DNA of 64,000 bases from Rhodopirellula bahusiensis (GTDB lineage Bacteria > Planctomycetota > Planctomycetia > Pirellulales > Pirellulaceae). The notes under the pieces are model-generated. The model made no database searches and was not told the origin of the DNA. It saw only the letters and a program-made list of their open reading frames with translations. Positions 1-64,000 of this stretch are shown here, one piece after another. The stretch lies in the NCBI RefSeq assembly GCF_002727185.1, contig NZ_NIZW01000009.1, positions 186,001 through 250,000 of the forward strand, read 5' to 3'. A program made the translations under genes and the position numbers. Each line of letters starts with the position of its first letter. Position 1 is the stretch's first letter.

Positions 1-1
1 C

Positions 2-1090
2 TACGAATTGCCTAAGATCCTTCGTCCTCTGACCCGACACCAGAAGGACATCACGATCATTCAGAACCTGATGCACCAGTACTCCGCCGACGGTCACTCC
101 GGCAGCACCTTCTGGTTGACCGGAGCCAACCGATACGCGATTCCAGGCCAAAGTTTTCACAACACCGTTTCAGTGGACCAAGTCGCCGCGGAAGTGCTCG
201 GCCAACAAACTCGGTTCACTTCCATTCAGCTTGCCGCCAAAGGTGCATCCACCGACGGGCACGGTCCCGGTGGATCGCTTGCTTGGAACCGTTCCGGCAA
301 ACCAATCGCCGGGTTGGACACGCCCGTTGCCGCTTTCCACCGTTTGTTCTCGGTCGACGAAACTCCACTGGAAGTGCAACAACAACGCCTGAGCGAACAA
401 CGGAGCGTTTTGGACACGGTGCTTTCGGATGCCAAGTCCATCAACCTGAAACTCAATGCGTCTGACAATGCCAAGCTGGACGAATACTTCCAGTCCATCC
501 GAGAAATTGAGATTCGGCTGGCCAAAGAAGAAAAGTGGTTGGGTGTGGATAAGAAGCGACCCCAGCAAGCCGTTCGCGAACCCGGTGAATCGCTTGAGGG
601 CGTGGAAGAGATTCGCATGATGTATGACATCATGCTCGCGGCCATGCAGGTCGATGCGACTCGCGTCTTCACCTACCGCATGCCAGTCAACTCGATGATC
701 TCAAGTCTTGGTGCGACGATGAGCGCACACAGCATGAGTCATTACTCGGAGGGCGAACGCCGCACGGTTTCTCAGAATCGTGACACCGCTCACGCGCGAT
801 TGCTGGCGGAGTTCATGGACAAACTGAAGGCGAGCACCGAACCCGATGGATCCAGCCTCTTCGACAACATCGCCATCTCATTGGGCACCAACCTCAGTTC
901 AGTGCATACGCTCAAGAATTGCCCCACTTTGATCGCGGGTGGTGCAGCGGGATTCCGTCATGGTCGTCATATCGTGATGGACGACCCCAAGACACCGTTG
1001 TGCAACCTTTGGCTCAGTACACTGCAGGGAGCAGGTATTCAAACGGGCTCCTTCGGTGATTCGACTGGTATGATTGAGGAGCTGTTTTAA
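2..1090 (+). CDS. DUF1552 secreted protein, 5' end cut by the window
   Basis: The frame is open to the left edge (it reads Y-E-L-P-K from base 2), so the true start lies outside; a TTG at 8 is not a credible start. The protein matches the C-terminal three quarters of DUF1552 proteins, a planctomycete family usually exported by a Tat-type leader and encoded beside PSD-domain cytochromes. Family landmarks are the STFWL-like block, the acidic middle helix with IREIE, the histidine-rich AHSMSHYS stretch, GTNLSS and the terminal CNLWLS...STGMIEELF. A second, full-length member at 49087-50349 ends in the same way. Function is unknown for the family. It is followed by a palindromic repeat and a sulfatase on the same strand. 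Confidence 0.85.
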   Translation, partial: YELPKILRPLTRHQKDITIIQNLMHQYSADGHSGSTFWLTGANRYAIPGQSFHNTVSVDQVAAEVLGQQTRFTSIQLAAKGASTDGHGPGGSLAWNRSGKPIAGLDTPVAAFHRLFSVDETPLEVQQQRLSEQRSVLDTVLSDAKSINLKLNASDNAKLDEYFQSIREIEIRLAKEEKWLGVDKKRPQQAVREPGESLEGVEEIRMMYDIMLAAMQVDATRVFTYRMPVNSMISSLGATMSAHSMSHYSEGERRTVSQNRDTAHARLLAEFMDKLKASTEPDGSSLFDNIAISLGTNLSSVHTLKNCPTLIAGGAAGFRHGRHIVMDDPKTPLCNLWLSTLQGAGIQTGSFGDSTGMIEELF

Positions 1091-1211
1091 GCAGGTACGC
1101 AAGTGTTTTCTGGGATGTAAGCCGTTCGGCGTTTGCCACGGTTCACGCTCACAACCGGGGCTGACGCCCAAACGGCTCACGGGATTGCCCCAGTTAATCC
1201 TGCCTACCTGC
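1091..1211. repeat. Imperfect palindromic intergenic repeat
   Basis: It starts right after the DUF1552 stop codon. The outer ends are GCAGGTA (1091) and TACCTGC (ending 1211). Inside, AGCCGTTCGGCGTTT pairs imperfectly with GACGCCCAAACGGCT, and GCCACGGTT with AACCGGGGC. The shape suggests a dispersed hairpin repeat rather than a simple terminator, as there is no T run. It is unrelated in sequence to the repeats at 49-63 kb. Confidence 0.55.
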
Positions 1212-1300
1212 TAGACACCGCGAAATCTTGATTCTCGAAACGGTTTCCCGGATCGTTTCACCCCGGCCACATTCCCCTCGAAAGCCCTCCGGTCCCCGCC

Positions 1301-2782
1301 ATGATCTTGCGTCTACTGCCCTGGTCGCCAACCTTCCTTTGCCTGTTGATCTCCGCGATCGCGGGACAAATCGGCATCGCTTCTTCCGCGAATGCTGCGG
1401 ATCGCCCCAACATTGTTTTGATGATGTGTGACGACTTGGGCTGGGGTGACACTGGGTTCAATGGCAACACGATCATCAAAACACCCGAACTGGATGCTCT
1501 GGCAGAAGAGGGAACCGTGCTTGATCACTTTTATTCCGTCGGTCCGGTTTGCTCACCCACGCGAGCCTCGTTTCTGACGGGACGCCATTACTTTCGAATG
1601 GGGATTTGGACGGCCAACCGAGGCCACTTGCCATCACAAGAGTTCACGCTCGCTCGCATGCTGAAGCAAGAAGGCTACGCGACCGGGCACTTTGGGAAGT
1701 GGCACCTTGGCACGCTCAGCCGAACGGTCTCTGCAAAAGGGAAAGGACGCCGGCCTGACCTTCACTACGCTCCGCCATGGGAACGCGACTACGACGCTTC
1801 GTTTGTGACCGAATCCGCTGTGTGCACCTGGGATCCCGGCTTGGGCAAGCGTGCTCACAACAATCCATACTACGAAAACGGCGTTGCCACGGATGAAAAT
1901 GTTCTGGGTTGCGACTCGAGGGTTCTGATGGATCGGGCATTGCCGTTCATTGAGAATGCGGCGAAGAAAGATCAACCCTTTCTCAGTGTGATTTGGTTCC
2001 ACGCCCCACACGAAGACATTCAAGCCGGACCGGAGTACCTCGCTCAATACGAAGGTCACGGCGAAGCGGCTCACTACTACGGGTGCATCACCGCCGTGGA
2101 TGATCAAGTCGGAAGGCTTCGAAAGAAGCTCGATCAACTCGGGGTTGCCGACAACACGTTGTTATTCTTCTGCAGCGATAATGGACCAGAAGGCAAGACA
2201 CCAAAAGACAGAGCAAAAACGCGGCGAGCGGGCAGTGCGGGTGAGTTCTCCGGTCGCAAGCGAAGCGTCCTCGATGGTGGCGTCCGTGTTCCCGCTTTTG
2301 TTCATTGGCCCGGCCAAATTCCAGCCGGCGTTCGGCTGGATGCGCCGCTGTCCGTCATGGACTTGTTGCCCACCGTCGCCGCAATCACGGGTGCAAACCT
2401 GCTTCCCGAACGTCAGCTTGATGGTGAAAACATTTTGCCCATTTGGAAGGGGCAACAAATTCAGCGTGAGACATCGATTCCGTTTCGCTACGGTGACTTC
2501 GCGTGCTTGGTACGAGGCAAGCACAAGCTGATCATCGAGTCATCCGGCGATCGTTCGCAAGATCGCTTGTTCGATCTCAGCAACGACGTCACGGAGTCCG
2601 ACAATCTTGCCGATCAACATCCGGAACTGGTCGAGTCCATGCGATCGGAACTGCTTGGCTTCCTGAAGTCAGCCGAGTCCAGCCATGCTGGCGAAGACTA
2701 CGATGGCGGCCACGTGCCCGTTGATGCTTGGCATCCGCTCTCGCGTGCAAAAAACCGCAAAGCGGCAACTTCGAACCGTTGA
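1301..2782 (+). CDS. Type I sulfatase, secreted (arylsulfatase A-like)
   Basis: This hydrolyses sulfate esters, probably on algal or other polysaccharides, after export. The signal peptide is residues 1-32 (ending SSANA). The metal-binding start of the sulfatase fold follows (RPNIVLMMCDDLGWGD). The CSPTR motif has Cys84, which is matured to formylglycine. FGKWHLG and the SDNG block near residue 290 provide further active-site residues. Length is 493 aa, normal for the family. The ATG at 1301 fits the signal peptide. It stands alone between a repeat and the convergent cytochrome genes; the substrate cannot be told from sequence. Confidence 0.93.
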   Translation: MILRLLPWSPTFLCLLISAIAGQIGIASSANAADRPNIVLMMCDDLGWGDTGFNGNTIIKTPELDALAEEGTVLDHFYSVGPVCSPTRASFLTGRHYFRMGIWTANRGHLPSQEFTLARMLKQEGYATGHFGKWHLGTLSRTVSAKGKGRRPDLHYAPPWERDYDASFVTESAVCTWDPGLGKRAHNNPYYENGVATDENVLGCDSRVLMDRALPFIENAAKKDQPFLSVIWFHAPHEDIQAGPEYLAQYEGHGEAAHYYGCITAVDDQVGRLRKKLDQLGVADNTLLFFCSDNGPEGKTPKDRAKTRRAGSAGEFSGRKRSVLDGGVRVPAFVHWPGQIPAGVRLDAPLSVMDLLPTVAAITGANLLPERQLDGENILPIWKGQQIQRETSIPFRYGDFACLVRGKHKLIIESSGDRSQDRLFDLSNDVTESDNLADQHPELVESMRSELLGFLKSAESSHAGEDYDGGHVPVDAWHPLSRAKNRKAATSNR

Positions 2783-2853
2783 TTAAGACTCAATCGCTTC
2801 GTCTTTCAGACGGAATGAACAATTGCGTCGCATGACGAAAACGGGCCGGAACT

Positions 2854-3264
2854 CTACGCCGTCTTTTCCCGCGTGAAGGTTGTGTAAACAACCCACGCGA
2901 TCGCGGCCGCCATGGCAAAACCGGCCCAGCCATGCAGTTCAACGAGATCATGCATGGTCTCGGTAGAAGCGACCGGCAACATACAAACGAACATGGTTGC
3001 GATGGTTGCGATGCCGAAGATCAATAGCGTTCGAAACGCTCCCAACTCAAACGCGGACTCTGCTACCGGCTGTCGTCGCATCAGCAACCGCGTGACCGCG
3101 TAGACGGGAAGCAGCGCCACCACGGCACCGCTCGCCATCATATGAAAACGCAAAGTCGCACCGCCCAAGTGGCCGCCCCACAAGGCCGGAAGCGCCGTGG
3201 CAACCAAAGCTCCTGTGGCGATCACCAAGACCAACAGCGACACGTTTCGAATGAGAGACAACAA
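2854..3264 (-). CDS. Small four-helix membrane protein, possible b-type cytochrome
   Basis: 136 aa, mostly hydrophobic, with about four transmembrane segments. Histidines sit in or next to helices (HLGGATLRFH, TMHDLVELHGW), which would suit heme b ligands. It starts with TTG at 3264, preceded by GGAG about nine bases upstream. It lies 67 bases downstream of the multiheme cytochrome gene on the same strand, so the two may form a quinol-oxidising or electron-transfer pair. No family was recognised; the heme role is inference. Confidence 0.6.
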   Translation of the reverse strand: MLSLIRNVSLLVLVIATGALVATALPALWGGHLGGATLRFHMMASGAVVALLPVYAVTRLLMRRQPVAESAFELGAFRTLLIFGIATIATMFVCMLPVASTETMHDLVELHGWAGFAMAAAIAWVVYTTFTREKTA

Positions 3265-3331
3265 GGCGAACGACTCCGAAAATCAATCAACAACAAGCAG
3301 GTTAAAATCAGTACTACTACCGCGGAAACAT

Positions 3332-5413
3332 CTATTCCATTCTGGATCGGATCGTCGGTAGGCAACTACCGACAGCCGCCAACAACAACACGATCAGGGA
3401 CGCCGCGGTCAGGACCTTGAACATTTTTCGGCCGCCAAACAATTGGTTCCATTCCAATCGCGTTGCTTCATCGAGTCCCTGGATGCTTGCCATATTGATC
3501 GGATCCGCCGTCACCGGAGCCGGCCCTTTCGGGGTGATCGTCGAAGTGAAAATCAGCCCATCGTCAGAGTGACATTCCAGACAACCGGTGGCACCGAGAG
3601 CCCAACCCGCAGGCCGGACATTGTGAGCCATCGGCCACCGAACCATCTCGATCGCTTCCTGGTTCTCGACTGCGACCTCGACCAGTGAGCCTTCCTCTTC
3701 GCCGCGAGAAAAGACCAACCCGGTCGATACGTAAACGGCTTGTTCAACTTCCATCGTCTTCTCGATCGCCGCCAACGCCGCGGCAACCTTTTCGTCGAAT
3801 TCTTCCCGGCCCTTGTCGGACAACTCCTCGATAAAATCCTTGCGAACACGTAGAGCACGCCGCGTATTTGTGTAAACCTCTTCGGGAGGAAGTGGCGTCA
3901 CTTTGCCATCCACCAATTCGCCCCAATACGCCGGCCACATCGCTCGGTGTGGCGTGACCAATCCATTGCTATCCGCCTTTGCGAAGACGGGGCCCTGAAT
4001 CGACGGGAGTTCCATTCCGCTGCGATGACCTTTCTCGCCCAAACCATGAGCCAACGACGTCATCAGTCCAACGGCTTCCTCACCGGGAACCGGGCCACTG
4101 TGACAAGCCGTGCAGCTCAACTTTTCGAAGTGAACCGGAGGCAGCCCCTCGTGCTTCGGAAACGGAGATCCGAGACGGCCAGCCCGGAATGCGATCTGAG
4201 TCAATGATAGCTCGTCGTCCAGTTCATCAGCGTGAGCGTCGGTCGACTCGGAAACTCCCATGTGACATCCCCGGCAACTCAGGGTTGTCGCAGCGACGCC
4301 TGCGGGATGCTGCTCGCCTTCGAAACCACGAACGGTTTGGTGGTCGATTCCATTGCGGTGACAATCGACGCAGTTCATGCCTGCCCGCAGGTGAACATCT
4401 TGATCGTGATTCCAGCGAGCGTCGATTCCCGCATCGGACACGGTTCGCTGGCTGTGACATTGGTAGCAGGAGTTGTTCTCAGGTTTGCGAACCAAGTCAA
4501 AGAACACGGTGCCATCGATGCCAAATCGTCGGTCGTCGTACTCGACCTTCGGCAGTTTGGCTTGGACCTTTTCATCATCTAAGTCCACACCAGCCTTCAT
4601 TCGCGAGACCGATCCCGACACGTCGCCGATCCGGATCGCTGCCGTCGGTGCCCACGCAAAGTTCTCGTCCTCGATCGTTTCACGTCGCCGCTCGAAGTCG
4701 TACGCTCCGGATTTCGCATGACACGCCATGCAGTCGATCTCCAGCGATCCGGTCAGTGGCCATCGGGTCGGCTCGGATGATTCATCGGCAAGTTCCGCGG
4801 CTTTCGTATCCCAACTCGCTGCGGCTCCGCCGCCGGGAATCCGAGCACCGAATTTTTGCGTCATCTCATGAGTCGTGATGCCGATTTCGCTGGGACTGAA
4901 ACGTCCTTCCCAATCGCGGTAAGCTAGTGGCAATTGAGTCCCCGTGCGGGCGTCCGTCCAAATCCACGGCTCACCGGGCCGACCATCGGAACGAGCCGTT
5001 TCGCTTTCCGCGTGCGCAGCTTCCGCATCGGAGTGATTTGCCGATTCCAATTTTGCCGGGGCTTCACCAGCGTTCTTTGCCGCGTCGGCTTCCGAACCAG
5101 CTTTTACACGTTGGCGTTCCACTTCGCTCGCAAAAGCGTTGAAGTGCCAACCGTGAGAGATCGTCTCGAAGTCGTGGCAACGTCCGCAGGTTTTTTCGAC
5201 CGAGTAAGGTTCCGTCGACTCCGGTGAAATCTTGCGATTGTTCCGATCATAGAGATCGATGTGGTGCAGGAATCGTTTATCGCTATCGCTATGTGCGTAC
5301 TTGCTGGTCCCGGCTGCAGACGCACCCGGTGCTTGCCAATCCAGCGCTGCAAACACAACGAGAGTCAATGCACTCCAGCCCAGGCAATTGCGATTCAATC
5401 GACTCACATCCAT
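3332..5413 (-). CDS. Secreted multiheme c-type cytochrome (seven CXXCH) with C-terminal anchor
   Basis: 693 aa from the ATG at 5413, which gives a proper signal peptide (MDVSRLNRN then a hydrophobic core to GASA) and has a G-rich sequence in front; the frame stays open further upstream but without a leader. Seven heme motifs are visible: CGRCH (residues 76-80), CMACH, CYQCH, CVDCH, CRGCH, CTACH and CLECH. A C-terminal transmembrane helix (around VLTAASLIVLLLAAVG) would fix it to the membrane facing the periplasm. An alanine/glutamate-rich low-complexity stretch follows the first heme. Role: periplasmic electron transfer; the specific reaction is unknown. The downstream small membrane protein may be its partner. 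Confidence 0.85.
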   Translation of the reverse strand: MDVSRLNRNCLGWSALTLVVFAALDWQAPGASAAGTSKYAHSDSDKRFLHHIDLYDRNNRKISPESTEPYSVEKTCGRCHDFETISHGWHFNAFASEVERQRVKAGSEADAAKNAGEAPAKLESANHSDAEAAHAESETARSDGRPGEPWIWTDARTGTQLPLAYRDWEGRFSPSEIGITTHEMTQKFGARIPGGGAAASWDTKAAELADESSEPTRWPLTGSLEIDCMACHAKSGAYDFERRRETIEDENFAWAPTAAIRIGDVSGSVSRMKAGVDLDDEKVQAKLPKVEYDDRRFGIDGTVFFDLVRKPENNSCYQCHSQRTVSDAGIDARWNHDQDVHLRAGMNCVDCHRNGIDHQTVRGFEGEQHPAGVAATTLSCRGCHMGVSESTDAHADELDDELSLTQIAFRAGRLGSPFPKHEGLPPVHFEKLSCTACHSGPVPGEEAVGLMTSLAHGLGEKGHRSGMELPSIQGPVFAKADSNGLVTPHRAMWPAYWGELVDGKVTPLPPEEVYTNTRRALRVRKDFIEELSDKGREEFDEKVAAALAAIEKTMEVEQAVYVSTGLVFSRGEEEGSLVEVAVENQEAIEMVRWPMAHNVRPAGWALGATGCLECHSDDGLIFTSTITPKGPAPVTADPINMASIQGLDEATRLEWNQLFGGRKMFKVLTAASLIVLLLAAVGSCLPTIRSRME

Positions 5414-5606
5414 CCCCAAAACCAAACCACGCACTCGAAACAAAACCAGAGCCGACGACCAACGCTGAAGGCAGAGACTCGCATCGCAAAACCGAAGACG
5501 AGTCGTCCTGACCAAGCGTGAAAAGATAGCAAATGAAAGTCGATCTGTCCGGCTTGCCACCGCCAGCAATTCTCGGCATACTGTCGCAGGTCGCGGCAGT
5601 CGAGAT

Positions 5607-6893
<1,287 letters not shown>

Positions 6894-7161
6894 GTTGGTC
6901 GTTCTTCGTCCTAACGCCGCACTTTGCGGTGTTTGTGAGACCGACGGCCGCTGACTCGTTTTACGGCGGAGAACCAGAAAACTGAGGGACAGTGGGAGTT
7001 AGAGATCGGGAGATCTTCGATTCGGTGGTCAATTGCTCGGGTTTGCGTTGGTCCGGTACAGAGCGATACGAGTTGATTCCGTTTCGCGATGGTGATCACG
7101 CGGGCGATCGAAGACAATCACCAGCGGTTTTGTTCGGACTTCCATTCTTGGAGATGATGTC

Positions 7162-7563
7162 TTGATCCGCCTCGCAACGCTGTCTGCCTTCATTATCTTT
7201 TGCCTCGTTGGCCTCGCGGACGAAAATCGGAGTCGTTTTTGGGGGGCGGAAGCTGCCGGCGTGGTGGCGGATGTGTCGGACCTACCCGATAGCTGGGACA
7301 AGACGCAAAACGTGGCGTGGGCAGCCGACGTGATGGGCCAAGGTTGGGGTGGCCCGATCGTGGTGGGCAACCGCTGGCTTGTTTCGTCGGCCGTTGCCGT
7401 GGAAACAGATGATCAAGCCAAAGAAGACCAACATCGACTATGGCGCGGCACCTTTTCCAGGGAAAGAAGCGTTTCTCACGCAAAGGCTCGTTCACCGCGT
7501 CGGTGGGCCTACGACGGAAATGTCATTGCACTCGGCGAGCAAGGGTGGACGTATGTGATCTAG
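7162..7563 (+). pseudogene. Decayed PQQ-type beta-propeller gene (N-terminal remnant)
   Basis: The first roughly 80 codons carry a leader and the start of a PQQ/BamB-like propeller (SWDKTQNVAWAADVMGQGWGGPIVVGNRW, broken here as SWDKTQNVAW and GWGGPIVVGNRW). Similarity then moves to the +1-shifted frame (IDYGAAPFPGKEA and HRVGGPTTEMSLH around 7440-7545) before stopping. Full-length relatives here have 440-590 residues, so most of the gene is missing. The frameshift and truncation make it a pseudogene; precise breakpoints need a homologue alignment. Confidence 0.6.
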
Positions 7564-7777
7564 TCCGGATCTGAATCCGAATTGCTCGATATCAATTCTC
7601 TTGACGAGTGATGCATCGCGAAGCCAGGCGGGAGCGATAGCAATTTTCTAATTCGCACGAAGGCGAAGGTTTATTGCATCATCGAAGAGGATTGATCGCA
7701 GAGACGAGGACAGCTTCCACTACCGAAAAGTCTCCGTGGCCTCCGTGCCTCCAAGTTCCCCCAAATCGACCAATCCT

Positions 7778-9328
7778 ATGAAGCGTCCTGTAATATCTGC
7801 ATTCACTTTCGCCGCCATTGCTGCATTCGCGTCGGCAGGTGGAGCACAAGTCGTGCAAACTCAATCCGGGGCGGTTCGCGGGCATGAGTCGGGTGATGCC
7901 GACATCATTTCGTTCAAAGGCATCCCGTACGCCGAACCGCCGGTCGGCGCGCTTCGTTGGAAGCCGCCACAAGTTGTGAAGCCGTGGAGGGATGTTCGCG
8001 ACTGCAAAACCTACGGACCGATCTCGCTGCAGCGAAAGAACTGGGACAAGGGAGGGCAGAGCGAGGACTGCCTTCACCTAAACGTTTGGACCAAGAAGAA
8101 CTTCAAAGATGCCAAACGTCCCGTGATGGTTTGGATTCACGGCGGCGGCTTCACGCAGGGTTCTGGCAACCAAGGAAAGACCGGCGGAGACGGTTTGGCG
8201 GGCAAGGACGTCGTCTTGGTATCAATCAACTACCGTCTCGGCGCACTGGGATTCATGACGCATCCGGCGTTGTCGGCTGAATCACCCCGTGGCGTCTCCG
8301 GCAACTACGCAATCCTGGACCAGATCGCCGCTTTGCAGTGGGTACGCGACAACATTGTGAACTTCGGCGGCGACCCCAACAACGTCACTATCTTTGGCGA
8401 ATCGGCGGGTGGCACGAGCGTCTATCTTTTGACGGCAACACCGCTTTCAAAGGGATTGTTTCATCGCGCGATCCTGCAGAGTCCTTGGCTGGATCCGGTG
8501 ATCTTCCGCGATTTGAAGAAGGAAACCGACTTCGGTCCGGCCGCGGAGTTTGACGGCACGGAACAAACGAATCGCTTGTTTGATGAGAATGTCAAGAATG
8601 TGTTGGCGGAGCTTAGAGCGATGCCAGCGGAAGAGCTGATGGAAAAGGTCAAGCAGCGTTGGCCGGTCGCGACAGACGGATATGTCTTTCCCCAACGTCC
8701 GACTCAAATTTACGCCGCGGGTAGACAACACAGGGTTCCGACCATCGTGGGCACCAACCGTGACGAGGGAACCATGTTCGCCGGCCGCCAAGGCTTCAAG
8801 AACATGCAGGACTACCGCGAAGCGTTGGTGGAGCGATTCGGTGACAACGCCGACCGGATGATTGAGTTCTATTTGAAAGATACCAACAAGGATTTGCGAA
8901 AGGCTGCCGTGCAGTTGGTGACCGATGGTTGGTTCGTTCAGCCGGCTCGTCAGTTCGCGAGGGCGATGGACAACCAAGGCAGCGACGTGTGGATGTATCA
9001 CTTCACCAAACCGGTGCGGGGCTGGATGGGTGCGGCTCACGCGGCCGAGATCGGCTATGTGTTCGGCAAACTCGAGAATCCGATTCTGGAAGACGCCAAG
9101 CTTTCTGACGCATTCATGAACTATTGGGTTCAGTTCGCCAAAGCGGGCAATCCCAACCTAGAAGGCTTGCCCGAGTGGCCGGCGTACATCACCGACAGCG
9201 ACCGGCATCAACTAATGGACTCGACGATTGAAACGGGCACCGGCCTGCGTTGCGACGCTTGTGATCTGTTGGATCAAGTTCGTGGCGTCGAAATGAAAAC
9301 GACTGAAGTTCTTTCAAGCCGAGACTGA
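7778..9328 (+). CDS. Secreted carboxylesterase, type B family
   Basis: 516 aa from the ATG at 7778, which starts a clear signal peptide (MKRPVISAFTF to SAGGA); an upstream in-frame ATG at 7736 has no leader. This alpha/beta hydrolase has the oxyanion block HGGGF at 121, the nucleophile elbow GESAGG with Ser209, the acid residue in GTNRDEG and the histidine in AAHAAEIGYVFG. SEDCLHLNVW is the type B family signature. It likely cleaves ester bonds outside the cytoplasm; the substrate is unknown. The next gene starts four bases after its stop, so the two probably form an operon. Confidence 0.93.
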   Translation: MKRPVISAFTFAAIAAFASAGGAQVVQTQSGAVRGHESGDADIISFKGIPYAEPPVGALRWKPPQVVKPWRDVRDCKTYGPISLQRKNWDKGGQSEDCLHLNVWTKKNFKDAKRPVMVWIHGGGFTQGSGNQGKTGGDGLAGKDVVLVSINYRLGALGFMTHPALSAESPRGVSGNYAILDQIAALQWVRDNIVNFGGDPNNVTIFGESAGGTSVYLLTATPLSKGLFHRAILQSPWLDPVIFRDLKKETDFGPAAEFDGTEQTNRLFDENVKNVLAELRAMPAEELMEKVKQRWPVATDGYVFPQRPTQIYAAGRQHRVPTIVGTNRDEGTMFAGRQGFKNMQDYREALVERFGDNADRMIEFYLKDTNKDLRKAAVQLVTDGWFVQPARQFARAMDNQGSDVWMYHFTKPVRGWMGAAHAAEIGYVFGKLENPILEDAKLSDAFMNYWVQFAKAGNPNLEGLPEWPAYITDSDRHQLMDSTIETGTGLRCDACDLLDQVRGVEMKTTEVLSSRD

Positions 9329-9332
9329 GCAA

Positions 9333-12300
9333 ATGAACTGGACGAAAAGAAGAAGACCTTTTGTTACTGCGATCGCGGCGATGATGATCGCGATGATGAC
9401 AGCTTCGGACACCGTGGCCGCGAAGCCTTTCTTCGCCAGTCCGCATGTCCGACCGATCGCGATCGCCGATGGGTTGGTGCTGGTGGTCAACACGCCGGCG
9501 GATACCGTTGATGTATTCGATCGCACGACCCGTCGGCTGGTGAAGCGTATTGCGGTTGGCGTTGATCCCGTTTCCATCGCGGTTCGTCCCGATGGCGAGG
9601 AAGTGTGGATCGCGAACCATGTTTCTGACTCAATCAGCGTGGTCGATCTGAAGGTCGATAGCCCGACCTATTTGTGCCCAATTGCAACCGTACAGCAATT
9701 CGACCACGCGTCGCGTACGACACGCTTTGACGAACCGGTGGGCATCGCGTTCGCCAGCAACGACAAAGCGTACGTGGCGCTATCGTCGGAAAACGCTATC
9801 GCAGTGATCGATGTCGACGGGCGCAAGGTGACTAAGCGTCTGAAAATCAACGCCCAAGATCCACGCGCCATCCTGGTCGCGGGCGACCGTCTGTACGTGA
9901 TCCCGTTTGAATCAAACAACCAAACGCAACTTTCCGGTGGAAACGGGCATGAAATTGACGGGGAGTTGGTCACCTTTGACGCTTGGCAGCATTCCATTTT
10001 TCACAACAACGTGTTGTCGCTGGGACACGTTGTCGACATCGTCAAGCATCCCGATGTTCCTGACCGCGACCTGTTTGTCTTTGACACCAGCACCGACGAA
10101 CTGGTTCAGACAGTCGATACGCTGGGGACGTTGTTGTACGGATTGGATGTCGATGCCAGCGGGAACGTGTTCATCGCGATGACGGATGCTCGCAACGAGA
10201 TCAATGGACGAGCTGGAACGAAGAAGCACGGATTGAAGGAACTGGGCAACCGTGCGTTCCTGAATCGTGTCACGCGAATCGGAGCGGATCTGGGAAACGA
10301 TTCCGTTGAGTTTTTCGATCTCGAACCACAGCCACCGCAGCCCCCCGAACCGGATGCGGCTTTTGCAACGCCCTACGCGATCAAGGTCAGTCGGGACCAA
10401 AGGACTCTTTTTGTCTCCGCCGCCGCCTCCGGTCGGCTGATCGCGATGGATACAGTGTCGGGCGAGGTGCTAGATAATGTCGACGTGCAAGCGGTCCCAC
10501 GCGGCATCGCCATCGACCACGACAATGCGGGCCAACCACAAACGGCTTGGGTTCTCAATTCGGTCGAGAATTCCATTTCGGTCGTGGACGTGTCCGATGT
10601 TTCGCGGATGCGGGTGATCGAGCACTTGCCGATGGAGGATCCGACGAATCCGGTATTGAAGCGGGGACGAAAGGCGTTCGAATCCGCGGAGGCTTCGACG
10701 ACGAAGACATTCTCGTGTGCCAGTTGTCACCCCAACGGCCATACCGATCAATTGCTTTGGGTTTTGAAGACGCCGATCGTCAGCGGCGGTGATCAGATCA
10801 TGCCGCGGTCGACCATGCCGGTGCGAGGGCTTCGCGATACGCAGCCGTTTCATTGGGATGGCGTTCCGGGCGACCCCTACGGAGGCAACAACAGTGCGAG
10901 CATTCACGCGTCGGTGCCGCCCAACAGCGATGCTGACGATCCGCTGTCGGCCATTCGTCATCTTGTCGATGGCGGGATCGCGGGCACGATGTCGATGCAC
11001 GATGATCCAACTCAAAATGACGAAGGCAAAGCGGGAACCCTGGATGCGCCGGAGCGGGACGCAATGTCGGCGTTTCTGTTGAGCATTCGCTACCCGCCGG
11101 CACCACGACGTCCCTACGACAACGTGGTCTCCGATCAGGCCAAACGCGGTTTCGAGCTGTTCCACGTCCATGGTGACGACGATCCGAGCAAGCCACGCCC
11201 GAATGTTTGTGGCGATTGTCACCGGATGCCGTTCTTGGTCAGCACCAACACGCCGGGAACCGGCATGGACGCACCGACGTGGCGGGGCGCACAAGATCGT
11301 TTCCTAATCCTGCCGCAAGGCAGGTTGAACATCATCGACTTCGATTTCTACGCGGCTATCGCGGATGGCGGACAAGACGAACGCAGCATTTGGCAACTGT
11401 CTTGGGCCGGTCGCGAGCGATTCAACCCGGTGTGGGACATGGTGCTGGAAGGAAGCACGGGAATGTCTGGTACTTACGGCCGGCAATGGACAATGAATCA
11501 GTCCAACGCCGATGATGACCAAGGTCGTGATCTACTAAGCGTGCTCGAACAAGCCGCCTTGGAGGACGCGATTGTATTGAAGGCTGAAGGCGTGGTGATC
11601 GGAGGCGATGCGTCGACCGCCATCCAGCTGGTACTTCAAAGCGAAGCCGAGGCACCACGCTATCAAGATCTCAACGATTCGTCCGTCGAGTACAGTCGCG
11701 GCGATCTTGAAGACGCTGCCGCGGCGGGCCGTTTGATCCTGACGTGGACGGCGACGCTTCCTTCGACCGAGTCGTTCGAAGCCCAGCCGGCAATCTGGAC
11801 GCACGGCCCGATCGGGCAACAACGGGGACGGCAGCAGTTCCCGATTTTGCATACAGCACGTCCGGAAATGCTGATCAGCGGTCGACATTTCGGTTCCGAT
11901 GCCACGGTGTTTGTCGACGGGAGAGTCGCCGATGCCCAAGTTGATGTTGCTGGCGAAGATGTCTCGATTGAATTTGGCAAGTTACCCTCTCTTGGCATGC
12001 ACCTGCTCCAAGTCAAAACCGCCTACTCGGACTTCAGCAATGATTTCATTTTCTATGTCGCCAAAGACGCAGGCGATGCGGATCGGCTGAAGTTGGAATT
12101 GGACCGGCCGCATCTTGACCTGCAAAAGCGGCTTGCTGATGCCGTCGGCCGCGGTGATCTCCGCCGTGTCCGTGGGTTAATTTCTCGTGGAGCAGCAGTC
12201 AATTCGATCGACCGCGAAAGCGGCAGCTACCCGCTGGCGATCGCGGCCCTTCATGGCCACACCAAAATCGCCGAGTACCTCATTGAATCGGATGCCGATA

Positions 12301-12566
12301 TCGATGCCAAGAACCGTGACGGTAACACGGCGCTGCACATCGCCTCATTCTTGTGCCACAAAGAAGTGGTCGAAGTCCTGATCGAGCACAACGCATCGAA
12401 GTCGATCCGCAGTGCCCGAGGCGAACGTGCGGTCGACACGGTTGCCGGTCCTTGGAGCGATGAACTGGCAGGCCTCTACAAATTCATTGCGACATTGACG
12501 TCACAGGACATTGATCTCGAAGCTGTGCGGGACGAACGCCCCCGCGTCGCCGCCATGCTCAAGTGA
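9333..12566 (+). CDS. Secreted beta-propeller / di-heme cytochrome / IPT / ankyrin fusion protein
   Basis: 1077 aa. A signal peptide (1-30) is followed by YVTN-type propeller repeats (about 45-400; e.g. VNTPADTVDVFDR, NHVSDSISVVDL). Next comes a di-heme cytochrome-peroxidase-like region with CASCH and CGDCH (about 450-650). An IPT/TIG-like Ig domain follows (about 840-910), and finally three ankyrin-type repeats (about 925-1035; SYPLAIAALHGHTKIAEYLI, NTALHIASFLCHKEVVEVLI). Each module is a known family; having all four in one chain is unusual. It probably acts in the periplasm or at the surface as an electron-transfer/adhesion scaffold. It sits just behind the esterase. Confidence 0.85.
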   Translation: MNWTKRRRPFVTAIAAMMIAMMTASDTVAAKPFFASPHVRPIAIADGLVLVVNTPADTVDVFDRTTRRLVKRIAVGVDPVSIAVRPDGEEVWIANHVSDSISVVDLKVDSPTYLCPIATVQQFDHASRTTRFDEPVGIAFASNDKAYVALSSENAIAVIDVDGRKVTKRLKINAQDPRAILVAGDRLYVIPFESNNQTQLSGGNGHEIDGELVTFDAWQHSIFHNNVLSLGHVVDIVKHPDVPDRDLFVFDTSTDELVQTVDTLGTLLYGLDVDASGNVFIAMTDARNEINGRAGTKKHGLKELGNRAFLNRVTRIGADLGNDSVEFFDLEPQPPQPPEPDAAFATPYAIKVSRDQRTLFVSAAASGRLIAMDTVSGEVLDNVDVQAVPRGIAIDHDNAGQPQTAWVLNSVENSISVVDVSDVSRMRVIEHLPMEDPTNPVLKRGRKAFESAEASTTKTFSCASCHPNGHTDQLLWVLKTPIVSGGDQIMPRSTMPVRGLRDTQPFHWDGVPGDPYGGNNSASIHASVPPNSDADDPLSAIRHLVDGGIAGTMSMHDDPTQNDEGKAGTLDAPERDAMSAFLLSIRYPPAPRRPYDNVVSDQAKRGFELFHVHGDDDPSKPRPNVCGDCHRMPFLVSTNTPGTGMDAPTWRGAQDRFLILPQGRLNIIDFDFYAAIADGGQDERSIWQLSWAGRERFNPVWDMVLEGSTGMSGTYGRQWTMNQSNADDDQGRDLLSVLEQAALEDAIVLKAEGVVIGGDASTAIQLVLQSEAEAPRYQDLNDSSVEYSRGDLEDAAAAGRLILTWTATLPSTESFEAQPAIWTHGPIGQQRGRQQFPILHTARPEMLISGRHFGSDATVFVDGRVADAQVDVAGEDVSIEFGKLPSLGMHLLQVKTAYSDFSNDFIFYVAKDAGDADRLKLELDRPHLDLQKRLADAVGRGDLRRVRGLISRGAAVNSIDRESGSYPLAIAALHGHTKIAEYLIESDADIDAKNRDGNTALHIASFLCHKEVVEVLIEHNASKSIRSARGERAVDTVAGPWSDELAGLYKFIATLTSQDIDLEAVRDERPRVAAMLK

Positions 12567-12626
12567 TCCCATCAAAACAACAAACTCACTTCTTGCTTAA
12601 AACTCTTTCACAAAGGAATCAATGAA

Positions 12627-13409
12627 ATGAATCGAAGAAATCAGCACTGGACGCTTCGTGCGTTCATCGCATTGGCAGTCTCATTCATCGCGTCCGGGAC
12701 TCAGTCAGCGATAGCACAAGACTTTGACTTGATCGAGCAACGACTCGGTGGAATAGTCGCCGACGGCGAGCTATCGCTTGAGCAGGCTCACGTGATGTTG
12801 CACGCCCTTCGGCAACACGCCGAACAACATCACGAACAGGCCGAGATGCAGGAGCTGTTTGAAAGGGCCGGCATCGCAGAATCATCAGTTGTCCGGTTGC
12901 ATCGTGCGTTGGAAGAACGCGGGATACATGGTCAGCAACGCGATCTCTCCATGCGGCTTCTATTGCGGGCCTTGCAAACCAAGAATTCATCGGCTGATGA
13001 ATTCGAGTTCCCCACTAAGTTGCGTCAATATTTGCAAACCGAAGGCAAGTTGGCCGAAGAGCAAGTGCAATTCATCACGAATATCGCCGCACGATTGGCT
13101 CGTGAAGTGAACACTAATCGCGAGCAGAAGCAACAGCGATCAGAGCAAACGCAAACGCGGCAGAAGCAGGTCGAAGAACGGATTGTACAGTGGATCGAAT
13201 CACTCGAAACGGAACTTCGCGAAGCCGTCGAGTCCGAAAGATTGACCGAGGACGAGGCTTGGGAGAAATGGGACTGGATCAAGGAAAACCAAATCGAACC
13301 GAAGCTGGATGCCGCTATGGAAGAACGTTCGTTGACCGAAGAGCAATCCGAACACATCTGGGTTGAAATCAAAGAGCGTGAAGCCGAGCTTCGTGAGCAA
13401 CATGAATAA
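12627..13409 (+). CDS. Secreted glutamate/glutamine-rich coiled-coil protein
   Basis: 260 aa with ATG at 12627 and an AAGGA about nine bases upstream. The signal peptide ends at about SAIAQ. The mature part is strongly helical and charged, with long heptad-like stretches (EQHHEQAEMQ, REQKQQRSEQTQTRQKQ) and W-rich repeats near the C-terminus (EAWEKWDWIK). No known domain was recognised and no function is assigned. It follows the propeller-cytochrome fusion by 60 bases on the same strand. Confidence 0.75.
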   Translation: MNRRNQHWTLRAFIALAVSFIASGTQSAIAQDFDLIEQRLGGIVADGELSLEQAHVMLHALRQHAEQHHEQAEMQELFERAGIAESSVVRLHRALEERGIHGQQRDLSMRLLLRALQTKNSSADEFEFPTKLRQYLQTEGKLAEEQVQFITNIAARLAREVNTNREQKQQRSEQTQTRQKQVEERIVQWIESLETELREAVESERLTEDEAWEKWDWIKENQIEPKLDAAMEERSLTEEQSEHIWVEIKEREAELREQHE

Positions 13410-13888
13410 CACGGGCCAATCTCAAACGATGATTTCGACAGTCATGCGATGGTTGATTGTTTTACGCTTGACGCTCTTGCTTTTCGTCATGCTGCAGACG
13501 CTTTCGGGTGTCGCGTCTGGTTATGAGCCTGAGCCGGATTGTCTACGGCATCAGTGGCGTGGTCCACAAGCCAATGGTACATCGGCAACTGCGTATCCAC
13601 CTGTGACGTGGAATGAAGACACGAACATCAAATGGAAAGTTGCCATTGATGGTCGGGGAACGTCGACGACTGATCGTCTGGGGCAGCAACCTCTGTGATG
13701 CTAATACTCATCACGCCAAGAACTTGCCGGTTTTTCTGGCCGGCGGTGGCTACGAACACGGTCGCTACATCAACCTTCGCAACAATGGCGACCATCCGTT
13801 GTGCAATCTGTTCCTGCGTTTGCGACAGGATGCCGAAGTCGAAACGGATACCTTTGGACAAAGCACAGCGGCGCTTAGGTGGAACTGA
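13402..13888 (+). pseudogene. Chimeric pseudogene: PQQ-propeller N-terminus joined to DUF1552 C-terminus
   Basis: From ATG 13402 the frame gives a hydrophobic leader and then a PQQ-propeller start (HQWRGPQANGTSATAYPPVTW, then NIKWKVAIDGRGTST), closely similar to the intact protein at 47672-49006. Near 13670 the reading moves to another frame and becomes a DUF1552 C-terminus (LAGGGYEHGRY, HPLCNLFLRL, ETDTFGQSTA), like the intact 49087-50349. The join falls at an IVWG/SNL sequence that both parents resemble. It looks like a deletion that fused neighbouring genes, followed by a frameshift. There is no intact product. Confidence 0.75.
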
Positions 13889-13937
13889 TTCATTGCCCCT
13901 CGATGCCCAACATGATCTTTAAAAGGAGTTTAGCTTG

Positions 13938-15677
13938 ATGTGGAAATTCGGACTATTGACAACCCTAGCTTTGCTTTGCTCGCTTCCATGCTTGGCTAGC
14001 GACTCAGGGCATCTCAGCCCCATCGGCGAGCGAGTCGATTCATTCACGCTCGACAATTGCTACGGGAAGCCAGTTTCGCTGGACGACTTTTCTGAATCGA
14101 ATGCGATTGCGATTGTGTTTCTGGGGACTGAATGTCCGCTTGCCAAACTTTACGGGCCGCGTCTGACGCAGATTCAGCAGCAGTACTCCGATCGCGGCAT
14201 TCAAATCGTTGGGATCAACTCCAACAAGCAGGACAGCCTGACCGAGTTGGCGGCTTATGTGCATCGACACGAATTCGGCTTCCCCATGTTGAAAGATCCC
14301 GGCAACCGCATCGCCGATACGATGGGTGCCCAGCGGACACCGGAAGTCTTCTTGCTCGATCAGGATCGGGTGGTCCGCTACCACGGTCGGATCGATGATC
14401 AATACGGCGTCGGCTATTCCAAAGAGCGAGATGCAAAGCCAGAGTTGACACTCGCCATCGATGCGTTGCTGGGCGGGAAGGCGATCGACAAGCCCGAAAC
14501 CGAAGCCGTTGGGTGTCACATTGGCCGGGTCAAAGAAGTGCCACCAACGGGCAGCGTGACGTTTACCAAAGACATCGCTCCGATCTTCAACACGAAGTGC
14601 GTCAACTGTCATCGAGACGGCGAGATCGCTCCGTTCACGTTGACCAGCTACGACGACGTTCTCGGATGGGAAGACACCATTTTGGAAGTCATCGCGGAGA
14701 ACCGCATGCCGCCGTGGTATGCCGATCCTGATCACGGAACGTTCGCCAACGACGCTCGATTGACCTCGCATCAGCGAGAATTGATATCGACTTGGGTTGA
14801 CAATGGAATGCCCGAAGGCGATCCCAAAGACTTGCCTGAACCGCCGAAGTTCGTGGACGGATGGCAAATTGACCAGCCCGATCAAGTCGTCCGGATGCGA
14901 GACAAGCCTTTCTCGGTTCCCGCTGAGGGCGTGTTGGATTATCAGCGGTTTGTCATTGATCCCCAGTGGTCCGAAGACAAGTACATCGTCGCGTCCGAAG
15001 CCCGTCCCGACAAACGTGGCGTCGTTCACCACATTTTGGTTTATGTCATTCCGCCGGGCCAGCAGCGACGAGATCTTCGTCAGGCGATTGCCGGCTACGC
15101 ACCCGGAAGCCCACCACTGGAACTGACAGATGGCATCGCGGTCGAGGTCAAAGCGGGCAGCAAATTGCTCTTTGAGATGCATTACACCCCCAACGGCACG
15201 ACCACTGAGGACTTGAGCTATGTAGGATTCCGTTTCACGAACAAGCAGAACGTTCGCAAGCGGCTTCAAGGACGTCTTGCGATCGACCAGCGTTTCGAGA
15301 TCCCTGCCGGTGTGGCCAACCATACGGTCAAGGCCACCTACGTCGTTCGGCAGGAAGAGAACCTGATCAGCATGTCACCGCACATGCACTTGCGAGGTAA
15401 ATCATTCCGGTACGATATTCGCTTCCCCGACGGTCGGAAAGACACGCTGCTGAACGTCCCCAACTACGACTTCAATTGGCAGCTGAAATACATCCTTGAC
15501 GAACCCATGCGATTGCCAAAAGGAACACGGGTTGAATGTACCGCCGTCTTTGACAACAGCAAGTACAACCTAGCCAATCCCGATCCGTCGAAGCCTGTCC
15601 GCTGGGGCGACCAGAGTTTCGAGGAGATGATGATTGGATTCATGGATACGGTGCCCGTGGAGGATGATCTTCGATGA
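13938..15677 (+). CDS. Secreted redoxin / cytochrome c / copper-monooxygenase-like fusion
   Basis: 579 aa. ATG 13938 is chosen over the TTG just before it because AGGAG lies nine bases upstream. A signal peptide is followed by a thioredoxin-fold redoxin domain (about 25-190; LGTECPLAKLYGPRL, with a single Cys at the active-site turn). A cytochrome c segment has CVNCH, with MPPWYADP as the likely distal Met region. The C-terminal part resembles type II copper, ascorbate-dependent monooxygenases (GVVHHILVYV, MHYTPNG, MSPHMHLRG: His and Met ligands). The domain order is known from planctomycetes and acidobacteria, but the substrate is not. The next gene overlaps by ATGA. Confidence 0.87.
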   Translation: MWKFGLLTTLALLCSLPCLASDSGHLSPIGERVDSFTLDNCYGKPVSLDDFSESNAIAIVFLGTECPLAKLYGPRLTQIQQQYSDRGIQIVGINSNKQDSLTELAAYVHRHEFGFPMLKDPGNRIADTMGAQRTPEVFLLDQDRVVRYHGRIDDQYGVGYSKERDAKPELTLAIDALLGGKAIDKPETEAVGCHIGRVKEVPPTGSVTFTKDIAPIFNTKCVNCHRDGEIAPFTLTSYDDVLGWEDTILEVIAENRMPPWYADPDHGTFANDARLTSHQRELISTWVDNGMPEGDPKDLPEPPKFVDGWQIDQPDQVVRMRDKPFSVPAEGVLDYQRFVIDPQWSEDKYIVASEARPDKRGVVHHILVYVIPPGQQRRDLRQAIAGYAPGSPPLELTDGIAVEVKAGSKLLFEMHYTPNGTTTEDLSYVGFRFTNKQNVRKRLQGRLAIDQRFEIPAGVANHTVKATYVVRQEENLISMSPHMHLRGKSFRYDIRFPDGRKDTLLNVPNYDFNWQLKYILDEPMRLPKGTRVECTAVFDNSKYNLANPDPSKPVRWGDQSFEEMMIGFMDTVPVEDDLR

Positions 15678-17152
15678 AAGCAACGAAACCAGTGCTGCTG
15701 TTGATTGCGTCACTTTTACTCGGTGAAGTTGGATACGCGGACTGGCCTCAGTTTCGTGGTAACAACTCCGACGGCATCGGATCGGGATCACCGCCGATCG
15801 CGTTCGGCCCAAACAAGAACGTCCGCTGGAAAACGCCACTTGCACCGGGACACAGTTCACCGTGTCTCGCTGGTGACCGAATCTTTGTCACGACCTGTCA
15901 CGCCAAGGATCGGTCGCTAAGCGTCGTTTGCCTAAGTCGCGACAACGGCGAGGTCCTTTGGGAATATTCAGTCACCGTCGACGAATTGGAAAAAGGGCAT
16001 CCCTCGTTCAACCCTGCCAGTAGTTCACCGTGCTGCGACGGGGAGAGAGTCGTTGCGTACTTTGGGTCGTATGGGTTGCTCTGTCTTGACCACGAAGGCA
16101 AGCCGCTCTGGGAAAAACGTTTGCCGCTAACCAAGTCGTTTGCTGGAAACGCAGCGTCACCGATGATCGTCGGCGACAAACTGATTCTGTATCGCGGCAA
16201 CTACGTCGACCACTACCTGCTTTGCCTTGATAAACGGACGGGCAACGAACTGTGGCGCGTCCCGCAGTCCGAAAAATTCACCGGCGAAATGGCCTGCACC
16301 GCGTGCCCGATCATCGCCGGCGATCGTTTGATTTGTCATTCCGCCCGAAGCGTGCAAGCGTTCGACATTGATACGGGTGAAAGACTTTGGATCGCGGGCG
16401 TCGCCACGACGGCAACCAGCACTCCGATCATCGCTGGCAACGAAGTGGTCGTGGCGGGATGGAACAAGCTTGGCGAACCCAGCTTGCGTCCGCCGATACC
16501 GAATTTCGAAAAATTGCTAGAGTCCAGCGATATGAATGGGGATCAGTTGATCGGGCGCACGGAACTTCCCAAGCTGTGGATCTTCCATCGTCCTGACGGA
16601 GCCGAAGCACCAATGAACGGTGGCACGGTTACGTTTCGGATGGCCGACAAAAATCGCGACGGGAAGATCCAACGCGAGGAATGGATCGGGGTTGTTCAGG
16701 GAATCAGCAAGTTTCGAGACGGTTACGAATCGCACGGACTACTCGCCATTCCGTTGGATTCAGTGGGACTCGTGAGTCCCGACGTCATGCGGACTTTGAC
16801 TGAGAAGGGGATCCCCGAAGTGCCCTCGCCGGTTTCAGATGGCGATCATGTCTACCTCGTTAAGAATGGCGGTTTGCTGACTTGCCTGAATTTGATGACA
16901 GGTGAAACGACATCCCGCGTTCGCACGCGCGGTAGTGGAACGCATTACGCCTCGCCACTGATCGCGGGCGGAAACCTTTATACCTTCGCCGGCGACGGTC
17001 GGGTCAGCGTCCTGAGTCTCGGTGCGCGTCCAAAGATTTTGGAAGTCAATGAAATGGAGGACGGAGTCTACGCGACTCCGGCGATTGGTGACGGGGTTAT
17101 TTACTTGCGGACTCATTCCGCACTCTATGCGTTCGCGAAGGAGCAAGAATGA
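15674..17152 (+). CDS. Secreted PQQ-type beta-propeller with two EF-hand loops
   Basis: 492 aa, with ATG overlapping the previous stop (ATGA), so translationally coupled. The signal peptide is residues 1-22. Propeller repeats include WPQFRGN, DNGEVLWEYSV, TGNELWRVPQ and TGERLWIAGV. Two calcium-loop sequences interrupt the propeller around residues 285-340: DMNGDQLIGRTE and DKNRDGKIQREE, each 12 residues ending in Glu. The protein probably folds as a periplasmic eight-bladed propeller that binds calcium; bound PQQ is not shown by the sequence. It is the middle gene of a three-gene overlapping operon with the redoxin fusion and the next protein. Confidence 0.85.
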   Translation: MKATKPVLLLIASLLLGEVGYADWPQFRGNNSDGIGSGSPPIAFGPNKNVRWKTPLAPGHSSPCLAGDRIFVTTCHAKDRSLSVVCLSRDNGEVLWEYSVTVDELEKGHPSFNPASSSPCCDGERVVAYFGSYGLLCLDHEGKPLWEKRLPLTKSFAGNAASPMIVGDKLILYRGNYVDHYLLCLDKRTGNELWRVPQSEKFTGEMACTACPIIAGDRLICHSARSVQAFDIDTGERLWIAGVATTATSTPIIAGNEVVVAGWNKLGEPSLRPPIPNFEKLLESSDMNGDQLIGRTELPKLWIFHRPDGAEAPMNGGTVTFRMADKNRDGKIQREEWIGVVQGISKFRDGYESHGLLAIPLDSVGLVSPDVMRTLTEKGIPEVPSPVSDGDHVYLVKNGGLLTCLNLMTGETTSRVRTRGSGTHYASPLIAGGNLYTFAGDGRVSVLSLGARPKILEVNEMEDGVYATPAIGDGVIYLRTHSALYAFAKEQE

Positions 17153-18732
17153 GGCTCTGGTTTGATCGAAGCGTTTCGATCGGTGGTACGCCACGTCGAT
17201 TCTGTCATTGGGCGGTTGGCCCCATGCATTCTCACGTGCTCGTCATCTTTCTTGTGGTCTGCGGATGTTTCGTATCGTTACTGCCAGCTCAGGAGCCACC
17301 GCCTCGGTCTCTTGAACAAAAGATGCAGCGATTCCAGAAGCATGCTGAGCGGTGGCATCGTGTCGGCGAGATCATGCGAGAATTTCAGCCGCTGGTAAAA
17401 AACGTTGAGTTTGATCGTGCCGAAACACTCGTCGTCAGAGCACTCAGCATTCTCGAAAGCGGAACCGATCCGCAGGCGGAACAACGGCTTCGCAAGTTTC
17501 GGCGGCAAGCGGATGAGACGCACTACATCATCTTGCCAGTCCCCGAAGCCGGTCATTTGCACGGTGGGAATGTCGAAGCTTTCGAGAAAGGCATTCTGCG
17601 AACGAAGCAGCAACTCGGCCAGGTCGCTGACCCTACCAAACACAACTGGGGCTTTCATTTGATGTTGCCCGCGTGGCGTTTCGATCCCGAACATCTGTTC
17701 AATCCCAACGCCAGCAAACAGATCATGTCGCGTTCGATCGAGGGAGCCATCGACGTTGCGTTGCGGCATGATGTTGCCGTCTATATCACCATTGAAAACC
17801 TCGAATGGGAAAACCGTCCCGACCTGTGGAATTTCAGTGATGAAAGTAGGCCGGGGTACGATCCAGACAACACCCAAAACGTCGAATGGATGGACTGGGA
17901 CGGCGCGCCGCATCCACATCGCTATCGTGACTGGGGGCGTCCCGAACAGATGCCGCCGGTCATTTGTTACAACAGCCCAACCGTTCGTCGCGAAGTATCG
18001 CGTTTGGCTCAGAACGTCATTGGTCCGGCTATCACAGCGGGCATCAAGAAACTTGCAGACGCCAACAAACAACACCTGTTTGCGGGAGTGACCGTCGGCG
18101 CGGAACCGGCACTGCCCAACTACTCGGTCATCGACAAAGTCAATCCACGCATCGCCGAGAAGATGCAGCGCGATGGCGTACCTCGCCGACGACTCGGATA
18201 CAACGCGCTCACGAATCTCGGCTACAGCAAAGTCAATCCACCAGCCGACTTCGCTGAGGCACTGGCCAAAGTCAACCAGGATTACATTTCCTTGTGGGCG
18301 AATCACCTAGCCAAAGCAGGCGTTCCGTCCAGCAGGATGTACAGCCACGTGGCGGCGGGGGCCGGAGTCATCGGTTCGCCCGGAGTCGAATTCACCAACG
18401 CTCCGATTTCGATTGCGTTCGCGGAATCGTGTCGCCCCGGCTGGACATCGTATCCGGTCGGACCGCTGCAGAACGACTTTGGCTTGCTGTATGAAGCACT
18501 CGCCGAGCACGGCAACCCACCGTGGGCCAGCACTGAAGCGACACCCAGCGGCTTCGGTCCGGAAGGTGTTCCCATGCGTGAATACCTTCAGCGTCACTTT
18601 GATTTCGGAGCGTCCGTCGTCGTGTTCAACACCGGTGCAACCGAGCCAGACTTCGCCGGTCGCTTGCATCACGCTGTCTGGGGCGAGGACGCAATTCTCG
18701 CTTACCGTCAATTTATTTCATCCCAAAAGTAG
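17149..18732 (+). CDS. Secreted protein, probable TIM-barrel glycoside-hydrolase-like
   Basis: 527 aa. ATG 17149 overlaps the preceding stop by ATGA; an ATG at 17224 would give a shorter, more classical signal peptide (MHSHVLVIFLV...), and either could be used. The mature part has features seen in barrel-type glycosidases: alternating hydrophobic strands, ITIENLEWENRP, VTVGAEPAL and WASTEATPSGFGP, with conserved-looking Glu and aromatic residues. No family could be named with confidence. Overlap with the redoxin and propeller genes suggests a shared pathway. Confidence 0.65.
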   Translation: MRLWFDRSVSIGGTPRRFCHWAVGPMHSHVLVIFLVVCGCFVSLLPAQEPPPRSLEQKMQRFQKHAERWHRVGEIMREFQPLVKNVEFDRAETLVVRALSILESGTDPQAEQRLRKFRRQADETHYIILPVPEAGHLHGGNVEAFEKGILRTKQQLGQVADPTKHNWGFHLMLPAWRFDPEHLFNPNASKQIMSRSIEGAIDVALRHDVAVYITIENLEWENRPDLWNFSDESRPGYDPDNTQNVEWMDWDGAPHPHRYRDWGRPEQMPPVICYNSPTVRREVSRLAQNVIGPAITAGIKKLADANKQHLFAGVTVGAEPALPNYSVIDKVNPRIAEKMQRDGVPRRRLGYNALTNLGYSKVNPPADFAEALAKVNQDYISLWANHLAKAGVPSSRMYSHVAAGAGVIGSPGVEFTNAPISIAFAESCRPGWTSYPVGPLQNDFGLLYEALAEHGNPPWASTEATPSGFGPEGVPMREYLQRHFDFGASVVVFNTGATEPDFAGRLHHAVWGEDAILAYRQFISSQK

Positions 18733-18757
18733 TCCAGCTAGAGAAGACATTTCGTTG

Positions 18758-20059
18758 ATGAATATCGAACCGAGGACCTTGTCGTTTACCTTGCTGCTGG
18801 TCAGTTGCTGTTTGCCGCCAACCTTATCGCTGGCTCAACCGATGCCCGCGCCGTCAAGGATGCCGGCCGCCAACGCGGAGTCGGTTGGCATGTCGTCCGA
18901 TGGTTTGAATCGTATCGGCGAACTGATGCAAAAACACATCGACGCCGGGCACATTCAGGGCGCGGTGACGATCGTGGCACGTCGCGGCAAAGTGGTTCAT
19001 TTCTCAACGCACGGAAAAATGGATGTCGAGCAAGGCCGAGCGATGGAACCTGACGCGATCTTTCGCATGGCGTCTTCGACGAAGCCTGTACTTGGCGTCG
19101 CAGCGATGATGATGATTGAGGAAGGAAAACTCAGCCCGAGCGATCCCGTTTCAAAGTACATCCCTGAGTTCGCCGACATGAAAGTTGCCGTTCTGGCTGA
19201 ACCGGCGGATCGGGATGTCAGCCCATCGTGGGTGAACCCAAAAGGTGATGTGCCCGATCATCGCCTTGTCCCGGTCAACACACCGATAACGATTCATCAT
19301 CTGCTGACTCACACATCGGGCCTCAAGAGCGGCGGATTGGGATCGGCGGTCGATTCTGTAACGCGCCGCAAGGACGACACGCTCGCGACCTACATCCCAA
19401 AGCTCGCCAAGGTTCCACTGGATTTTCAGCCCGGCACGCGGTGGAGCTACAGCCCCGGCACGGGCCTCGACGTCGTCGCCCGCATTATCGAAATCGTCTC
19501 CGAAACTCCGTTTGACGAGTTCCTGCGGAAACGAATCTTCGATCCACTTGAGATGAACAACTCGTATTTCAACCTGCCCAGCGATAAGGAATCGAAACGT
19601 GTCGTCATTTCGGGAAGCGACAAATGGGAAAAACTCAAAGGGTGGGGGCCAACCAAATACGTCTCGGCATCGGGTGGGCTGTCCAGTGCGGCCGAAGACT
19701 ACCTCCATTTCGAGCAAATGTTACTGGGCGGTGGCGAACTCTTCGGCCACCGACTGCTTCGCGCCGAGAGCGTCAAACGGATGAGCAGCAATCAGGTTGA
19801 CGATCTCTACTCAGGCCTGACTGGACGCAAAAAGGGACGCCAAGGAATGGGCTTCGGGTACACGGTCGCCGTGACACTCAATCCGGATGCAGCCGAAAAC
19901 AATCGCGGAAAAGGTGCATTCGGATGGGGCGGCGCTTTCGGCACGCAATCGTGGACTGATCCTGAAAGGGAACTGGTCGCAGTGCTAATGCTCCAACAGC
20001 CGCACGGCCCAACGCAACGCGATATTGGTGAAGCCGTTCAGCAGGCGATTATCGATTAG
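18758..20059 (+). CDS. Beta-lactamase-family serine hydrolase (class C/EstB type), secreted
   Basis: 433 aa from ATG 18758; the frame is open further upstream but only this start gives a signal peptide (to about SLAQP). The SxxK catalytic pair is Ser106 and Lys109 in ASSTKP. The second motif YSPG (with Tyr as base) lies near residue 230. These proteins act as esterases or D-amino peptidases more often than as true beta-lactamases. The gene begins 25 bases after the previous one. Confidence 0.9.
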   Translation: MNIEPRTLSFTLLLVSCCLPPTLSLAQPMPAPSRMPAANAESVGMSSDGLNRIGELMQKHIDAGHIQGAVTIVARRGKVVHFSTHGKMDVEQGRAMEPDAIFRMASSTKPVLGVAAMMMIEEGKLSPSDPVSKYIPEFADMKVAVLAEPADRDVSPSWVNPKGDVPDHRLVPVNTPITIHHLLTHTSGLKSGGLGSAVDSVTRRKDDTLATYIPKLAKVPLDFQPGTRWSYSPGTGLDVVARIIEIVSETPFDEFLRKRIFDPLEMNNSYFNLPSDKESKRVVISGSDKWEKLKGWGPTKYVSASGGLSSAAEDYLHFEQMLLGGGELFGHRLLRAESVKRMSSNQVDDLYSGLTGRKKGRQGMGFGYTVAVTLNPDAAENNRGKGAFGWGGAFGTQSWTDPERELVAVLMLQQPHGPTQRDIGEAVQQAIID

Positions 20060-20104
20060 TCATAAAACCAACAGATAAACCTTCGGAAACGAAACGAGAG
20101 AGTC

Positions 20105-21058
20105 ATGAAATATTCAATGGCAGCAGCCATCCTTACACCAGTACTGTTTTGCGTCGCGGCGACTCATGTCTTTGGGCAAGACAACAAGCGAGATCCGAGT
20201 TTTGCAAACGTGAAGTATGCAAAACATGATCGACATGTTTTCGACATCTGGCTGGCCGACTCATCGAAGCCCACACCACTGGCGATCTACATTCACGGCG
20301 GAGGCTTCACTTCGGGTAGCAAAGAAAAGCTGAAGCCGGACGTTTTGTCTGAACTGCTTGAATCCGGCATCTCCGTCGCGGCGATCAACTACCGCTACAA
20401 AACAATCGCCCGTCTGCCCGCCGCTCATCACGATGGCCGACGCGCACTGCAGTTCATGCGATCCAAAGCGACCGACTGGAACATCGATAAAAACAACGTC
20501 GCCGCCTTCGGCGGTTCTGCCGGCGCTCAAATCTGCATGTGGTTGGCCTTCAGTGACGAAATGGCGAAACCAGATAGCGATGATCCCATCGAACGAGAAT
20601 CAACACGGCTGACGTGCGTTGCGACCGCCGGAGGCCAGACGTCCAACGGCGCTGAATTCTGGGAAGAGATGATCGGCTCTCTTGTGGACGAGGAAACCGC
20701 ACGCGCTGCACTCATGATGCCTTTCAAGGGCAGAGCTCCTGAACAAGTACAAATCGCAACCTGGGGCGGTAAGACTCTCGACGAAGCCAACAAGACTGCC
20801 GCCCGCTATTCCGCGATCGACATCGTGACAGCCGACGACCCGCCGATCTTCATGAGCTACGGATCGTCACCGGGTTCCAAACCGCCGACCGATCCAAAGA
20901 GACTTCGAGGCTGGCTCATTCATCACGTCAACCTTGGAATCGCTCTCAAGGAAAAAACTGACGCCATCAAACACGAAGCCCACCTGAAATATCCCGGTTC
21001 AGAATGCGAATACGAATCGCTGGTTGAGTTTTTTCAGGACAAGTTGCTGGGGAACTAG
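20105..21058 (+). CDS. Secreted alpha/beta hydrolase, acetyl-esterase-like
   Basis: 317 aa. The signal peptide ends at VFGQD. HGGGF at 64 forms the oxyanion hole and GGSAG carries the likely nucleophile Ser138, as in the BD-FAE/lipase-3-like branch. ATG 20105 has GAGAG just upstream. It is the last of the plus-strand series and meets the next gene tail to tail with no gap. The substrate is probably an acylated sugar or other small ester (inference). Confidence 0.87.
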   Translation: MKYSMAAAILTPVLFCVAATHVFGQDNKRDPSFANVKYAKHDRHVFDIWLADSSKPTPLAIYIHGGGFTSGSKEKLKPDVLSELLESGISVAAINYRYKTIARLPAAHHDGRRALQFMRSKATDWNIDKNNVAAFGGSAGAQICMWLAFSDEMAKPDSDDPIERESTRLTCVATAGGQTSNGAEFWEEMIGSLVDEETARAALMMPFKGRAPEQVQIATWGGKTLDEANKTAARYSAIDIVTADDPPIFMSYGSSPGSKPPTDPKRLRGWLIHHVNLGIALKEKTDAIKHEAHLKYPGSECEYESLVEFFQDKLLGN

Positions 21059-23101
21059 TCAACGGAAATCTGGACCACCAGACCCGACGTAGCCGTGGCT
21101 CGCACCTGACTCGTCCGGGCTGACCCAGAACGCGTACAGCAAGCCATTCTTCAAATGAAAACGGAATCGGATCGGCCTGTCGCTAATAGTCGTAAGATCG
21201 CCGGCACCCTGCCATGAAACCTTCGCAAGTGTCTTGTCTGACGAAATCGGAAGACAATTCGCTTTGGTAAACGGTTCGATTGCCTTTCCGTTCTCATCCA
21301 GAATTTCGACGGATAACTCGCCATCGGGGCAATCCACATTGACGAACAGGTGCTGTCCTTTGAACGTCACCGGTCGCGTGGTCAGCGTGCCGCCCTTTAC
21401 GCCGGCATCCATTGAGGCGAAACCGTCACGTCGCAGGAATGCCAAACCGGTTGAAGCGTCGAGATCCCAAGCGTCGTCTTCACGCGGCTTGGCATGTCCG
21501 CTGAAATAGAAATACAGCCGATCGCCCACGACCAACGGCCCGCCAGCACAGGATTGGACATTACCGTACCGCCAGCTTCGTTCATCCCACGTGCTGGAAA
21601 TGAATCGCGCCCGATTCGGACGGTCCCAGTGAAACCCGTCGCGACTGAAACCGAGCAGGATGTCGTTCCGTTTTTGGAGGTTCAGTTCACCGCAGACGTC
21701 GTTGGGTGGTCCTTGCCAAATCGAAAATTGGCCGAGCATGATACTCTCGTAGGGTGACGCGTCGAGGTTGTATAGCTCAGGGGCGATGTGAGAGAACCTA
21801 TCGTCCGGATGACGGGGATCAAGATCCTCCGCTCCTGTCCAATTGACGGAGTCTCCCGAAACCTCACCGCGAACGATTTTGTCTCCGTCGATGCGAGGGC
21901 CATTGAAACCTGCCTTGGCAAATAATTGTTCGACGGTGCGTCCTTCCGTGTAGGATCGCGCCCGTCGTTCCTCGCGATCCTCCGTGCGTTGGCTTAGAAC
22001 CCACACGTCGCGGAATGGATTGTAAAAGGCTGTTGAACGGTCGCCCCAGATTCGGGCTTGCACCTTCGGTTCCGACCATTCGATTCCGTCGGCACTGCTG
22101 CGATAGGTGAAGAACCAGCCGATGTCGTCGTCAATCTCGTGAATGTCCTCACTGGCAAAATACTTGAATCTTTCCTGAGGGGACGTTGCTTGATGGTCCA
22201 ACCAAACCGTGCTCGAATTCATGGTTTCAGGGTGCAGCACCAGATTGGCATGCACCGCACCAGCAGTTGGGTTCACTGCGAAAAAGTCAAAGTAGTCTGA
22301 CTTCAACATGGCGTCAGTCATCTCAAACACGGCTTTCCCGTCCGACGTATCAAGCGTGCCGTCATCATCGATGACGAAGCCCGCGTCACCGAAACCGATT
22401 TCGACGTGTTCGAGCTCCGACAGGTCGATTTCTTCACCCTCATCATCGAACGCTGTCATCGAAACGCGTTCACCTGCGGAAACCTCTCTCGGAAGCCGCA
22501 AGCACACCGAGTTGGACTCTTCTGCTACGCGTGTTCTCGAACAATTTCCGCCAGCGGCGAACGCGGCAGCAACGCTTTCAAAGGGCGCGTCTTCGTCAGG
22601 ATGGACCAAAACGCAAGCGATCGATCGCGGCAGTTCGGATGTGGTGGAAATCTCTTGCAATGCCGGCATCTGCCAATGGATCCCATCCTGGCTGGTGGCA
22701 TAAAGCAGCGTGCCCTCGCCGCCCGCATACCAGATTTTGAAGAGCTTGTCCTTTGCGTCATAGCACACCCCACCGCTGAAAGGTGCTCGATAATCACCTG
22801 GTGTTTCTGCGCGGATCACCGGATTCTCTTCGCAGTACTCAGCCTGTTGGAATGTGCGAGACAGCGTTGTCGATTCAACAAGAAAGTTGTCGACGAAAAG
22901 CTGACGTCCCACGTCAATGGGAATGACCGCAGGCGGAATTTCGAGATAGGGAACGGGCATTGGCTCGCGCGTCAACTGCCCGGTTTTCGGCGGCCACGTT
23001 TCCGGCAATACGATCCCGTTGTAAAGACGCTCCTCCGCCGGTAGGAGTCCCGTCAAGCTGAGCACGGCAAGCAATCCTGCGATCGGCATTCTCGATGACA
23101 T
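21059..23101 (-). CDS. Secreted five-bladed-propeller protein, glycosidase-like
   Basis: 680 aa from ATG 23101, where a signal peptide begins (MSSRMPIAGLLAVLSLTGLL); the longer frame adds 27 residues without a leader. Strand-rich repeats with W, D and G resemble GH32/43/62-type propellers: APFSGGVCYDAKDKLFKIWY, SQDGIHW, SADGIEWSEP, SRDGFHWDRP. An inserted Ig-like acidic segment lies at about 180-290. Planctomycetes encode many such proteins; whether this one is catalytic is unknown. Its start lies 78 bases after the stop of the upstream hydrolase gene. Confidence 0.78.
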   Translation of the reverse strand: MSSRMPIAGLLAVLSLTGLLPAEERLYNGIVLPETWPPKTGQLTREPMPVPYLEIPPAVIPIDVGRQLFVDNFLVESTTLSRTFQQAEYCEENPVIRAETPGDYRAPFSGGVCYDAKDKLFKIWYAGGEGTLLYATSQDGIHWQMPALQEISTTSELPRSIACVLVHPDEDAPFESVAAAFAAGGNCSRTRVAEESNSVCLRLPREVSAGERVSMTAFDDEGEEIDLSELEHVEIGFGDAGFVIDDDGTLDTSDGKAVFEMTDAMLKSDYFDFFAVNPTAGAVHANLVLHPETMNSSTVWLDHQATSPQERFKYFASEDIHEIDDDIGWFFTYRSSADGIEWSEPKVQARIWGDRSTAFYNPFRDVWVLSQRTEDREERRARSYTEGRTVEQLFAKAGFNGPRIDGDKIVRGEVSGDSVNWTGAEDLDPRHPDDRFSHIAPELYNLDASPYESIMLGQFSIWQGPPNDVCGELNLQKRNDILLGFSRDGFHWDRPNRARFISSTWDERSWRYGNVQSCAGGPLVVGDRLYFYFSGHAKPREDDAWDLDASTGLAFLRRDGFASMDAGVKGGTLTTRPVTFKGQHLFVNVDCPDGELSVEILDENGKAIEPFTKANCLPISSDKTLAKVSWQGAGDLTTISDRPIRFRFHLKNGLLYAFWVSPDESGASHGYVGSGGPDFR

Positions 23102-23178
23102 GTTTTGTTCGTCCTCGCGATTCAGGGTAGTGAGCATTCTGCAAGATTGATTCTGAGCCGCCCTTACAACGAATGCGG

Positions 23179-24087
23179 TCAATTGTTGTGCTGATCGGCA
23201 AGCCAGCGGACGATCGTTCGCGTGACCAACGCCGGTGCATCTTGTTGCACGAAGTGGTCCGCATTTGGGACGGTGACCAGGGTCAGCGGCTTCTCAAGGT
23301 ACTCCCATGTTCGATTGAGTCCGTCAGCCAGTAACGCTGTGTCTTTGAGCCCGTGGATCATCAGCACAGGACACTTGACCATCGGGAAGCCAGTCTGCTG
23401 CTTGTACGGCTCGCTGGGGTAGTTGGCCTTGTAGTAGTTCAGCATTCCTTCAATCGATGAACGCTTCATGGCTTCGACGTATCGCTCACGCGATGATCGG
23501 TCTTTGACCCAAAACGTGAGTCCCATGGCGGTCAAATCGGTCGCCGCGTCAGGCTGCTGAAAACGCCGTGCGTACGCTGAAGCTTTTTGTTGTTCAGGAT
23601 TGCTTGCCAATTCACGCGTCAGGCAGGCGGGGTGTGGCAGGTTGAGAACGACGAGCCGCTGTGTCATTTCAGGATGCTGCATCGCGAACGACCATGCGAT
23701 CATGCCGCCCCAATCGTGGCCGATGACCGTTGTTTGTGACTTTCCAAAGTGTTTGACAACGGCTTCCACGTCACCGACCAACTTTGGCATCGCGTAGTTC
23801 TCGACGCCTTCAGGTTGGTCACTCTTGTTGAACCCACGGAGGTCGATGGCAACCACTTGATGGTCCTTGGCGATCGCGGGAATTTGCTCTCGCCAGGTGT
23901 ACCAGTAGTCTGGAAATCCGTGAAGCATCACGACCAGCGGGCCTTCACCAGCCGTGACATAGTGAATCTTGACGGCGCCACTCTGGACAAAACCATGTTC
24001 GATGAGGTCTTCGATATCCGCATTCGCTGTCGTGGCAAACATGCCCAAGCAGCAGGCGACGGCGAAGAACAATCCAGAGCGTTTCAT
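23179..24087 (-). CDS. Secreted alpha/beta hydrolase, epoxide hydrolase / dehalogenase-like
   Basis: 302 aa from ATG 24087, giving a signal peptide to TTANA. The HGFPD oxyanion region, nucleophile elbow GHDWGG with Asp125 and histidine in PNADHFVQQ match soluble epoxide hydrolases and haloacetate dehalogenases. An aspartate nucleophile argues against an ordinary esterase. It is followed on the same strand by the propeller protein. Confidence 0.88.
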   Translation of the reverse strand: MKRSGLFFAVACCLGMFATTANADIEDLIEHGFVQSGAVKIHYVTAGEGPLVVMLHGFPDYWYTWREQIPAIAKDHQVVAIDLRGFNKSDQPEGVENYAMPKLVGDVEAVVKHFGKSQTTVIGHDWGGMIAWSFAMQHPEMTQRLVVLNLPHPACLTRELASNPEQQKASAYARRFQQPDAATDLTAMGLTFWVKDRSSRERYVEAMKRSSIEGMLNYYKANYPSEPYKQQTGFPMVKCPVLMIHGLKDTALLADGLNRTWEYLEKPLTLVTVPNADHFVQQDAPALVTRTIVRWLADQHNN

Positions 24088-24228
24088 TGCTTGACCCGAT
24101 ACAACAGAGACTGAGAGAGCGACCAATATCCCAAAGTATCGCATGTCTGCTTGTTCCGGTGTCGTTCCATGAACTCATTTGCGTTTTGCTTCCAGCCCGT
24201 GAGGATCCAGAAAGATCATCCGACGATC

Positions 24229-24545
24229 TCACTGAGATTCGCCTGCTGCAGACGACCCACGTGAGGTTGAACGTACTTCTGTGCCTGGTTGCAGTGTATC
24301 GCTCTGGTAGACGATGACTTGGTCGCCTTTGCTGAGTTCTTTGAGAGTTTGGGTGTGAGAGTCGTTTTGCAAACCGATCGTGACGGGGTGCAAAATGGCT
24401 TCGCAGTCGACGATGGATAGCACCTGCCAATTTCGTTGATGTCGAAATAGGAAACTGTCGGGGATCACGTTGACGCGTTGTTCTTCCATGCCAAGCGACG
24501 ATGCTTTGGTAAACGCGGCTGGTTCGAAGACTCGCACGCACCTTG
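24229..24545 (-). pseudogene. C-terminal fragment of a HlyD/RND-type efflux adaptor
   Basis: The translation reads FEPAAFTKASSLGMEEQRVNV, broken here as EPAAFTKASSLG and EEQRVNV, then SFLFRHQRNWQVLSIVD, LHPVTIGLQND and LSKGDQVIVYQSD. These are the beta-barrel and membrane-proximal landmarks of periplasmic adaptor proteins (FTK.S.LG.EEQRVNV; ALFRHQ; PV.IG..ND; L..GD.VI). The usual ~30 residues between the EEQRVNV and LFRHQ motifs are missing, as is the whole N-terminal hairpin and lipoyl part. It is therefore a deletion remnant. Confidence 0.6.
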
Positions 24546-24788
24546 TCAGTGGCGAGCACTTGCCGAATTGGCGTTCAGGACATGTTTCAAAAGACTGGTG
24601 GTTCCGTGTCAATGAATCGGAAACGGATCAAAGCAACCAAAGACCTCGTCGCCGGTCTGGGTAGGTTTTGCCCCGAAACGTTAAATTGTCGGTTCAGCGG
24701 ACGCCGCGAGGCGAAGAAAGCGTCCGGTCATCGAGAGCCCTATTTTGACAAGCCGCTTTGTGCCTCCTAAGAAAAAACGTGTCGTGAC

Positions 24789-25022
24789 TCATCGACATTC
24801 CGTTAACCATCCGACTGATTGTTCGATGATACCGCGATGACGGTAGGCGCCCGAAAGGAATAGCCTTGATGCGCCACGACGTTGACGGCACCCTGCTTGG
24901 TTTCTCTGCTGAACGATCAGCGAGTGCGTTTCATTGACATAGTGGGCTATCGCACTTCTGCAGGTCGAGCGTCCAACGGCTTTGATAGGAACCGGTAAAT
25001 ATCGAACACTGGTCAACGACAA
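24789..25022 (-). pseudogene. Possible transposase remnant
   Basis: The end of this frame, YRHRGIIEQSVGWLTECR, resembles the C-terminal helix of IS5-type DDE transposases (Y..R..IE...GWLKE.RR). No catalytic DDE triad, terminal inverted repeats or full frame can be seen. This is a weak call based on one short motif. Confidence 0.35.
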
Positions 25023-25220
25023 CTGGTTCAGTGTGCGGGCGAAACCGTAAACCGCTAAACGAATCCTGCGGCATTACAAAACCGAACCTTCACGCTACAC
25101 CTCGACACATAGCCATACGCTAAACGCGTAGTGTTCGTCGTGTTGTCAGATATCTTGAATTCTCCAACGCACCGCGATTCACCCGTGCGGATCGATCATA
25201 CGGTTGCAGAACTTACCAGT

Positions 25221-25409
25221 ATGGAGAATGAGACAATCAAGACCTTAGCTAGCGTTCTCGTGCCCGTGCCAATTCTCGTGACAGGATGTGGTGGCTCGTC
25301 CGAGGCAGCCTTTAGCCCAATCAAGGCTCGAGCTGCGGAAGAGCAACAGTCGTTCGCGCAATACCACGAGCAACTGAAGGCGGAATCGAAGTCGCAGAAT
25401 CGCAGATGA
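25221..25409 (+). CDS. Small lipoprotein
   Basis: 62 aa from ATG 25221. A short N-region and hydrophobic stretch lead to a lipobox (ILVTGC followed by GG). The rest is a charged helix (KARAAEEQQSFAQYHEQLKAE). Tiny lipoproteins of this kind commonly precede DUF1559 genes in planctomycetes, as here (the next start is 122 bases on). Function unknown. Confidence 0.6.
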   Translation: MENETIKTLASVLVPVPILVTGCGGSSEAAFSPIKARAAEEQQSFAQYHEQLKAESKSQNRR

Positions 25410-25531
25410 GTCGAACATCTGCCGCAGTTCGTTGCGTTGCTCTTCCACGCGGAAGCACGCCGAATATCACATCTTTGAAAAATAACATCATCCCCAACAC
25501 TCAACTTCAAAACAGCCAACCAGGAAAACGA

Positions 25532-26737
25532 ATGAGAAATTCAAGTCCACATCCTTCAAGGCTTCGACCGGCTGGATTCACCCTTGTCGAGCTACTTGTC
25601 GTCATCGCAATCATCGGCGTTCTGGTAGGGTTGTTGTTGCCCGCTGTTCAAGCCGCACGCGAAGCGGCTCGACGAATGAGTTGCAGCAACAACTTCAAGC
25701 AAATCGGATTAGCCATACACAACTATCATTCCGCTCACGATAATTTGCCGATGCAGCGAGGCGGGACATACGACACCGGTACAGGCGCCAGCAACAACAA
25801 TGGCTTCAACCTTAGCTGGATGGTCGGCTTAACTCCCTTCATTGAACAACAAGCCCTTTGGGAGCAAATCAGTAATCCACTTGCTTTCAATCGAGACGGG
25901 TCCGTTCGAACTCCTCCATATCCAGCAATGGGCTCTGTTCCCTGGGACGAGAATTACCAACCGTGGCTGACGCAGGTCGTCAGCTTCCGTTGCCCCAGCG
26001 ACGGTGCCGATTCCCCTAATGACCGCGTTGCCTTCAGCAACTACGCGGCCTGTGCCGGAGACGCATTTTTTGAGCAACATCACTCTGGAATCGATGACAG
26101 CGGTCGATCTTCGAATGATGGTACCTGGGGTGATTCGGCCGGATCACGATGGGCTCGCGGAGTCTTCAGAGCACGGCATTTCACCGCGTTCCGTGACATC
26201 AAGGATGGGCTATCTAACACCATTGCCGCTGGAGAAAATGTCGTTGATGTGCAGGAACGTGAGATCAAGACGATGCCTCACATTGACGGAAATGTTGAGA
26301 ACCGTCCTCCTGCGTACTACGAAACTGCTGGTTTGATCGACCCTGAACGCCCACAATTCTGGGCCGCTGGAGTTCTACTGGATGATAATATCAACCACGG
26401 CCGTGGACGCCGGTGGAGTGATGGACGGCCACAGTCATCCGTTTTTCACACGATCCGCCCCCCCAATAGTTACAGCGTGGTTCAATCTCACGGAGGCCGC
26501 GGGCAGTTTTCCGCATCAAGCCGTCACCAAGGTGGCGTCTATGTCTTGATGGCCGATGGAGCGGTGCGTTTCGTAACTGACTCTATCGACACAGGCGATC
26601 AAAATCATATGGCATTTGGGCGAGCACAAGCACCAAGTACCGACCACAATGCAGGGGCAGGCAAGAAAAGCCCCTACGGTTTGTGGGGTGCTTTGGGGAC
26701 GAAGTCTTCCCGTGAGATAATCGACGAACAGTTTTAA
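25532..26737 (+). CDS. DUF1559 pseudopilin-like protein with type IV prepilin leader
   Basis: 401 aa from ATG 25532. The leader GFTLVELLVVIAIIGVL is a prepilin peptidase site with the processed, methylated Phe and the +5 Glu. It is followed by the family-specific AAREAARRMSC stretch and LKQIGLA-like NNFKQIGLAIHNYHSAH. The C-terminal DUF1559 landmarks include SRHQGGVYVLMADGAVRFV. These large paralogous proteins are thought to be surface or pseudopilus components; the role of any one copy is unknown. Confidence 0.92.
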   Translation: MRNSSPHPSRLRPAGFTLVELLVVIAIIGVLVGLLLPAVQAAREAARRMSCSNNFKQIGLAIHNYHSAHDNLPMQRGGTYDTGTGASNNNGFNLSWMVGLTPFIEQQALWEQISNPLAFNRDGSVRTPPYPAMGSVPWDENYQPWLTQVVSFRCPSDGADSPNDRVAFSNYAACAGDAFFEQHHSGIDDSGRSSNDGTWGDSAGSRWARGVFRARHFTAFRDIKDGLSNTIAAGENVVDVQEREIKTMPHIDGNVENRPPAYYETAGLIDPERPQFWAAGVLLDDNINHGRGRRWSDGRPQSSVFHTIRPPNSYSVVQSHGGRGQFSASSRHQGGVYVLMADGAVRFVTDSIDTGDQNHMAFGRAQAPSTDHNAGAGKKSPYGLWGALGTKSSREIIDEQF

Positions 26738-26788
26738 TTGCGTCGAATAAGGTCATTGCCCGAAACGCAATCGATACGGAGATAGTGA

Positions 26789-26815
26789 GTCAAGCTTGCA
26801 ATCTGCAAGCTTGAC
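26789..26815. terminator. Perfect hairpin between convergent genes
   Basis: Twelve-base perfect arms (GTCAAGCTTGCA and its complement) close a three-base ATC loop, about 50 bases after the DUF1559 stop and about 100 bases before the convergent tolC-like stop. There is no clear T run, so it could act as a bidirectional transcript end or mRNA 3' stabiliser. Confidence 0.45.
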
Positions 26816-26917
26816 ATGTTGTCTCAGACGATCATTGTTGCGACGTTGATGGTTTCTGAGATCGAAGCAAAGCCGTACATCAGTTTGTCCTGCGTTTCAC
26901 AGACTGAGTCGTGTGAG

Positions 26918-28936
26918 CTATCTCCGGGACCATGATTTCAGAAAGTCGATCAATCGCCGGCTTGTTTTGGGAGTTTCGAGAATTTTGTCGATTTCGTCGT
27001 CCGACATCTCGCCGTCTTGATTGTCGTCTATCTTCTGGAACTCGACTTCGGTGTCCATCTCAACATCGTCTTCGTTGCCGGCGGAGCCATTCTTGCTGAC
27101 AGGATCTTCTAGATCGAAATATTCCTCCGATGCTTGTGATCCACCTTCATAGCGTGTGACAGATGCCGACGGCGATTGCGAACGCGGGTAACACTTCTCA
27201 TCGCCCAATCGTCCCATTGGCCCGATACTGCGGAAACGTTCTTCAAAGAAGACGACGTTGTGGGTTTGCAAGATGGTGCCGGTTTGCAATTCCAAACGTG
27301 CGATTTCTGTATTGTACTGAGACAACGCTTGAGCTTCGGCGCTGACGGAGTTGCCCCAATCGACAATCGCTTGCAATACCACAATGAATTGCACAATTCC
27401 TTCGTTGTACTGGGCCAATTGTTGTTCCAAGTTGATCCTCGCGGCTTGCCGGACGGCCTGGAAACGTTCGTATTGAGCATAAAACTGTTCGATGTTGCGC
27501 AGACTTAGTGCCAAAAAGTGCTGCATTTGATGCAGCCCTTGATCCAAGTTCGCCCGGTCTCGCGTGATCAGCAACTGTCGTTGCCGCAGCGCCGCCCGTT
27601 CCGCTCGCAATCCCAGTGGCACAGAGAAATTGACACCCAAGGACCAGTCTTCGAAGTCCCCCGAACCACTGCGGATGCGATTGCCCGACGGCGCGATTCC
27701 TTCGAGTCCGTTCCAACGATACAGAGCGACGCCGTTCAGTTGCGGCCGTGCTTGGTTGTTTGCCAACAGCAGTCGTTGCTGGTCCGCTTCCAGAATCAAC
27801 TTCAGCTCGATGATGTCTGGACGTTCTCGTTGAGCCAAATCATTGATCGCAGTCCAGTCGACTTCAATCAATTCTTCCAGCATTGGCGTGACGGGAATCG
27901 TGCGTTGAGCTTCGTATGGCGGCAAGCCAAGAATGTTCAGCAACGCCGCTTGACGTTGCAACACGTTCGCCTCAGAAGCCAATAACGTGGCACGGAAGTT
28001 TTCGAGAGCAAGTTGGGTTTGAGCGAGGTCGCCGGCGTTGGCGTCACCGGTCGCAATGCGAGCCTCCGTTCGCGTGTTTGCAAACTCCGCTTGTTCGACC
28101 TGTTGTCGTCGTGCCCACAAATCCGTTTTCGAAAATACAAGTGACCAATAGGCTTCAATGACGCCTTGGACCGATTGTTGGACGGCAGCTTTGTATTGAA
28201 AATATGATCGTTCGGTGTCAATGCGGGCCAGCACGATAGGAGCTTGATTGACAGCGCGCCCGGCACCTTGGAGAAGCGGTTGCGTGTAACTGAGTTCCGT
28301 TGCCGTTCGATCGGCGGGATTGAGCGGCAGGACGCCCGGCGTGATACGGTTGGTGTTGCTGTTCACACCGAGGTTGGTTGTGCCGCCGATCAAGTTGCGT
28401 TTCGAAAGCCCAAAGTCGAGTCCATAGCCTTCATTTTGGACGCCTCCGATGATTGCGTTGGTAGGATCAAGGGGATCGAAGATCGCGTTGGGATTCTCCG
28501 TTTGGTTCCATACGTTGTTCAATCGCAGATTCGGATCGAATATCGCTCTTTGCCCGTCGATGGTCGTGTTCGTGATCGCAGCGTCATAGATTGTTCGCCC
28601 GCTGGTTGATGCGGTTACTCCGCCAAGCACACGCACGACTTCTGAGTTTGCCAGGGTGATGTTGATGGCGTCGTTGAGCGTCAGGTAACTTTGGGGAAAT
28701 TCGAACTGTGGATCAGTCACGGTCGCGGGCCGAGGCGTGACCGGAACCGGTACTTGGCACAATTGTTCGGGGCGGCGAATGTCGAGACAGCGTTGCTCGG
28801 GCAAAATCGGTCGACACGGCTCGTCGGCCAATGCAGGACGCGGCACCCCGGCGATCGAGGTGCTGGCGATCGCGACGGCGAGTAGGTGATGGCGCAAACG
28901 GTGGATTTTTGTGTGAATGTCCATAGCGTCCATCAT
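26918..28936 (-). CDS. TolC-family outer-membrane channel with C-terminal EF-hand
   Basis: 672 aa. The start could be ATG 28936, 28933 or 28924; all give a leader ending near PALA. Two long helical repeats typical of TolC are present (about 110-300 and 330-540; e.g. RIATGDANAGDLAQTQLALEN, shown only in part: ATGDANAGDLAQTQ; and NEGIVQFIVVLQAI). A charged tail after the channel contains DDNQDGEMSDDE, a 12-residue EF-hand loop, which ordinary TolC proteins lack. It is last in a four-gene export operon after adaptor, permease and ATPase, so it likely forms the outer-membrane exit. Confidence 0.88.
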   Translation of the reverse strand: MMDAMDIHTKIHRLRHHLLAVAIASTSIAGVPRPALADEPCRPILPEQRCLDIRRPEQLCQVPVPVTPRPATVTDPQFEFPQSYLTLNDAINITLANSEVVRVLGGVTASTSGRTIYDAAITNTTIDGQRAIFDPNLRLNNVWNQTENPNAIFDPLDPTNAIIGGVQNEGYGLDFGLSKRNLIGGTTNLGVNSNTNRITPGVLPLNPADRTATELSYTQPLLQGAGRAVNQAPIVLARIDTERSYFQYKAAVQQSVQGVIEAYWSLVFSKTDLWARRQQVEQAEFANTRTEARIATGDANAGDLAQTQLALENFRATLLASEANVLQRQAALLNILGLPPYEAQRTIPVTPMLEELIEVDWTAINDLAQRERPDIIELKLILEADQQRLLLANNQARPQLNGVALYRWNGLEGIAPSGNRIRSGSGDFEDWSLGVNFSVPLGLRAERAALRQRQLLITRDRANLDQGLHQMQHFLALSLRNIEQFYAQYERFQAVRQAARINLEQQLAQYNEGIVQFIVVLQAIVDWGNSVSAEAQALSQYNTEIARLELQTGTILQTHNVVFFEERFRSIGPMGRLGDEKCYPRSQSPSASVTRYEGGSQASEEYFDLEDPVSKNGSAGNEDDVEMDTEVEFQKIDDNQDGEMSDDEIDKILETPKTSRRLIDFLKSWSRR

Positions 28937-29083
28937 CGGACGGACGTAACGAATTCAACTAATGATTCACCTTTGCCGTTATGACCGGAACTAGCGTTCA
29001 TCCCAATTGATACAAAAGGTTGGGTCGTAGTGATTGGCGTGAGCTTTCGGCTTGCGCTGGGAATCTGGGGCACGTTCCAGACT

Positions 29084-29824
29084 TCAAGCTTTCGCCACTT
29101 GAGTTGGGTCGTATTCCAAAGCGGCCTTTGCTAGCACAAAGTCTTCAGTGTCCTCGACCACTTCGCCGTCACGCAGCACGATGGTTCGTTTTGCGTTTCT
29201 CGCAACATTCTGGTCGTGCGTTACCAGGATCACCGTGATCTTTTGCTCTTCATTCAATTCACGAAACAGCTCGATCACTTCACGGCTCGTCTTCGAATCC
29301 AGATTGCCCGTCGGTTCATCGCCCATCAAAATCGAGGGTCGATTGACAAGTGCCCTCGCGATCGCGACGCGTTGTTGCTGCCCGCCAGAAAGTTGGCTCG
29401 GGTGATGATGATAGCGATCGGCCAAACCGACTTTGCCGAGCATTTCCATCGAACGATCTCGGCGTTCGCGAGCCGGAACCTTGGTTCCATACATCAGCGG
29501 TAGCTCAACATTTTCAAGTGCCGATGTTCGGTTGAGCAAGTTGAAATTCTGAAAGACGAAGCCGAGTTGCTTGTTACGAATCTTCGCACGCTGGTCGCGG
29601 TTCATCGTCACCACTTCCTCGCCGTCGAGCAAATAGCTGCCATGCGTCGGTCGGTCGAGGCAACCGAGCGTGTTCATTAGTGTCGATTTGCCGCTTCCTG
29701 ATGCTCCAATCAGGGCAACGTACTCACCGAGTTCGACATTTCGAGTGACAGTACGAAGCGCGTGGACCTTCACTTCACCAAGGTCGTAAACGCGGCGCAC
29801 ATCATCAAGTTCGATGAGAGCCAT
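29084..29824 (-). CDS. ABC transporter ATPase, MacB/LolD type
   Basis: 246 aa with Walker A GASGSGKST, signature LSGGQQQR, Walker B ILMGDEP and the switch His in VTHDQ. It powers the permease encoded immediately upstream (the permease stop is directly adjacent to this ATG). In MacB the ATPase and permease are usually fused; here they are separate genes. Exported substrate unknown: macrolide-like drug, peptide or lipoprotein. Confidence 0.93.
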   Translation of the reverse strand: MALIELDDVRRVYDLGEVKVHALRTVTRNVELGEYVALIGASGSGKSTLMNTLGCLDRPTHGSYLLDGEEVVTMNRDQRAKIRNKQLGFVFQNFNLLNRTSALENVELPLMYGTKVPARERRDRSMEMLGKVGLADRYHHHPSQLSGGQQQRVAIARALVNRPSILMGDEPTGNLDSKTSREVIELFRELNEEQKITVILVTHDQNVARNAKRTIVLRDGEVVEDTEDFVLAKAALEYDPTQVAKA

Positions 29825-31066
29825 TCACTCGTACCTCAGTGCGTCAATCGGGTCGAGTTTGCTGGCTCGGCGGGCTGGGTAGTAGCCAAAGAAAACGCCC
29901 ACCGCTGCCGCAAACCCCATCGCGACCAGAGCCGCGGGAATCGAAACCACCATCGGCCAATCCGTTCCCGGTTTATAAGCATTGATCAAAACGGTGGCGG
30001 CCATGGACGCCGCCGTTCCCATCGCAATTCCAATCGCTCCACCGATGCAGGACAACACCACTGATTCGATTAAAAACTGCCGCAGAATGTCCTTGCCGCG
30101 AGCACCAATCGCCATGCGGATGCCAATTTCGCGAGTTCGCTCGGTGACCGAAACCAGCATGATGTTCATGATGCCGACGCCACCAACCAGCAGCGAAATT
30201 CCAGCAATCGTAGATAACATCAATGTAAGCGTGCCGGTAATCATTCCCAGCGTCGCCGCGATCTCGGTCGTGTCCTGCACGCTGAAGTCGGGTTCGTCGG
30301 CCGGCCCGACTTCATGACGTTCGTACATCAATGATTCAATTTGCTTGGTCGCTTTGCCCATTTGATCGGTACCTCGAGCGGACACCATGATCATGTGAAC
30401 GCTGTCCAAGGGTGATCCGTTGATTCGTTTGCGAACGGTCGTGTGCGGCATCAACACGACGTCGTCCTGATCATCACCGACCATATTGGCACCCTTTTTT
30501 GCCAAGATGCCGATCACACGGAACGGGACATTGTTCACGCGAATCGTTTCATCCAACGGATTGACGGTACGGAACAGTTTCGGAATCAACGTCTGGCCGA
30601 TCACACAGACCTTGGCGTTGGAGTCGATGTCATTGACCGAAAAGAATCCGCCGGCCTCCAGACCCCAGTTGCGAACCGTCAGATAGTCCGCGCCAACGCC
30701 CTGCATTTGTTTCGGATTCCAGTTTTCGTTGCCGTAGATGATTTGCCCGGCAGTCCCAACAACCGCGGACGCCGCCAAAACCGACGGGCAATCTGAACCA
30801 ATCGCATCCGCGTCCGCGGCCGTCAGAGTCGGGGCACCGGATTGTCTCACGCCGCCGCGTTTGGTTTGCCCGGGTAAGACCAACACCACGTTAGTGCCCA
30901 ATGCCTCAAACTCGCCACTGACCAAAGCGCTGGCACCTTGCCCGATCGAGACGATGGTGGTTACCGCCGCGATGCCGATGACCACACCGATGATGGTCAA
31001 CACAGCTCGCATTTTATTCTTCAGCAACGCACGCAGCGCGATCCGGACAGTATCGAAGAAGGACAT
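29825..31066 (-). CDS. ABC permease, MacB/FtsX family
   Basis: 413 aa. An N-terminal transmembrane helix (MRAVLTIIGVVIGIAAV) is followed by a large periplasmic MacB core domain (about 60-270) and three C-terminal helices with the family signature MNIMLVSVTERTREIGIR and the end ARRASKLDPIDALRYE. It works as a mechanotransmission pump with the ATPase and adaptor. Two bases separate it from the adaptor gene. Confidence 0.93.
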   Translation of the reverse strand: MSFFDTVRIALRALLKNKMRAVLTIIGVVIGIAAVTTIVSIGQGASALVSGEFEALGTNVVLVLPGQTKRGGVRQSGAPTLTAADADAIGSDCPSVLAASAVVGTAGQIIYGNENWNPKQMQGVGADYLTVRNWGLEAGGFFSVNDIDSNAKVCVIGQTLIPKLFRTVNPLDETIRVNNVPFRVIGILAKKGANMVGDDQDDVVLMPHTTVRKRINGSPLDSVHMIMVSARGTDQMGKATKQIESLMYERHEVGPADEPDFSVQDTTEIAATLGMITGTLTLMLSTIAGISLLVGGVGIMNIMLVSVTERTREIGIRMAIGARGKDILRQFLIESVVLSCIGGAIGIAMGTAASMAATVLINAYKPGTDWPMVVSIPAALVAMGFAAAVGVFFGYYPARRASKLDPIDALRYE

Positions 31067-31068
31067 CG

Positions 31069-32334
31069 CTATTCCTTCTTCCCAACGACCAACAGAGCAC
31101 TGACGTCCAGGTCGCCCTCGGCCATTTCAGTAAACTTGTTTTCCATCAGCCCGGTTGTGATCTCGACCGCCTTCAAGAATTCGCCGTCGACCATCCAAAC
31201 GTGTCGCTGATCCTTCTTCTGCTGGGCGGCAGCCTTTTCTGTGGCCGTTTGGTTCGCGTTCTCTTCGGCTTCAGCGTCTGTTTTGGGCTTCAATTTCCAC
31301 GTCGAACCATCGATTAAGTGCCGGTCTTCCTTGCGGACCAACTTTACGTCCTCGGGGAAGAACCGCAGAGCCGCATTAGGTATCTTTGGAACGTCTACGG
31401 TCGAGTCGACTTCAAACGAAATGCTAGCCGTCATGCCAGGCAACAGTTTCAAGTCCGCGTTGCTGGCTGCGATCACGACTGGATAGGTCACGACATTTTG
31501 TGTCGCCACACTGCTGACTCGGATTTGCTCGATCTCGCCGTCAAAGACTTGGTCGGGGTGGGCGTCGACGGTGAATGTGACTGGCCGGCCCTCAGCCTTT
31601 GCATTTTGAATCAATCCAATATCGGCTTCATCGACCGACGCAAACACGTGAACCTTTTTCCGCAAATCAGGGGCGACAACAAATAATTCCGGTGTTTGAA
31701 ACTGAGCCGCCAGAGTTTGACCAGGGTTGATCAGGCGATTGATCACGACCCCATCGACGGGTGACGTCACTTCGCAGTACTGCAAATTGGCACGCGATGT
31801 TTCGAGCGATGCTTTCGATTGCAAGATGGTCGCTTTGGCCAGCTTCCGCTGGGCTTGCAACGATTTTACCTCAAAGGTCAATGCGTCCATTTCACGATCG
31901 GACAAGAAGTCCTTGTTCGATTCACGAAGTCGTTTTCCGCGCATGTAGTTGTTGAGTGATTGCTGCAACTGCGCTTCCACACGCTCCAGATCGGCTTGGC
32001 GAGTCGCAAGTGTCGCTTCGTCGCGATCAACGTTCGCCTTAAACAATCGAGGATCGACGCGGGCGAGGATGTCGCCTTCTTTGACTTCGTCGTTGAAATC
32101 GACATTCAGCTCGACGATCGGTCCCGAAACGAACGATCCGATTGAAACAGACAACACCGGTTGGATCGTGCCTGTCGAGTTGACGTACCGGGTGATATCG
32201 CCGGATTCCATCTCGGCGGTTTCCCATGTCACTTTGTTCCGCTCGGCCAGATATTTCATCGTCGGTTGGTAACCAGCAGCTCCCCCCATGCCGACAAGGC
32301 CGACCAAGCTCAACAGTTTGACAAGGATTTTCAT
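31069..32334 (-). CDS. Periplasmic adaptor (membrane-fusion) protein, MacA-like
   Basis: 421 aa. An N-terminal anchor is followed by the lipoyl half-motif GPIVELNVDFNDEVKEGDIL, here cited only as VDFNDEVKEGD, then an alpha-hairpin (about 95-190), the second lipoyl half (SPVDGVVINRLINPGQTL) and beta-barrel/membrane-proximal parts. It connects the inner-membrane MacB-type pump with the TolC-like channel. First gene of the four-gene minus-strand operon 32334 to 26918. Confidence 0.92.
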   Translation of the reverse strand: MKILVKLLSLVGLVGMGGAAGYQPTMKYLAERNKVTWETAEMESGDITRYVNSTGTIQPVLSVSIGSFVSGPIVELNVDFNDEVKEGDILARVDPRLFKANVDRDEATLATRQADLERVEAQLQQSLNNYMRGKRLRESNKDFLSDREMDALTFEVKSLQAQRKLAKATILQSKASLETSRANLQYCEVTSPVDGVVINRLINPGQTLAAQFQTPELFVVAPDLRKKVHVFASVDEADIGLIQNAKAEGRPVTFTVDAHPDQVFDGEIEQIRVSSVATQNVVTYPVVIAASNADLKLLPGMTASISFEVDSTVDVPKIPNAALRFFPEDVKLVRKEDRHLIDGSTWKLKPKTDAEAEENANQTATEKAAAQQKKDQRHVWMVDGEFLKAVEITTGLMENKFTEMAEGDLDVSALLVVGKKE

Positions 32335-32493
32335 CGGGTGCTCATGTGGAACGAGGGTCCTTTTGATAGGCCCCTTAGCCTACCCGCAACGCTTGGATTG
32401 TTCTGCAGAAGGCTTGTATCAGAACGTACCGAACAAATGACACGTGCTTTCAGCGTGCTGACGTCAGGTCAGTCGGAATCGCGAGCTGGAAGC

Positions 32494-32856
32494 TCACGCC
32501 ACGACGCCCCCCAGTCCAAGCTGCTTCAAGAAATCTGGGATCCCTCCGACGTAACATTGGCAATGTTGGCAAACATTCGCTTTGGCCGAGATGTTGACAT
32601 CGCATCGAGGGCAGCAGCGAGTCTTTTCCGGTTCGACGGTGGTTGGTGGTGGCAACGCGTCTTGAACGCCCAGGATCCGCATGACGCCCGTGTCCGACAG
32701 CGGATCGCGATCCTCGTCAATCGAATGAGACGTCAACGATTGCAGGGGAATATTGACCACAACCCGGCACCGAGGGCATTTTCGAGAGGTGCCGCAAAGA
32801 TGGGCGGCGGCTTTCAGGCGATGGCCGTTCTCACAGGTAACTTCTATGCGGTTCAT
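32494..32856 (-). CDS. Small protein with two zinc-ribbon-like cysteine clusters
   Basis: 120 aa from ATG 32856. Cysteine pairs are CENGH...C...CPRC near the N-terminus and CCPRCD...CQHCQC near the C-terminus, separated by an acidic linker. The pattern is that of short zinc ribbons found in many planctomycete hypothetical proteins. It is divergent from the two-component genes and lies upstream of the export operon; any link to either is guesswork. Confidence 0.7.
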   Translation of the reverse strand: MNRIEVTCENGHRLKAAAHLCGTSRKCPRCRVVVNIPLQSLTSHSIDEDRDPLSDTGVMRILGVQDALPPPTTVEPEKTRCCPRCDVNISAKANVCQHCQCYVGGIPDFLKQLGLGGVVA

Positions 32857-33076
32857 ATTGGCTCTCCATAGTATTTTGAATGATTGGCTACGAAGAGTTG
32901 AACGACCATTTCGGCTGTGGGTTCCGGCACGATTCGTATAGCTGTGTATCGAGCTGTAGCGGCGACTGTTTTCAAGGCAAAAGCCGATACAATGCTGAGC
33001 AGGCGAAACTTGTCGTGCTTGTCGGCCTGCCAGAATCGCCGGGTGTTTCACAAACCAACGACTCATCGAGAATCAT

Positions 33077-33769
33077 TTGAATCCCCATATCATGCTCGTC
33101 GAAGACGACACCTCGCTCGCGTCAATGGTTCGTGACTTCTTGATCGACCAGTCATTCGACGTGACGGTCGAGGAAGACGGCACTGCGGCGATTGGGCGAA
33201 TTGAAGCGGGGTCGTTTGACGCGATCGTCTTGGACATTGGCTTGCCAGGAACCGACGGGTTTGACATTTGCCGACGCGTTCGGCCAAAGTACGGCGGACC
33301 AATCATCGTCTTGACCGCTCGCGGTGAAGAGATCGACGAGGTGATCGCCTTAGAGGTTGGTGCCGATGACTTCATGGCCAAACCCGTGCGTCCACGGGCA
33401 CTGTTGACACGATTGAAAGTCCATTTGCGGCGTGGTGACAAGACGGATGTCGGAGCCGATGCGAGTGCCATCGTCGTAGGCGATTTGCGAATCAAAGAGG
33501 CCAGCCGCGCCGTAACCATCAACGATGAACAAATCGAATTGACCACCGCTGAGTTCGACTTGTTGGTCTACTTAGCCAAGCGAGCCGGTAGAGTCGTCGA
33601 CCGTAAAGATGTCTACATCGATTTGCTGGAATTACCCTATGACGGTCTTGATCGCTCGATCGACCTTCGCGTCTCACGCTTACGACGCAAACTCGGCGAC
33701 GATTCCAACCGCCCTACGCGAATCAAGTCGGTCCGCGGCGTCGGCTACTTGATGGCCAAAACCTCATGA
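33077..33769 (+). CDS. OmpR/RstA-type response regulator
   Basis: 230 aa with TTG start at 33077, which restores the usual MNPHIMLVEDD beginning; a later ATG would cut strand 1. The receiver domain has acidic pocket Asp10/Asp11, phospho-acceptor Asp53 (VLDIGLPG) and Lys in FMAKP. The winged-helix DNA-binding domain ends with RVSRLRRKLGDD and IKSVRGVGYLM. It overlaps the kinase gene by ATGA. Confidence 0.94.
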   Translation: MNPHIMLVEDDTSLASMVRDFLIDQSFDVTVEEDGTAAIGRIEAGSFDAIVLDIGLPGTDGFDICRRVRPKYGGPIIVLTARGEEIDEVIALEVGADDFMAKPVRPRALLTRLKVHLRRGDKTDVGADASAIVVGDLRIKEASRAVTINDEQIELTTAEFDLLVYLAKRAGRVVDRKDVYIDLLELPYDGLDRSIDLRVSRLRRKLGDDSNRPTRIKSVRGVGYLMAKTS

Positions 33770-35079
33770 CACGACTGTTCTTTCGCTTCTATCTGGGCGT
33801 CATCCTCATTCTATTCGTTGCTTGGTTGATTCAAGCTTACGTGTTCCGCGGAACGACCGAATCGGCCAATATCAAAGTCATCGAAGACGCACTTAGCGGC
33901 GGAGCACTTTCCGCACGCGACGATTTGGTCAGAGGCGGACCGCGAAACTATGAAGCAACATTGGACGCGGTTCGGGCGAGGTTTGCTTACCCGGTCAACC
34001 TCGTCGAACGCTCCGATCGACCGATGCCGGAACGTACGACTCAACGTCTCGACGGCGGCGAAGCTGTTCTGAATGGAGACAAGATCGACACAGCCATCCC
34101 CAACACCAATCTGTTGATTGAGCTGGGACCGCTGCCCCAGTTCGTTGGCCCCAGCCAGCGCGACGTGCTGATTGGTTTGGGGAGCGTGTTCATGCTCGTC
34201 GCCGGAGCCATTGCGATTCTGATGCGTCCCATTGCTAGCCAGTTGCGAAAAGTGGAACACACGGCACTCGCGATCGCCGACGGCGATTTGACCGCGCGGA
34301 TCGATGCTGGCAAACGCAAACGAAGCCTTCCTATCGTCGGTGCATTCAACGCCATGGCTGACCGAGTCGAAGGGTTGCTGCGATCGCAGAAAGAGTTGCT
34401 GCAAGCGGTTTCTCATGAACTGCGTACACCGCTGGCACGCATCAAGTTCGCCACTGAATTGGTTCGATCGGCCGACACAGAATCGAAGCGTGAGAAAAGA
34501 CTCGACGCTATCGACGAAGCAACCGACAGTTTGGACGGATTGGTCGGCGAGTTGCTGGATTACACGAGGCATGATGAAGGGTGCAAGCATCCAAGTCAGG
34601 AACCCGTCAATGTGAATGATGTTGTCGCGGATGTCATCACCGTGTATGCCCCGCTGCATCCCAAGATTACCTTCGAGACGAATGATCACCGGTCGGCTAT
34701 CGAAGCGATTACATACAAGGCCGGACTAACAAGAGCGGTCGGAAACCTCGTGAGTAATGCGGGCAAGTACGCCGCATCTCGCGTGTGCATCAGCGTCACT
34801 CGCCAAGATGATTTCTTTTCGATTGCCGTCGACGACGATGGCGGCGGCATTCCGGAAAACGATCGAGACATTGTCTTTGAGCCATTTCGACGCCTCGGAA
34901 GGAGCCAACAACCCGGTAGCGGCCTGGGACTGGCACTCGTTCGCCGCATCTGTCGGCGTTTGCATGGCGATACCACCGTCACTTCTAGCGAACTTGGTGG
35001 AGCCCGCTTTGAAATTCGACTGCCACAGAATCATTCATCAACGACCAAGCCTAAATTCCGTGATGAGATCGTTACGTGA
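33766..35079 (+). CDS. Sensor histidine kinase, RstB-like
   Basis: 437 aa. Two transmembrane helices (about 5-27 and 135-153) flank a short periplasmic sensor. HAMP follows, then HisKA with His217 in AVSHELRTPLAR, then HATPase with the N box VGNLVSNAGKY, DDDGGGI and GSGLGLALV. It phosphorylates the regulator encoded just upstream. The signal is unknown; the MacAB-type operon nearby is a possible target. Confidence 0.94.
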   Translation: MTRLFFRFYLGVILILFVAWLIQAYVFRGTTESANIKVIEDALSGGALSARDDLVRGGPRNYEATLDAVRARFAYPVNLVERSDRPMPERTTQRLDGGEAVLNGDKIDTAIPNTNLLIELGPLPQFVGPSQRDVLIGLGSVFMLVAGAIAILMRPIASQLRKVEHTALAIADGDLTARIDAGKRKRSLPIVGAFNAMADRVEGLLRSQKELLQAVSHELRTPLARIKFATELVRSADTESKREKRLDAIDEATDSLDGLVGELLDYTRHDEGCKHPSQEPVNVNDVVADVITVYAPLHPKITFETNDHRSAIEAITYKAGLTRAVGNLVSNAGKYAASRVCISVTRQDDFFSIAVDDDGGGIPENDRDIVFEPFRRLGRSQQPGSGLGLALVRRICRRLHGDTTVTSSELGGARFEIRLPQNHSSTTKPKFRDEIVT

Positions 35080-35472
35080 TCGCGACTGAATACCGTTGTC
35101 CGTATTCCTAAACGAAAGGCACAAGGATGCTCTCCCACCCCACCATGACTATTGATCAGGAACAATTGAATAGAGGATCATCGTATATCTCTAGCCAATT
35201 ATGTTGTCTGCGTCTCGATGACATCGTTGATGCTTTGGGCCCTGTCAATTCATTGCGAAGGAAACCATGTCGCTTCTTCTACAGGTTTTAGTTCTCTTGT
35301 TGTTTCTTGCGATGTCGCTGTCGTAAGGCAATCGCGAAGCCACAACTCAGTCGTCCTTGCGAATTCGAATGAATGATCGCCTGTCATTTCCCCGGTTATT
35401 ACGCAGCGTTACCAACGAGTTGTGGTGTTGGGGCGAATAGCATCGTGTCGTAGACGCGGATACCTATCATCA
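35080..35472. other. Intergenic stretch between the kinase and peptidase-like genes
   Basis: About 390 bases. The only item of note is a micro-frame at 35267-35326 (listed separately). No RNA gene, clear terminator or repeat was recognised. Confidence 0.6.
35267..35326 (+). CDS. Possible 19-residue hydrophobic micropeptide
   Basis: ATG with AAGGA five bases upstream, encoding MSLLLQVLVLLLFLAMSLS and then TAA. The peptide could be a single membrane helix. It may equally be chance; no homologue could be checked. Confidence 0.25.
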   Translation: MSLLLQVLVLLLFLAMSLS

Positions 35473-36009
35473 ATGGCCACCTTTCTGAATGCCACGCAAA
35501 TGAACAATAAACGATCAAAAACAGCTCTGATCTCGACCTTTGGATTGCTCATTGTGAGCGGTCTGGCAACAGTCTACGCGTATGCCAACGTAGACGTGTA
35601 CCGAATGCCAGTGTCATCCATGAAACCGACTATTGAGCCCGGTGACAAGGTGCAGGTGGATTGCCAGGCCTATCAATCGAGCGAGCCCAAGCGATGGGAC
35701 GTGATCGCATTCAAGTCTCCAAAAGACGAAAATCGGATTTGGCTGTTTCGCATCGTGGGCATGCCCGGTGAGGCAATCTCTCTCGGAGCCGCTGGCGTCA
35801 CCATCGACGGCAAACTGATTGTCGTGCCCACGAGCTTGGATGGAATCAAGTATGCCGAGAGCGAGACCGGAAACGATACAGTTTCCTATCCGTTCAATAT
35901 TCCTGAATACGAGTACTTCGTCCTGGGAGACAACCCCGACAAAGCAAACGACAGCCGTTTCTGGGGAACCGTCTCTCGCGATACCATCATCGGTTTGGTG
36001 AATCCGTGA
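35473..36009 (+). CDS. Signal peptidase I (S26)-like protein lacking the usual catalytic lysine
   Basis: 178 aa from ATG 35473 (ATG 35500 is also possible). One N-terminal transmembrane helix (ALISTFGLLIVSGLATVYA). Box B has the serine (PVSSMKPTIEPGD). Box D is normally KR.VG.PGD, but here it reads FRIVGMPGE, so Phe replaces the general-base Lys. Box E is GDNPDKANDSRFWG. The fold and serine are kept. Either another residue acts as base or the protein is a non-cleaving relative. It lies upstream of secreted-protein genes. Confidence 0.8.
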   Translation: MATFLNATQMNNKRSKTALISTFGLLIVSGLATVYAYANVDVYRMPVSSMKPTIEPGDKVQVDCQAYQSSEPKRWDVIAFKSPKDENRIWLFRIVGMPGEAISLGAAGVTIDGKLIVVPTSLDGIKYAESETGNDTVSYPFNIPEYEYFVLGDNPDKANDSRFWGTVSRDTIIGLVNP

Positions 36010-36037
36010 TCAATTCCGCAGCCCTGGTGCATACTCA

Positions 36038-37843
36038 ATGGATCGCTCAATGAACTACTCAATTACACCATCTTTCAAAGCGTTTGCTGCAACATTAACG
36101 CTCGTGTGTCAGGCTGCGTGGCTAGCGGGAGTTCACGCAGAGTCACCGTCGAATTCGGATTGTTCTGCTGCCGAGTTGCTCCCAGATTCGATCGCAGTCT
36201 CGGCCGAAATTCCCGATGTCGGTGGCGTACTGCAAACAGTTTTGAAACACCCACTGCGATCTAGACTCGAAGCGTTGCCTGCCTTCGATGCGGCTATGCA
36301 ATCCGGCAGCCTTGGGCAGTTGCAGATGGGAGTGCGTGCTTTTGAAGGCAGCATGAGCAAACCATGGCACGAAGCAATCGCCACGCTAACTGACCGTGGA
36401 CTAACTATCGCGTTGGACTCAGCCGACGGAGGCGTAGCGGTATTGATGAGGTCGTCGGACCAAGACTTGTTGGAACGGTTTCGGGGTTTTGTTTTGGCGT
36501 TTCGCCAAATGCAAGGTGCGCCCGCAAAGCAGGGTGAATACCGCGGATTCGTCGCCGACATGGTCAGCGCAAACTTGAAGATGGTTAGGATAGACGACTG
36601 GATGCTGCTGACCAATCATTCAGACTTGGGTAAATCTATCATTGATCAGTACCTGGATCGCAATGGTCAGTCCCTGGCATCAAATAAAAACTACACCGCA
36701 GCTCGCCAACACCTTGACTCGGTTGATTCACATCATCGAGCCGTTTCGGCAATCGTAGACATTCAAACGTTACGCGATGCCGGCGTGGCCAAGAATCTCT
36801 TCAACGAGAAGACTGACAACATCGCTGCTGAAATAGTTTTGGGTGGTGTACTTGCGAATCTTCGTCACGCTCCTTTCGTGAGTGGCCAGTTGGACGTCAG
36901 TGATGACGGATTATCATTGAGGTTGGACACACCGCACCAGCGAAACTGGGAAGCACCACGCGAGTACTTCTTCGGAGAATCAGAACTCGCGACCGCACCG
37001 CCGCTTCTGTACGTGCCCAACCGCCTGTTCGCGTTTTCAACCCATCGTGATCTGTCTCAAATGTGGCTTCGTTCAGGAGATCTGGTTTCGGATCGTGCCG
37101 TTGATCAACTCACGGTTGCCGATACAACGCTGACGACATTTTTCTCGGGGCGCGACTTTGGTGAAGATATTCTCGGGGCGTTCGAAAGCGATGTGCAGAT
37201 CGTGGGGATGGAACAAGACTTCACGGATGTCTTGCCGCAACCGGCGATCAAGTTGCCCTCGTTCGCTTTGCAGTTCCAGATGAAAAACCCCAAGGAAACG
37301 CAGCCCGAGTTGCGTCGTGTGTTTCAGAGCTTCGTCGGCTTCCTGAATGTGACAGGTGCCCAGAACGGTCAACCGCAGCTCGACCTCGGCGTGGAGACCG
37401 TGGGTGACGCTCAGTTGGTCACCGCGACATACGTCCCTGATAACGACAAACAAGAAAGCCGAAACGAAAGAATTCACTTCAACTTTTCCCCTACGCTGGG
37501 TTTCGCCGGCCAGCGGATCATTTTCTCAAGTTCGACGTCCTTGGCTCGCACTTTGATTTCAGATGACACAAGCAATGAAAAGGTCGGCGGCGAGCAATCC
37601 AACACACGAGGGAAATTCGAGGCGGCGACTTTGAAACGGATCTTGGATGCCAACCGCTCGCAGCTGATCGCCAACAGCATGCTCGAAAAGGGACACTCCA
37701 AAGAGGCCGCTGTAGGTGAGATCAGCTTGCTCTTGGAACTTGTCGGATTGATTCGCGATGTGCGACTGAACTTGGACATCAACGATTCCCACATGACATT
37801 GAGAGTGGGCGTCGACGTGCAAGCGGACAGTGAGACGCCCTGA
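36038..37843 (+). CDS. Secreted protein of unknown function
   Basis: 601 aa; ATG at 36038 or 36050, signal peptide ending near VHAES. The mature protein is a mixed alpha/beta sequence without recognised motif. Its stop overlaps the ATG of the DUF1800 gene, so it is translated with the DUF1800/DUF1501 pair. Proteins in this position in planctomycetes are uncharacterised; it may be a substrate or partner of that pair (inference). Confidence 0.7.
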   Translation: MDRSMNYSITPSFKAFAATLTLVCQAAWLAGVHAESPSNSDCSAAELLPDSIAVSAEIPDVGGVLQTVLKHPLRSRLEALPAFDAAMQSGSLGQLQMGVRAFEGSMSKPWHEAIATLTDRGLTIALDSADGGVAVLMRSSDQDLLERFRGFVLAFRQMQGAPAKQGEYRGFVADMVSANLKMVRIDDWMLLTNHSDLGKSIIDQYLDRNGQSLASNKNYTAARQHLDSVDSHHRAVSAIVDIQTLRDAGVAKNLFNEKTDNIAAEIVLGGVLANLRHAPFVSGQLDVSDDGLSLRLDTPHQRNWEAPREYFFGESELATAPPLLYVPNRLFAFSTHRDLSQMWLRSGDLVSDRAVDQLTVADTTLTTFFSGRDFGEDILGAFESDVQIVGMEQDFTDVLPQPAIKLPSFALQFQMKNPKETQPELRRVFQSFVGFLNVTGAQNGQPQLDLGVETVGDAQLVTATYVPDNDKQESRNERIHFNFSPTLGFAGQRIIFSSSTSLARTLISDDTSNEKVGGEQSNTRGKFEAATLKRILDANRSQLIANSMLEKGHSKEAAVGEISLLLELVGLIRDVRLNLDINDSHMTLRVGVDVQADSETP

Positions 37844-39225
37844 TGAGTGAGAATCAGATGAGCCAAATGCGATCCATCGACCCGGCTTGGGCATGGAAGC
37901 CCTTTGAGCCCACCTCAGATCAACCGTGGGATCGTTCGGCGGTATCGCATCTGTATCGTCGCGCCGGATTCGGGATGGAGTTGTCGGTCATCGGCGAAGC
38001 AGTCAAACGAGAACCAGCCGAGGTGGTTGGCAAGCTTGTTTCAGCTAACCGGGAATCAACCGAATTTCGCTCGACCGCCGATGCACTGGCAGAAGCGACG
38101 CTGGCTGGCGGTGATCCGGAAAAGTTGTCCGCCGCTTGGGTCTATCGCTTGCTATACACGCCCAACCAATTGTTGGAAAAGACAGCGATATTGTGGCATG
38201 GGCACTTCGCAACCGGAGCGGAGAAGGTGAAGGACGCACGGATGATGTGGAACCAAAACCAGTTGCTTCGCGATCACGCACTGGGCGACTTTGGCAGCTT
38301 GGTAAAGAAGATTTCGCAGGACCCTGCGATGCTGGTTTATCTTGATTGGGCGGTCAATCGCAAAGCCCATCCCAATGAAAACTTCGCTCGCGAATTGATG
38401 GAGCTATTTTGTTTGGGAGAAGGCAACTACAGCGAGACGGATGTCCTTGAGCTTGCCCGTTGCTTCACCGGTTGGGAAATCAAGAACAAGCGATTTCGCA
38501 AGAATCGCTATCAGCACGATCCCGGCGAAAAGACAGTGCTCGGGCAGAACGGGGATTTTGACGGAGAAGATGGTGTGCGAATCGTGCTCGACCAGCCCGC
38601 AATGCCTCTGTTTGTCACCCGCAAGCTGTACCGTTTCTTTATCAGTGATGAGCCCGAACCGACCGATGCGTTTCTGCAACCGCTTGCCGACCTGTTTCGC
38701 GAGCGTGATCTGCAAATCGCTCCGGTTGTCGAGCGAATACTGGGGAGCAATCAATTCTATTCCCAGCACGCCATAGCTCGCAAAATCAAATCACCAGTGG
38801 AGTTGGTGATGGGAATGCTGCGAAGTCTCGGTGCTACGACCAACACGCAGCTTGTCGCCAGAGGCCTACTGAGTATCGGACAGGGCCTGTTTTTTCCGCC
38901 CAATGTCAAAGGCTGGGACGGCGGGCGGGCTTGGATCAATTCATCCACGCTTTTAGGCCGCTCTAATTTGATCGCCGATATTTTGGATAGCGATGCGACC
39001 CGGTTCGACGGCAAAACCCTGGCCGAGTACTTGGGTGAGCATGACGTTCAAACGACGGACGAAGCCATGATGTACTTCGAGCAATGTTTGCTCGCTGCCC
39101 CGTTGGACGAACAAGCCAAAGACCAACTTCGCCATTCGACGGTTTCTCAGCCGGGCGATCAAGACCAACAAATGCGAACGCTATTGCATGTGATGATGTC
39201 CCTCCCCATCAGCCAACTCGGTTAG
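37843..39225 (+). CDS. DUF1800 family protein
   Basis: 460 aa starting at ATG 37843, one base into the previous stop. Family landmarks are HLYRRAGFG, LLEKTAILWHGHFAT, NENFARELMELFCLG, ARCFTGWEI and NVKGWDGGRAWI. DUF1800 and DUF1501 genes are regularly paired, and their products are thought to act together in export or surface assembly. No leader is visible on this member. Confidence 0.92.
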   Translation: MSENQMSQMRSIDPAWAWKPFEPTSDQPWDRSAVSHLYRRAGFGMELSVIGEAVKREPAEVVGKLVSANRESTEFRSTADALAEATLAGGDPEKLSAAWVYRLLYTPNQLLEKTAILWHGHFATGAEKVKDARMMWNQNQLLRDHALGDFGSLVKKISQDPAMLVYLDWAVNRKAHPNENFARELMELFCLGEGNYSETDVLELARCFTGWEIKNKRFRKNRYQHDPGEKTVLGQNGDFDGEDGVRIVLDQPAMPLFVTRKLYRFFISDEPEPTDAFLQPLADLFRERDLQIAPVVERILGSNQFYSQHAIARKIKSPVELVMGMLRSLGATTNTQLVARGLLSIGQGLFFPPNVKGWDGGRAWINSSTLLGRSNLIADILDSDATRFDGKTLAEYLGEHDVQTTDEAMMYFEQCLLAAPLDEQAKDQLRHSTVSQPGDQDQQMRTLLHVMMSLPISQLG

Positions 39226-39228
39226 TTC

Positions 39229-40461
39229 ATGAACATCCATTTGAATCGACGACGCTTTTTGAGGGATTCCATCGGTGCATCCGCGGCGATTGGTGTTGGC
39301 ACAACGCTGCCAGAGTGTTTCGCTGAGGCGGCTTCCACGTCCATCCAATCTGACGAACGAATTCTGGTCGTGGTACAGATGTCCGGTGGCAACGACGGTT
39401 TGAACACAATCGTGCCATACGCCGACGACGACTATCGTTCGGCACGGCCAAAGCTCGCGATCCCGACCAGCGAAGTGATTCGGTGTGATGACCACGACGG
39501 TTTTCACCCCGCAATGACGGGATTGAAAGAGTTGCTGCAGGACGGGAAGTTTGCCGCCGTCCGGAACGTCGGGTACGAGAATCCGAATCGTTCGCATTTC
39601 GAATCGATGGACATTTGGCACACCTGCCGTCGCAAAGACGAACCGCGGTCGGATGGTTGGCTTGGTCGATTCTTGGATCAGCAACCCGCGATCGCCGGCG
39701 GTGACGTCCCGGCGCTTCACCTGGGGCGTGAACAACAGCCGACCGCAGTCGCATCGACTAGTGTTCGCGTGCCAACGGTCAAGGAGTTGGCGGAGTTTCA
39801 GCTACGAGGTAACAACAAAGATCGTCTGCGAGAGTTGTTGGAGACCAGACCACCGGCCACGAGTTTAGGCGACAATCCCCTGCTCAGCTTCCTGGAATCC
39901 AGCACAACATCCGCGATCGCGGCCAGCGGACGAGTGACCGAGGCGGCATCGAGCTACCAAAGCGATGTGATTTACCCCGAGACCGATCTTGGCAACAAGC
40001 TTCGCGTCGTTGCGCAACTGATCGACGCGGGGTTGTCCACAAGGATTTACTACGTCCAGCACGACGGTTTTGACACGCACGCCCAGCAAGCTGCGACGCA
40101 CGATATCCTGCTGAGACAATGGAGTGACGCGGTGACGGCGTTGGTTCGTGATCTGGACGCGCACGATCACGGCGGGCGGGTCTGCGTGATGACGTTCAGC
40201 GAATTCGGCCGCCGAGTCGCCGAGAACGCCAGCGAGGGAACCGACCATGGTGCCGCCGGCCCTATGTTTCTCTGCGGCGGTGCGGTGAAGCCAGGCATCC
40301 ACGGAAAGAGACCAAATCTGACTGACCTACAGCAAGGCGACTTGAAACACGAACATGACTTTCGCCAAGTCTACGCCACAGTCTTGCGAGATTGGCTCGG
40401 CACCGACCCAGCGACAATCCTCGGCAAAGACTACGAATCGCTGCGTCTGTTTACTTCCTGA
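39229..40461 (+). CDS. DUF1501 family protein
   Basis: 410 aa beginning three bases after the DUF1800 stop. A Tat-type start (NRRRFLRDSIGASAA) is followed by VVVQMSGGNDGLNTIVPY and the C-terminal block MTFSEFGRRVAENASEGTDHGAAGP, cited as FSEFGRR and TDHGAAGP, which resembles alkaline-phosphatase/sulfatase-fold metal sites. Partner of the preceding DUF1800 protein. Reaction unknown. Confidence 0.92.
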   Translation: MNIHLNRRRFLRDSIGASAAIGVGTTLPECFAEAASTSIQSDERILVVVQMSGGNDGLNTIVPYADDDYRSARPKLAIPTSEVIRCDDHDGFHPAMTGLKELLQDGKFAAVRNVGYENPNRSHFESMDIWHTCRRKDEPRSDGWLGRFLDQQPAIAGGDVPALHLGREQQPTAVASTSVRVPTVKELAEFQLRGNNKDRLRELLETRPPATSLGDNPLLSFLESSTTSAIAASGRVTEAASSYQSDVIYPETDLGNKLRVVAQLIDAGLSTRIYYVQHDGFDTHAQQAATHDILLRQWSDAVTALVRDLDAHDHGGRVCVMTFSEFGRRVAENASEGTDHGAAGPMFLCGGAVKPGIHGKRPNLTDLQQGDLKHEHDFRQVYATVLRDWLGTDPATILGKDYESLRLFTS

Positions 40462-40485
40462 GGATGCCAATCGCCCGATCATGAA

Positions 40486-41382
40486 TCAAGGGTTCTCGAT
40501 CATCTTGTCGCCCGCATTCATCGCGGAGGGTGCAATTTCAAGTTTCTTGCATTCTCGTATCGCAACCGAATTGCCAGTGACGCTGCCTACGACTCCGCCC
40601 GCCATGCCGATCAATCCACCAACATAGAATGGTTCGTCAGCCACGGCGGGCAAGACGACGATAGCCTCTGAGACGGCGGCCTGTCCAATTTGAGAATAGG
40701 TGGCCGGATACAACTCTTCTTCTAGATCCCAGTCATTCATTTCGCGAGCGTACGTCAACAAGTCGCTGGTCGTTTGGGTGTGGTGCAACAACGGGAAAAA
40801 AGGCAAACGCTGAGCCACCGCGTAGGTGCCGAGGAGTCGCTGTTTGCGGAACTGTTTCGCCAAACCAGACTCATAGAGTGAATCCAGCGAGTCAGTCGAG
40901 TTCAGGCTCAGCGTGTTGGTGAACGGGCTGTAGTGATCCGAGTGAAATGCGCGCCCGGGTAGTAGCGAGTATCCGACAATGTCGAGCGTCCCGGCGGTGT
41001 ATTTCCAAAAGCCCGAGATTCGGTCGTTCGCTTTCAGTCGTTCCCAGTGCTCGCCGGGTTCGTAGCGACGGACGTCAACGTACACGTCGTCGAGTCCGTT
41101 GATGGCAAGATAGCCTTGAGCCAAACCGAAAGCTTCGGACCGTTGCTGAATGATCTCTACCAACGTTGGCTCATCCTTGCCGAGAAACTTCCGCATCGTT
41201 CGCCTCGGCGATTGCACCACTTTTTCAATGCGATCAACCACCGGATGGTCCCCGCCCACAGCGACGCGATTGCAGCTCGGCGACGCACACTTCGAGCCGC
41301 TGCTGTTCTGCACCCCGTAGCGGTACTGCGATTGCACGCAGCCACCGACGGTAACAACGATCAACAATACGAAGAATCTCAT
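40486..41382 (-). CDS. Lipoprotein of unknown function
   Basis: 298 aa from ATG 41382, giving a leader with lipobox VTVGGC. The body has no known domain. A glycine-rich near-C-terminal stretch (YVGGLIGMAGGVVGSVTGN) could be a membrane-associated helix. It is convergent with the DUF1501 gene and followed upstream by the STAS-like gene on the same strand. Confidence 0.7.
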   Translation of the reverse strand: MRFFVLLIVVTVGGCVQSQYRYGVQNSSGSKCASPSCNRVAVGGDHPVVDRIEKVVQSPRRTMRKFLGKDEPTLVEIIQQRSEAFGLAQGYLAINGLDDVYVDVRRYEPGEHWERLKANDRISGFWKYTAGTLDIVGYSLLPGRAFHSDHYSPFTNTLSLNSTDSLDSLYESGLAKQFRKQRLLGTYAVAQRLPFFPLLHHTQTTSDLLTYAREMNDWDLEEELYPATYSQIGQAAVSEAIVVLPAVADEPFYVGGLIGMAGGVVGSVTGNSVAIRECKKLEIAPSAMNAGDKMIENP

Positions 41383-41407
41383 CCGTGTGATTCCCGTTTT
41401 GGATGTT

Positions 41408-42217
41408 CTAGGTTGAAACGGTTTTGGACGGTCCATTGGACTGGCTGATCCAAGTCCATGCTTCGTCCTCCTGATCAACATCAAAAGTTTTCATTTCGAT
41501 GCCGACCAATGGGTCGAACATCTTTGCCATGCCAGACATCCAATCACTCGCTCCGACAATCGCGTAGCGACGCAGCTTCTTCAGAGCCGCCATCTTCAGC
41601 GACAGCAGTCCGCCCTTGAACATGATCGACGGATCAAATCCGCTAAAATGATCCATGCGAACGAGTAGATCAATTTGGTCGTTGCGGTCCATGCGTTCTT
41701 TCAAAGGCACCAAAGCCACGTCCAAATCTTCGCTACGGATATGCCCGTGGTACTCAAACGCCACCAAATCATCCCGATCGGTCGGGATCAAGACGATCGA
41801 CGGCTCTTGCTTCGGCGCATTGGCAGTGCCGTCGATGTCCGAAGCGAAGGCAATTGCTTCCTGCTTGGCCGCGGCCCGCGATGGATCGAAGACTTTGACG
41901 TCTGTGGTGAACAGCATTGGACTGAACCAACCTACGACCGCGTTGTACCACTGCTTGTTCGACAAGATCGCAATTCGTGGAATGCGACGAAGCTTGGGCA
42001 ACATTGCGAACTCGGCTTTGACATCTGCAGTGATGGCGTCGGCGGTCATGTCAGACCACTGCGTCACGTCAACCACAATGCCAATGCGATCGTGCTGTTT
42101 CAACGCTGCGTTGATTCTGCGTGTGAAGTCGCGAACGTCCTCGACCGTCAACATTCCCGACAGTTCGATGGTGACGACGTGGGCAACGGTCGTTTGGGTG
42201 AGTGCTTGATTGGTCAT
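41408..42217 (-). CDS. Tandem SpoIIAA-like (STAS-fold) protein
   Basis: 269 aa without leader. Two copies of the SpoIIAA-like module follow each other: residues about 10-125 (VVTIELSGMLTVEDVRDF ... RIAILSNKQWYNAVVGWF) and about 145-260 (LVAFEYHGHIRSEDLDVAL ... RYAIVGASDWMSGMAKMF). Single-module relatives are common cytosolic proteins of unknown role; duplication in one chain is less common. It is divergent from the TetR gene. Confidence 0.82.
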   Translation of the reverse strand: MTNQALTQTTVAHVVTIELSGMLTVEDVRDFTRRINAALKQHDRIGIVVDVTQWSDMTADAITADVKAEFAMLPKLRRIPRIAILSNKQWYNAVVGWFSPMLFTTDVKVFDPSRAAAKQEAIAFASDIDGTANAPKQEPSIVLIPTDRDDLVAFEYHGHIRSEDLDVALVPLKERMDRNDQIDLLVRMDHFSGFDPSIMFKGGLLSLKMAALKKLRRYAIVGASDWMSGMAKMFDPLVGIEMKTFDVDQEDEAWTWISQSNGPSKTVST

Positions 42218-42303
42218 CGTTTAGCTCCTGTTTCGGTAGGGTTTCCGATTTGAAATTTCTCCATTTGTCTTGACTCAATACATTCCGATGGTACGCTCAC
42301 GAA

Positions 42304-42323
42304 AACGGACGGACAAGTCCGTT
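42304..42323. promoter_or_regulatory. Candidate TetR operator
   Basis: A palindrome with seven-base arms (AACGGAC ... GTCCGTT) and an inner CGGACAAGTCCG. It lies 32 bases before the TetR ATG in the divergent region, just after a TTGACT (42270) / TACGCT (42292) promoter-like pair. The position suits autoregulation and control of the efflux operon; binding is inferred. Confidence 0.45.
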
Positions 42324-42354
42324 CCGCAAGGTTTCGTCGTATCGATTTGTAAAC

Positions 42355-42999
42355 ATGAACACTCAAGAACGTGAATTCGCAGAGAAACCGCTGGCTGCAA
42401 AATTGCAAAAGAAGCGTCAGGACATCTTGGCCAATTCGTTGCGTGTGTTCGCGAAAGAAGGTTTTGGCGGGACTGACGTGCAAGTGATTGCGGACTTGGC
42501 TGGCGTCGGCAAAGGCACCGTTTACCGACATTTCGGCAACAAAGAACAACTGTTCCTTGCTACCGCGAAACACTGCCTCGATGTGCTCGGCGAATTTGTT
42601 GTGAAACAACTCGGCGGCATGGAAGCGTCCGAAGCGTTGCCCGCCGAAGTCGGTGCGATTGAAACACTACGTCGTGTGGCGTCGGCCATTGCCCTGTATT
42701 ACCAGCGCACACCGCAAGCGGTTGAAATCATGATTCAAGAGCGTGCCGAGTTTCGCGAAACGGTGTTTCCCAGTCACTTGATGTACCGAGCCGAAAACCG
42801 CGCTGGCATCGACGAGTTGTTGAAAGCGGCCATCGCGTCGGGCGAAATTCGGAAGGTCGATCCGAGGAAAGCCACCAACGCCTATTCCGACTTGATCTAC
42901 GGCAGTGTCATCAGCGGCGTTCTCGAAGGCGGCAAATCAAAACTGGTCGCTCGTGTGGATGCGGCAATGGGCATCTTCCTCGATGGTTTAAAAAAGTAA
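42355..42999 (+). CDS. TetR-family transcriptional repressor
   Basis: 214 aa. The N-terminal helix-turn-helix (about 15-60) has KRQDILANSLRVFAKEGFGGTDV, cited as ILANSLRVFAKEGF, and GKGTVYRHFGNKEQLF. The C-terminal ligand-binding part is of the AcrR type. It precedes adaptor and pump genes by under 100 bases, so it most likely represses them until a substrate binds. Confidence 0.93.
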   Translation: MNTQEREFAEKPLAAKLQKKRQDILANSLRVFAKEGFGGTDVQVIADLAGVGKGTVYRHFGNKEQLFLATAKHCLDVLGEFVVKQLGGMEASEALPAEVGAIETLRRVASAIALYYQRTPQAVEIMIQERAEFRETVFPSHLMYRAENRAGIDELLKAAIASGEIRKVDPRKATNAYSDLIYGSVISGVLEGGKSKLVARVDAAMGIFLDGLKK

Positions 43000-43091
43000 T
43001 CCCACACAGAGACCAAAGGAGCACTGACAATTAGTTGATTCCGTCAACGAACTCCGTGTGCCTCTGTGATTCAACTCGTAAAACAAGCCCA

Positions 43092-44387
43092 ATGAAACGA
43101 ATGCTTCGCTGGACCCTCCCGATTCTCGCCCTTGTCGCGATCGGTGGTTGCGGCTTTTGGTTTGCACAAGCCGACCGAGAGACGCCACAAACCGCCAATC
43201 CGACCGACAAAACCACGTCGCGTCTGTCGGTCAAACTCGCGCCGGCGTTGCGAAGTCCCATTCAAGCGTGGGTGTTCGCCGAGGGAACCGCTCGCGCTGT
43301 TCAGCGTGAATACTTGACCTTCGAGGCGACCGGCCGCGTGACATTTGTTGGCCCAGAAAAACCGGGTGTGCCGGTCAAGCAAGGCGAGGTGCTGGCGACG
43401 CTCGATAAGCGCACCTTCACCGCAGAGGTCGATGCCGCTTTGGCGACCATCGAAGATGCGAAGACACAAGTCGAAGCGGCTCTCGCGGACGCCGAACAAG
43501 CCAAAACATCTTCATCGCTGCAGCAACGTCAATACGAGCGAGCACAACAGCTATACAAACAGAATGCATCCTCCAAACAGGAACTTGAGGAAGCGAAGGC
43601 GGCGATGGAGAACGCTCAGTCGGCCGTGCAAGCCGCCGCTTCGCGTGCAAAAGCGTTGACGTCGAATATTGCCGTCGCCGAGGCCAAACTCAAACAGGCG
43701 AAGATCGAGCTAGAAAACTCGGAGATTAAATCGCCCATCGACGGTTTCGTCGCCTACGTGAATGTTGAAGAAGGCTTCTACTTCACGCAGAACCTCGTCA
43801 AGACGTCCAGCGAAGCCGAAGCTCTGACCACGATCCCATTCGTCATCATCGACCCCTCGCAGTTTGAAATCATTGTCGACGTGCCGTCTTTCGATGCGCA
43901 GCGAATCGAGGTCGGCCAGAAGGTCATCGTATTGCCAGGCGGAACGGCCGACCAAACGATCCTTAACACTTTGGAGGGTGGATCAATCACTTCGCCCGCC
44001 CCGGACGCGGCGTGGCAAGCGACGGCTGAGGTGTACTCAGTCAATCCCGCCATCAACCCCGGTGGTCGTAGTGTTCAGGTGAAAATTCGCACGACGGGCG
44101 AGGTCGAGAAACTTCGCGACGGCATGTTTGTGACGTGCTGGATTGCAACGGAAGAGTCCAATGAGGCGATCGTCGCGCCGCTCGATTCGTTTCTGTACGA
44201 AGAGAACCGCCCTTACGTTTTTGTCTATCAACCCGAAGACCAAACGGTCCAGCGCCGCAGTGTGGGGTTCGGCATTCGTGGTCTATCGCGTTACGAGATC
44301 GCCAGTGGCGTCGATGCGGGCGATCAACTGGTGACCGACGGCCGCTACAAGTTGGTTGACGGAACTCCAGTGCAGGCGATTGAGTAA
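43092..44387 (+). CDS. RND efflux periplasmic adaptor
   Basis: 431 aa from ATG 43092. The anchor contains GGC, so it may be a lipoprotein (ALVAIGGCG). Lipoyl half KPGVPVKQGEVLATLDKR, coiled-coil hairpin (about 95-205), second lipoyl half SPIDGFVAYVNVEEG and barrel domain follow in order. It hands substrate from the pump encoded three bases downstream to an outer-membrane channel, which is not encoded here; the TolC-like protein at 27-29 kb could serve. Confidence 0.92.
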   Translation: MKRMLRWTLPILALVAIGGCGFWFAQADRETPQTANPTDKTTSRLSVKLAPALRSPIQAWVFAEGTARAVQREYLTFEATGRVTFVGPEKPGVPVKQGEVLATLDKRTFTAEVDAALATIEDAKTQVEAALADAEQAKTSSSLQQRQYERAQQLYKQNASSKQELEEAKAAMENAQSAVQAAASRAKALTSNIAVAEAKLKQAKIELENSEIKSPIDGFVAYVNVEEGFYFTQNLVKTSSEAEALTTIPFVIIDPSQFEIIVDVPSFDAQRIEVGQKVIVLPGGTADQTILNTLEGGSITSPAPDAAWQATAEVYSVNPAINPGGRSVQVKIRTTGEVEKLRDGMFVTCWIATEESNEAIVAPLDSFLYEENRPYVFVYQPEDQTVQRRSVGFGIRGLSRYEIASGVDAGDQLVTDGRYKLVDGTPVQAIE

Positions 44388-44390
44388 GCC

Positions 44391-47300
44391 ATGACCACTC
44401 AACAACACATCCCGACCGTCCATGAAGCAACCGGCTTGGAGCGATTTTTCATCCTTCGTCCCGTCGTCGGCTTGCTTCTGTTGGTGTTGTTTATCGTCGG
44501 AGGTGTGTTTGCCTACGTGTCGCTTGTAAAGGAATCGCTGCCGGATCTTGCGATTCCGCAAGCGACGATCTCAACGTTTTGGCCGGGAGCGGATCCGCAA
44601 ACAATCGAACAGGAAGTCACCGACAAAATTGAAAACGAATTGTCGAGTCTGAAAGGACTGAAAAAGTACAGCAGCGCGTCCTTCGATTCTTACTCGCTAG
44701 TCGCGGTCGAATTCGTCGCCACCGCTGACATCAACGATTCGATGCAGCGGTTGCGTTCCAAGATCAATGACGCTGAAGCCGAACTGCCACGCGACGCGGA
44801 GAAGCCGACTGTCAACCAGATCTCCGTCGACGACCGACCGATGCTGACGCTGGTCCTGTACGGCGATGTCGATTCGGCCATTTTGAGCCGAACCGCGACG
44901 GACCTGGAAGACCGACTCGAAAAAGTCGCCGGCGTCAATGAAGTCAAGATCGGTGGCCTTCGCAAGGAAGCGATCCGAATTCAATTGCTGCCCGAACGCT
45001 TGATCGCTCTGGGGATCTCGCCAACGCGAGTCCGCGACCGCATCCAATCCGCCAATCGAGACATGCCCTGGGGCGAAATCGAAAGTGATCAACTTGGCGG
45101 TGCATTGCGAATGGTCGGACGCTTTCGCGACATCAATGAACTCCGCAAGCTACCCATCGACCGACTCGGTCAGTCGGGGCGTGTGATCCGGCTGTCTGAG
45201 ATTGCCGACGTTCGTCGCGACCTGGAACGTGAGGAGACGCGAGCCTTCCTAAGCAACGAAGGCGAACCGTTCCGCCGCAGCATCGAAATCTCGCTGACGA
45301 AAGTCCCTGCTGCTGACGCGTTGATTGCCATCGAAAACGCCAAGGCAGCAATCGAAGAAGCCCAATCCGCAACTGATTGGCCGTTCGGCCTTGGCGTCCG
45401 GATCACGACCGATCAATCCGAACAGATTTGGGAATCGCTGCTGCGAGTGTTCAATAACGGTTGGCAAGCGATGCTGTGCGTCTTCTTCGTGCTACTGCTG
45501 ATGCTGTCGTGGCGAGAAGCGCTGATCGCCGGACTGTCCATTCCGGTCGCGTTCATGGGCGCACTGACGCTCGTTTGGATGTTCGGCTACACGCTCAACG
45601 AGATGGTCTTAATCGGCATGGTGCTGGCACTTGGCCTGCTCGTCGACGTGTTCATCCTAATGATGGAAGGCATGCATGAAGGTGTCTATGTCGAGAAACT
45701 CTCGTTCTCGCGTTCAGCGATGTGGACGATTCGCCGGTTCGCACTGCCAGCCTTCGCGGGCCAGATGACAACCATTCTGGCGCTCGCTCCGCTAATCATG
45801 ATCTCAGGCACGTCGGGAAAATTCATTCGCATTCTGCCAATCACCACGATTGCGTGTTTGATTTGCAGTTTCATCGTGGCGATTGCGATTGATGTTCCGC
45901 TGTCGCGATACCTACTCAAACGAAAAGCCAAACAAGACGACCAGCACAGCTTCGTCGATCGCCTGTCAATTCGGGTATCAAATTGGCTCGCCAGTTGGAG
46001 CAAACGCTACACGATCCGCAATCACTGGACGGCAGCCACCAGCACCGCATGCGGCATGGGACTGTTCCTTGTTGGTGGTATCGCTTTCTCGACGCTTCCC
46101 TCCACGATGTACTCCAAACGCGACGGACGCAATCTCGGTGTGACGGTCGAATTGCCCGCTGGCACAACGCTCGATAAATCGCAACGTGCCGCCGATCTCG
46201 TTGGCGAAATCCTCCGCGACAAACCGTACCTCGAAAATGTCGTCAAACTCGTCGGCAGCAAAAGCCCGATGGTGCAGGGTTCACTCGGTGAGGCACTCGC
46301 ACCGACTACAGCCGACTACCTCGTCGGATTCTCTTGCCGGTTCTTGCCGCGCGAAGAGCGTGACTTACCTGCCTACGAGTACGTCGACGGATTGCGTGCC
46401 GAGATCACCCGAGCGGTCGACAAGAAATTCGCTGGTGCCAACGTCATCCTGCAGGCTGAAACGGGCGAACCATCGGCGGGCGATCCCATTCAAATTGAAA
46501 TCGTCGGCGATTCGATGGAAACACTTCGCGAGCTTTCCAAACAGGTTCAAAACACGCTGCGAGAAACTCCTGGTGCAGTCGATGTTCGTGACAATCTCGG
46601 CAACGTACAAGTCGACATTCAGCTCGAGCCCAAACGTGAAGCTCTCGATTTTTACAACATTTCCCACGAAGAACTCGCCTCCCAAGTCCGATACGCGATG
46701 GGTGATCAAGAGATTGGCAAGTTCGTCGTCGGCAACAATGACGACGATTTGGAAATCCGGATGGGACTGGCATGGCCAAGTCGCGAAGGATCGCTCGGTG
46801 GACCAACTCGATTGAGCGAACTCGTTTCGGTTCGCGTGTTCCAACAAGACGGCGGCACCGTGCCAGCGATGGCGGTACTGGAACCCAACGTCGGCACGAG
46901 TCCGATTTCAATCACGCGACAAGACGGATCGCGAAGCATCATCGTTTCGGCAAAGAACCAAGACCGCTTGCCGTCTGAAATCATCGCTGATGTCACACCT
47001 AAGCTCGATTCACTCGCCGATTCTTGGCCGAGCGGTTTTCGATACAAGTTCGGCGGCGACGCGGAGGAATCGGCCGAAGCGTTCGGCAGTGCGGGCTACG
47101 CAATGATCGTCGCGTTGTTTTTGGTCTTCGCTCTTCTGGTGATGTTGTTTGGCTCGTTCGCTCAACCATTCATCATCTTATTGACCATCCCACTGGCCCT
47201 CACTGGAACCTTTGTCGGATTCTATCTGTTAAAGATGCCTTTCTCGTTCACGGCCGTGATCGGAGTCGTGTCGTTGATCGGGATCGTCGTCAACGACGCG

Positions 47301-47582
47301 ATCGTGATGGTGGAAACGATGAACGATTACCTGCGCCGCGGTTACGATGTTGTCGACGCGGCGGCCCGAGGTGGAGCCGATCGATTGCGACCGATTCTCA
47401 GCACAAGCATCACGACAATCATCGGTCTCATCCCACTCGCGTTGTCCGACGCGATGTGGGAACCGCTGTGCTTCGCGATCATCTTCGGCCTGATCGCCAG
47501 CACGGTTCTATCACTCGCCATCATTCCCGCCATGTACGTGCTGTTAACGCGACCGCATCGGGACGTTATCGCGGAACTGTAG
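44391..47582 (+). CDS. RND-family efflux pump (AcrB/MdtB-type permease)
   Basis: 1063 aa, full length. Twelve helices in the RND pattern: helix 1 (about 24-44), two large periplasmic loops (about 45-340 and 560-870), and helix blocks with SIPVAFMGALTLVW, GMVLALGLLVDVFILMMEG (Asp in helix 4) and the C-terminal DRLRPILSTSITTIIGL. A proton-driven exporter for drugs, dyes or lipids; the helix 4 region has one Asp rather than the DD pair of AcrB. Controlled by the TetR gene upstream. Confidence 0.93.
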   Translation: MTTQQHIPTVHEATGLERFFILRPVVGLLLLVLFIVGGVFAYVSLVKESLPDLAIPQATISTFWPGADPQTIEQEVTDKIENELSSLKGLKKYSSASFDSYSLVAVEFVATADINDSMQRLRSKINDAEAELPRDAEKPTVNQISVDDRPMLTLVLYGDVDSAILSRTATDLEDRLEKVAGVNEVKIGGLRKEAIRIQLLPERLIALGISPTRVRDRIQSANRDMPWGEIESDQLGGALRMVGRFRDINELRKLPIDRLGQSGRVIRLSEIADVRRDLEREETRAFLSNEGEPFRRSIEISLTKVPAADALIAIENAKAAIEEAQSATDWPFGLGVRITTDQSEQIWESLLRVFNNGWQAMLCVFFVLLLMLSWREALIAGLSIPVAFMGALTLVWMFGYTLNEMVLIGMVLALGLLVDVFILMMEGMHEGVYVEKLSFSRSAMWTIRRFALPAFAGQMTTILALAPLIMISGTSGKFIRILPITTIACLICSFIVAIAIDVPLSRYLLKRKAKQDDQHSFVDRLSIRVSNWLASWSKRYTIRNHWTAATSTACGMGLFLVGGIAFSTLPSTMYSKRDGRNLGVTVELPAGTTLDKSQRAADLVGEILRDKPYLENVVKLVGSKSPMVQGSLGEALAPTTADYLVGFSCRFLPREERDLPAYEYVDGLRAEITRAVDKKFAGANVILQAETGEPSAGDPIQIEIVGDSMETLRELSKQVQNTLRETPGAVDVRDNLGNVQVDIQLEPKREALDFYNISHEELASQVRYAMGDQEIGKFVVGNNDDDLEIRMGLAWPSREGSLGGPTRLSELVSVRVFQQDGGTVPAMAVLEPNVGTSPISITRQDGSRSIIVSAKNQDRLPSEIIADVTPKLDSLADSWPSGFRYKFGGDAEESAEAFGSAGYAMIVALFLVFALLVMLFGSFAQPFIILLTIPLALTGTFVGFYLLKMPFSFTAVIGVVSLIGIVVNDAIVMVETMNDYLRRGYDVVDAAARGGADRLRPILSTSITTIIGLIPLALSDAMWEPLCFAIIFGLIASTVLSLAIIPAMYVLLTRPHRDVIAEL

Positions 47583-47671
47583 GCGTGCATGAAATCTCGA
47601 CTTCGACCCTGCAAAGTTCGATCCATCTAAGGGCTGACCGGAAGTGAGACTGCTTCAACCTAAAACAGATA

Positions 47672-49006
47672 CTATTCTTGGTTTGCTTCAAGGCAATAGA
47701 GGTATTTCGCGCCGCGAAGAAAGAGCTGATTGCCGGCGAGCGCTGGCGAGGCATCGAAGCGGTCGTCAAGGTGATTGGTGGCGAGTTCGGTGTACTCGGT
47801 GGAACGTTCGAGGACGAGTGTTTCTCCGTCGCGACCGGTGATGTAGACGCGGCCTGCGGCTCCCACGGGTGACGCGTAAATGTTGGACAACTGACCGATC
47901 CGCTCGGGGCCGAAAACCCTCTCGCCCGATTTGGCGTTGACGCAGGTGAGGATCGATTGGTTGGATTGGTTGTAGTAGAGCAGGCCATCGTACAGCAGCG
48001 GCGATGGGATGTAGGGCGTGCCGCGGTCTCGCTTCCAAAGGATCTTTTCGCTTCCGGTGATGTCTCCCGTTTCGGTCAACGGAATCGCCATCGCGGCGTA
48101 TCCTTCGTAACCGCTCATGCAAATCACGTAGTCGCCCTCGATGACTGGACACGGAGTGACATTGCCGGTCAGCCCACTGCACTGCCAGATGATCTCGCCT
48201 GAATCGAGGTCATAACTGCGGACAGCGCCCGAGGCCGCGGTGATGACTTGGGTTTTCCCGCTATGCCGGATTACCCTGGGTGTTGCCCAGGCGTTGTCTT
48301 CATCTCGCTCGCGTTGCCACAGCGTGTCTCCGGTCTTGGCATCCAGCACTTCGATTGAGCTTTGTCCTGCGTGATCACGAACGATCACCAGCTTGCCGTC
48401 GTGCAGCACCGGAGAACAACCCTCGCCAAGGCTGGAACCGACCTTGGCTTCGCCGAGATCTCGCTCCCAACGTTTGTTGCCGTCGAGGTCGTAGCAATAA
48501 AGCCCGGCCGATCCGAACCAGGAATACAAGAGCTTGCCGTCCGTCGTAGGCGATGCCGATGCAAAATCGTTGTCGTTATGAGCGCCATCGTGGGGGATCT
48601 TCGTGATCGCCGTCCGCCGCCACAGTTCCTTTCCGCTTTCACGATCAAGGCACAGCACCACGAACGCGTGCTGCGTATTGGGTCGTTTGATGTTGAAGAA
48701 GTTGGTCTTGGGTTGGTCCTTTGGATCGGGAATCGAGGTGTCTTTTACACCCGTGTCAATCGCCGACAAAAGGAAGACCTTGTCGTTCCAAACGATCGGA
48801 GTCGAAGTGCCTTTACCATCGATATCGACTTTCCATTTGACATTCTTGTCTTCGCTCCACTGGACCGGTGGATCGGCCGTTCGAGATACACCCGTTGCTT
48901 CGGGACCTCGCCACTGGTGCCAGTTTCCATCGGGTGAATCACCGAAAGTGAGAGACTGCGAGAGTGATAGAAGTAACGATGTGATTGTGATGATATATGT
49001 TTTCAT
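47672..49006 (-). CDS. Secreted PQQ-type beta-propeller protein
   Basis: 444 aa with signal peptide (to SLTFG). The opening HQWRGPEATGVSRTADPPVQW and repeats DRESGKELWRRT, DAKTGDTLWQRE, DLDSGEIIWQCS and NAKSGERVFGP mark the fold. It is the intact counterpart of the truncated copy at 13.4 kb. It is last in the minus-strand series after the DUF1552 gene, with a repeat element in the 80-base gap. Confidence 0.9.
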   Translation of the reverse strand: MKTYIITITSLLLSLSQSLTFGDSPDGNWHQWRGPEATGVSRTADPPVQWSEDKNVKWKVDIDGKGTSTPIVWNDKVFLLSAIDTGVKDTSIPDPKDQPKTNFFNIKRPNTQHAFVVLCLDRESGKELWRRTAITKIPHDGAHNDNDFASASPTTDGKLLYSWFGSAGLYCYDLDGNKRWERDLGEAKVGSSLGEGCSPVLHDGKLVIVRDHAGQSSIEVLDAKTGDTLWQRERDEDNAWATPRVIRHSGKTQVITAASGAVRSYDLDSGEIIWQCSGLTGNVTPCPVIEGDYVICMSGYEGYAAMAIPLTETGDITGSEKILWKRDRGTPYIPSPLLYDGLLYYNQSNQSILTCVNAKSGERVFGPERIGQLSNIYASPVGAAGRVYITGRDGETLVLERSTEYTELATNHLDDRFDASPALAGNQLFLRGAKYLYCLEANQE

Positions 49007-49021
49007 GGCAAGTTTGGGGTT

Positions 49022-49090
49022 GTAGCGAAACTCGTCAAGAGTTTCGGTCTGTTAAGGGGGCGGGTCGAAAGTCTTGACGACTTCCGCTAC
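49022..49090. repeat. REP-doublet (REPIN-like) element, 69 bp
   Basis: The left unit starts GTAG and folds as CGAAACTC / GAGTTTCG around GTCAA. The right unit is CGAAAGTC / GACTTCCG around TTGAC and ends CTAC. The two hairpins differ by paired changes. The TAG at its right end (minus strand) is the stop codon of the DUF1552 gene. Confidence 0.85.
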
Positions 49091-50349
49091 GAAAGGTCGA
49101 TCATTCCCGTGCTGGTTCCGAATCGCTCGGTCTCGACACCAATATGCCGCAGCAGAGTCACAAACAAATTACAGAGCGGCGTATTCCGGTCTTGGTCATG
49201 TGCGACGTAGCGTCCGTGTTTGTAGCCGCCACCGGCAAGAATGATGGGAAGATTCGCCGGGTCGTGGGCGTTCGCGTTGCCCAGATTGCTGCCGAAAAGA
49301 ACGGCAGTGTGATCCAAAAGTCGTTCCCAATGTTCCGATCGTTGCCCAAGTTGTGACAACAAGTTCGAGAACGTTGAGAGTATTCCGGACTCGATGATTT
49401 TCAGTTGGGCGATCTTCAAAGGATCCTGGCCATGATGAGATAAAGGGTGATGCTCCCCCTGAACACCGGAGATGTTGGGAACCGCGCCGTGATCCTGAAT
49501 CATCAGGCTGACCACGCGCGTCGAATCGGTCTGGAGCATCAGCGGAATCAGATTCATCAGCTCTCGAATTTTGCGAATCAATTCCGACGGTTCCGTGACG
49601 TCCTTCGGTACTTTCGCATTTACCTTTGGCTTGGGTCGATCAAGCCACGCATCGGACGCGGCGAGTTCCCTTTCAGCCGTGCGTATGGAAGCGTAGTATT
49701 CATCCAACTGCTTCCGGTCACCTCCACTGACTCGTCGGTTGAGAGATTTTGTCTGATCACCAACGGCATCGAGGATGCTGCGACCTTCCGCAAGTCTTTG
49801 CTTCTGTCGCCGCTGTTCTTGCGGAGTTCCGGCAAGGAACAATTTCGCAAACAAGCGCGATGGCCGACAATCCGCCGGCAACATGACGCCGTTGCTGTTG
49901 TAGGACTGACTTTCTTGAGTGTTGCTTCCCAGCGTGATCGACGGAAACCGCGTCGCGTGACCGAGATGCATCGCCGCCGCCTGGTCCACAGAAATTGTGT
50001 TCTTGAAACCACTGAGTCCGGGATTGATCGCCGCAGTCAGAAAGGTCATTTCAGTGTCGTGCGGCTCCTTCCCATTTTGGTCCGGATGGGACAGCCCGGA
50101 AAATAGCGTAAAGTCAGTTCGGTGTTCCTCAAGTAGTTCGAGGTAATCAGTGCTCGCGTAGTTGGTTCCGGTTGTTTTCGGAAATAGTGATTGAGGCAAC
50201 AAACCGAGCGAGTTGCAAATCAGCACCATGCGTTTGGGTTGCTCCCCGCGTTCAAACCCGAACGCCGGATTCATTGCATCCAGCAGAGGCAATGCTAGCG
50301 CGACGCCGGATGCTTGGAGCGCGGTGCGTCGTGAAATGGGCGTGTGCAT
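49087..50349 (-). CDS. DUF1552 secreted protein
   Basis: 420 aa. A Tat-like start (ISRRTALQASGVALALPLLDAM) leads to typical DUF1552 sequence (GLSHPDQNGKEPHD, SYNSNGVMLPADCRPSRLF, HHPLSHHG, GSNLGNANAHDPANLPIILAGGG, cited in parts). It ends STGMIDLS, and the stop TAG is the first bases of the repeat element at 49022-49090. Unknown role; genomic partner of the PSD cytochrome encoded upstream. Confidence 0.93.
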   Translation of the reverse strand: MHTPISRRTALQASGVALALPLLDAMNPAFGFERGEQPKRMVLICNSLGLLPQSLFPKTTGTNYASTDYLELLEEHRTDFTLFSGLSHPDQNGKEPHDTEMTFLTAAINPGLSGFKNTISVDQAAAMHLGHATRFPSITLGSNTQESQSYNSNGVMLPADCRPSRLFAKLFLAGTPQEQRRQKQRLAEGRSILDAVGDQTKSLNRRVSGGDRKQLDEYYASIRTAERELAASDAWLDRPKPKVNAKVPKDVTEPSELIRKIRELMNLIPLMLQTDSTRVVSLMIQDHGAVPNISGVQGEHHPLSHHGQDPLKIAQLKIIESGILSTFSNLLSQLGQRSEHWERLLDHTAVLFGSNLGNANAHDPANLPIILAGGGYKHGRYVAHDQDRNTPLCNLFVTLLRHIGVETERFGTSTGMIDLS

Positions 50350-50361
50350 GATTTCTCTCTC

Positions 50362-50543
50362 GTAGCGAAAGTCGTCAACGGCTGGTTGATTTAGTGAGCG
50401 GCAAGGCGCTAGCCGCCAGTGTCAGTGCGCATACCGGCGGCTAGCGCCTTGCCGCTCACCCTTGCCAGTTCGGATTGTTGTTTTGGGTCGTCTTCAGTAG
50501 CGAGGAGTTGGTGGAGGCCGAAAGTCTTGACGACTTCCGCTAC
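50362..50543. repeat. Composite of REP half-units around a second palindrome
   Basis: A left half-unit (GTAGCGAAAGTCGTCAA at 50362), the perfect 24-base-arm palindrome 50394-50459, then a degenerate GTAG unit (50497) and a complete right half ending CTAC at 50543. The last TAG on the minus strand is the stop codon of the PSD cytochrome gene. Confidence 0.75.
50394..50459. repeat. Perfect inverted repeat, second repeat family
   Basis: Arms of 24 bases (50394-50417 and 50436-50459) are exact complements, starting GTGAGCGGCAAGG and containing GCGCTAGC, around an 18-base loop. It has no sequence in common with the GTAG elements and appears once in the window. It may be an insertion into an older REP doublet; no target duplication is visible. 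Confidence 0.85.
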
Positions 50544-53158
50544 CTGCATTGGAACATCCGGCTGCTAACAATCTCATGAATCAGTCCGCGCAGCGGGTAG
50601 TCGGCCTTCTCATGCCGGTCCAGAATTGCTTCCACCTCTTCCCTGTCAGCGAACTGGATTTCTGCCCCCGTGGCAAACGTGATCAACTGTGACACCAGAT
50701 TTCGCGCTACTTGCTCCTTGGACTTCATGAGGTGCTGTTTGAATTCGCGAATGTCGCTGAACGTGAAACCGTCCTCGGTCTGTCCGGTGCAGTCAACTGG
50801 CTGGCCAAGGTTGTAATCTTTGTGCAGGAAACGCAGTCCGGCGTCGGCGGTTCGTTTGACGCCTTTGCTAACGCGGTATTGAGTGCGAAAATTACCGACC
50901 GGATCAAAACATTCCAACGCGAATCCGGGAGGATCAATCCGGCGGTGACAAACGGCACAAGCCTGGACCGTCTGATGTTTTGCAAGTGTTTCGCGAATGG
51001 TTGTTGCTCCTCGCGTATCAGGCTCGATGGAACCGACACCGGGCGGTGGTGGACCCGGCGGCAAGCCCAGTAGATTCGTCAGCACAAACCTGCCGCGCCG
51101 GACGGGCGTCGTTACGGTTCCGCCCGCCGTCACCTTGGCAATACTGGCGTGAGTGAGAATGCCGCCTCGAACGCTACGCGGTGGCAGCATGACTTTGCGC
51201 ATTTCTTCGCCTTCGACGTTAGGAATGCCGTAGTGTTCGGCGAGTTTCCGGTTAAGGAACGTGAAGTCAGAATCGATGAGATTGGCGATGCTGAGGTCTT
51301 CGTCGATGAGGTGTCGAAAGACGAGGCGCGTTTCGGCCAGCATCGCTCGACGGAGCACATCGTCGTACTCTGGGTACATGTACTTGTCAGGCGTGGTGGC
51401 ATCGATCAGCCCCAGATCCAACCATTGATCTAAGAATTCGTTGATGAACCGCTCGCTGCGTCCGTCGGACAACATGCGGCGAACCTGAGCATCCAATGTT
51501 TTTGAATCGGAGAGCTTTCCGTCATTGGCAAGCCCGTGCAGTTCCTGATCGGGAGGACTGCGCCAGAGGAAGTAGGACAACCGACTGGCGAGTGCGTGTT
51601 GTGTGAGGGTTGAAACTCCGTAGCGGAAATCGTCATGACTCTCGTCCGATTTAGAGTGTGGCTGCCGAAAGTCTTGACGACTTCCGCTACCGACGGTTTC
51701 GTTCATCAGGAACAACGTCTCAGGGGAGATCAGGATCGCTCGCAACGGAACTCGAGCACTGGCGATAAAGCCCCGTTGGGCTTTGAGACTCGACGCGGCG
51801 AGATTGGTGAGGTCTTCGATCTCCTTGTCAGTTACCGGACGCCTGAAGGCTCTCGGTGCGAGCGCTGCGACGGCATCGCGAATATGCTCGTAATGGGACT
51901 TTGTTGTGACGGGACGGTAGCGGAAGTCGTCAAGACTTTCGGTTCGAGCGTCATTGCCCTGCCGAAAGTCTTGACGACTTCCGCTACGATTTACGGCTTC
52001 CCACTGGACTCCCGGGAACAGATCTCGCGTTCGCTCGGGAGGCCAGGTGGACTCAAGCGGCCCTTCGACAAGCACCTTGCGAACCCGCACGCCTTCACCC
52101 TTGAATTCGCTCGCGGGTTGCGAGTTGTAAATGACTTTTCCGTCGGGTGCCGGTTCGAGTTCGTCACCGCTTACGTAAAAGAAGTCGTCGGGGCGCATGT
52201 ATTTAATCGTCGAAACCGTGCGTAGTTTCGCATCGACGTCCCAGGCGGCAAAGAGTTCGCTGTCACCCTGAATGTCGTTTTGGCGTTTCAGGCTCATCGT
52301 CACCGAGGACCTCGACTGATACGCCGAACCGATGACGGTGATACGGTATCGACCGGTGACAGGAAACCGCAGGCCATTGTGGTCAGAGCGAAGGTTGTAG
52401 TTCTCGCCGCGGAACATGATGAGATCATCTTCGTCCAGGAAGACCGTGCCACCACCTCGGCGCACGGAACGCTGGAACCACATTTTCATGTATTGCGAAT
52501 TCGCGTAGTCAAGTTCGCGCACCCTCGTCGGGTTGGCACCCTGTTGAATCGCCTCATCGAGGGCAACATCGGCAGCTTTGAGGATCCCTTTGACATGAAC
52601 ACTCGACATGTCCTGCTTGGCGGTAACCACATCGAACACGTCCGATTTTGTTTCCGGAGGAAGGTACCGCGCGATGTCGCCACCGATACCAAGTAGATCG
52701 TGCAGCGTGTGTTCGTATTCAAGCCGGCTGAGTCGCCGCGACGGGACTCGACCGTTGTTTTGTTGTTGTTGGCGGTTGACGTCAATGAGATTCGTATTGA
52801 GGAACGTCAGTGCGGCGGTTTGCGTTGGTGTGTCCGGGCGAGGTTCTGATTCCGGGGGCATCTCTCCGCTGGAAATGCGGTCCACGATATTGACCCACGC
52901 ACGAAACGTACTGGCGTCTTCGAAATTCCGGTCGAGCTTCGTGAAGTCGAGGCGTGTTTCCGTATTCTCGTCGTGACAGGCGATGCAGGAGGATTCGATC
53001 AGTGGTTGCAGATCATCCGCATGGGATGGTTGAATGAAAATGAGTGCGAGTAGAACGGAGAGCACGTAGCGGAAGTCGTCAAGACTTTCGGCCCATCCAG
53101 AGTGTGCCTGCCGAAAGTCTTGGCGACTTCCGCTACGACGGGCTGCGGAACTCGTCAA
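50540..53158 (-). CDS. PSD-domain cytochrome (DUF1587/1592/1588/1585) with translated repeat inserts
   Basis: 872 aa if read from the TTG at 53158, which overlaps the upstream stop. A GTG at 53065 gives a proper signal peptide (MLSVLLALIFIQPSHA) and is the likelier start; the frame in front of it is itself a repeat element. Domain order: cytochrome c with CIACH, PSD2 (RLSRLEYEHTLHDLLG), a carbohydrate-binding-like PSD5, PSD4 (ALASRLSYFLWRS), PSD3 with CAVCHRRIDPPGFALE, and PSD1. Elements at 51917-51987 and 51619-51689 are read in frame as SGSRQDFR ... ESLDDFRY peptides (about residues 390-414 and 490-513), one in a domain linker and one in a loop of PSD4. Periplasmic; electron-transfer or surface role unknown. 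Confidence 0.88.
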   Translation of the reverse strand: MTSSAARRSGSRQDFRQAHSGWAESLDDFRYVLSVLLALIFIQPSHADDLQPLIESSCIACHDENTETRLDFTKLDRNFEDASTFRAWVNIVDRISSGEMPPESEPRPDTPTQTAALTFLNTNLIDVNRQQQQNNGRVPSRRLSRLEYEHTLHDLLGIGGDIARYLPPETKSDVFDVVTAKQDMSSVHVKGILKAADVALDEAIQQGANPTRVRELDYANSQYMKMWFQRSVRRGGGTVFLDEDDLIMFRGENYNLRSDHNGLRFPVTGRYRITVIGSAYQSRSSVTMSLKRQNDIQGDSELFAAWDVDAKLRTVSTIKYMRPDDFFYVSGDELEPAPDGKVIYNSQPASEFKGEGVRVRKVLVEGPLESTWPPERTRDLFPGVQWEAVNRSGSRQDFRQGNDARTESLDDFRYRPVTTKSHYEHIRDAVAALAPRAFRRPVTDKEIEDLTNLAASSLKAQRGFIASARVPLRAILISPETLFLMNETVGSGSRQDFRQPHSKSDESHDDFRYGVSTLTQHALASRLSYFLWRSPPDQELHGLANDGKLSDSKTLDAQVRRMLSDGRSERFINEFLDQWLDLGLIDATTPDKYMYPEYDDVLRRAMLAETRLVFRHLIDEDLSIANLIDSDFTFLNRKLAEHYGIPNVEGEEMRKVMLPPRSVRGGILTHASIAKVTAGGTVTTPVRRGRFVLTNLLGLPPGPPPPGVGSIEPDTRGATTIRETLAKHQTVQACAVCHRRIDPPGFALECFDPVGNFRTQYRVSKGVKRTADAGLRFLHKDYNLGQPVDCTGQTEDGFTFSDIREFKQHLMKSKEQVARNLVSQLITFATGAEIQFADREEVEAILDRHEKADYPLRGLIHEIVSSRMFQCR
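51619..51689. repeat. REPIN-like element inside the PSD cytochrome gene, 71 bp
   Basis: GTAG at 51619, CTAC ending 51689, 19-base centre. The left hairpin is partly decayed (GGAAATC, ATGACTC); the right is intact. It is translated on the minus strand between LFLMNETV and GVSTLTQ as an added ~24 residues not expected in this domain. Confidence 0.9.
51917..51987. repeat. REPIN-like element inside the PSD cytochrome gene, 71 bp
   Basis: Both units match the consensus exactly: GTAG, stem CGGAAGTC / GACTTTCG with loop GTCAA, 19-base centre, then the mirror unit ending CTAC. It is translated in frame between QWEAVN and RPVTTKS, at the PSD5-PSD4 linker. Confidence 0.92.
53066..53136. repeat. REPIN-like element at the junction of two cytochrome genes, 71 bp
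   Basis: It directly abuts the likely GTG start (53065) of the PSD cytochrome. Its centre (AGAGTGTGCCTG) resembles that of the 51619 copy, pointing to a common source. It is followed at 53143-53163 by a lone half-unit. Confidence 0.9.
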
Positions 53159-53163
53159 GGCTT
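53143..53163. repeat. Solitary REP half-unit remnant
   Basis: TGCGGAACTCGTCAAGGCTT is a left unit with altered ends. Read on the minus strand, its TTGA provides the TGA stop of the Vgb-lyase-like cytochrome gene and the overlapping TTG of the next frame. Confidence 0.6.
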
Positions 53164-55608
53164 ACTCACCGACTGAATGTAGGCGAGCAGATCGTAAATT
53201 TCAGCTTCCGAATACGTATCCAGCAGTCCCGTCGGCATCGTTGAGATATCCGCTGTCTTTCTTGCTTCAATCGAAGCCTTCGGCATCACTTCAATCTTCT
53301 CCGGCTTCAAAAGGTTCGGAATGAATTGAACTTCTTGATCATTTTCCTTGATCACCAGGCCTGTCCTCATTTGACCATCGTCGCCGAGGATCATCTGAGT
53401 TTGAAACTCTTTGTTGATCTCCGCCGAAGGCCGCACGATCTGAGTCAGCAACTTGGATCCCCGAAATTGCTTGGTAACCTCGGACAGACCGGGACCAAGC
53501 TTCTTTTCCCCCGGACCGATGTTATGGCAACGGCTACACGTCGCCTGTTCAAAAACGAGTTTTCCTCGTTCCAGGTTGCGCTGGCCCAGGTTGTCTGGAG
53601 CGTTACCAAAGCCGTGGTGTTGCCACTTTTTCACGAAGCGACGCTTCACCGGCAAATCGTGGTTGATGACGTGGTCGATGATCTTGACAAAGAACTGTCC
53701 ATCGCCGCGTCGGTCCGGATGTGTCTGCCGGAATTCATGCCATAGGGAACCGGCAAGATCGCGTTCGTGTTTCTCAAATGCGGCCATGCGCTTGTCGACG
53801 TATTCCTGGTGAGGCGTCTTTTTGTACGCTTCGGGCAGCGGTGCCGCGTCGATCTTGGCGAACAATTCAGCGTGGCCCAGGCTCGTCGACGGTTTGACCT
53901 TGGGTGCATCCGCGAGTTTGCCCACATCGTGATTGCCGTCATAGTGCTTCGGCGCGAGCTTGATCCCGCCGCCTTCGGGAAGCACCTTCGGCAGGGAAAT
54001 GCGGATCACGGCACCAACGCCGCGCTCCATGTGCCGGGCCGGCCCCGAAGTGCTCGTCCAAACATTACCGTCATCATCAAACTCGATTTCACGCGTGTAG
54101 GAAACTCGCGTGGGCAGACGGTATTCGACCAGCGTTTCCGTCTTTGGATCGAAGCGATTGATGGTGTCGTTACCGGTGCCGCAGACCCAGACGATGCCGT
54201 TCTTGTCGACATTCAACGCGTACGGAATCTGATTCTCGGCATCGGGCAACTCGTAGACGGTCCACTTCTCGTCGGTCGGATCGAACTTGCCAAAGACGCC
54301 TGAGCCGAACCCGGGCACCCAAACCATACCATCGGGAGCGACGTGCAAACGACGAGGGCCTCGGAAGGGCGGATTCCATTCTTTGATGTCGCCGTCCGGG
54401 GCGGTCGGATCAATGCGACCGATGCGGTTGCCATTCAGCTTGGAATACCAAATCTTTCCATCGATGGGTGAGTAGTCGATTCCATACGGCGTGATGCCTC
54501 GCGATTCGCCTCGACCTGCGCCCATGGCCTGTCCGGCGTTGAGCAGCTTGTATTCTTTGACTTCATGTGTTTCCGGATGAATCCAGAAGCATGAATTCGA
54601 ACCGGCGTCGGTGTACCAGATCAGGCCTTCTGGATCTTCCGGGTTGATTCGCAACGTATGTGGATAACCGCCACGCCGTTTGGGCGCCTCCGCGCTGCTG
54701 TAGGTTTCGAACTCCCGAGTTGTAACGTCATACCGCACCATTTGGCCCGTCGCGCACATGGTGGTCCACATGCTGTCGTCGTTGGCAGTTTCGATCGAGT
54801 GCGGACCATACGTGCCGCGCGGGTATTGCTGAGCTCGCTGTTCTCCCGTTTTCGGATTGAGGACGAGCAATCGATGCTGACTGATGTTGACGGCGTAGAC
54901 GTTGCCGTCTGGGCCGATTTCCAGGTCGTGAAAGGAACCTTTCAGCGGCTCATCCAGCTCCCACATGGTGATTGTGGCAGCAGCGGCCGCACCGGTTGAC
55001 GGCGGCGGTGGTTGGAATTCAGGCCAATTTTTGACGGCATCGTCTTTGTAAGTCTCCATCAGACGCTGAACAATGCTGTCCTGCGTGTGCGGATAAAGAC
55101 CACCAAAACCATCCATGCGGCGAATCATGGTTTCCCAGTCGACCGGCTTTTCGGGTGTGCGAAACCCCAGGGAACCAATCTGGTGACAATAGGAGCACAT
55201 CATCTTGAAGTTCATGCGGTCCCGCGGGTCGTCGAACTTGAGCATGCTGAACGCACTGCTGGCCGGACGTTGCAGTTCGAGTTCTTCGCCTTCGGCTCCG
55301 CGCGTTTTGATCGTAAGATCGTCAGTTCCCGCCGCGATCTTGCTGTTCCACTGGTCGGCGAGCCCCATCAGCCGCGTTCGAATGTTGTGATCAACATTCC
55401 GCAGACCTGTGATCTCGAACGAACCATCCTTTTGCGAGAATACGGAGGTCCACTTGCGATGCGCATCGTCGATTGCGGACACCATGACGCCTTCGATCGC
55501 CTTTCCGGATGCATCGACGATCGTGCCGCGAATGGATTCTGCCTGCGACTGGCCGATCATGAACAGACTCACGGCAGTCATAGCGAACAATGATATCCAG
55601 CTTCTCAT
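53155..55608 (-). CDS. Secreted Vgb-lyase-like propeller with carboxypeptidase-regulatory and cytochrome domains
   Basis: 817 aa from ATG 55608 (a TTG lies just before). Signal peptide to SQAES. A CarboxypepD_reg-like Ig fold (IRGTIVDASGKAIEGVMV) is followed by a heme site CSYCH, a virginiamycin-B-lyase/SMP-30-like propeller (about 215-560; GPDGNVYAVNISQHRL, VAPDGMVWVPGFGSG, DKNGIVWVCGTGND), a segment shared with the sulfatase C-terminus here (FAKIDAAPLP ... YVDKRMAAF ... SLWHEFR), and a terminal cytochrome c with CSRCH. Likely periplasmic electron carrier with a binding propeller. The stop codon lies in a repeat remnant. Confidence 0.87.
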   Translation of the reverse strand: MRSWISLFAMTAVSLFMIGQSQAESIRGTIVDASGKAIEGVMVSAIDDAHRKWTSVFSQKDGSFEITGLRNVDHNIRTRLMGLADQWNSKIAAGTDDLTIKTRGAEGEELELQRPASSAFSMLKFDDPRDRMNFKMMCSYCHQIGSLGFRTPEKPVDWETMIRRMDGFGGLYPHTQDSIVQRLMETYKDDAVKNWPEFQPPPPSTGAAAAATITMWELDEPLKGSFHDLEIGPDGNVYAVNISQHRLLVLNPKTGEQRAQQYPRGTYGPHSIETANDDSMWTTMCATGQMVRYDVTTREFETYSSAEAPKRRGGYPHTLRINPEDPEGLIWYTDAGSNSCFWIHPETHEVKEYKLLNAGQAMGAGRGESRGITPYGIDYSPIDGKIWYSKLNGNRIGRIDPTAPDGDIKEWNPPFRGPRRLHVAPDGMVWVPGFGSGVFGKFDPTDEKWTVYELPDAENQIPYALNVDKNGIVWVCGTGNDTINRFDPKTETLVEYRLPTRVSYTREIEFDDDGNVWTSTSGPARHMERGVGAVIRISLPKVLPEGGGIKLAPKHYDGNHDVGKLADAPKVKPSTSLGHAELFAKIDAAPLPEAYKKTPHQEYVDKRMAAFEKHERDLAGSLWHEFRQTHPDRRGDGQFFVKIIDHVINHDLPVKRRFVKKWQHHGFGNAPDNLGQRNLERGKLVFEQATCSRCHNIGPGEKKLGPGLSEVTKQFRGSKLLTQIVRPSAEINKEFQTQMILGDDGQMRTGLVIKENDQEVQFIPNLLKPEKIEVMPKASIEARKTADISTMPTGLLDTYSEAEIYDLLAYIQSVSKP

Positions 55609-55736
55609 CAATCAGTTCTCCAGCAGGGCCAGCAATTCACGGACGTTGACGCATTCCAGTCGGTGGTCGCCGACCGCTACATATAACAGAACCACGAAAA
55701 CGTCCGAATCGTGGACGAAATTCTCTCCAAAAACCA

Positions 55737-56492
55737 TCACTCAGAGTCTGACGACGTATCGAGCACCGTGGCTTTCAGAATCAGCTCCCGAAAACGCTCA
55801 TCAGAGACGTCATCAAGAAGCTTCAAAAATGCGATCAGGTTCGACTTGTCTTCTGCGCTCAGTTGCATGACGGAATACTCGTCGCTGATCTCATCCGCGT
55901 CTCCGGATTGCTTTCGATGCAACGCGTCGAGTTTCAACTTCATTGCCTTCTGCAGGTCAACTCCGCGACTGACAGAGTCTCGCAACGACGGCGTGAGCAT
56001 CGCTTCCTCTGCTTTGGTGACGATGTGCGATCTACCGTCACGGAAATCGGGCAGCGTATGACAGGCGGCACAATTGCCGACACTGGCCGCTCCTTCGTAC
56101 CTGAGAAACGTCTTGAAGCCTTCGTAGGCAGGCCGATCCATGCCGGGCGGTGCCTTCAGCAGGATTCGTCCTTCCTGATTCGCCAGACGACTGAAAATCC
56201 GTGCGGCGAAATCTTCCGGCGTTTCTTCGTCGTACGATTGATCTGGAATGCGGTTCACGTAGGAGAACGCATCGAAGACAGAACGCTTTGTTGTGGCGAG
56301 ACGATGAATGCGAGTCTTCGTTTCGATACCATTCGTTTCAGGCGTAGCGAAAGTCGTCGAAACTTTCGAATCACCACCCTCGTCCGATCGAAACTCGTGA
56401 CGAGTTTCGCTTTGAGTCGGAGGCGTAGCGGCCTTGGCAAAACCGGGGCAAGCCGGCAACAGAAAGCAAAAGAATTTGAGGATCGTTTTCAT
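55737..56492 (-). CDS. Small secreted cytochrome, peroxidase-like fragment with repeat insert
   Basis: 251 aa. Signal peptide to GFAKA. One heme site CAACHTLPDF; LTPSLRDSV and DKSNLIAFLKLL fit the C-terminal half of di-heme cytochrome-c peroxidases, whose N-terminal heme domain is not present. Residues about 27-50 (SETRHEFR ... SKVSTTFAT) are the translation of the element at 56344-56413, placed just after signal-peptide cleavage. It lies upstream of the Vgb-lyase-like cytochrome gene on the same strand. Confidence 0.8.
   Translation of the reverse strand: MKTILKFFCFLLPACPGFAKAATPPTQSETRHEFRSDEGGDSKVSTTFATPETNGIETKTRIHRLATTKRSVFDAFSYVNRIPDQSYDEETPEDFAARIFSRLANQEGRILLKAPPGMDRPAYEGFKTFLRYEGAASVGNCAACHTLPDFRDGRSHIVTKAEEAMLTPSLRDSVSRGVDLQKAMKLKLDALHRKQSGDADEISDEYSVMQLSAEDKSNLIAFLKLLDDVSDERFRELILKATVLDTSSDSE
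56344..56413. repeat. Divergent REPIN-like element in a cytochrome gene, 70 bp
   Basis: Left unit GTAG then CGAAAGT / ACTTTCG; right unit CGAAACTC / GAGTTTCG around GTGAC, with the final CTAC changed to CTTT. Both hairpins keep pairing despite base changes. The one-base-shorter length shifts the reading from one open frame of the element to the other, without a stop. Confidence 0.75.
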
Positions 56493-56558
56493 CTTATTAA
56501 TTCAGTCGCTTAAATCGTGGCAACTGAACATATTCAAGAAATAGCTGGTATAGCATTA

Positions 56559-57590
56559 TCACTCATTTGACTTTTTGAGATACTTGTCGAACCAGTTGAG
56601 TTCCATTTTCAGGATTGCATCCTGATGTTCGCCGTAGATACCGTAGTGAGTCATGCCCTCGATGACATGGTATTCAACGGGTGAGCTGTTCTCCTTTACG
56701 ATCTGCGCCACAAGCCCACCTTGCTGGGTAATGTCCATCAACTCCTCGTTGCCAGCATCGATGATCATCAGTGGGGTCTTGAGCTTTTCCACCGCTCGGA
56801 AAACATCGTAGACGACGTTTTTCGAAGGGTTGTAGCGAATGTGCTTATAAGCGGCCATCGTTCCGCCTGGAGCTCCGGTCTTGAAGGGAACCGGTTCGAC
56901 CTCGCCGCGAGCCTGTTGAGCCATCAGGGTGTACGCATGCTGGTAGTAAGGTAGACCGCGCTGCCCTCCCATGCCCGGCACTTGCGCGACGGCACATTTG
57001 ACACGCGGGTCATTCGCGGCCATCCAGGTTGCCAGTCCACCGCCGTAGCTGGTGCCAAAAACTCCGATGCGTTCAAAGTCGACGTTCGGTTCACCGGCGA
57101 TGAAGCCGATGGCGTTGCGGATATCGGTGATTTGGTCACCAAAGTCCATCTGCCAGCGGATCGCGCGTGCCTTGACGGCGACCTTGCCCTCGGCATCCGG
57201 TTCCGGCATTTCCTCCAGCATCATCAATCGGCTGTCGCTCTCGCCCCAACCGCGGTAGTCGAAGTTGAGGAAGGCGTAGCCGCGCCGGGCACTCTCGACG
57301 CCTAGCTTGATCGACCACGGCATCTTCTTTACTCCGCCCGTACCATGAACGAAGACGATGGCGGGTAGCTTGACATCTGCGGCAACATTCTTTGGCAGGT
57401 ACACGTCGCCAGCCATGCGCGTTCCATCGCTCCAGATCACCACCTGCTTCCGCATCACGTCGTCAGGCAGCGGAGGGTAGGGCTTGGCCTTCCAGGCGGC
57501 TCGCGACACGTCTTCCTGCGCAAAGGTAGGAAGGTTGAAAGGCAGTGCCAGCAGACACAAGCCAACGGCAAGGATTTGATTTCGACTCAT
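56559..57590 (-). CDS. Secreted alpha/beta hydrolase (acetyl-xylan-esterase / dienelactone-hydrolase-like)
   Basis: 343 aa from ATG 57590, starting a leader (MSRNQILAVGLCLLALPFNLP). HGTGG forms the oxyanion region, GTSYGGGLA the nucleophile elbow, and the His lies in GMTHYGIYG. Extra upstream ATGs give longer frames without a better leader. It is followed by the small cytochrome gene and preceded by the propeller gene on the same strand. Confidence 0.87.
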   Translation of the reverse strand: MSRNQILAVGLCLLALPFNLPTFAQEDVSRAAWKAKPYPPLPDDVMRKQVVIWSDGTRMAGDVYLPKNVAADVKLPAIVFVHGTGGVKKMPWSIKLGVESARRGYAFLNFDYRGWGESDSRLMMLEEMPEPDAEGKVAVKARAIRWQMDFGDQITDIRNAIGFIAGEPNVDFERIGVFGTSYGGGLATWMAANDPRVKCAVAQVPGMGGQRGLPYYQHAYTLMAQQARGEVEPVPFKTGAPGGTMAAYKHIRYNPSKNVVYDVFRAVEKLKTPLMIIDAGNEELMDITQQGGLVAQIVKENSSPVEYHVIEGMTHYGIYGEHQDAILKMELNWFDKYLKKSNE

Positions 57591-57621
57591 TATCATTATA
57601 CTTCTCTGCTCGATTTTCGCG

Positions 57622-59394
57622 TTACTCAGTTCCCGCTCCCATGCGATCGATTTCATCCTCTCCGGGGAGGCCAAAGGAGATCAGGGAACCCTCTAATTGT
57701 TGTTTCAGAAAAAGCATGCTCCCGGTCCCGACATAGATTCGGCCCCGAGAGATCGACGGCCCGCTCCACACTGTGCCGACGTGCAAGTCCTTGACCGTCC
57801 TTCCGGTCATTGCATCGACGACGATCAAGCGCTCGCTGACCGTGCTCGTGAAGCAGGCGATGCCGCCAGCGTTCAAGGCGATGCCCGAAGCGATTGGGTC
57901 ACCGCCGTCGTAACCGGGCACCCGAATGCGTGGCCGCTCGTGTCGCCAATGCTCGTCTGCAAGGTTGGCCGACAGACAAACAACGCGACCGGCTTCCGGC
58001 CAGTCCGGCGTGATCGTTGTGCTGGTGAGCCAGTCGATACCATTGGTGAAGACGCGTTTGCCGTCGGTGGCGCAACCTGTCTGGATACCGCCAATCGTAC
58101 TGGGTAACGCGATCATCCGAGGATGGCGTTTCGGATCCAGCGGGTACTTCGGCTTGCCCGTGTAAACTGGCGTGTTCCCAAAAATGCGCCCGTCTGCCGA
58201 GTCAAGCAGGTAGAAGCCTCCGTTCTTGCAGCCGACGCCGAGCACTGTGGCGGGTGACCCATCGGGCGTGGGCAGCGTATAGATCTTGGGCGTGTCACCA
58301 ACGGAACAGTCTTTGTAGACCCCAGCCGCCGGATCATACCCGGCCATTGCATGGTTGAAGACGTCATTCTTGTTCAACTGGGTGACCCATTTCTCGGCGC
58401 CGTTCTTGACGTCCACCGCGATCACGGCGGCAGAGTACTCGGTGTAGAGCCGAGCGTCGTCCTCCGTTGGTTCGCGCGGTGAATTGTGCACGTCTGTTCC
58501 GAAGAAGATCGTGCCCGTGGCGGCATCGAAGGACGGCGTGCACCAGACCGAACTCGTCGATGGTCCATAGTGGTAGGTACGCGTTCCCTTGACGTCCTCG
58601 ATCGTGATCGGCTTGCTGAACAGACGTGGCTTCTCACCGACCTCGTACTTCCAAACCACCTCACCGTCGTCCGGGTTGAAAGCGACGACGAAACCACGCC
58701 CCTGGCAGCAGGGATAGTTCGGATCGATGGGCTGCGAATGCTCGTAACCGCCCCCGCCCACGATGACTTTTCCGTCCGCGAGGATAGCCGAAGCATTGAA
58801 AAGATTGGCGTCGTGATGACCGGGAAAACCTAGCGTTCGGGTGTCAACCTTCCACAACTCCCTGCCGGTCAGCCGGTCGAGTGCATAAAAAACGCCAGCA
58901 TTATTGCCGATGTATACCGCTTTGTCCGTGACCAGTGGGGACGCCAGGAAACCGGCACCAGCATCGATCCGATTGAAGCCGCCCTTGGGCAACTCGACCG
59001 TCGCTCCCTCGCCAGGACGGAACACCCAGGCCACCTGGCCGTTTGGCTTGAGTTTGTAGAAGGCCGGAAACGATCCTGTGCCGAAGTAGACGTAGCCGTT
59101 AACCACCGCCGGTGTCCCGTGGATCACACCGATCTCCGCTGTCGAACCATCCGGCGGAAACCGCCATTTTTCGACTAGCTGCGGAGCCGTCTGCGGCGTC
59201 AGAGTTTTCTCGTCAGCGTTGTATCTCCAACCGCTCACCCCGTTGTTGTAGCTCTCCCAGTCGGCGTCGACCACGGGCGGAACGCTCTGCTCCGCAGCCT
59301 TTGCCGCCAGGCCTACGACGAGCAAGGAGATGACTGCGACAAGCACACTCGATCGATAGATCAGCCGTGATTGCAGATGGTCTGGTTCTTTCAT
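57622..59394 (-). CDS. Quinoprotein-like (PQQ-type) beta-propeller, membrane-targeted
   Basis: 590 aa from ATG 59394. An N-terminal hydrophobic helix (SVLVAVISLLVVGLAAKA) acts as signal or anchor. Propeller blades include WRFPPDGSTAEIG, DRLTGRELWKVDTR, NPDDGEVVWKYEVG and DVKNGAEKWVTQL. The NYPCCQGRGF cysteine pair recalls PQQ-dependent dehydrogenases, but a full set of PQQ ligands cannot be confirmed by eye. Possibly oxidises a sugar or alcohol and passes electrons to neighbouring cytochromes (inference). Confidence 0.82.
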   Translation of the reverse strand: MKEPDHLQSRLIYRSSVLVAVISLLVVGLAAKAAEQSVPPVVDADWESYNNGVSGWRYNADEKTLTPQTAPQLVEKWRFPPDGSTAEIGVIHGTPAVVNGYVYFGTGSFPAFYKLKPNGQVAWVFRPGEGATVELPKGGFNRIDAGAGFLASPLVTDKAVYIGNNAGVFYALDRLTGRELWKVDTRTLGFPGHHDANLFNASAILADGKVIVGGGGYEHSQPIDPNYPCCQGRGFVVAFNPDDGEVVWKYEVGEKPRLFSKPITIEDVKGTRTYHYGPSTSSVWCTPSFDAATGTIFFGTDVHNSPREPTEDDARLYTEYSAAVIAVDVKNGAEKWVTQLNKNDVFNHAMAGYDPAAGVYKDCSVGDTPKIYTLPTPDGSPATVLGVGCKNGGFYLLDSADGRIFGNTPVYTGKPKYPLDPKRHPRMIALPSTIGGIQTGCATDGKRVFTNGIDWLTSTTITPDWPEAGRVVCLSANLADEHWRHERPRIRVPGYDGGDPIASGIALNAGGIACFTSTVSERLIVVDAMTGRTVKDLHVGTVWSGPSISRGRIYVGTGSMLFLKQQLEGSLISFGLPGEDEIDRMGAGTE

Positions 59395-59463
59395 TTCCAA
59401 TGTCAATGGTGGGGTTTCGCGTGATTTGTGAACGTCATGTTGAGACGTACAGGCGATGTCTTC

Positions 59464-59542
59464 GTAGCGGAAGTCGTCAAGACTTTCGAAGATGGACGCG
59501 AACCATTGCGAGGCTACCGAAACTCTTGACGAGTTCCGCTAC
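59464..59542. repeat. REPIN-like element at the sulfatase 3' end, 79 bp
   Basis: Left unit standard (CGGAAGTC / GACTTTCG); right unit has the compensated stem CGAAACTC / GAGTTCCG; 27-base centre. On the minus strand the sulfatase reads into it as RSGTRQEFR and stops at a TAG in the centre (59514-59516). Confidence 0.88.
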
Positions 59543-62500
59543 GGATTGGTGGCTTTTCGCTGTCTCCCTTGCTTCCGGCAACGTGGGTGAGGATTTTGAC
59601 GAAAGACGCTCCCGGATTGGGCATGTCAGGATCGAGACGGCGTTTTTCTTTCCAGAGTTGGCCGACCTGGGAACGCTGTTCGGGTTTGAGACCGGCCATG
59701 ACGCGGTCGACGTAAGACTGATGGTTGTTTCCGTCGTAGCCTTGGGGAAGAGGATTCTTGTCGATGCGAGCGAGGAGCTTCGCGGTATCGGATGTGCCGG
59801 CGGCGGGCCAATCACGTGTATTCTCTTGAGACTTCTTCGCAGCGGCCAGTTCTTCGGGGGCGGGCCACTCTGGCGCGTCCGCCATCACACTTCGGTGGAT
59901 GGCAGCGGCTTGCTCTTTCAACCGGGCGGCGAGTTCGGGATGCTTTTCCGCAATATTTTCTTGCTGACCGAGATCCTTGGAGAGGTCATACAGCTCGACA
60001 CGACCAAGTCCGCTCTTTTTGAGTTCCGGGATCCAGGACTCTTGGAAGTAATACAATTTCCGGTGTTGCGCCCTCAGTCGATTGGCTTCGGGATTGGCGA
60101 AGTTCCCGTTGAACATTCGGGAGCGAAGATCCATTCCGCCTAACTCTTTCTCAAGATCATCGCCAAGGACTTCTTTGACTTCCTGCATGAGTCGATCGGC
60201 GCTCTTGAAGTCGATTGGCGATTTCGCAGTACTGGTAGCGAAGAGTGTATGGTCACCCACTCTCATGACCATGTTTGCCTCAGCCATCCAAAACAGGGGT
60301 TGATGCCTATTGAATGAATCGGAGCCAGTGAGCAACGGTGCGAGGTCGGAGCCGTCGAGATGCACGCCCCCGGGTTTGTCGATGCCGATCAGACCACACA
60401 GAGTGGGGAGAAGATCAACGACTCCAGCCGGTTCCTTCTCGACTCGTCCGCCGGCGATCCCGTCTTTCCAGTAGAAGATGCCCGGGACGCGATGCCCGCC
60501 TTCGAAAAGCGCCCCCTTCTTTCCACGCAGCTCACCGTTTCGCTTTTGCAGGTAACTGCCGTTGTCGGAGGAGTAGATGATGATGGTGTTGTTCAGCTCA
60601 CCTAGTTTTTCAAGCTTAGCGACGAGTCGCCCGATGGCCCGATCTGTATTGTCGATAGTGCCACTGTAGATTGCTTCCCGTTCGTTGAGCCCGCCATACT
60701 GTGAAACGATCTCGTCGGGTGCCGCGATCGGGTCGTGCGGTTCATTGAACCAGAGATTGAGGAAGAAGGGTTCGTCGGCGTCACGCTTTTGATCGAGCCA
60801 GGTAAGAGCCTCGTCGACGACGATCTGACAGGAATAGCCTTTGATGGTTCCAACTCGCTTTCCATTGCGCACGAAGTTGGTTGGGTCCTTGTGGCTGGGG
60901 CCAGGACCGTTGACGACACCGAACCAGTAGTCGAAGCCATGATCGGTGGGAGTGGGATTTTTGCGATTCTGGACAGGCATGCCGAGGTGCCACTTGCCAA
61001 AGTGGGCGGTGGCATAGCCGTTTTCTTGAAGCACTTCGGCGATCGTCGTTTCGCTCTCCAGGAGGTGCATCCGGTGAAAACGCTCGTCGAGGACCGAGTA
61101 GACTCCTGTGCGGCAGTGCTGACGGCCTGTTAGAAACGTGGCGCGCGACGGGGAGCAGGTAGGGGCGCCCGAGTGGAAATCGGTGAAACGCACCCCACCG
61201 GCGGCCAACTTGTCGAGAACGGGCGTCTTGACGGGACCGCCGTAGCAGCCGATGTCGCGGTAACCAAGATCGTCGGCGTAGAGGGTGACGACATTCGGAC
61301 GCTGCTTGGGCGTAGCGGAAGTCGTCAAGACTTTCGGCCCCGTAGCCCGTTGATCGCCGAAAGTCTCGACGACTTTCGCTACGGGGGCGTAGATAATCAA
61401 CGGTGTCCGGGTCGTCTGTTCCCAGAGCGCCGACTTCGCGATCTTCTTTTCGCCGACGTCGTAGCCGTGATCGCCCCAAAGGACAACAATCGTGTTGTCT
61501 CGATAACGACTGTTTTCCAATGCGTCGAGGACATGCCCGACGCAGGCATCCGCGAACGAATCCGCTGCGAGGCAACCCTGGACGGCTTCCTTCCATTTGC
61601 CGCTCTCGCGAATGTGTCTGATGTGACGTTCGCCCATCCGCCGGCCAATGGCGGGGATGTCGTCGAAATCGTCCGGCTCGTACGGTGGGAGTTTGATGTC
61701 TTCGATTGGATGAATGTCGAAGAATTTCTTCGGGGCATACCAGGGAAGATGTGGCAGGTAGATGCCACAACCGAGGAAGAAGGGTTTGTCATGATCTCGC
61801 TGTAGAAACTGAGCGGCACCTTCCGCAGTTTTCCAATCGGGATTGGCTTCGATCGCGTGATCGGTTGGTCCCCAGTCGATGAGACGCGCGAGAATCGGGT
61901 TGGATTCGAATTTCGGCCGCAAACCATGCTTGTAGCGTTCGTGTTTCGGCGGCGGGAGAGTGCCGGTGCTAGTGGAATAGACATGACCCCAGGCCGCAGC
62001 GTCGGAGAATTTGCCGTGAGCCTGATGGTAAAGTTTGCCGCCTCCCCAAGCGACGTAGCCGTGCCTGCGGAAATACTGCGGGAGCGACACCCAATCCTTG
62101 TACTGCGGCATGTCGCGAAACCAGTTCAGATTGCCATAGATGCCGGTCGTTGAAGGACGAAGCCCCATCATGATCGCGGTACGCGACGGGCTGCAAAGTG
62201 GAGCGGCGCAGTGGGCTTGCTCGAAGAGAACGCCTTTTCTCGCAAGCCGGTCGATGTTGGGAGTCTTCGCCTGAGAATGTCCGCCAAGACATCCAACCCA
62301 GTCGTTTATATCGTCGACGGCAATGAATAGGACGTTGGGCCGGTCGATCGAGTCGACGGCGTAGGCATGCCCATACGATGACGCGAGAGCGACGAAGAGT
62401 ACAATCGCCGAGAGGCACGTAGCGGAACGCGTCAAGAGTTTCGGCATCCGACTTGGCCGAAAGCCCTGACGACGTGAATCGCAGCTCGACCGCAAGTCTT

Positions 62501-62546
62501 GACGACTTCCGCTACGACGGGTTGTGCGTGCAATACGGAATTTCAT
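59514..62546 (-). CDS. Double sulfatase: two sulfatase genes fused through a repeat element
   Basis: 1010 aa. ATG 62546 has GGAGAG upstream; ATG 62447, inside a repeat, gives a neat signal peptide (MPKLLTRSAT, then a hydrophobic core to GHAYA). Domain 1 (about 66-385, iduronate-2-sulfatase-like) has RPNVLFIAVDDINDW, CSPSR and WGDHGYDVGEK, but ends at IIYAPV, lacking its usual C-terminal ~100 residues. About 23 residues of element translation follow (KVVETFG ... PKVLTTSAT). Domain 2 (about 415-900) has RPNVVTLYADDLGY, CSPSR, FGKWHLG and SSDNGSY, without its own leader. The C-terminal segment ARIDKNPLP ... YVDRVMAGL ... LWKEKR resembles part of the Vgb-like cytochrome. Each Cys could become formylglycine; domain 1 may be inactive. 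Confidence 0.88.
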   Translation of the reverse strand: MKFRIARTTRRSGSRQDLRSSCDSRRQGFRPSRMPKLLTRSATCLSAIVLFVALASSYGHAYAVDSIDRPNVLFIAVDDINDWVGCLGGHSQAKTPNIDRLARKGVLFEQAHCAAPLCSPSRTAIMMGLRPSTTGIYGNLNWFRDMPQYKDWVSLPQYFRRHGYVAWGGGKLYHQAHGKFSDAAAWGHVYSTSTGTLPPPKHERYKHGLRPKFESNPILARLIDWGPTDHAIEANPDWKTAEGAAQFLQRDHDKPFFLGCGIYLPHLPWYAPKKFFDIHPIEDIKLPPYEPDDFDDIPAIGRRMGERHIRHIRESGKWKEAVQGCLAADSFADACVGHVLDALENSRYRDNTIVVLWGDHGYDVGEKKIAKSALWEQTTRTPLIIYAPVAKVVETFGDQRATGPKVLTTSATPKQRPNVVTLYADDLGYRDIGCYGGPVKTPVLDKLAAGGVRFTDFHSGAPTCSPSRATFLTGRQHCRTGVYSVLDERFHRMHLLESETTIAEVLQENGYATAHFGKWHLGMPVQNRKNPTPTDHGFDYWFGVVNGPGPSHKDPTNFVRNGKRVGTIKGYSCQIVVDEALTWLDQKRDADEPFFLNLWFNEPHDPIAAPDEIVSQYGGLNEREAIYSGTIDNTDRAIGRLVAKLEKLGELNNTIIIYSSDNGSYLQKRNGELRGKKGALFEGGHRVPGIFYWKDGIAGGRVEKEPAGVVDLLPTLCGLIGIDKPGGVHLDGSDLAPLLTGSDSFNRHQPLFWMAEANMVMRVGDHTLFATSTAKSPIDFKSADRLMQEVKEVLGDDLEKELGGMDLRSRMFNGNFANPEANRLRAQHRKLYYFQESWIPELKKSGLGRVELYDLSKDLGQQENIAEKHPELAARLKEQAAAIHRSVMADAPEWPAPEELAAAKKSQENTRDWPAAGTSDTAKLLARIDKNPLPQGYDGNNHQSYVDRVMAGLKPEQRSQVGQLWKEKRRLDPDMPNPGASFVKILTHVAGSKGDSEKPPIRSGTRQEFR
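61312..61382. repeat. REPIN-like element at the sulfatase-sulfatase junction, 71 bp
   Basis: Left unit standard; right unit has the fully paired stem CGAAAGTC / GACTTTCG around TCGAC. It is read in the other open frame (KVVETFG ... PKVLTTSAT) than the copies in the PSD cytochrome. It lies exactly between the truncated end of one sulfatase and the mature start of the next. Confidence 0.92.
62419..62515. repeat. Extended REP cluster at the sulfatase start, 97 bp
   Basis: Three units: left GTAG unit (62419-62444), a decayed inverted unit (about 62458-62480), and a right unit ending CTAC at 62515. It contains ATG 62447 and encodes the N-region of the sulfatase signal peptide. Confidence 0.75.
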
Positions 62547-62581
62547 TTCTCTCCATCGGCCTTCGTGATCAGGTTGGATTG

Positions 62582-63319
62582 CTACTCATTCCGCTCGTCG
62601 GACTCGATCAGGCCGTCACGCAATCGAATCACTCGTTTCGCTCGTTCAGCGACTTCGTCCTCGTGCGTGATCATGACGATCGTCTTGCCGCTTTCATTCA
62701 GCTTCTGAAAAAGGTCAAGGACTTCGTCCGTGGTTTTGGAATCCAGGTTTCCGGTCGCTTCGTCCGCCAGAACAAAGTAGGGGTCGTTCACGAGACTTCT
62801 AGCGATCGCCACTCGTTGTTGCTGACCTCCGGACAATTCAGTTGGTTTGTGATACAAGCGGTCACCCAGACCAACCTGCTGAGCAAGTTCGCGGCATTTT
62901 TCGTTCGCGTCCTTGCCGATCAAACCCTGGTACTGCAGCGGCACCTTGATGTTTTCCATCACATTGAGTTGCAGCAGCAGATTGTACGATTGAAAGACGA
63001 ACCCAATTCGACGACCACGGATTCGCGACAACTGATAGTCACTAATTGTCGAAACATCATCGCCGGCCAGGAGGTACTTGCCGCTCGTCGGTCGATCGAG
63101 GCAACCAAGCACATTGAGCAGCGTGCTTTTCCCCGATCCCGATGGTCCCATGATCGCGATGTATTCACCTTGCAGCACATCAAACGAAACACCTCGCAAG
63201 GCGTGAACAGTTTCTCCTTTGAGAAAATACGTTCGATAGATGTCCTCGACTCGAAACGCATAGTCGCTTGCCGGGAGGCGATCGGCCTGGTCGGTGTTTG
63301 GTTCAGCGATGCTTGTCAT
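62582..63319 (-). CDS. ABC transporter ATPase, MacB/LolD type
   Basis: 245 aa with Walker A GPSGSGKST, signature LSGGQQQR, Walker B FVLADEAT and ITHED. It belongs with a MacB/FtsX-type permease; the gene just upstream on the same strand is such a permease, but broken. A repeat element lies 47 bases before this start. Confidence 0.92.
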   Translation of the reverse strand: MTSIAEPNTDQADRLPASDYAFRVEDIYRTYFLKGETVHALRGVSFDVLQGEYIAIMGPSGSGKSTLLNVLGCLDRPTSGKYLLAGDDVSTISDYQLSRIRGRRIGFVFQSYNLLLQLNVMENIKVPLQYQGLIGKDANEKCRELAQQVGLGDRLYHKPTELSGGQQQRVAIARSLVNDPYFVLADEATGNLDSKTTDEVLDLFQKLNESGKTIVMITHEDEVAERAKRVIRLRDGLIESDERNE

Positions 63320-63365
63320 GAGCCTTCATGCCGCCACGTGACGCATTGCGCGATTAAGTTCTGAG

Positions 63366-63427
63366 GTAGCGGAACTCGTCAAGAGTTTCGGTTTCGCCTG
63401 ACCGAAAGTCTTGACGACTTCCGCTAC
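63366..63427. repeat. REPIN-like element between ABC genes, 62 bp
   Basis: Left unit stem CGGAACTC / GAGTTTCG, right unit CGAAAGTC / GACTTCCG, centre of 10 bases. This purely intergenic copy shows the usual extragenic location of such elements. Confidence 0.88.
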
Positions 63428-63583
63428 CTGTTGATCGTGCGATGCTGAAATGAAAATGTCGAGTGCCGTTTGTCAGTCCTAAGCTTTGGAGAAACCAGGC
63501 CATCATCAACGACACCCGACCAGTTAGACCCGACAGTGCCGGTGATCGTGGACAATCGATTTTTCAAATACAGCGAAATTTCA

Positions 63584-63945
63584 TCATTCATGGCGCAGCG
63601 CCTCAATCGGATCTAGGTAGGCCGCTTTCCTAGCCGGATAGACGCCAAACAGGACGCCGACTCCTAGAGAAATGCCAAGCGACAGAACGACGGACCACAT
63701 CGCAATCCGAGGCTCAAGTGAATTGACGATTGGCGGCAATGACTCGGGAGAAATCGTTGAGATGACACGTTTGACCAGCCGAAACACTGGGCCAACAGAC
63801 AACCCGAACAAGACTCCCGCGATTCCTACACTGGCCGTTAGCACAACGGTCTCGATCAAGAATTGACCGATGATGTCGCTTCGTGTTGCACCGAGTGCGC
63901 GGCGAACACCAATTTCGCGAGTTCGTTCGGTGACGGTGGCATCCG
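63584..63945 (-). pseudogene. C-terminal fragment of a MacB/FtsX-type permease
   Basis: The frame reads TVTERTREIGVRRALGAT, IIGQFLIETVVLTASVG and ends VYPARKAAYLDPIEALRHE, the last three helices of the family. Upstream of TVTERT the expected GIGIMNIML helix is absent: the frame gives CDRRGSDADA and an in-frame TGA about 10 codons earlier. The gene is thus broken near 63940, and bases to the window end belong to something else that could not be identified. Confidence 0.75.
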
Positions 63946-64000
63946 CGTCCGATCCACGGCGATCGCATCAAATATCGGAAGAAGTATTCGATTGCCGGTT

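Follow-up and report, generated by a model that had tools for sequence, protein, structure and literature searches.

GTAG-REP dimers lie in frame, and are very probably translated, in a planctomycete PSD-type cytochrome gene

The window analysed here, a 64,000-nucleotide stretch of the Rhodopirellula bahusiensis genome (contig C9:186001–250000; draft genome of 7.78 Mb in 63 contigs), carries on its minus strand a gene for a PSD-type planctomycete cytochrome protein of 872 aa (50540–53158), recognized by its open reading frame and Pfam domains and with an uncertain true start codon. The protein scores above the Pfam cut-off for PSD3, PSD5, PSD4, PSCyt3, and PSD2, and just under it for PSCyt1. 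Three 71-bp palindromic repeats lie in frame within the gene (no strand is assigned to these dimers, here or below). The first, site A (51620–51690), falls between PSD5 (residues 427–485) and PSD4 (residues 518–645) and is read as SGSRQDFRQPHSKSDESHDDFRY, residues 491–513. The second, site B (51917–51987), precedes PSD5, is read as SGSRQDFRQGNDARTESLDDFRY, residues 392–414, and is made of two 26-bp arms that are 100% complementary. The third, site N (53066–53136), covers residues 9–31 and may lie in the n-region of the signal peptide, in front of the signal peptide, or upstream of a GTG start. Finally, a single repeat with 0 mismatches (50518–50543, minus strand) supplies the TAG stop codon of the gene from its GTAG. 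A sequence-only reading of this DNA had identified two in-frame 71-bp copies, A and B, which we recover, but its count fell short by the copy at site N and the single one at the stop codon; it had also described the surrounding domains as unbroken, and the Pfam domains are indeed whole, with sites A and B lying between them. We place the inserts in linkers solely from the Pfam borders, because structure prediction was too poor to serve (mean pLDDT 38.9 over 12 sequences). Between the PSD gene and the neighboring DUF1552 gene there is also a 27-bp inverted repeat (50394–50459, 96% complementary, 12-nt loop) that is unlike the REP.

The repeating unit reads GTAG CGGAAGTC GTCAA GACTTTCG G, that is, an unpaired GTAG followed by an 8-bp stem with a 5-nt loop, and the 71-bp copies are head-to-head dimers of this GTAG-tagged REP. 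Stem and loop fall within the range of the GTAG REP superfamily (stem 5–13 bp, loop 2–20 nt); with its terminal GTAG, its stem-loop, and its repeated head-to-head dimers, the element is a member of that superfamily. At ≤3 mismatches the 26-nt unit matches 16 times in the window versus 0 in 100 shuffles, and at 30 sites in the genome versus 0 for the reversed pattern; a chance origin of the matches is excluded. Most copies in the genome are head-to-head dimers of 62–97 bp with GTAG on the outside. A GTAG start is seen at 30/30 genome sites, a figure biased by the search pattern, which itself contains GTAG, and in 20 of 24 aligned copies. The latter (23 distinct, from five genomes) make up our hairpin alignment, and because these 24 rows were chosen by hand the pair counts do not describe a random sample: 90.8% of 184 cells are paired, compared to 87.6% in shuffles (2/500 as high) and 15–55% when slid. 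G-C, C-G, and A-U are all seen at the sixth stem pair, with two-sided change in 5 cells. Two of the five hairpin measures, the number of pairs with two-sided change (455/500) and that of further pair types (353/500), were no better than in shuffles, and Rfam gave no match at gathering score in 48900–64000.

The 30 genome sites group into 17 loci, nine of which are confined to 14.4 kb (C9:235022–249427, window 49022–63427) versus 0.03 expected. The unit occurs in 18 of 40 genomes, our own among them: every one of the 12 further genomes of the genus has it (2–101 sites), as do 4 of 12 more from the family (1–45 sites) and, outside the family but within the order, 1 of 15 (3 sites). The unit is also crowded elsewhere, with at least 11 sites in G011:C2:332402–352346 and 8 sites in G201:C16.

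To compare the sites across species, we took orthologues from named genomes (13 loci) and from 241 genomes of the family (16 at E≤1e-250, our own included), and arranged 22 rows, the window gene among them, in one alignment. Three of the named records correspond to genomes used elsewhere in the analysis: L096, a Rubripirellula MAG, to G201; L104, Planctomycetes bacterium SV_7m_r, to G221; and L101 to G024. Such relatives place the window in the family Pirellulaceae. Seven records were left out (L109, L110, L111, L114, L115, L116, L120), most of which resembled records already included in both place and site sequence; site A is empty in six of them and filled in L109, which shares a contig with L096. 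Within the alignment, 15 of 22 rows share an empty site A of exactly the same length, with a shorter stretch in L122 and L123. For site B, 17 of 22 rows share an empty site of uniform length, and L122 has a different length. Both results agree with the expectation of the sequence-only reading that related PSD proteins would lack the insert. Site A is filled in the window gene, L096, L108 (decayed), and L121; site B is filled in the window gene, L096, L121, and L123 (half decayed). The DNA of L107 also carries a site-A insert, for which the row has no aligned letters, its frame being broken upstream of the insert; the other filled rows keep the frame and contain no stops. When the window gene is compared to its G024 orthologue (640 of 841 positions identical), the net inserts amount to 69 bp at site A and 57 bp at site B, or the 71-bp element less 2 bp and less 14 bp of target, respectively. 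Both are divisible by three, although 71 is not. In L121, which is 65% identical to the window gene, the copies that fill sites A and B are of the CGAAAGTC/CGAAACTC subtype.

We used L096, in which both sites are filled, to measure selection on the host gene. Ahead of, between, and behind the inserts, respectively, dN is 0.103, 0.055, and 0.093 and dS is 0.855, 0.958, and 1.162, so that dN/dS is 0.06–0.12 across all three parts, as under purifying selection. With the sequence around the inserts selected in this way, a pseudogene is ruled out, and translation of the inserts as part of the PSD protein is very probable. PSD4, PSCyt3, and PSD2, the domains with the three highest scores, all lie behind both inserts, so that the product under selection is most simply reached by translation through them.

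The inserts themselves have changed in another manner. Between the window gene and L096, codon positions 1 and 2 are identical at 68 of 92 sites inside the two REPs and at 1383 of 1524 in the flanks, and position 3 at 34 of 46 inside versus 449 of 762 in the flanks; by Fisher's test the REPs are clearly lower at positions 1 and 2 (p = 6e-6) and marginally higher at position 3 (p = 0.045). Because the changes are spread evenly over codon positions, the insert is not evolving as a selected peptide; inside the gene, the REP behaves as DNA, and the inserted peptide is most likely neutral ballast. A peptide conserved as such is ruled out by this even change together with the reading of related REP DNA in other frames elsewhere. 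The sequence-only reading had named, as evidence against itself, orthologues with the same peptide and no palindrome: in L108, L123, and L105 the decay of the palindrome is accompanied by decay of the peptide, and other proteins read related REP DNA in different frames.

The same repeats affect further genes in the window. A minus-strand open reading frame of 1010 aa (59514–62546) contains two Sulfatase stretches, a shortened sulfatase 1 joined in frame to sulfatase 2, and a 71-bp REP dimer (61312–61382) forms the junction, read as VVETFG...PKVLTTSAT in a frame other than that used in the PSD gene. At this junction sulfatase 1 is without its C-terminal part and sulfatase 2 without a signal peptide of its own. 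Two more dimers lie at the ends of the frame, one of 97 bp (62419–62515) in or ahead of the n-region of the sulfatase 1 signal peptide and one of 79 bp (59464–59542) at the C-terminus. In G024 the relatives of the two sulfatases, at 65 and 55% identity, are encoded as distinct genes that point in opposite directions, and in L107 sulfatase 2 is an open reading frame of its own with a signal-like start (judged by eye, on a contig with frame breaks). G201 has a single frame of at least 1691 aa (L220:3–5075, minus strand), open at the contig end, with three sulfatase domains, one REP dimer between sulfatases 1 and 2, two between sulfatases 2 and 3, and a fourth at the start. L108 has a 1370-aa frame (3259–7371, plus strand) in which a decayed REP stands between two sulfatase domains. 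As judged from their predicted reading frames, the window genome, G201, and L108 thus each have sulfatases linked into a single frame by REP dimers.

Elsewhere in the window, a 69-bp dimer (49022–49090) overlaps with its GTAG the TAG stop of the DUF1552 (HXXSHH) gene (49087–50349, minus strand), and a 62-bp dimer (63366–63427) lies beside an ABC-transporter open reading frame (62582–63319, minus strand). A degenerate in-frame REP (56343–56411, minus strand), read as SETRHEFR...SKVSTTFAT, follows the signal-like start of the open reading frame 55737–56492; one arm (56344–56369) matches the unit with 4 mismatches, and the other is recognized solely through the peptide. Beyond the window, we looked for in-gene copies in nine hand-picked stretches, a choice that gives no intragenic rate, and copies lie in frame in a PSD1/PSCyt2 protein (L223) and a peroxidase (L219), both known only as open frames with domains. 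A paralogous PSD gene on contig C2 (L089, open reading frame 4285–6696, minus strand) has its stop overlapped by the GTAG of a REP at 4226–4288.

Taken together, we consider it highly likely that GTAG-REP dimers, as non-autonomous palindromic repeats, inserted into the PSD-type gene and are translated there as 19–23 additional residues. REPs would be able to insert in many places, moved in trans on single-stranded DNA, probably by a Y1 transposase of the RAYT/TnpA-REP type, unless the mover is extinct. Some insertions would keep the frame because the 71-bp copies are open in several frames (3–4 of 6 in the four such copies, 1–3 of 6 in four other dimers) and because bases can be lost at the junction. 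Insertions that fall between domains, at stop codons, or in the n-region of a signal peptide would survive and others would be purged, and open REP frames could bridge neighboring genes to give the REP-joined sulfatases. A bolder extension, conceivable though less likely than not, is that these dimers act as recurrent in-frame linker modules: they would have entered the same interdomain stretches independently, used native GTAG/CTAC words (a stop codon, a Tyr codon) as landing sites, traveled between species by recombination, and bridged neighbors into multi-sulfatase polyproteins in which the repeat, as linker, replaces stop codon and signal peptide.

The native words are found at two of the sites. 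GTAG is present at the stop codon in 7 of 16 readable orthologues that have no REP there, and CTAC at the junction Tyr codon of site B in 6 of 12 empty rows (by eye), while at site A there is no native GTAG or CTAC word at the junction. A guide role of GTAG in REP cleavage by TnpA-REP is discussed in PMC8266576. The words at the stop codon and site B are consistent with such a role, although two sites do not constitute a test.

Independent entry into the same stretches has to be weighed against one ancient insertion per site that was kept or exactly lost by lineage and homogenized through gene conversion by REPs of the same genome, a history that we regard as doubtful but worth serious consideration. 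Parsimony on the gene tree, from which L107 (frame broken), L102 (cut), and L118 (unclear letters) were left out, gives three gains at site A and three at site B (L107 uncounted), and the filled sites fall in separate parts of the tree; the number of gains is nevertheless uncertain, because 11 of 16 nodes have ultrafast bootstrap values below 80, and this weakness of the inner nodes leaves room for a single old event. Also in keeping with such an event, site A is equally long in the window gene, L096, and L108 (39 residues between fixed columns), and the stop-codon REP is identical in the window and L096 (26/26) while the DNA behind it aligns poorly. On the other hand, exact excision would have had to restore one length and a similar sequence many times, in 15 and 17 of the 22 rows, and it is disfavored because empty linkers resemble one another throughout the tree; moreover, the filled sites differ in length, site B by 2 residues between the window gene and L096 and site A by 3 residues in L121. 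The site-A elements of L096 and L107, identical at 71 of 71 positions with the spacer included, would also suit a single old event. Three 200-base segments over and beside this element in L107 are nearest L096 (91.5, 96.0, and 90.8%). Among eight segments upstream, the closest record is L097 for five, L099 for two, and L103 for one, and downstream it varies, which suggests from sequence similarity that the site-A allele of L107 moved by recombination. The PSD gene of L107 as a whole (9959–12141) looks like a mosaic, and its frame is broken near position 11197.

A second possibility is that the hairpins have been put to use, either as RNA or DNA hairpins slowing translation between domains or shielding the mRNA, or as a flexible linker of some benefit. 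The position between domains, the recurrence in the same two stretches, the intact 26-bp arms of site B, and the even change over codon positions would all suit such a role. It is unlikely, however, given that most aligned orthologues do without the insert and that the site-A arms are decaying in the window gene, L096, and L108, and the copies in other proteins, frames, stop codons, and intergenic places fit wide landing followed by filtering. It is very improbable that ribosomes skip the hairpins and produce a protein free of the insert: long perfect hairpins within an open reading frame do resemble bypass elements, but the filled rows keep their frame and have no stops (L107 being broken upstream), which bypass does not require. 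A pseudogene, which the sequence-only reading had also raised against itself, is ruled out by the low dN/dS and the whole domains, and an assembly artefact, conceivable in a draft of 63 contigs where palindromes can mislead assembly, is scarcely credible with both sites filled in the separate record L096.

In-frame GTAG REPs have been described before. Di Nocera, De Gregorio and Rocco (2013, PMC3733652) report GTAG and CGTC REPs in more than 80 species, Planctomycetes included, with in-frame copies in genes of several species and REPs that give stop codons; they propose that such copies are tolerated in linkers or loops, and that copies in linkers may be neutral. The premise of the sequence-only reading that REPs are normally excluded from coding sequence needs qualification, and our core finding is of a known type, because both in-frame GTAG REPs and the linker idea were published in that paper. 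Its elements resemble ours in the GTAG tag, the short stem-loop, the head-to-head dimers, the GTAG used as stop of a flanking open reading frame, and the in-frame copies. Families are described both from Planctomycetes (R. baltica) and from Verrucomicrobia (O. terrae), and one family is clustered in blocks; the intragenic cases of that paper may include R. baltica genes. The present case differs by its matched empty and filled sites, the selection on the host gene, the recurrence in the same stretches, and the REP-joined sulfatases. Furthermore, many of the published families, though not all, are tied to a Y1/RAYT gene flanked by the same REP; none was found among the Y1 loci examined here. 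In the open-licence literature that we searched, we found no planctomycete genes with matched empty and filled REP sites, same-stretch recurrence, or REP-joined sulfatases.

The resemblance that had been drawn to Rickettsia palindromic elements, also cited in PMC3733652, is one of behavior: in both, a palindromic repeat sits in frame within genes, with translation inferred from selection for the PSD-gene copies, but the host is another and the elements here are GTAG-tagged REP dimers. The enterobacterial RU-1/2/3 repeats (Delihas 2007, PMC2759123) are likewise small mobile repeats read within proteins, and as open-frame repeats are held in that article to make new proteins by fusion; unlike our dimers, they are MITE-like, measure 103–168 bp, and are not GTAG REPs. 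The question whether mobile palindromes can become protein can be approached with such PSD genes, matched empty against filled across several lineages. They offer the same stretch and frame, selection on both sides, and DNA-like change inside, and the joined sulfatases point to a way in which a repeat might fuse neighboring genes into a single enzyme of several domains.

REPINs are paired inverted REPs that act as a unit, are mostly extragenic, and are tied to a RAYT. Our dimers share the paired inverted REPs, but several of them lie in genes and no RAYT was found tied to them. The own genome has 10 Y1_Tnp matches, none of which is directly flanked by the PSD-gene REP, nor is any of the 30 loci examined out of 42 matches in six relatives. 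At one own locus (L214) two look-alikes with 7 mismatches lie ∼1.7 kb away, and at a locus in a relative (L149) REP copies stand about 1.3–1.4 kb from the Y1 gene. The sequence-only reading had spoken of protein-compatible mobile repeats; empty orthologues, frame, domains, and selection support the first part of this description, and the search for a directly REP-flanked Y1 gene, which found none, leaves the second without a mover. Other GTAG palindromes do accompany Y1 genes in the own genome, on both sides at L013 and L014 and on one side at L009 and L010. Including relatives, Y1 transposase genes amid several different GTAG palindromes are seen at L013, L014, L124, L131, L136, L137, L141, and L142, which are probably further REP/RAYT pairs in the genus.
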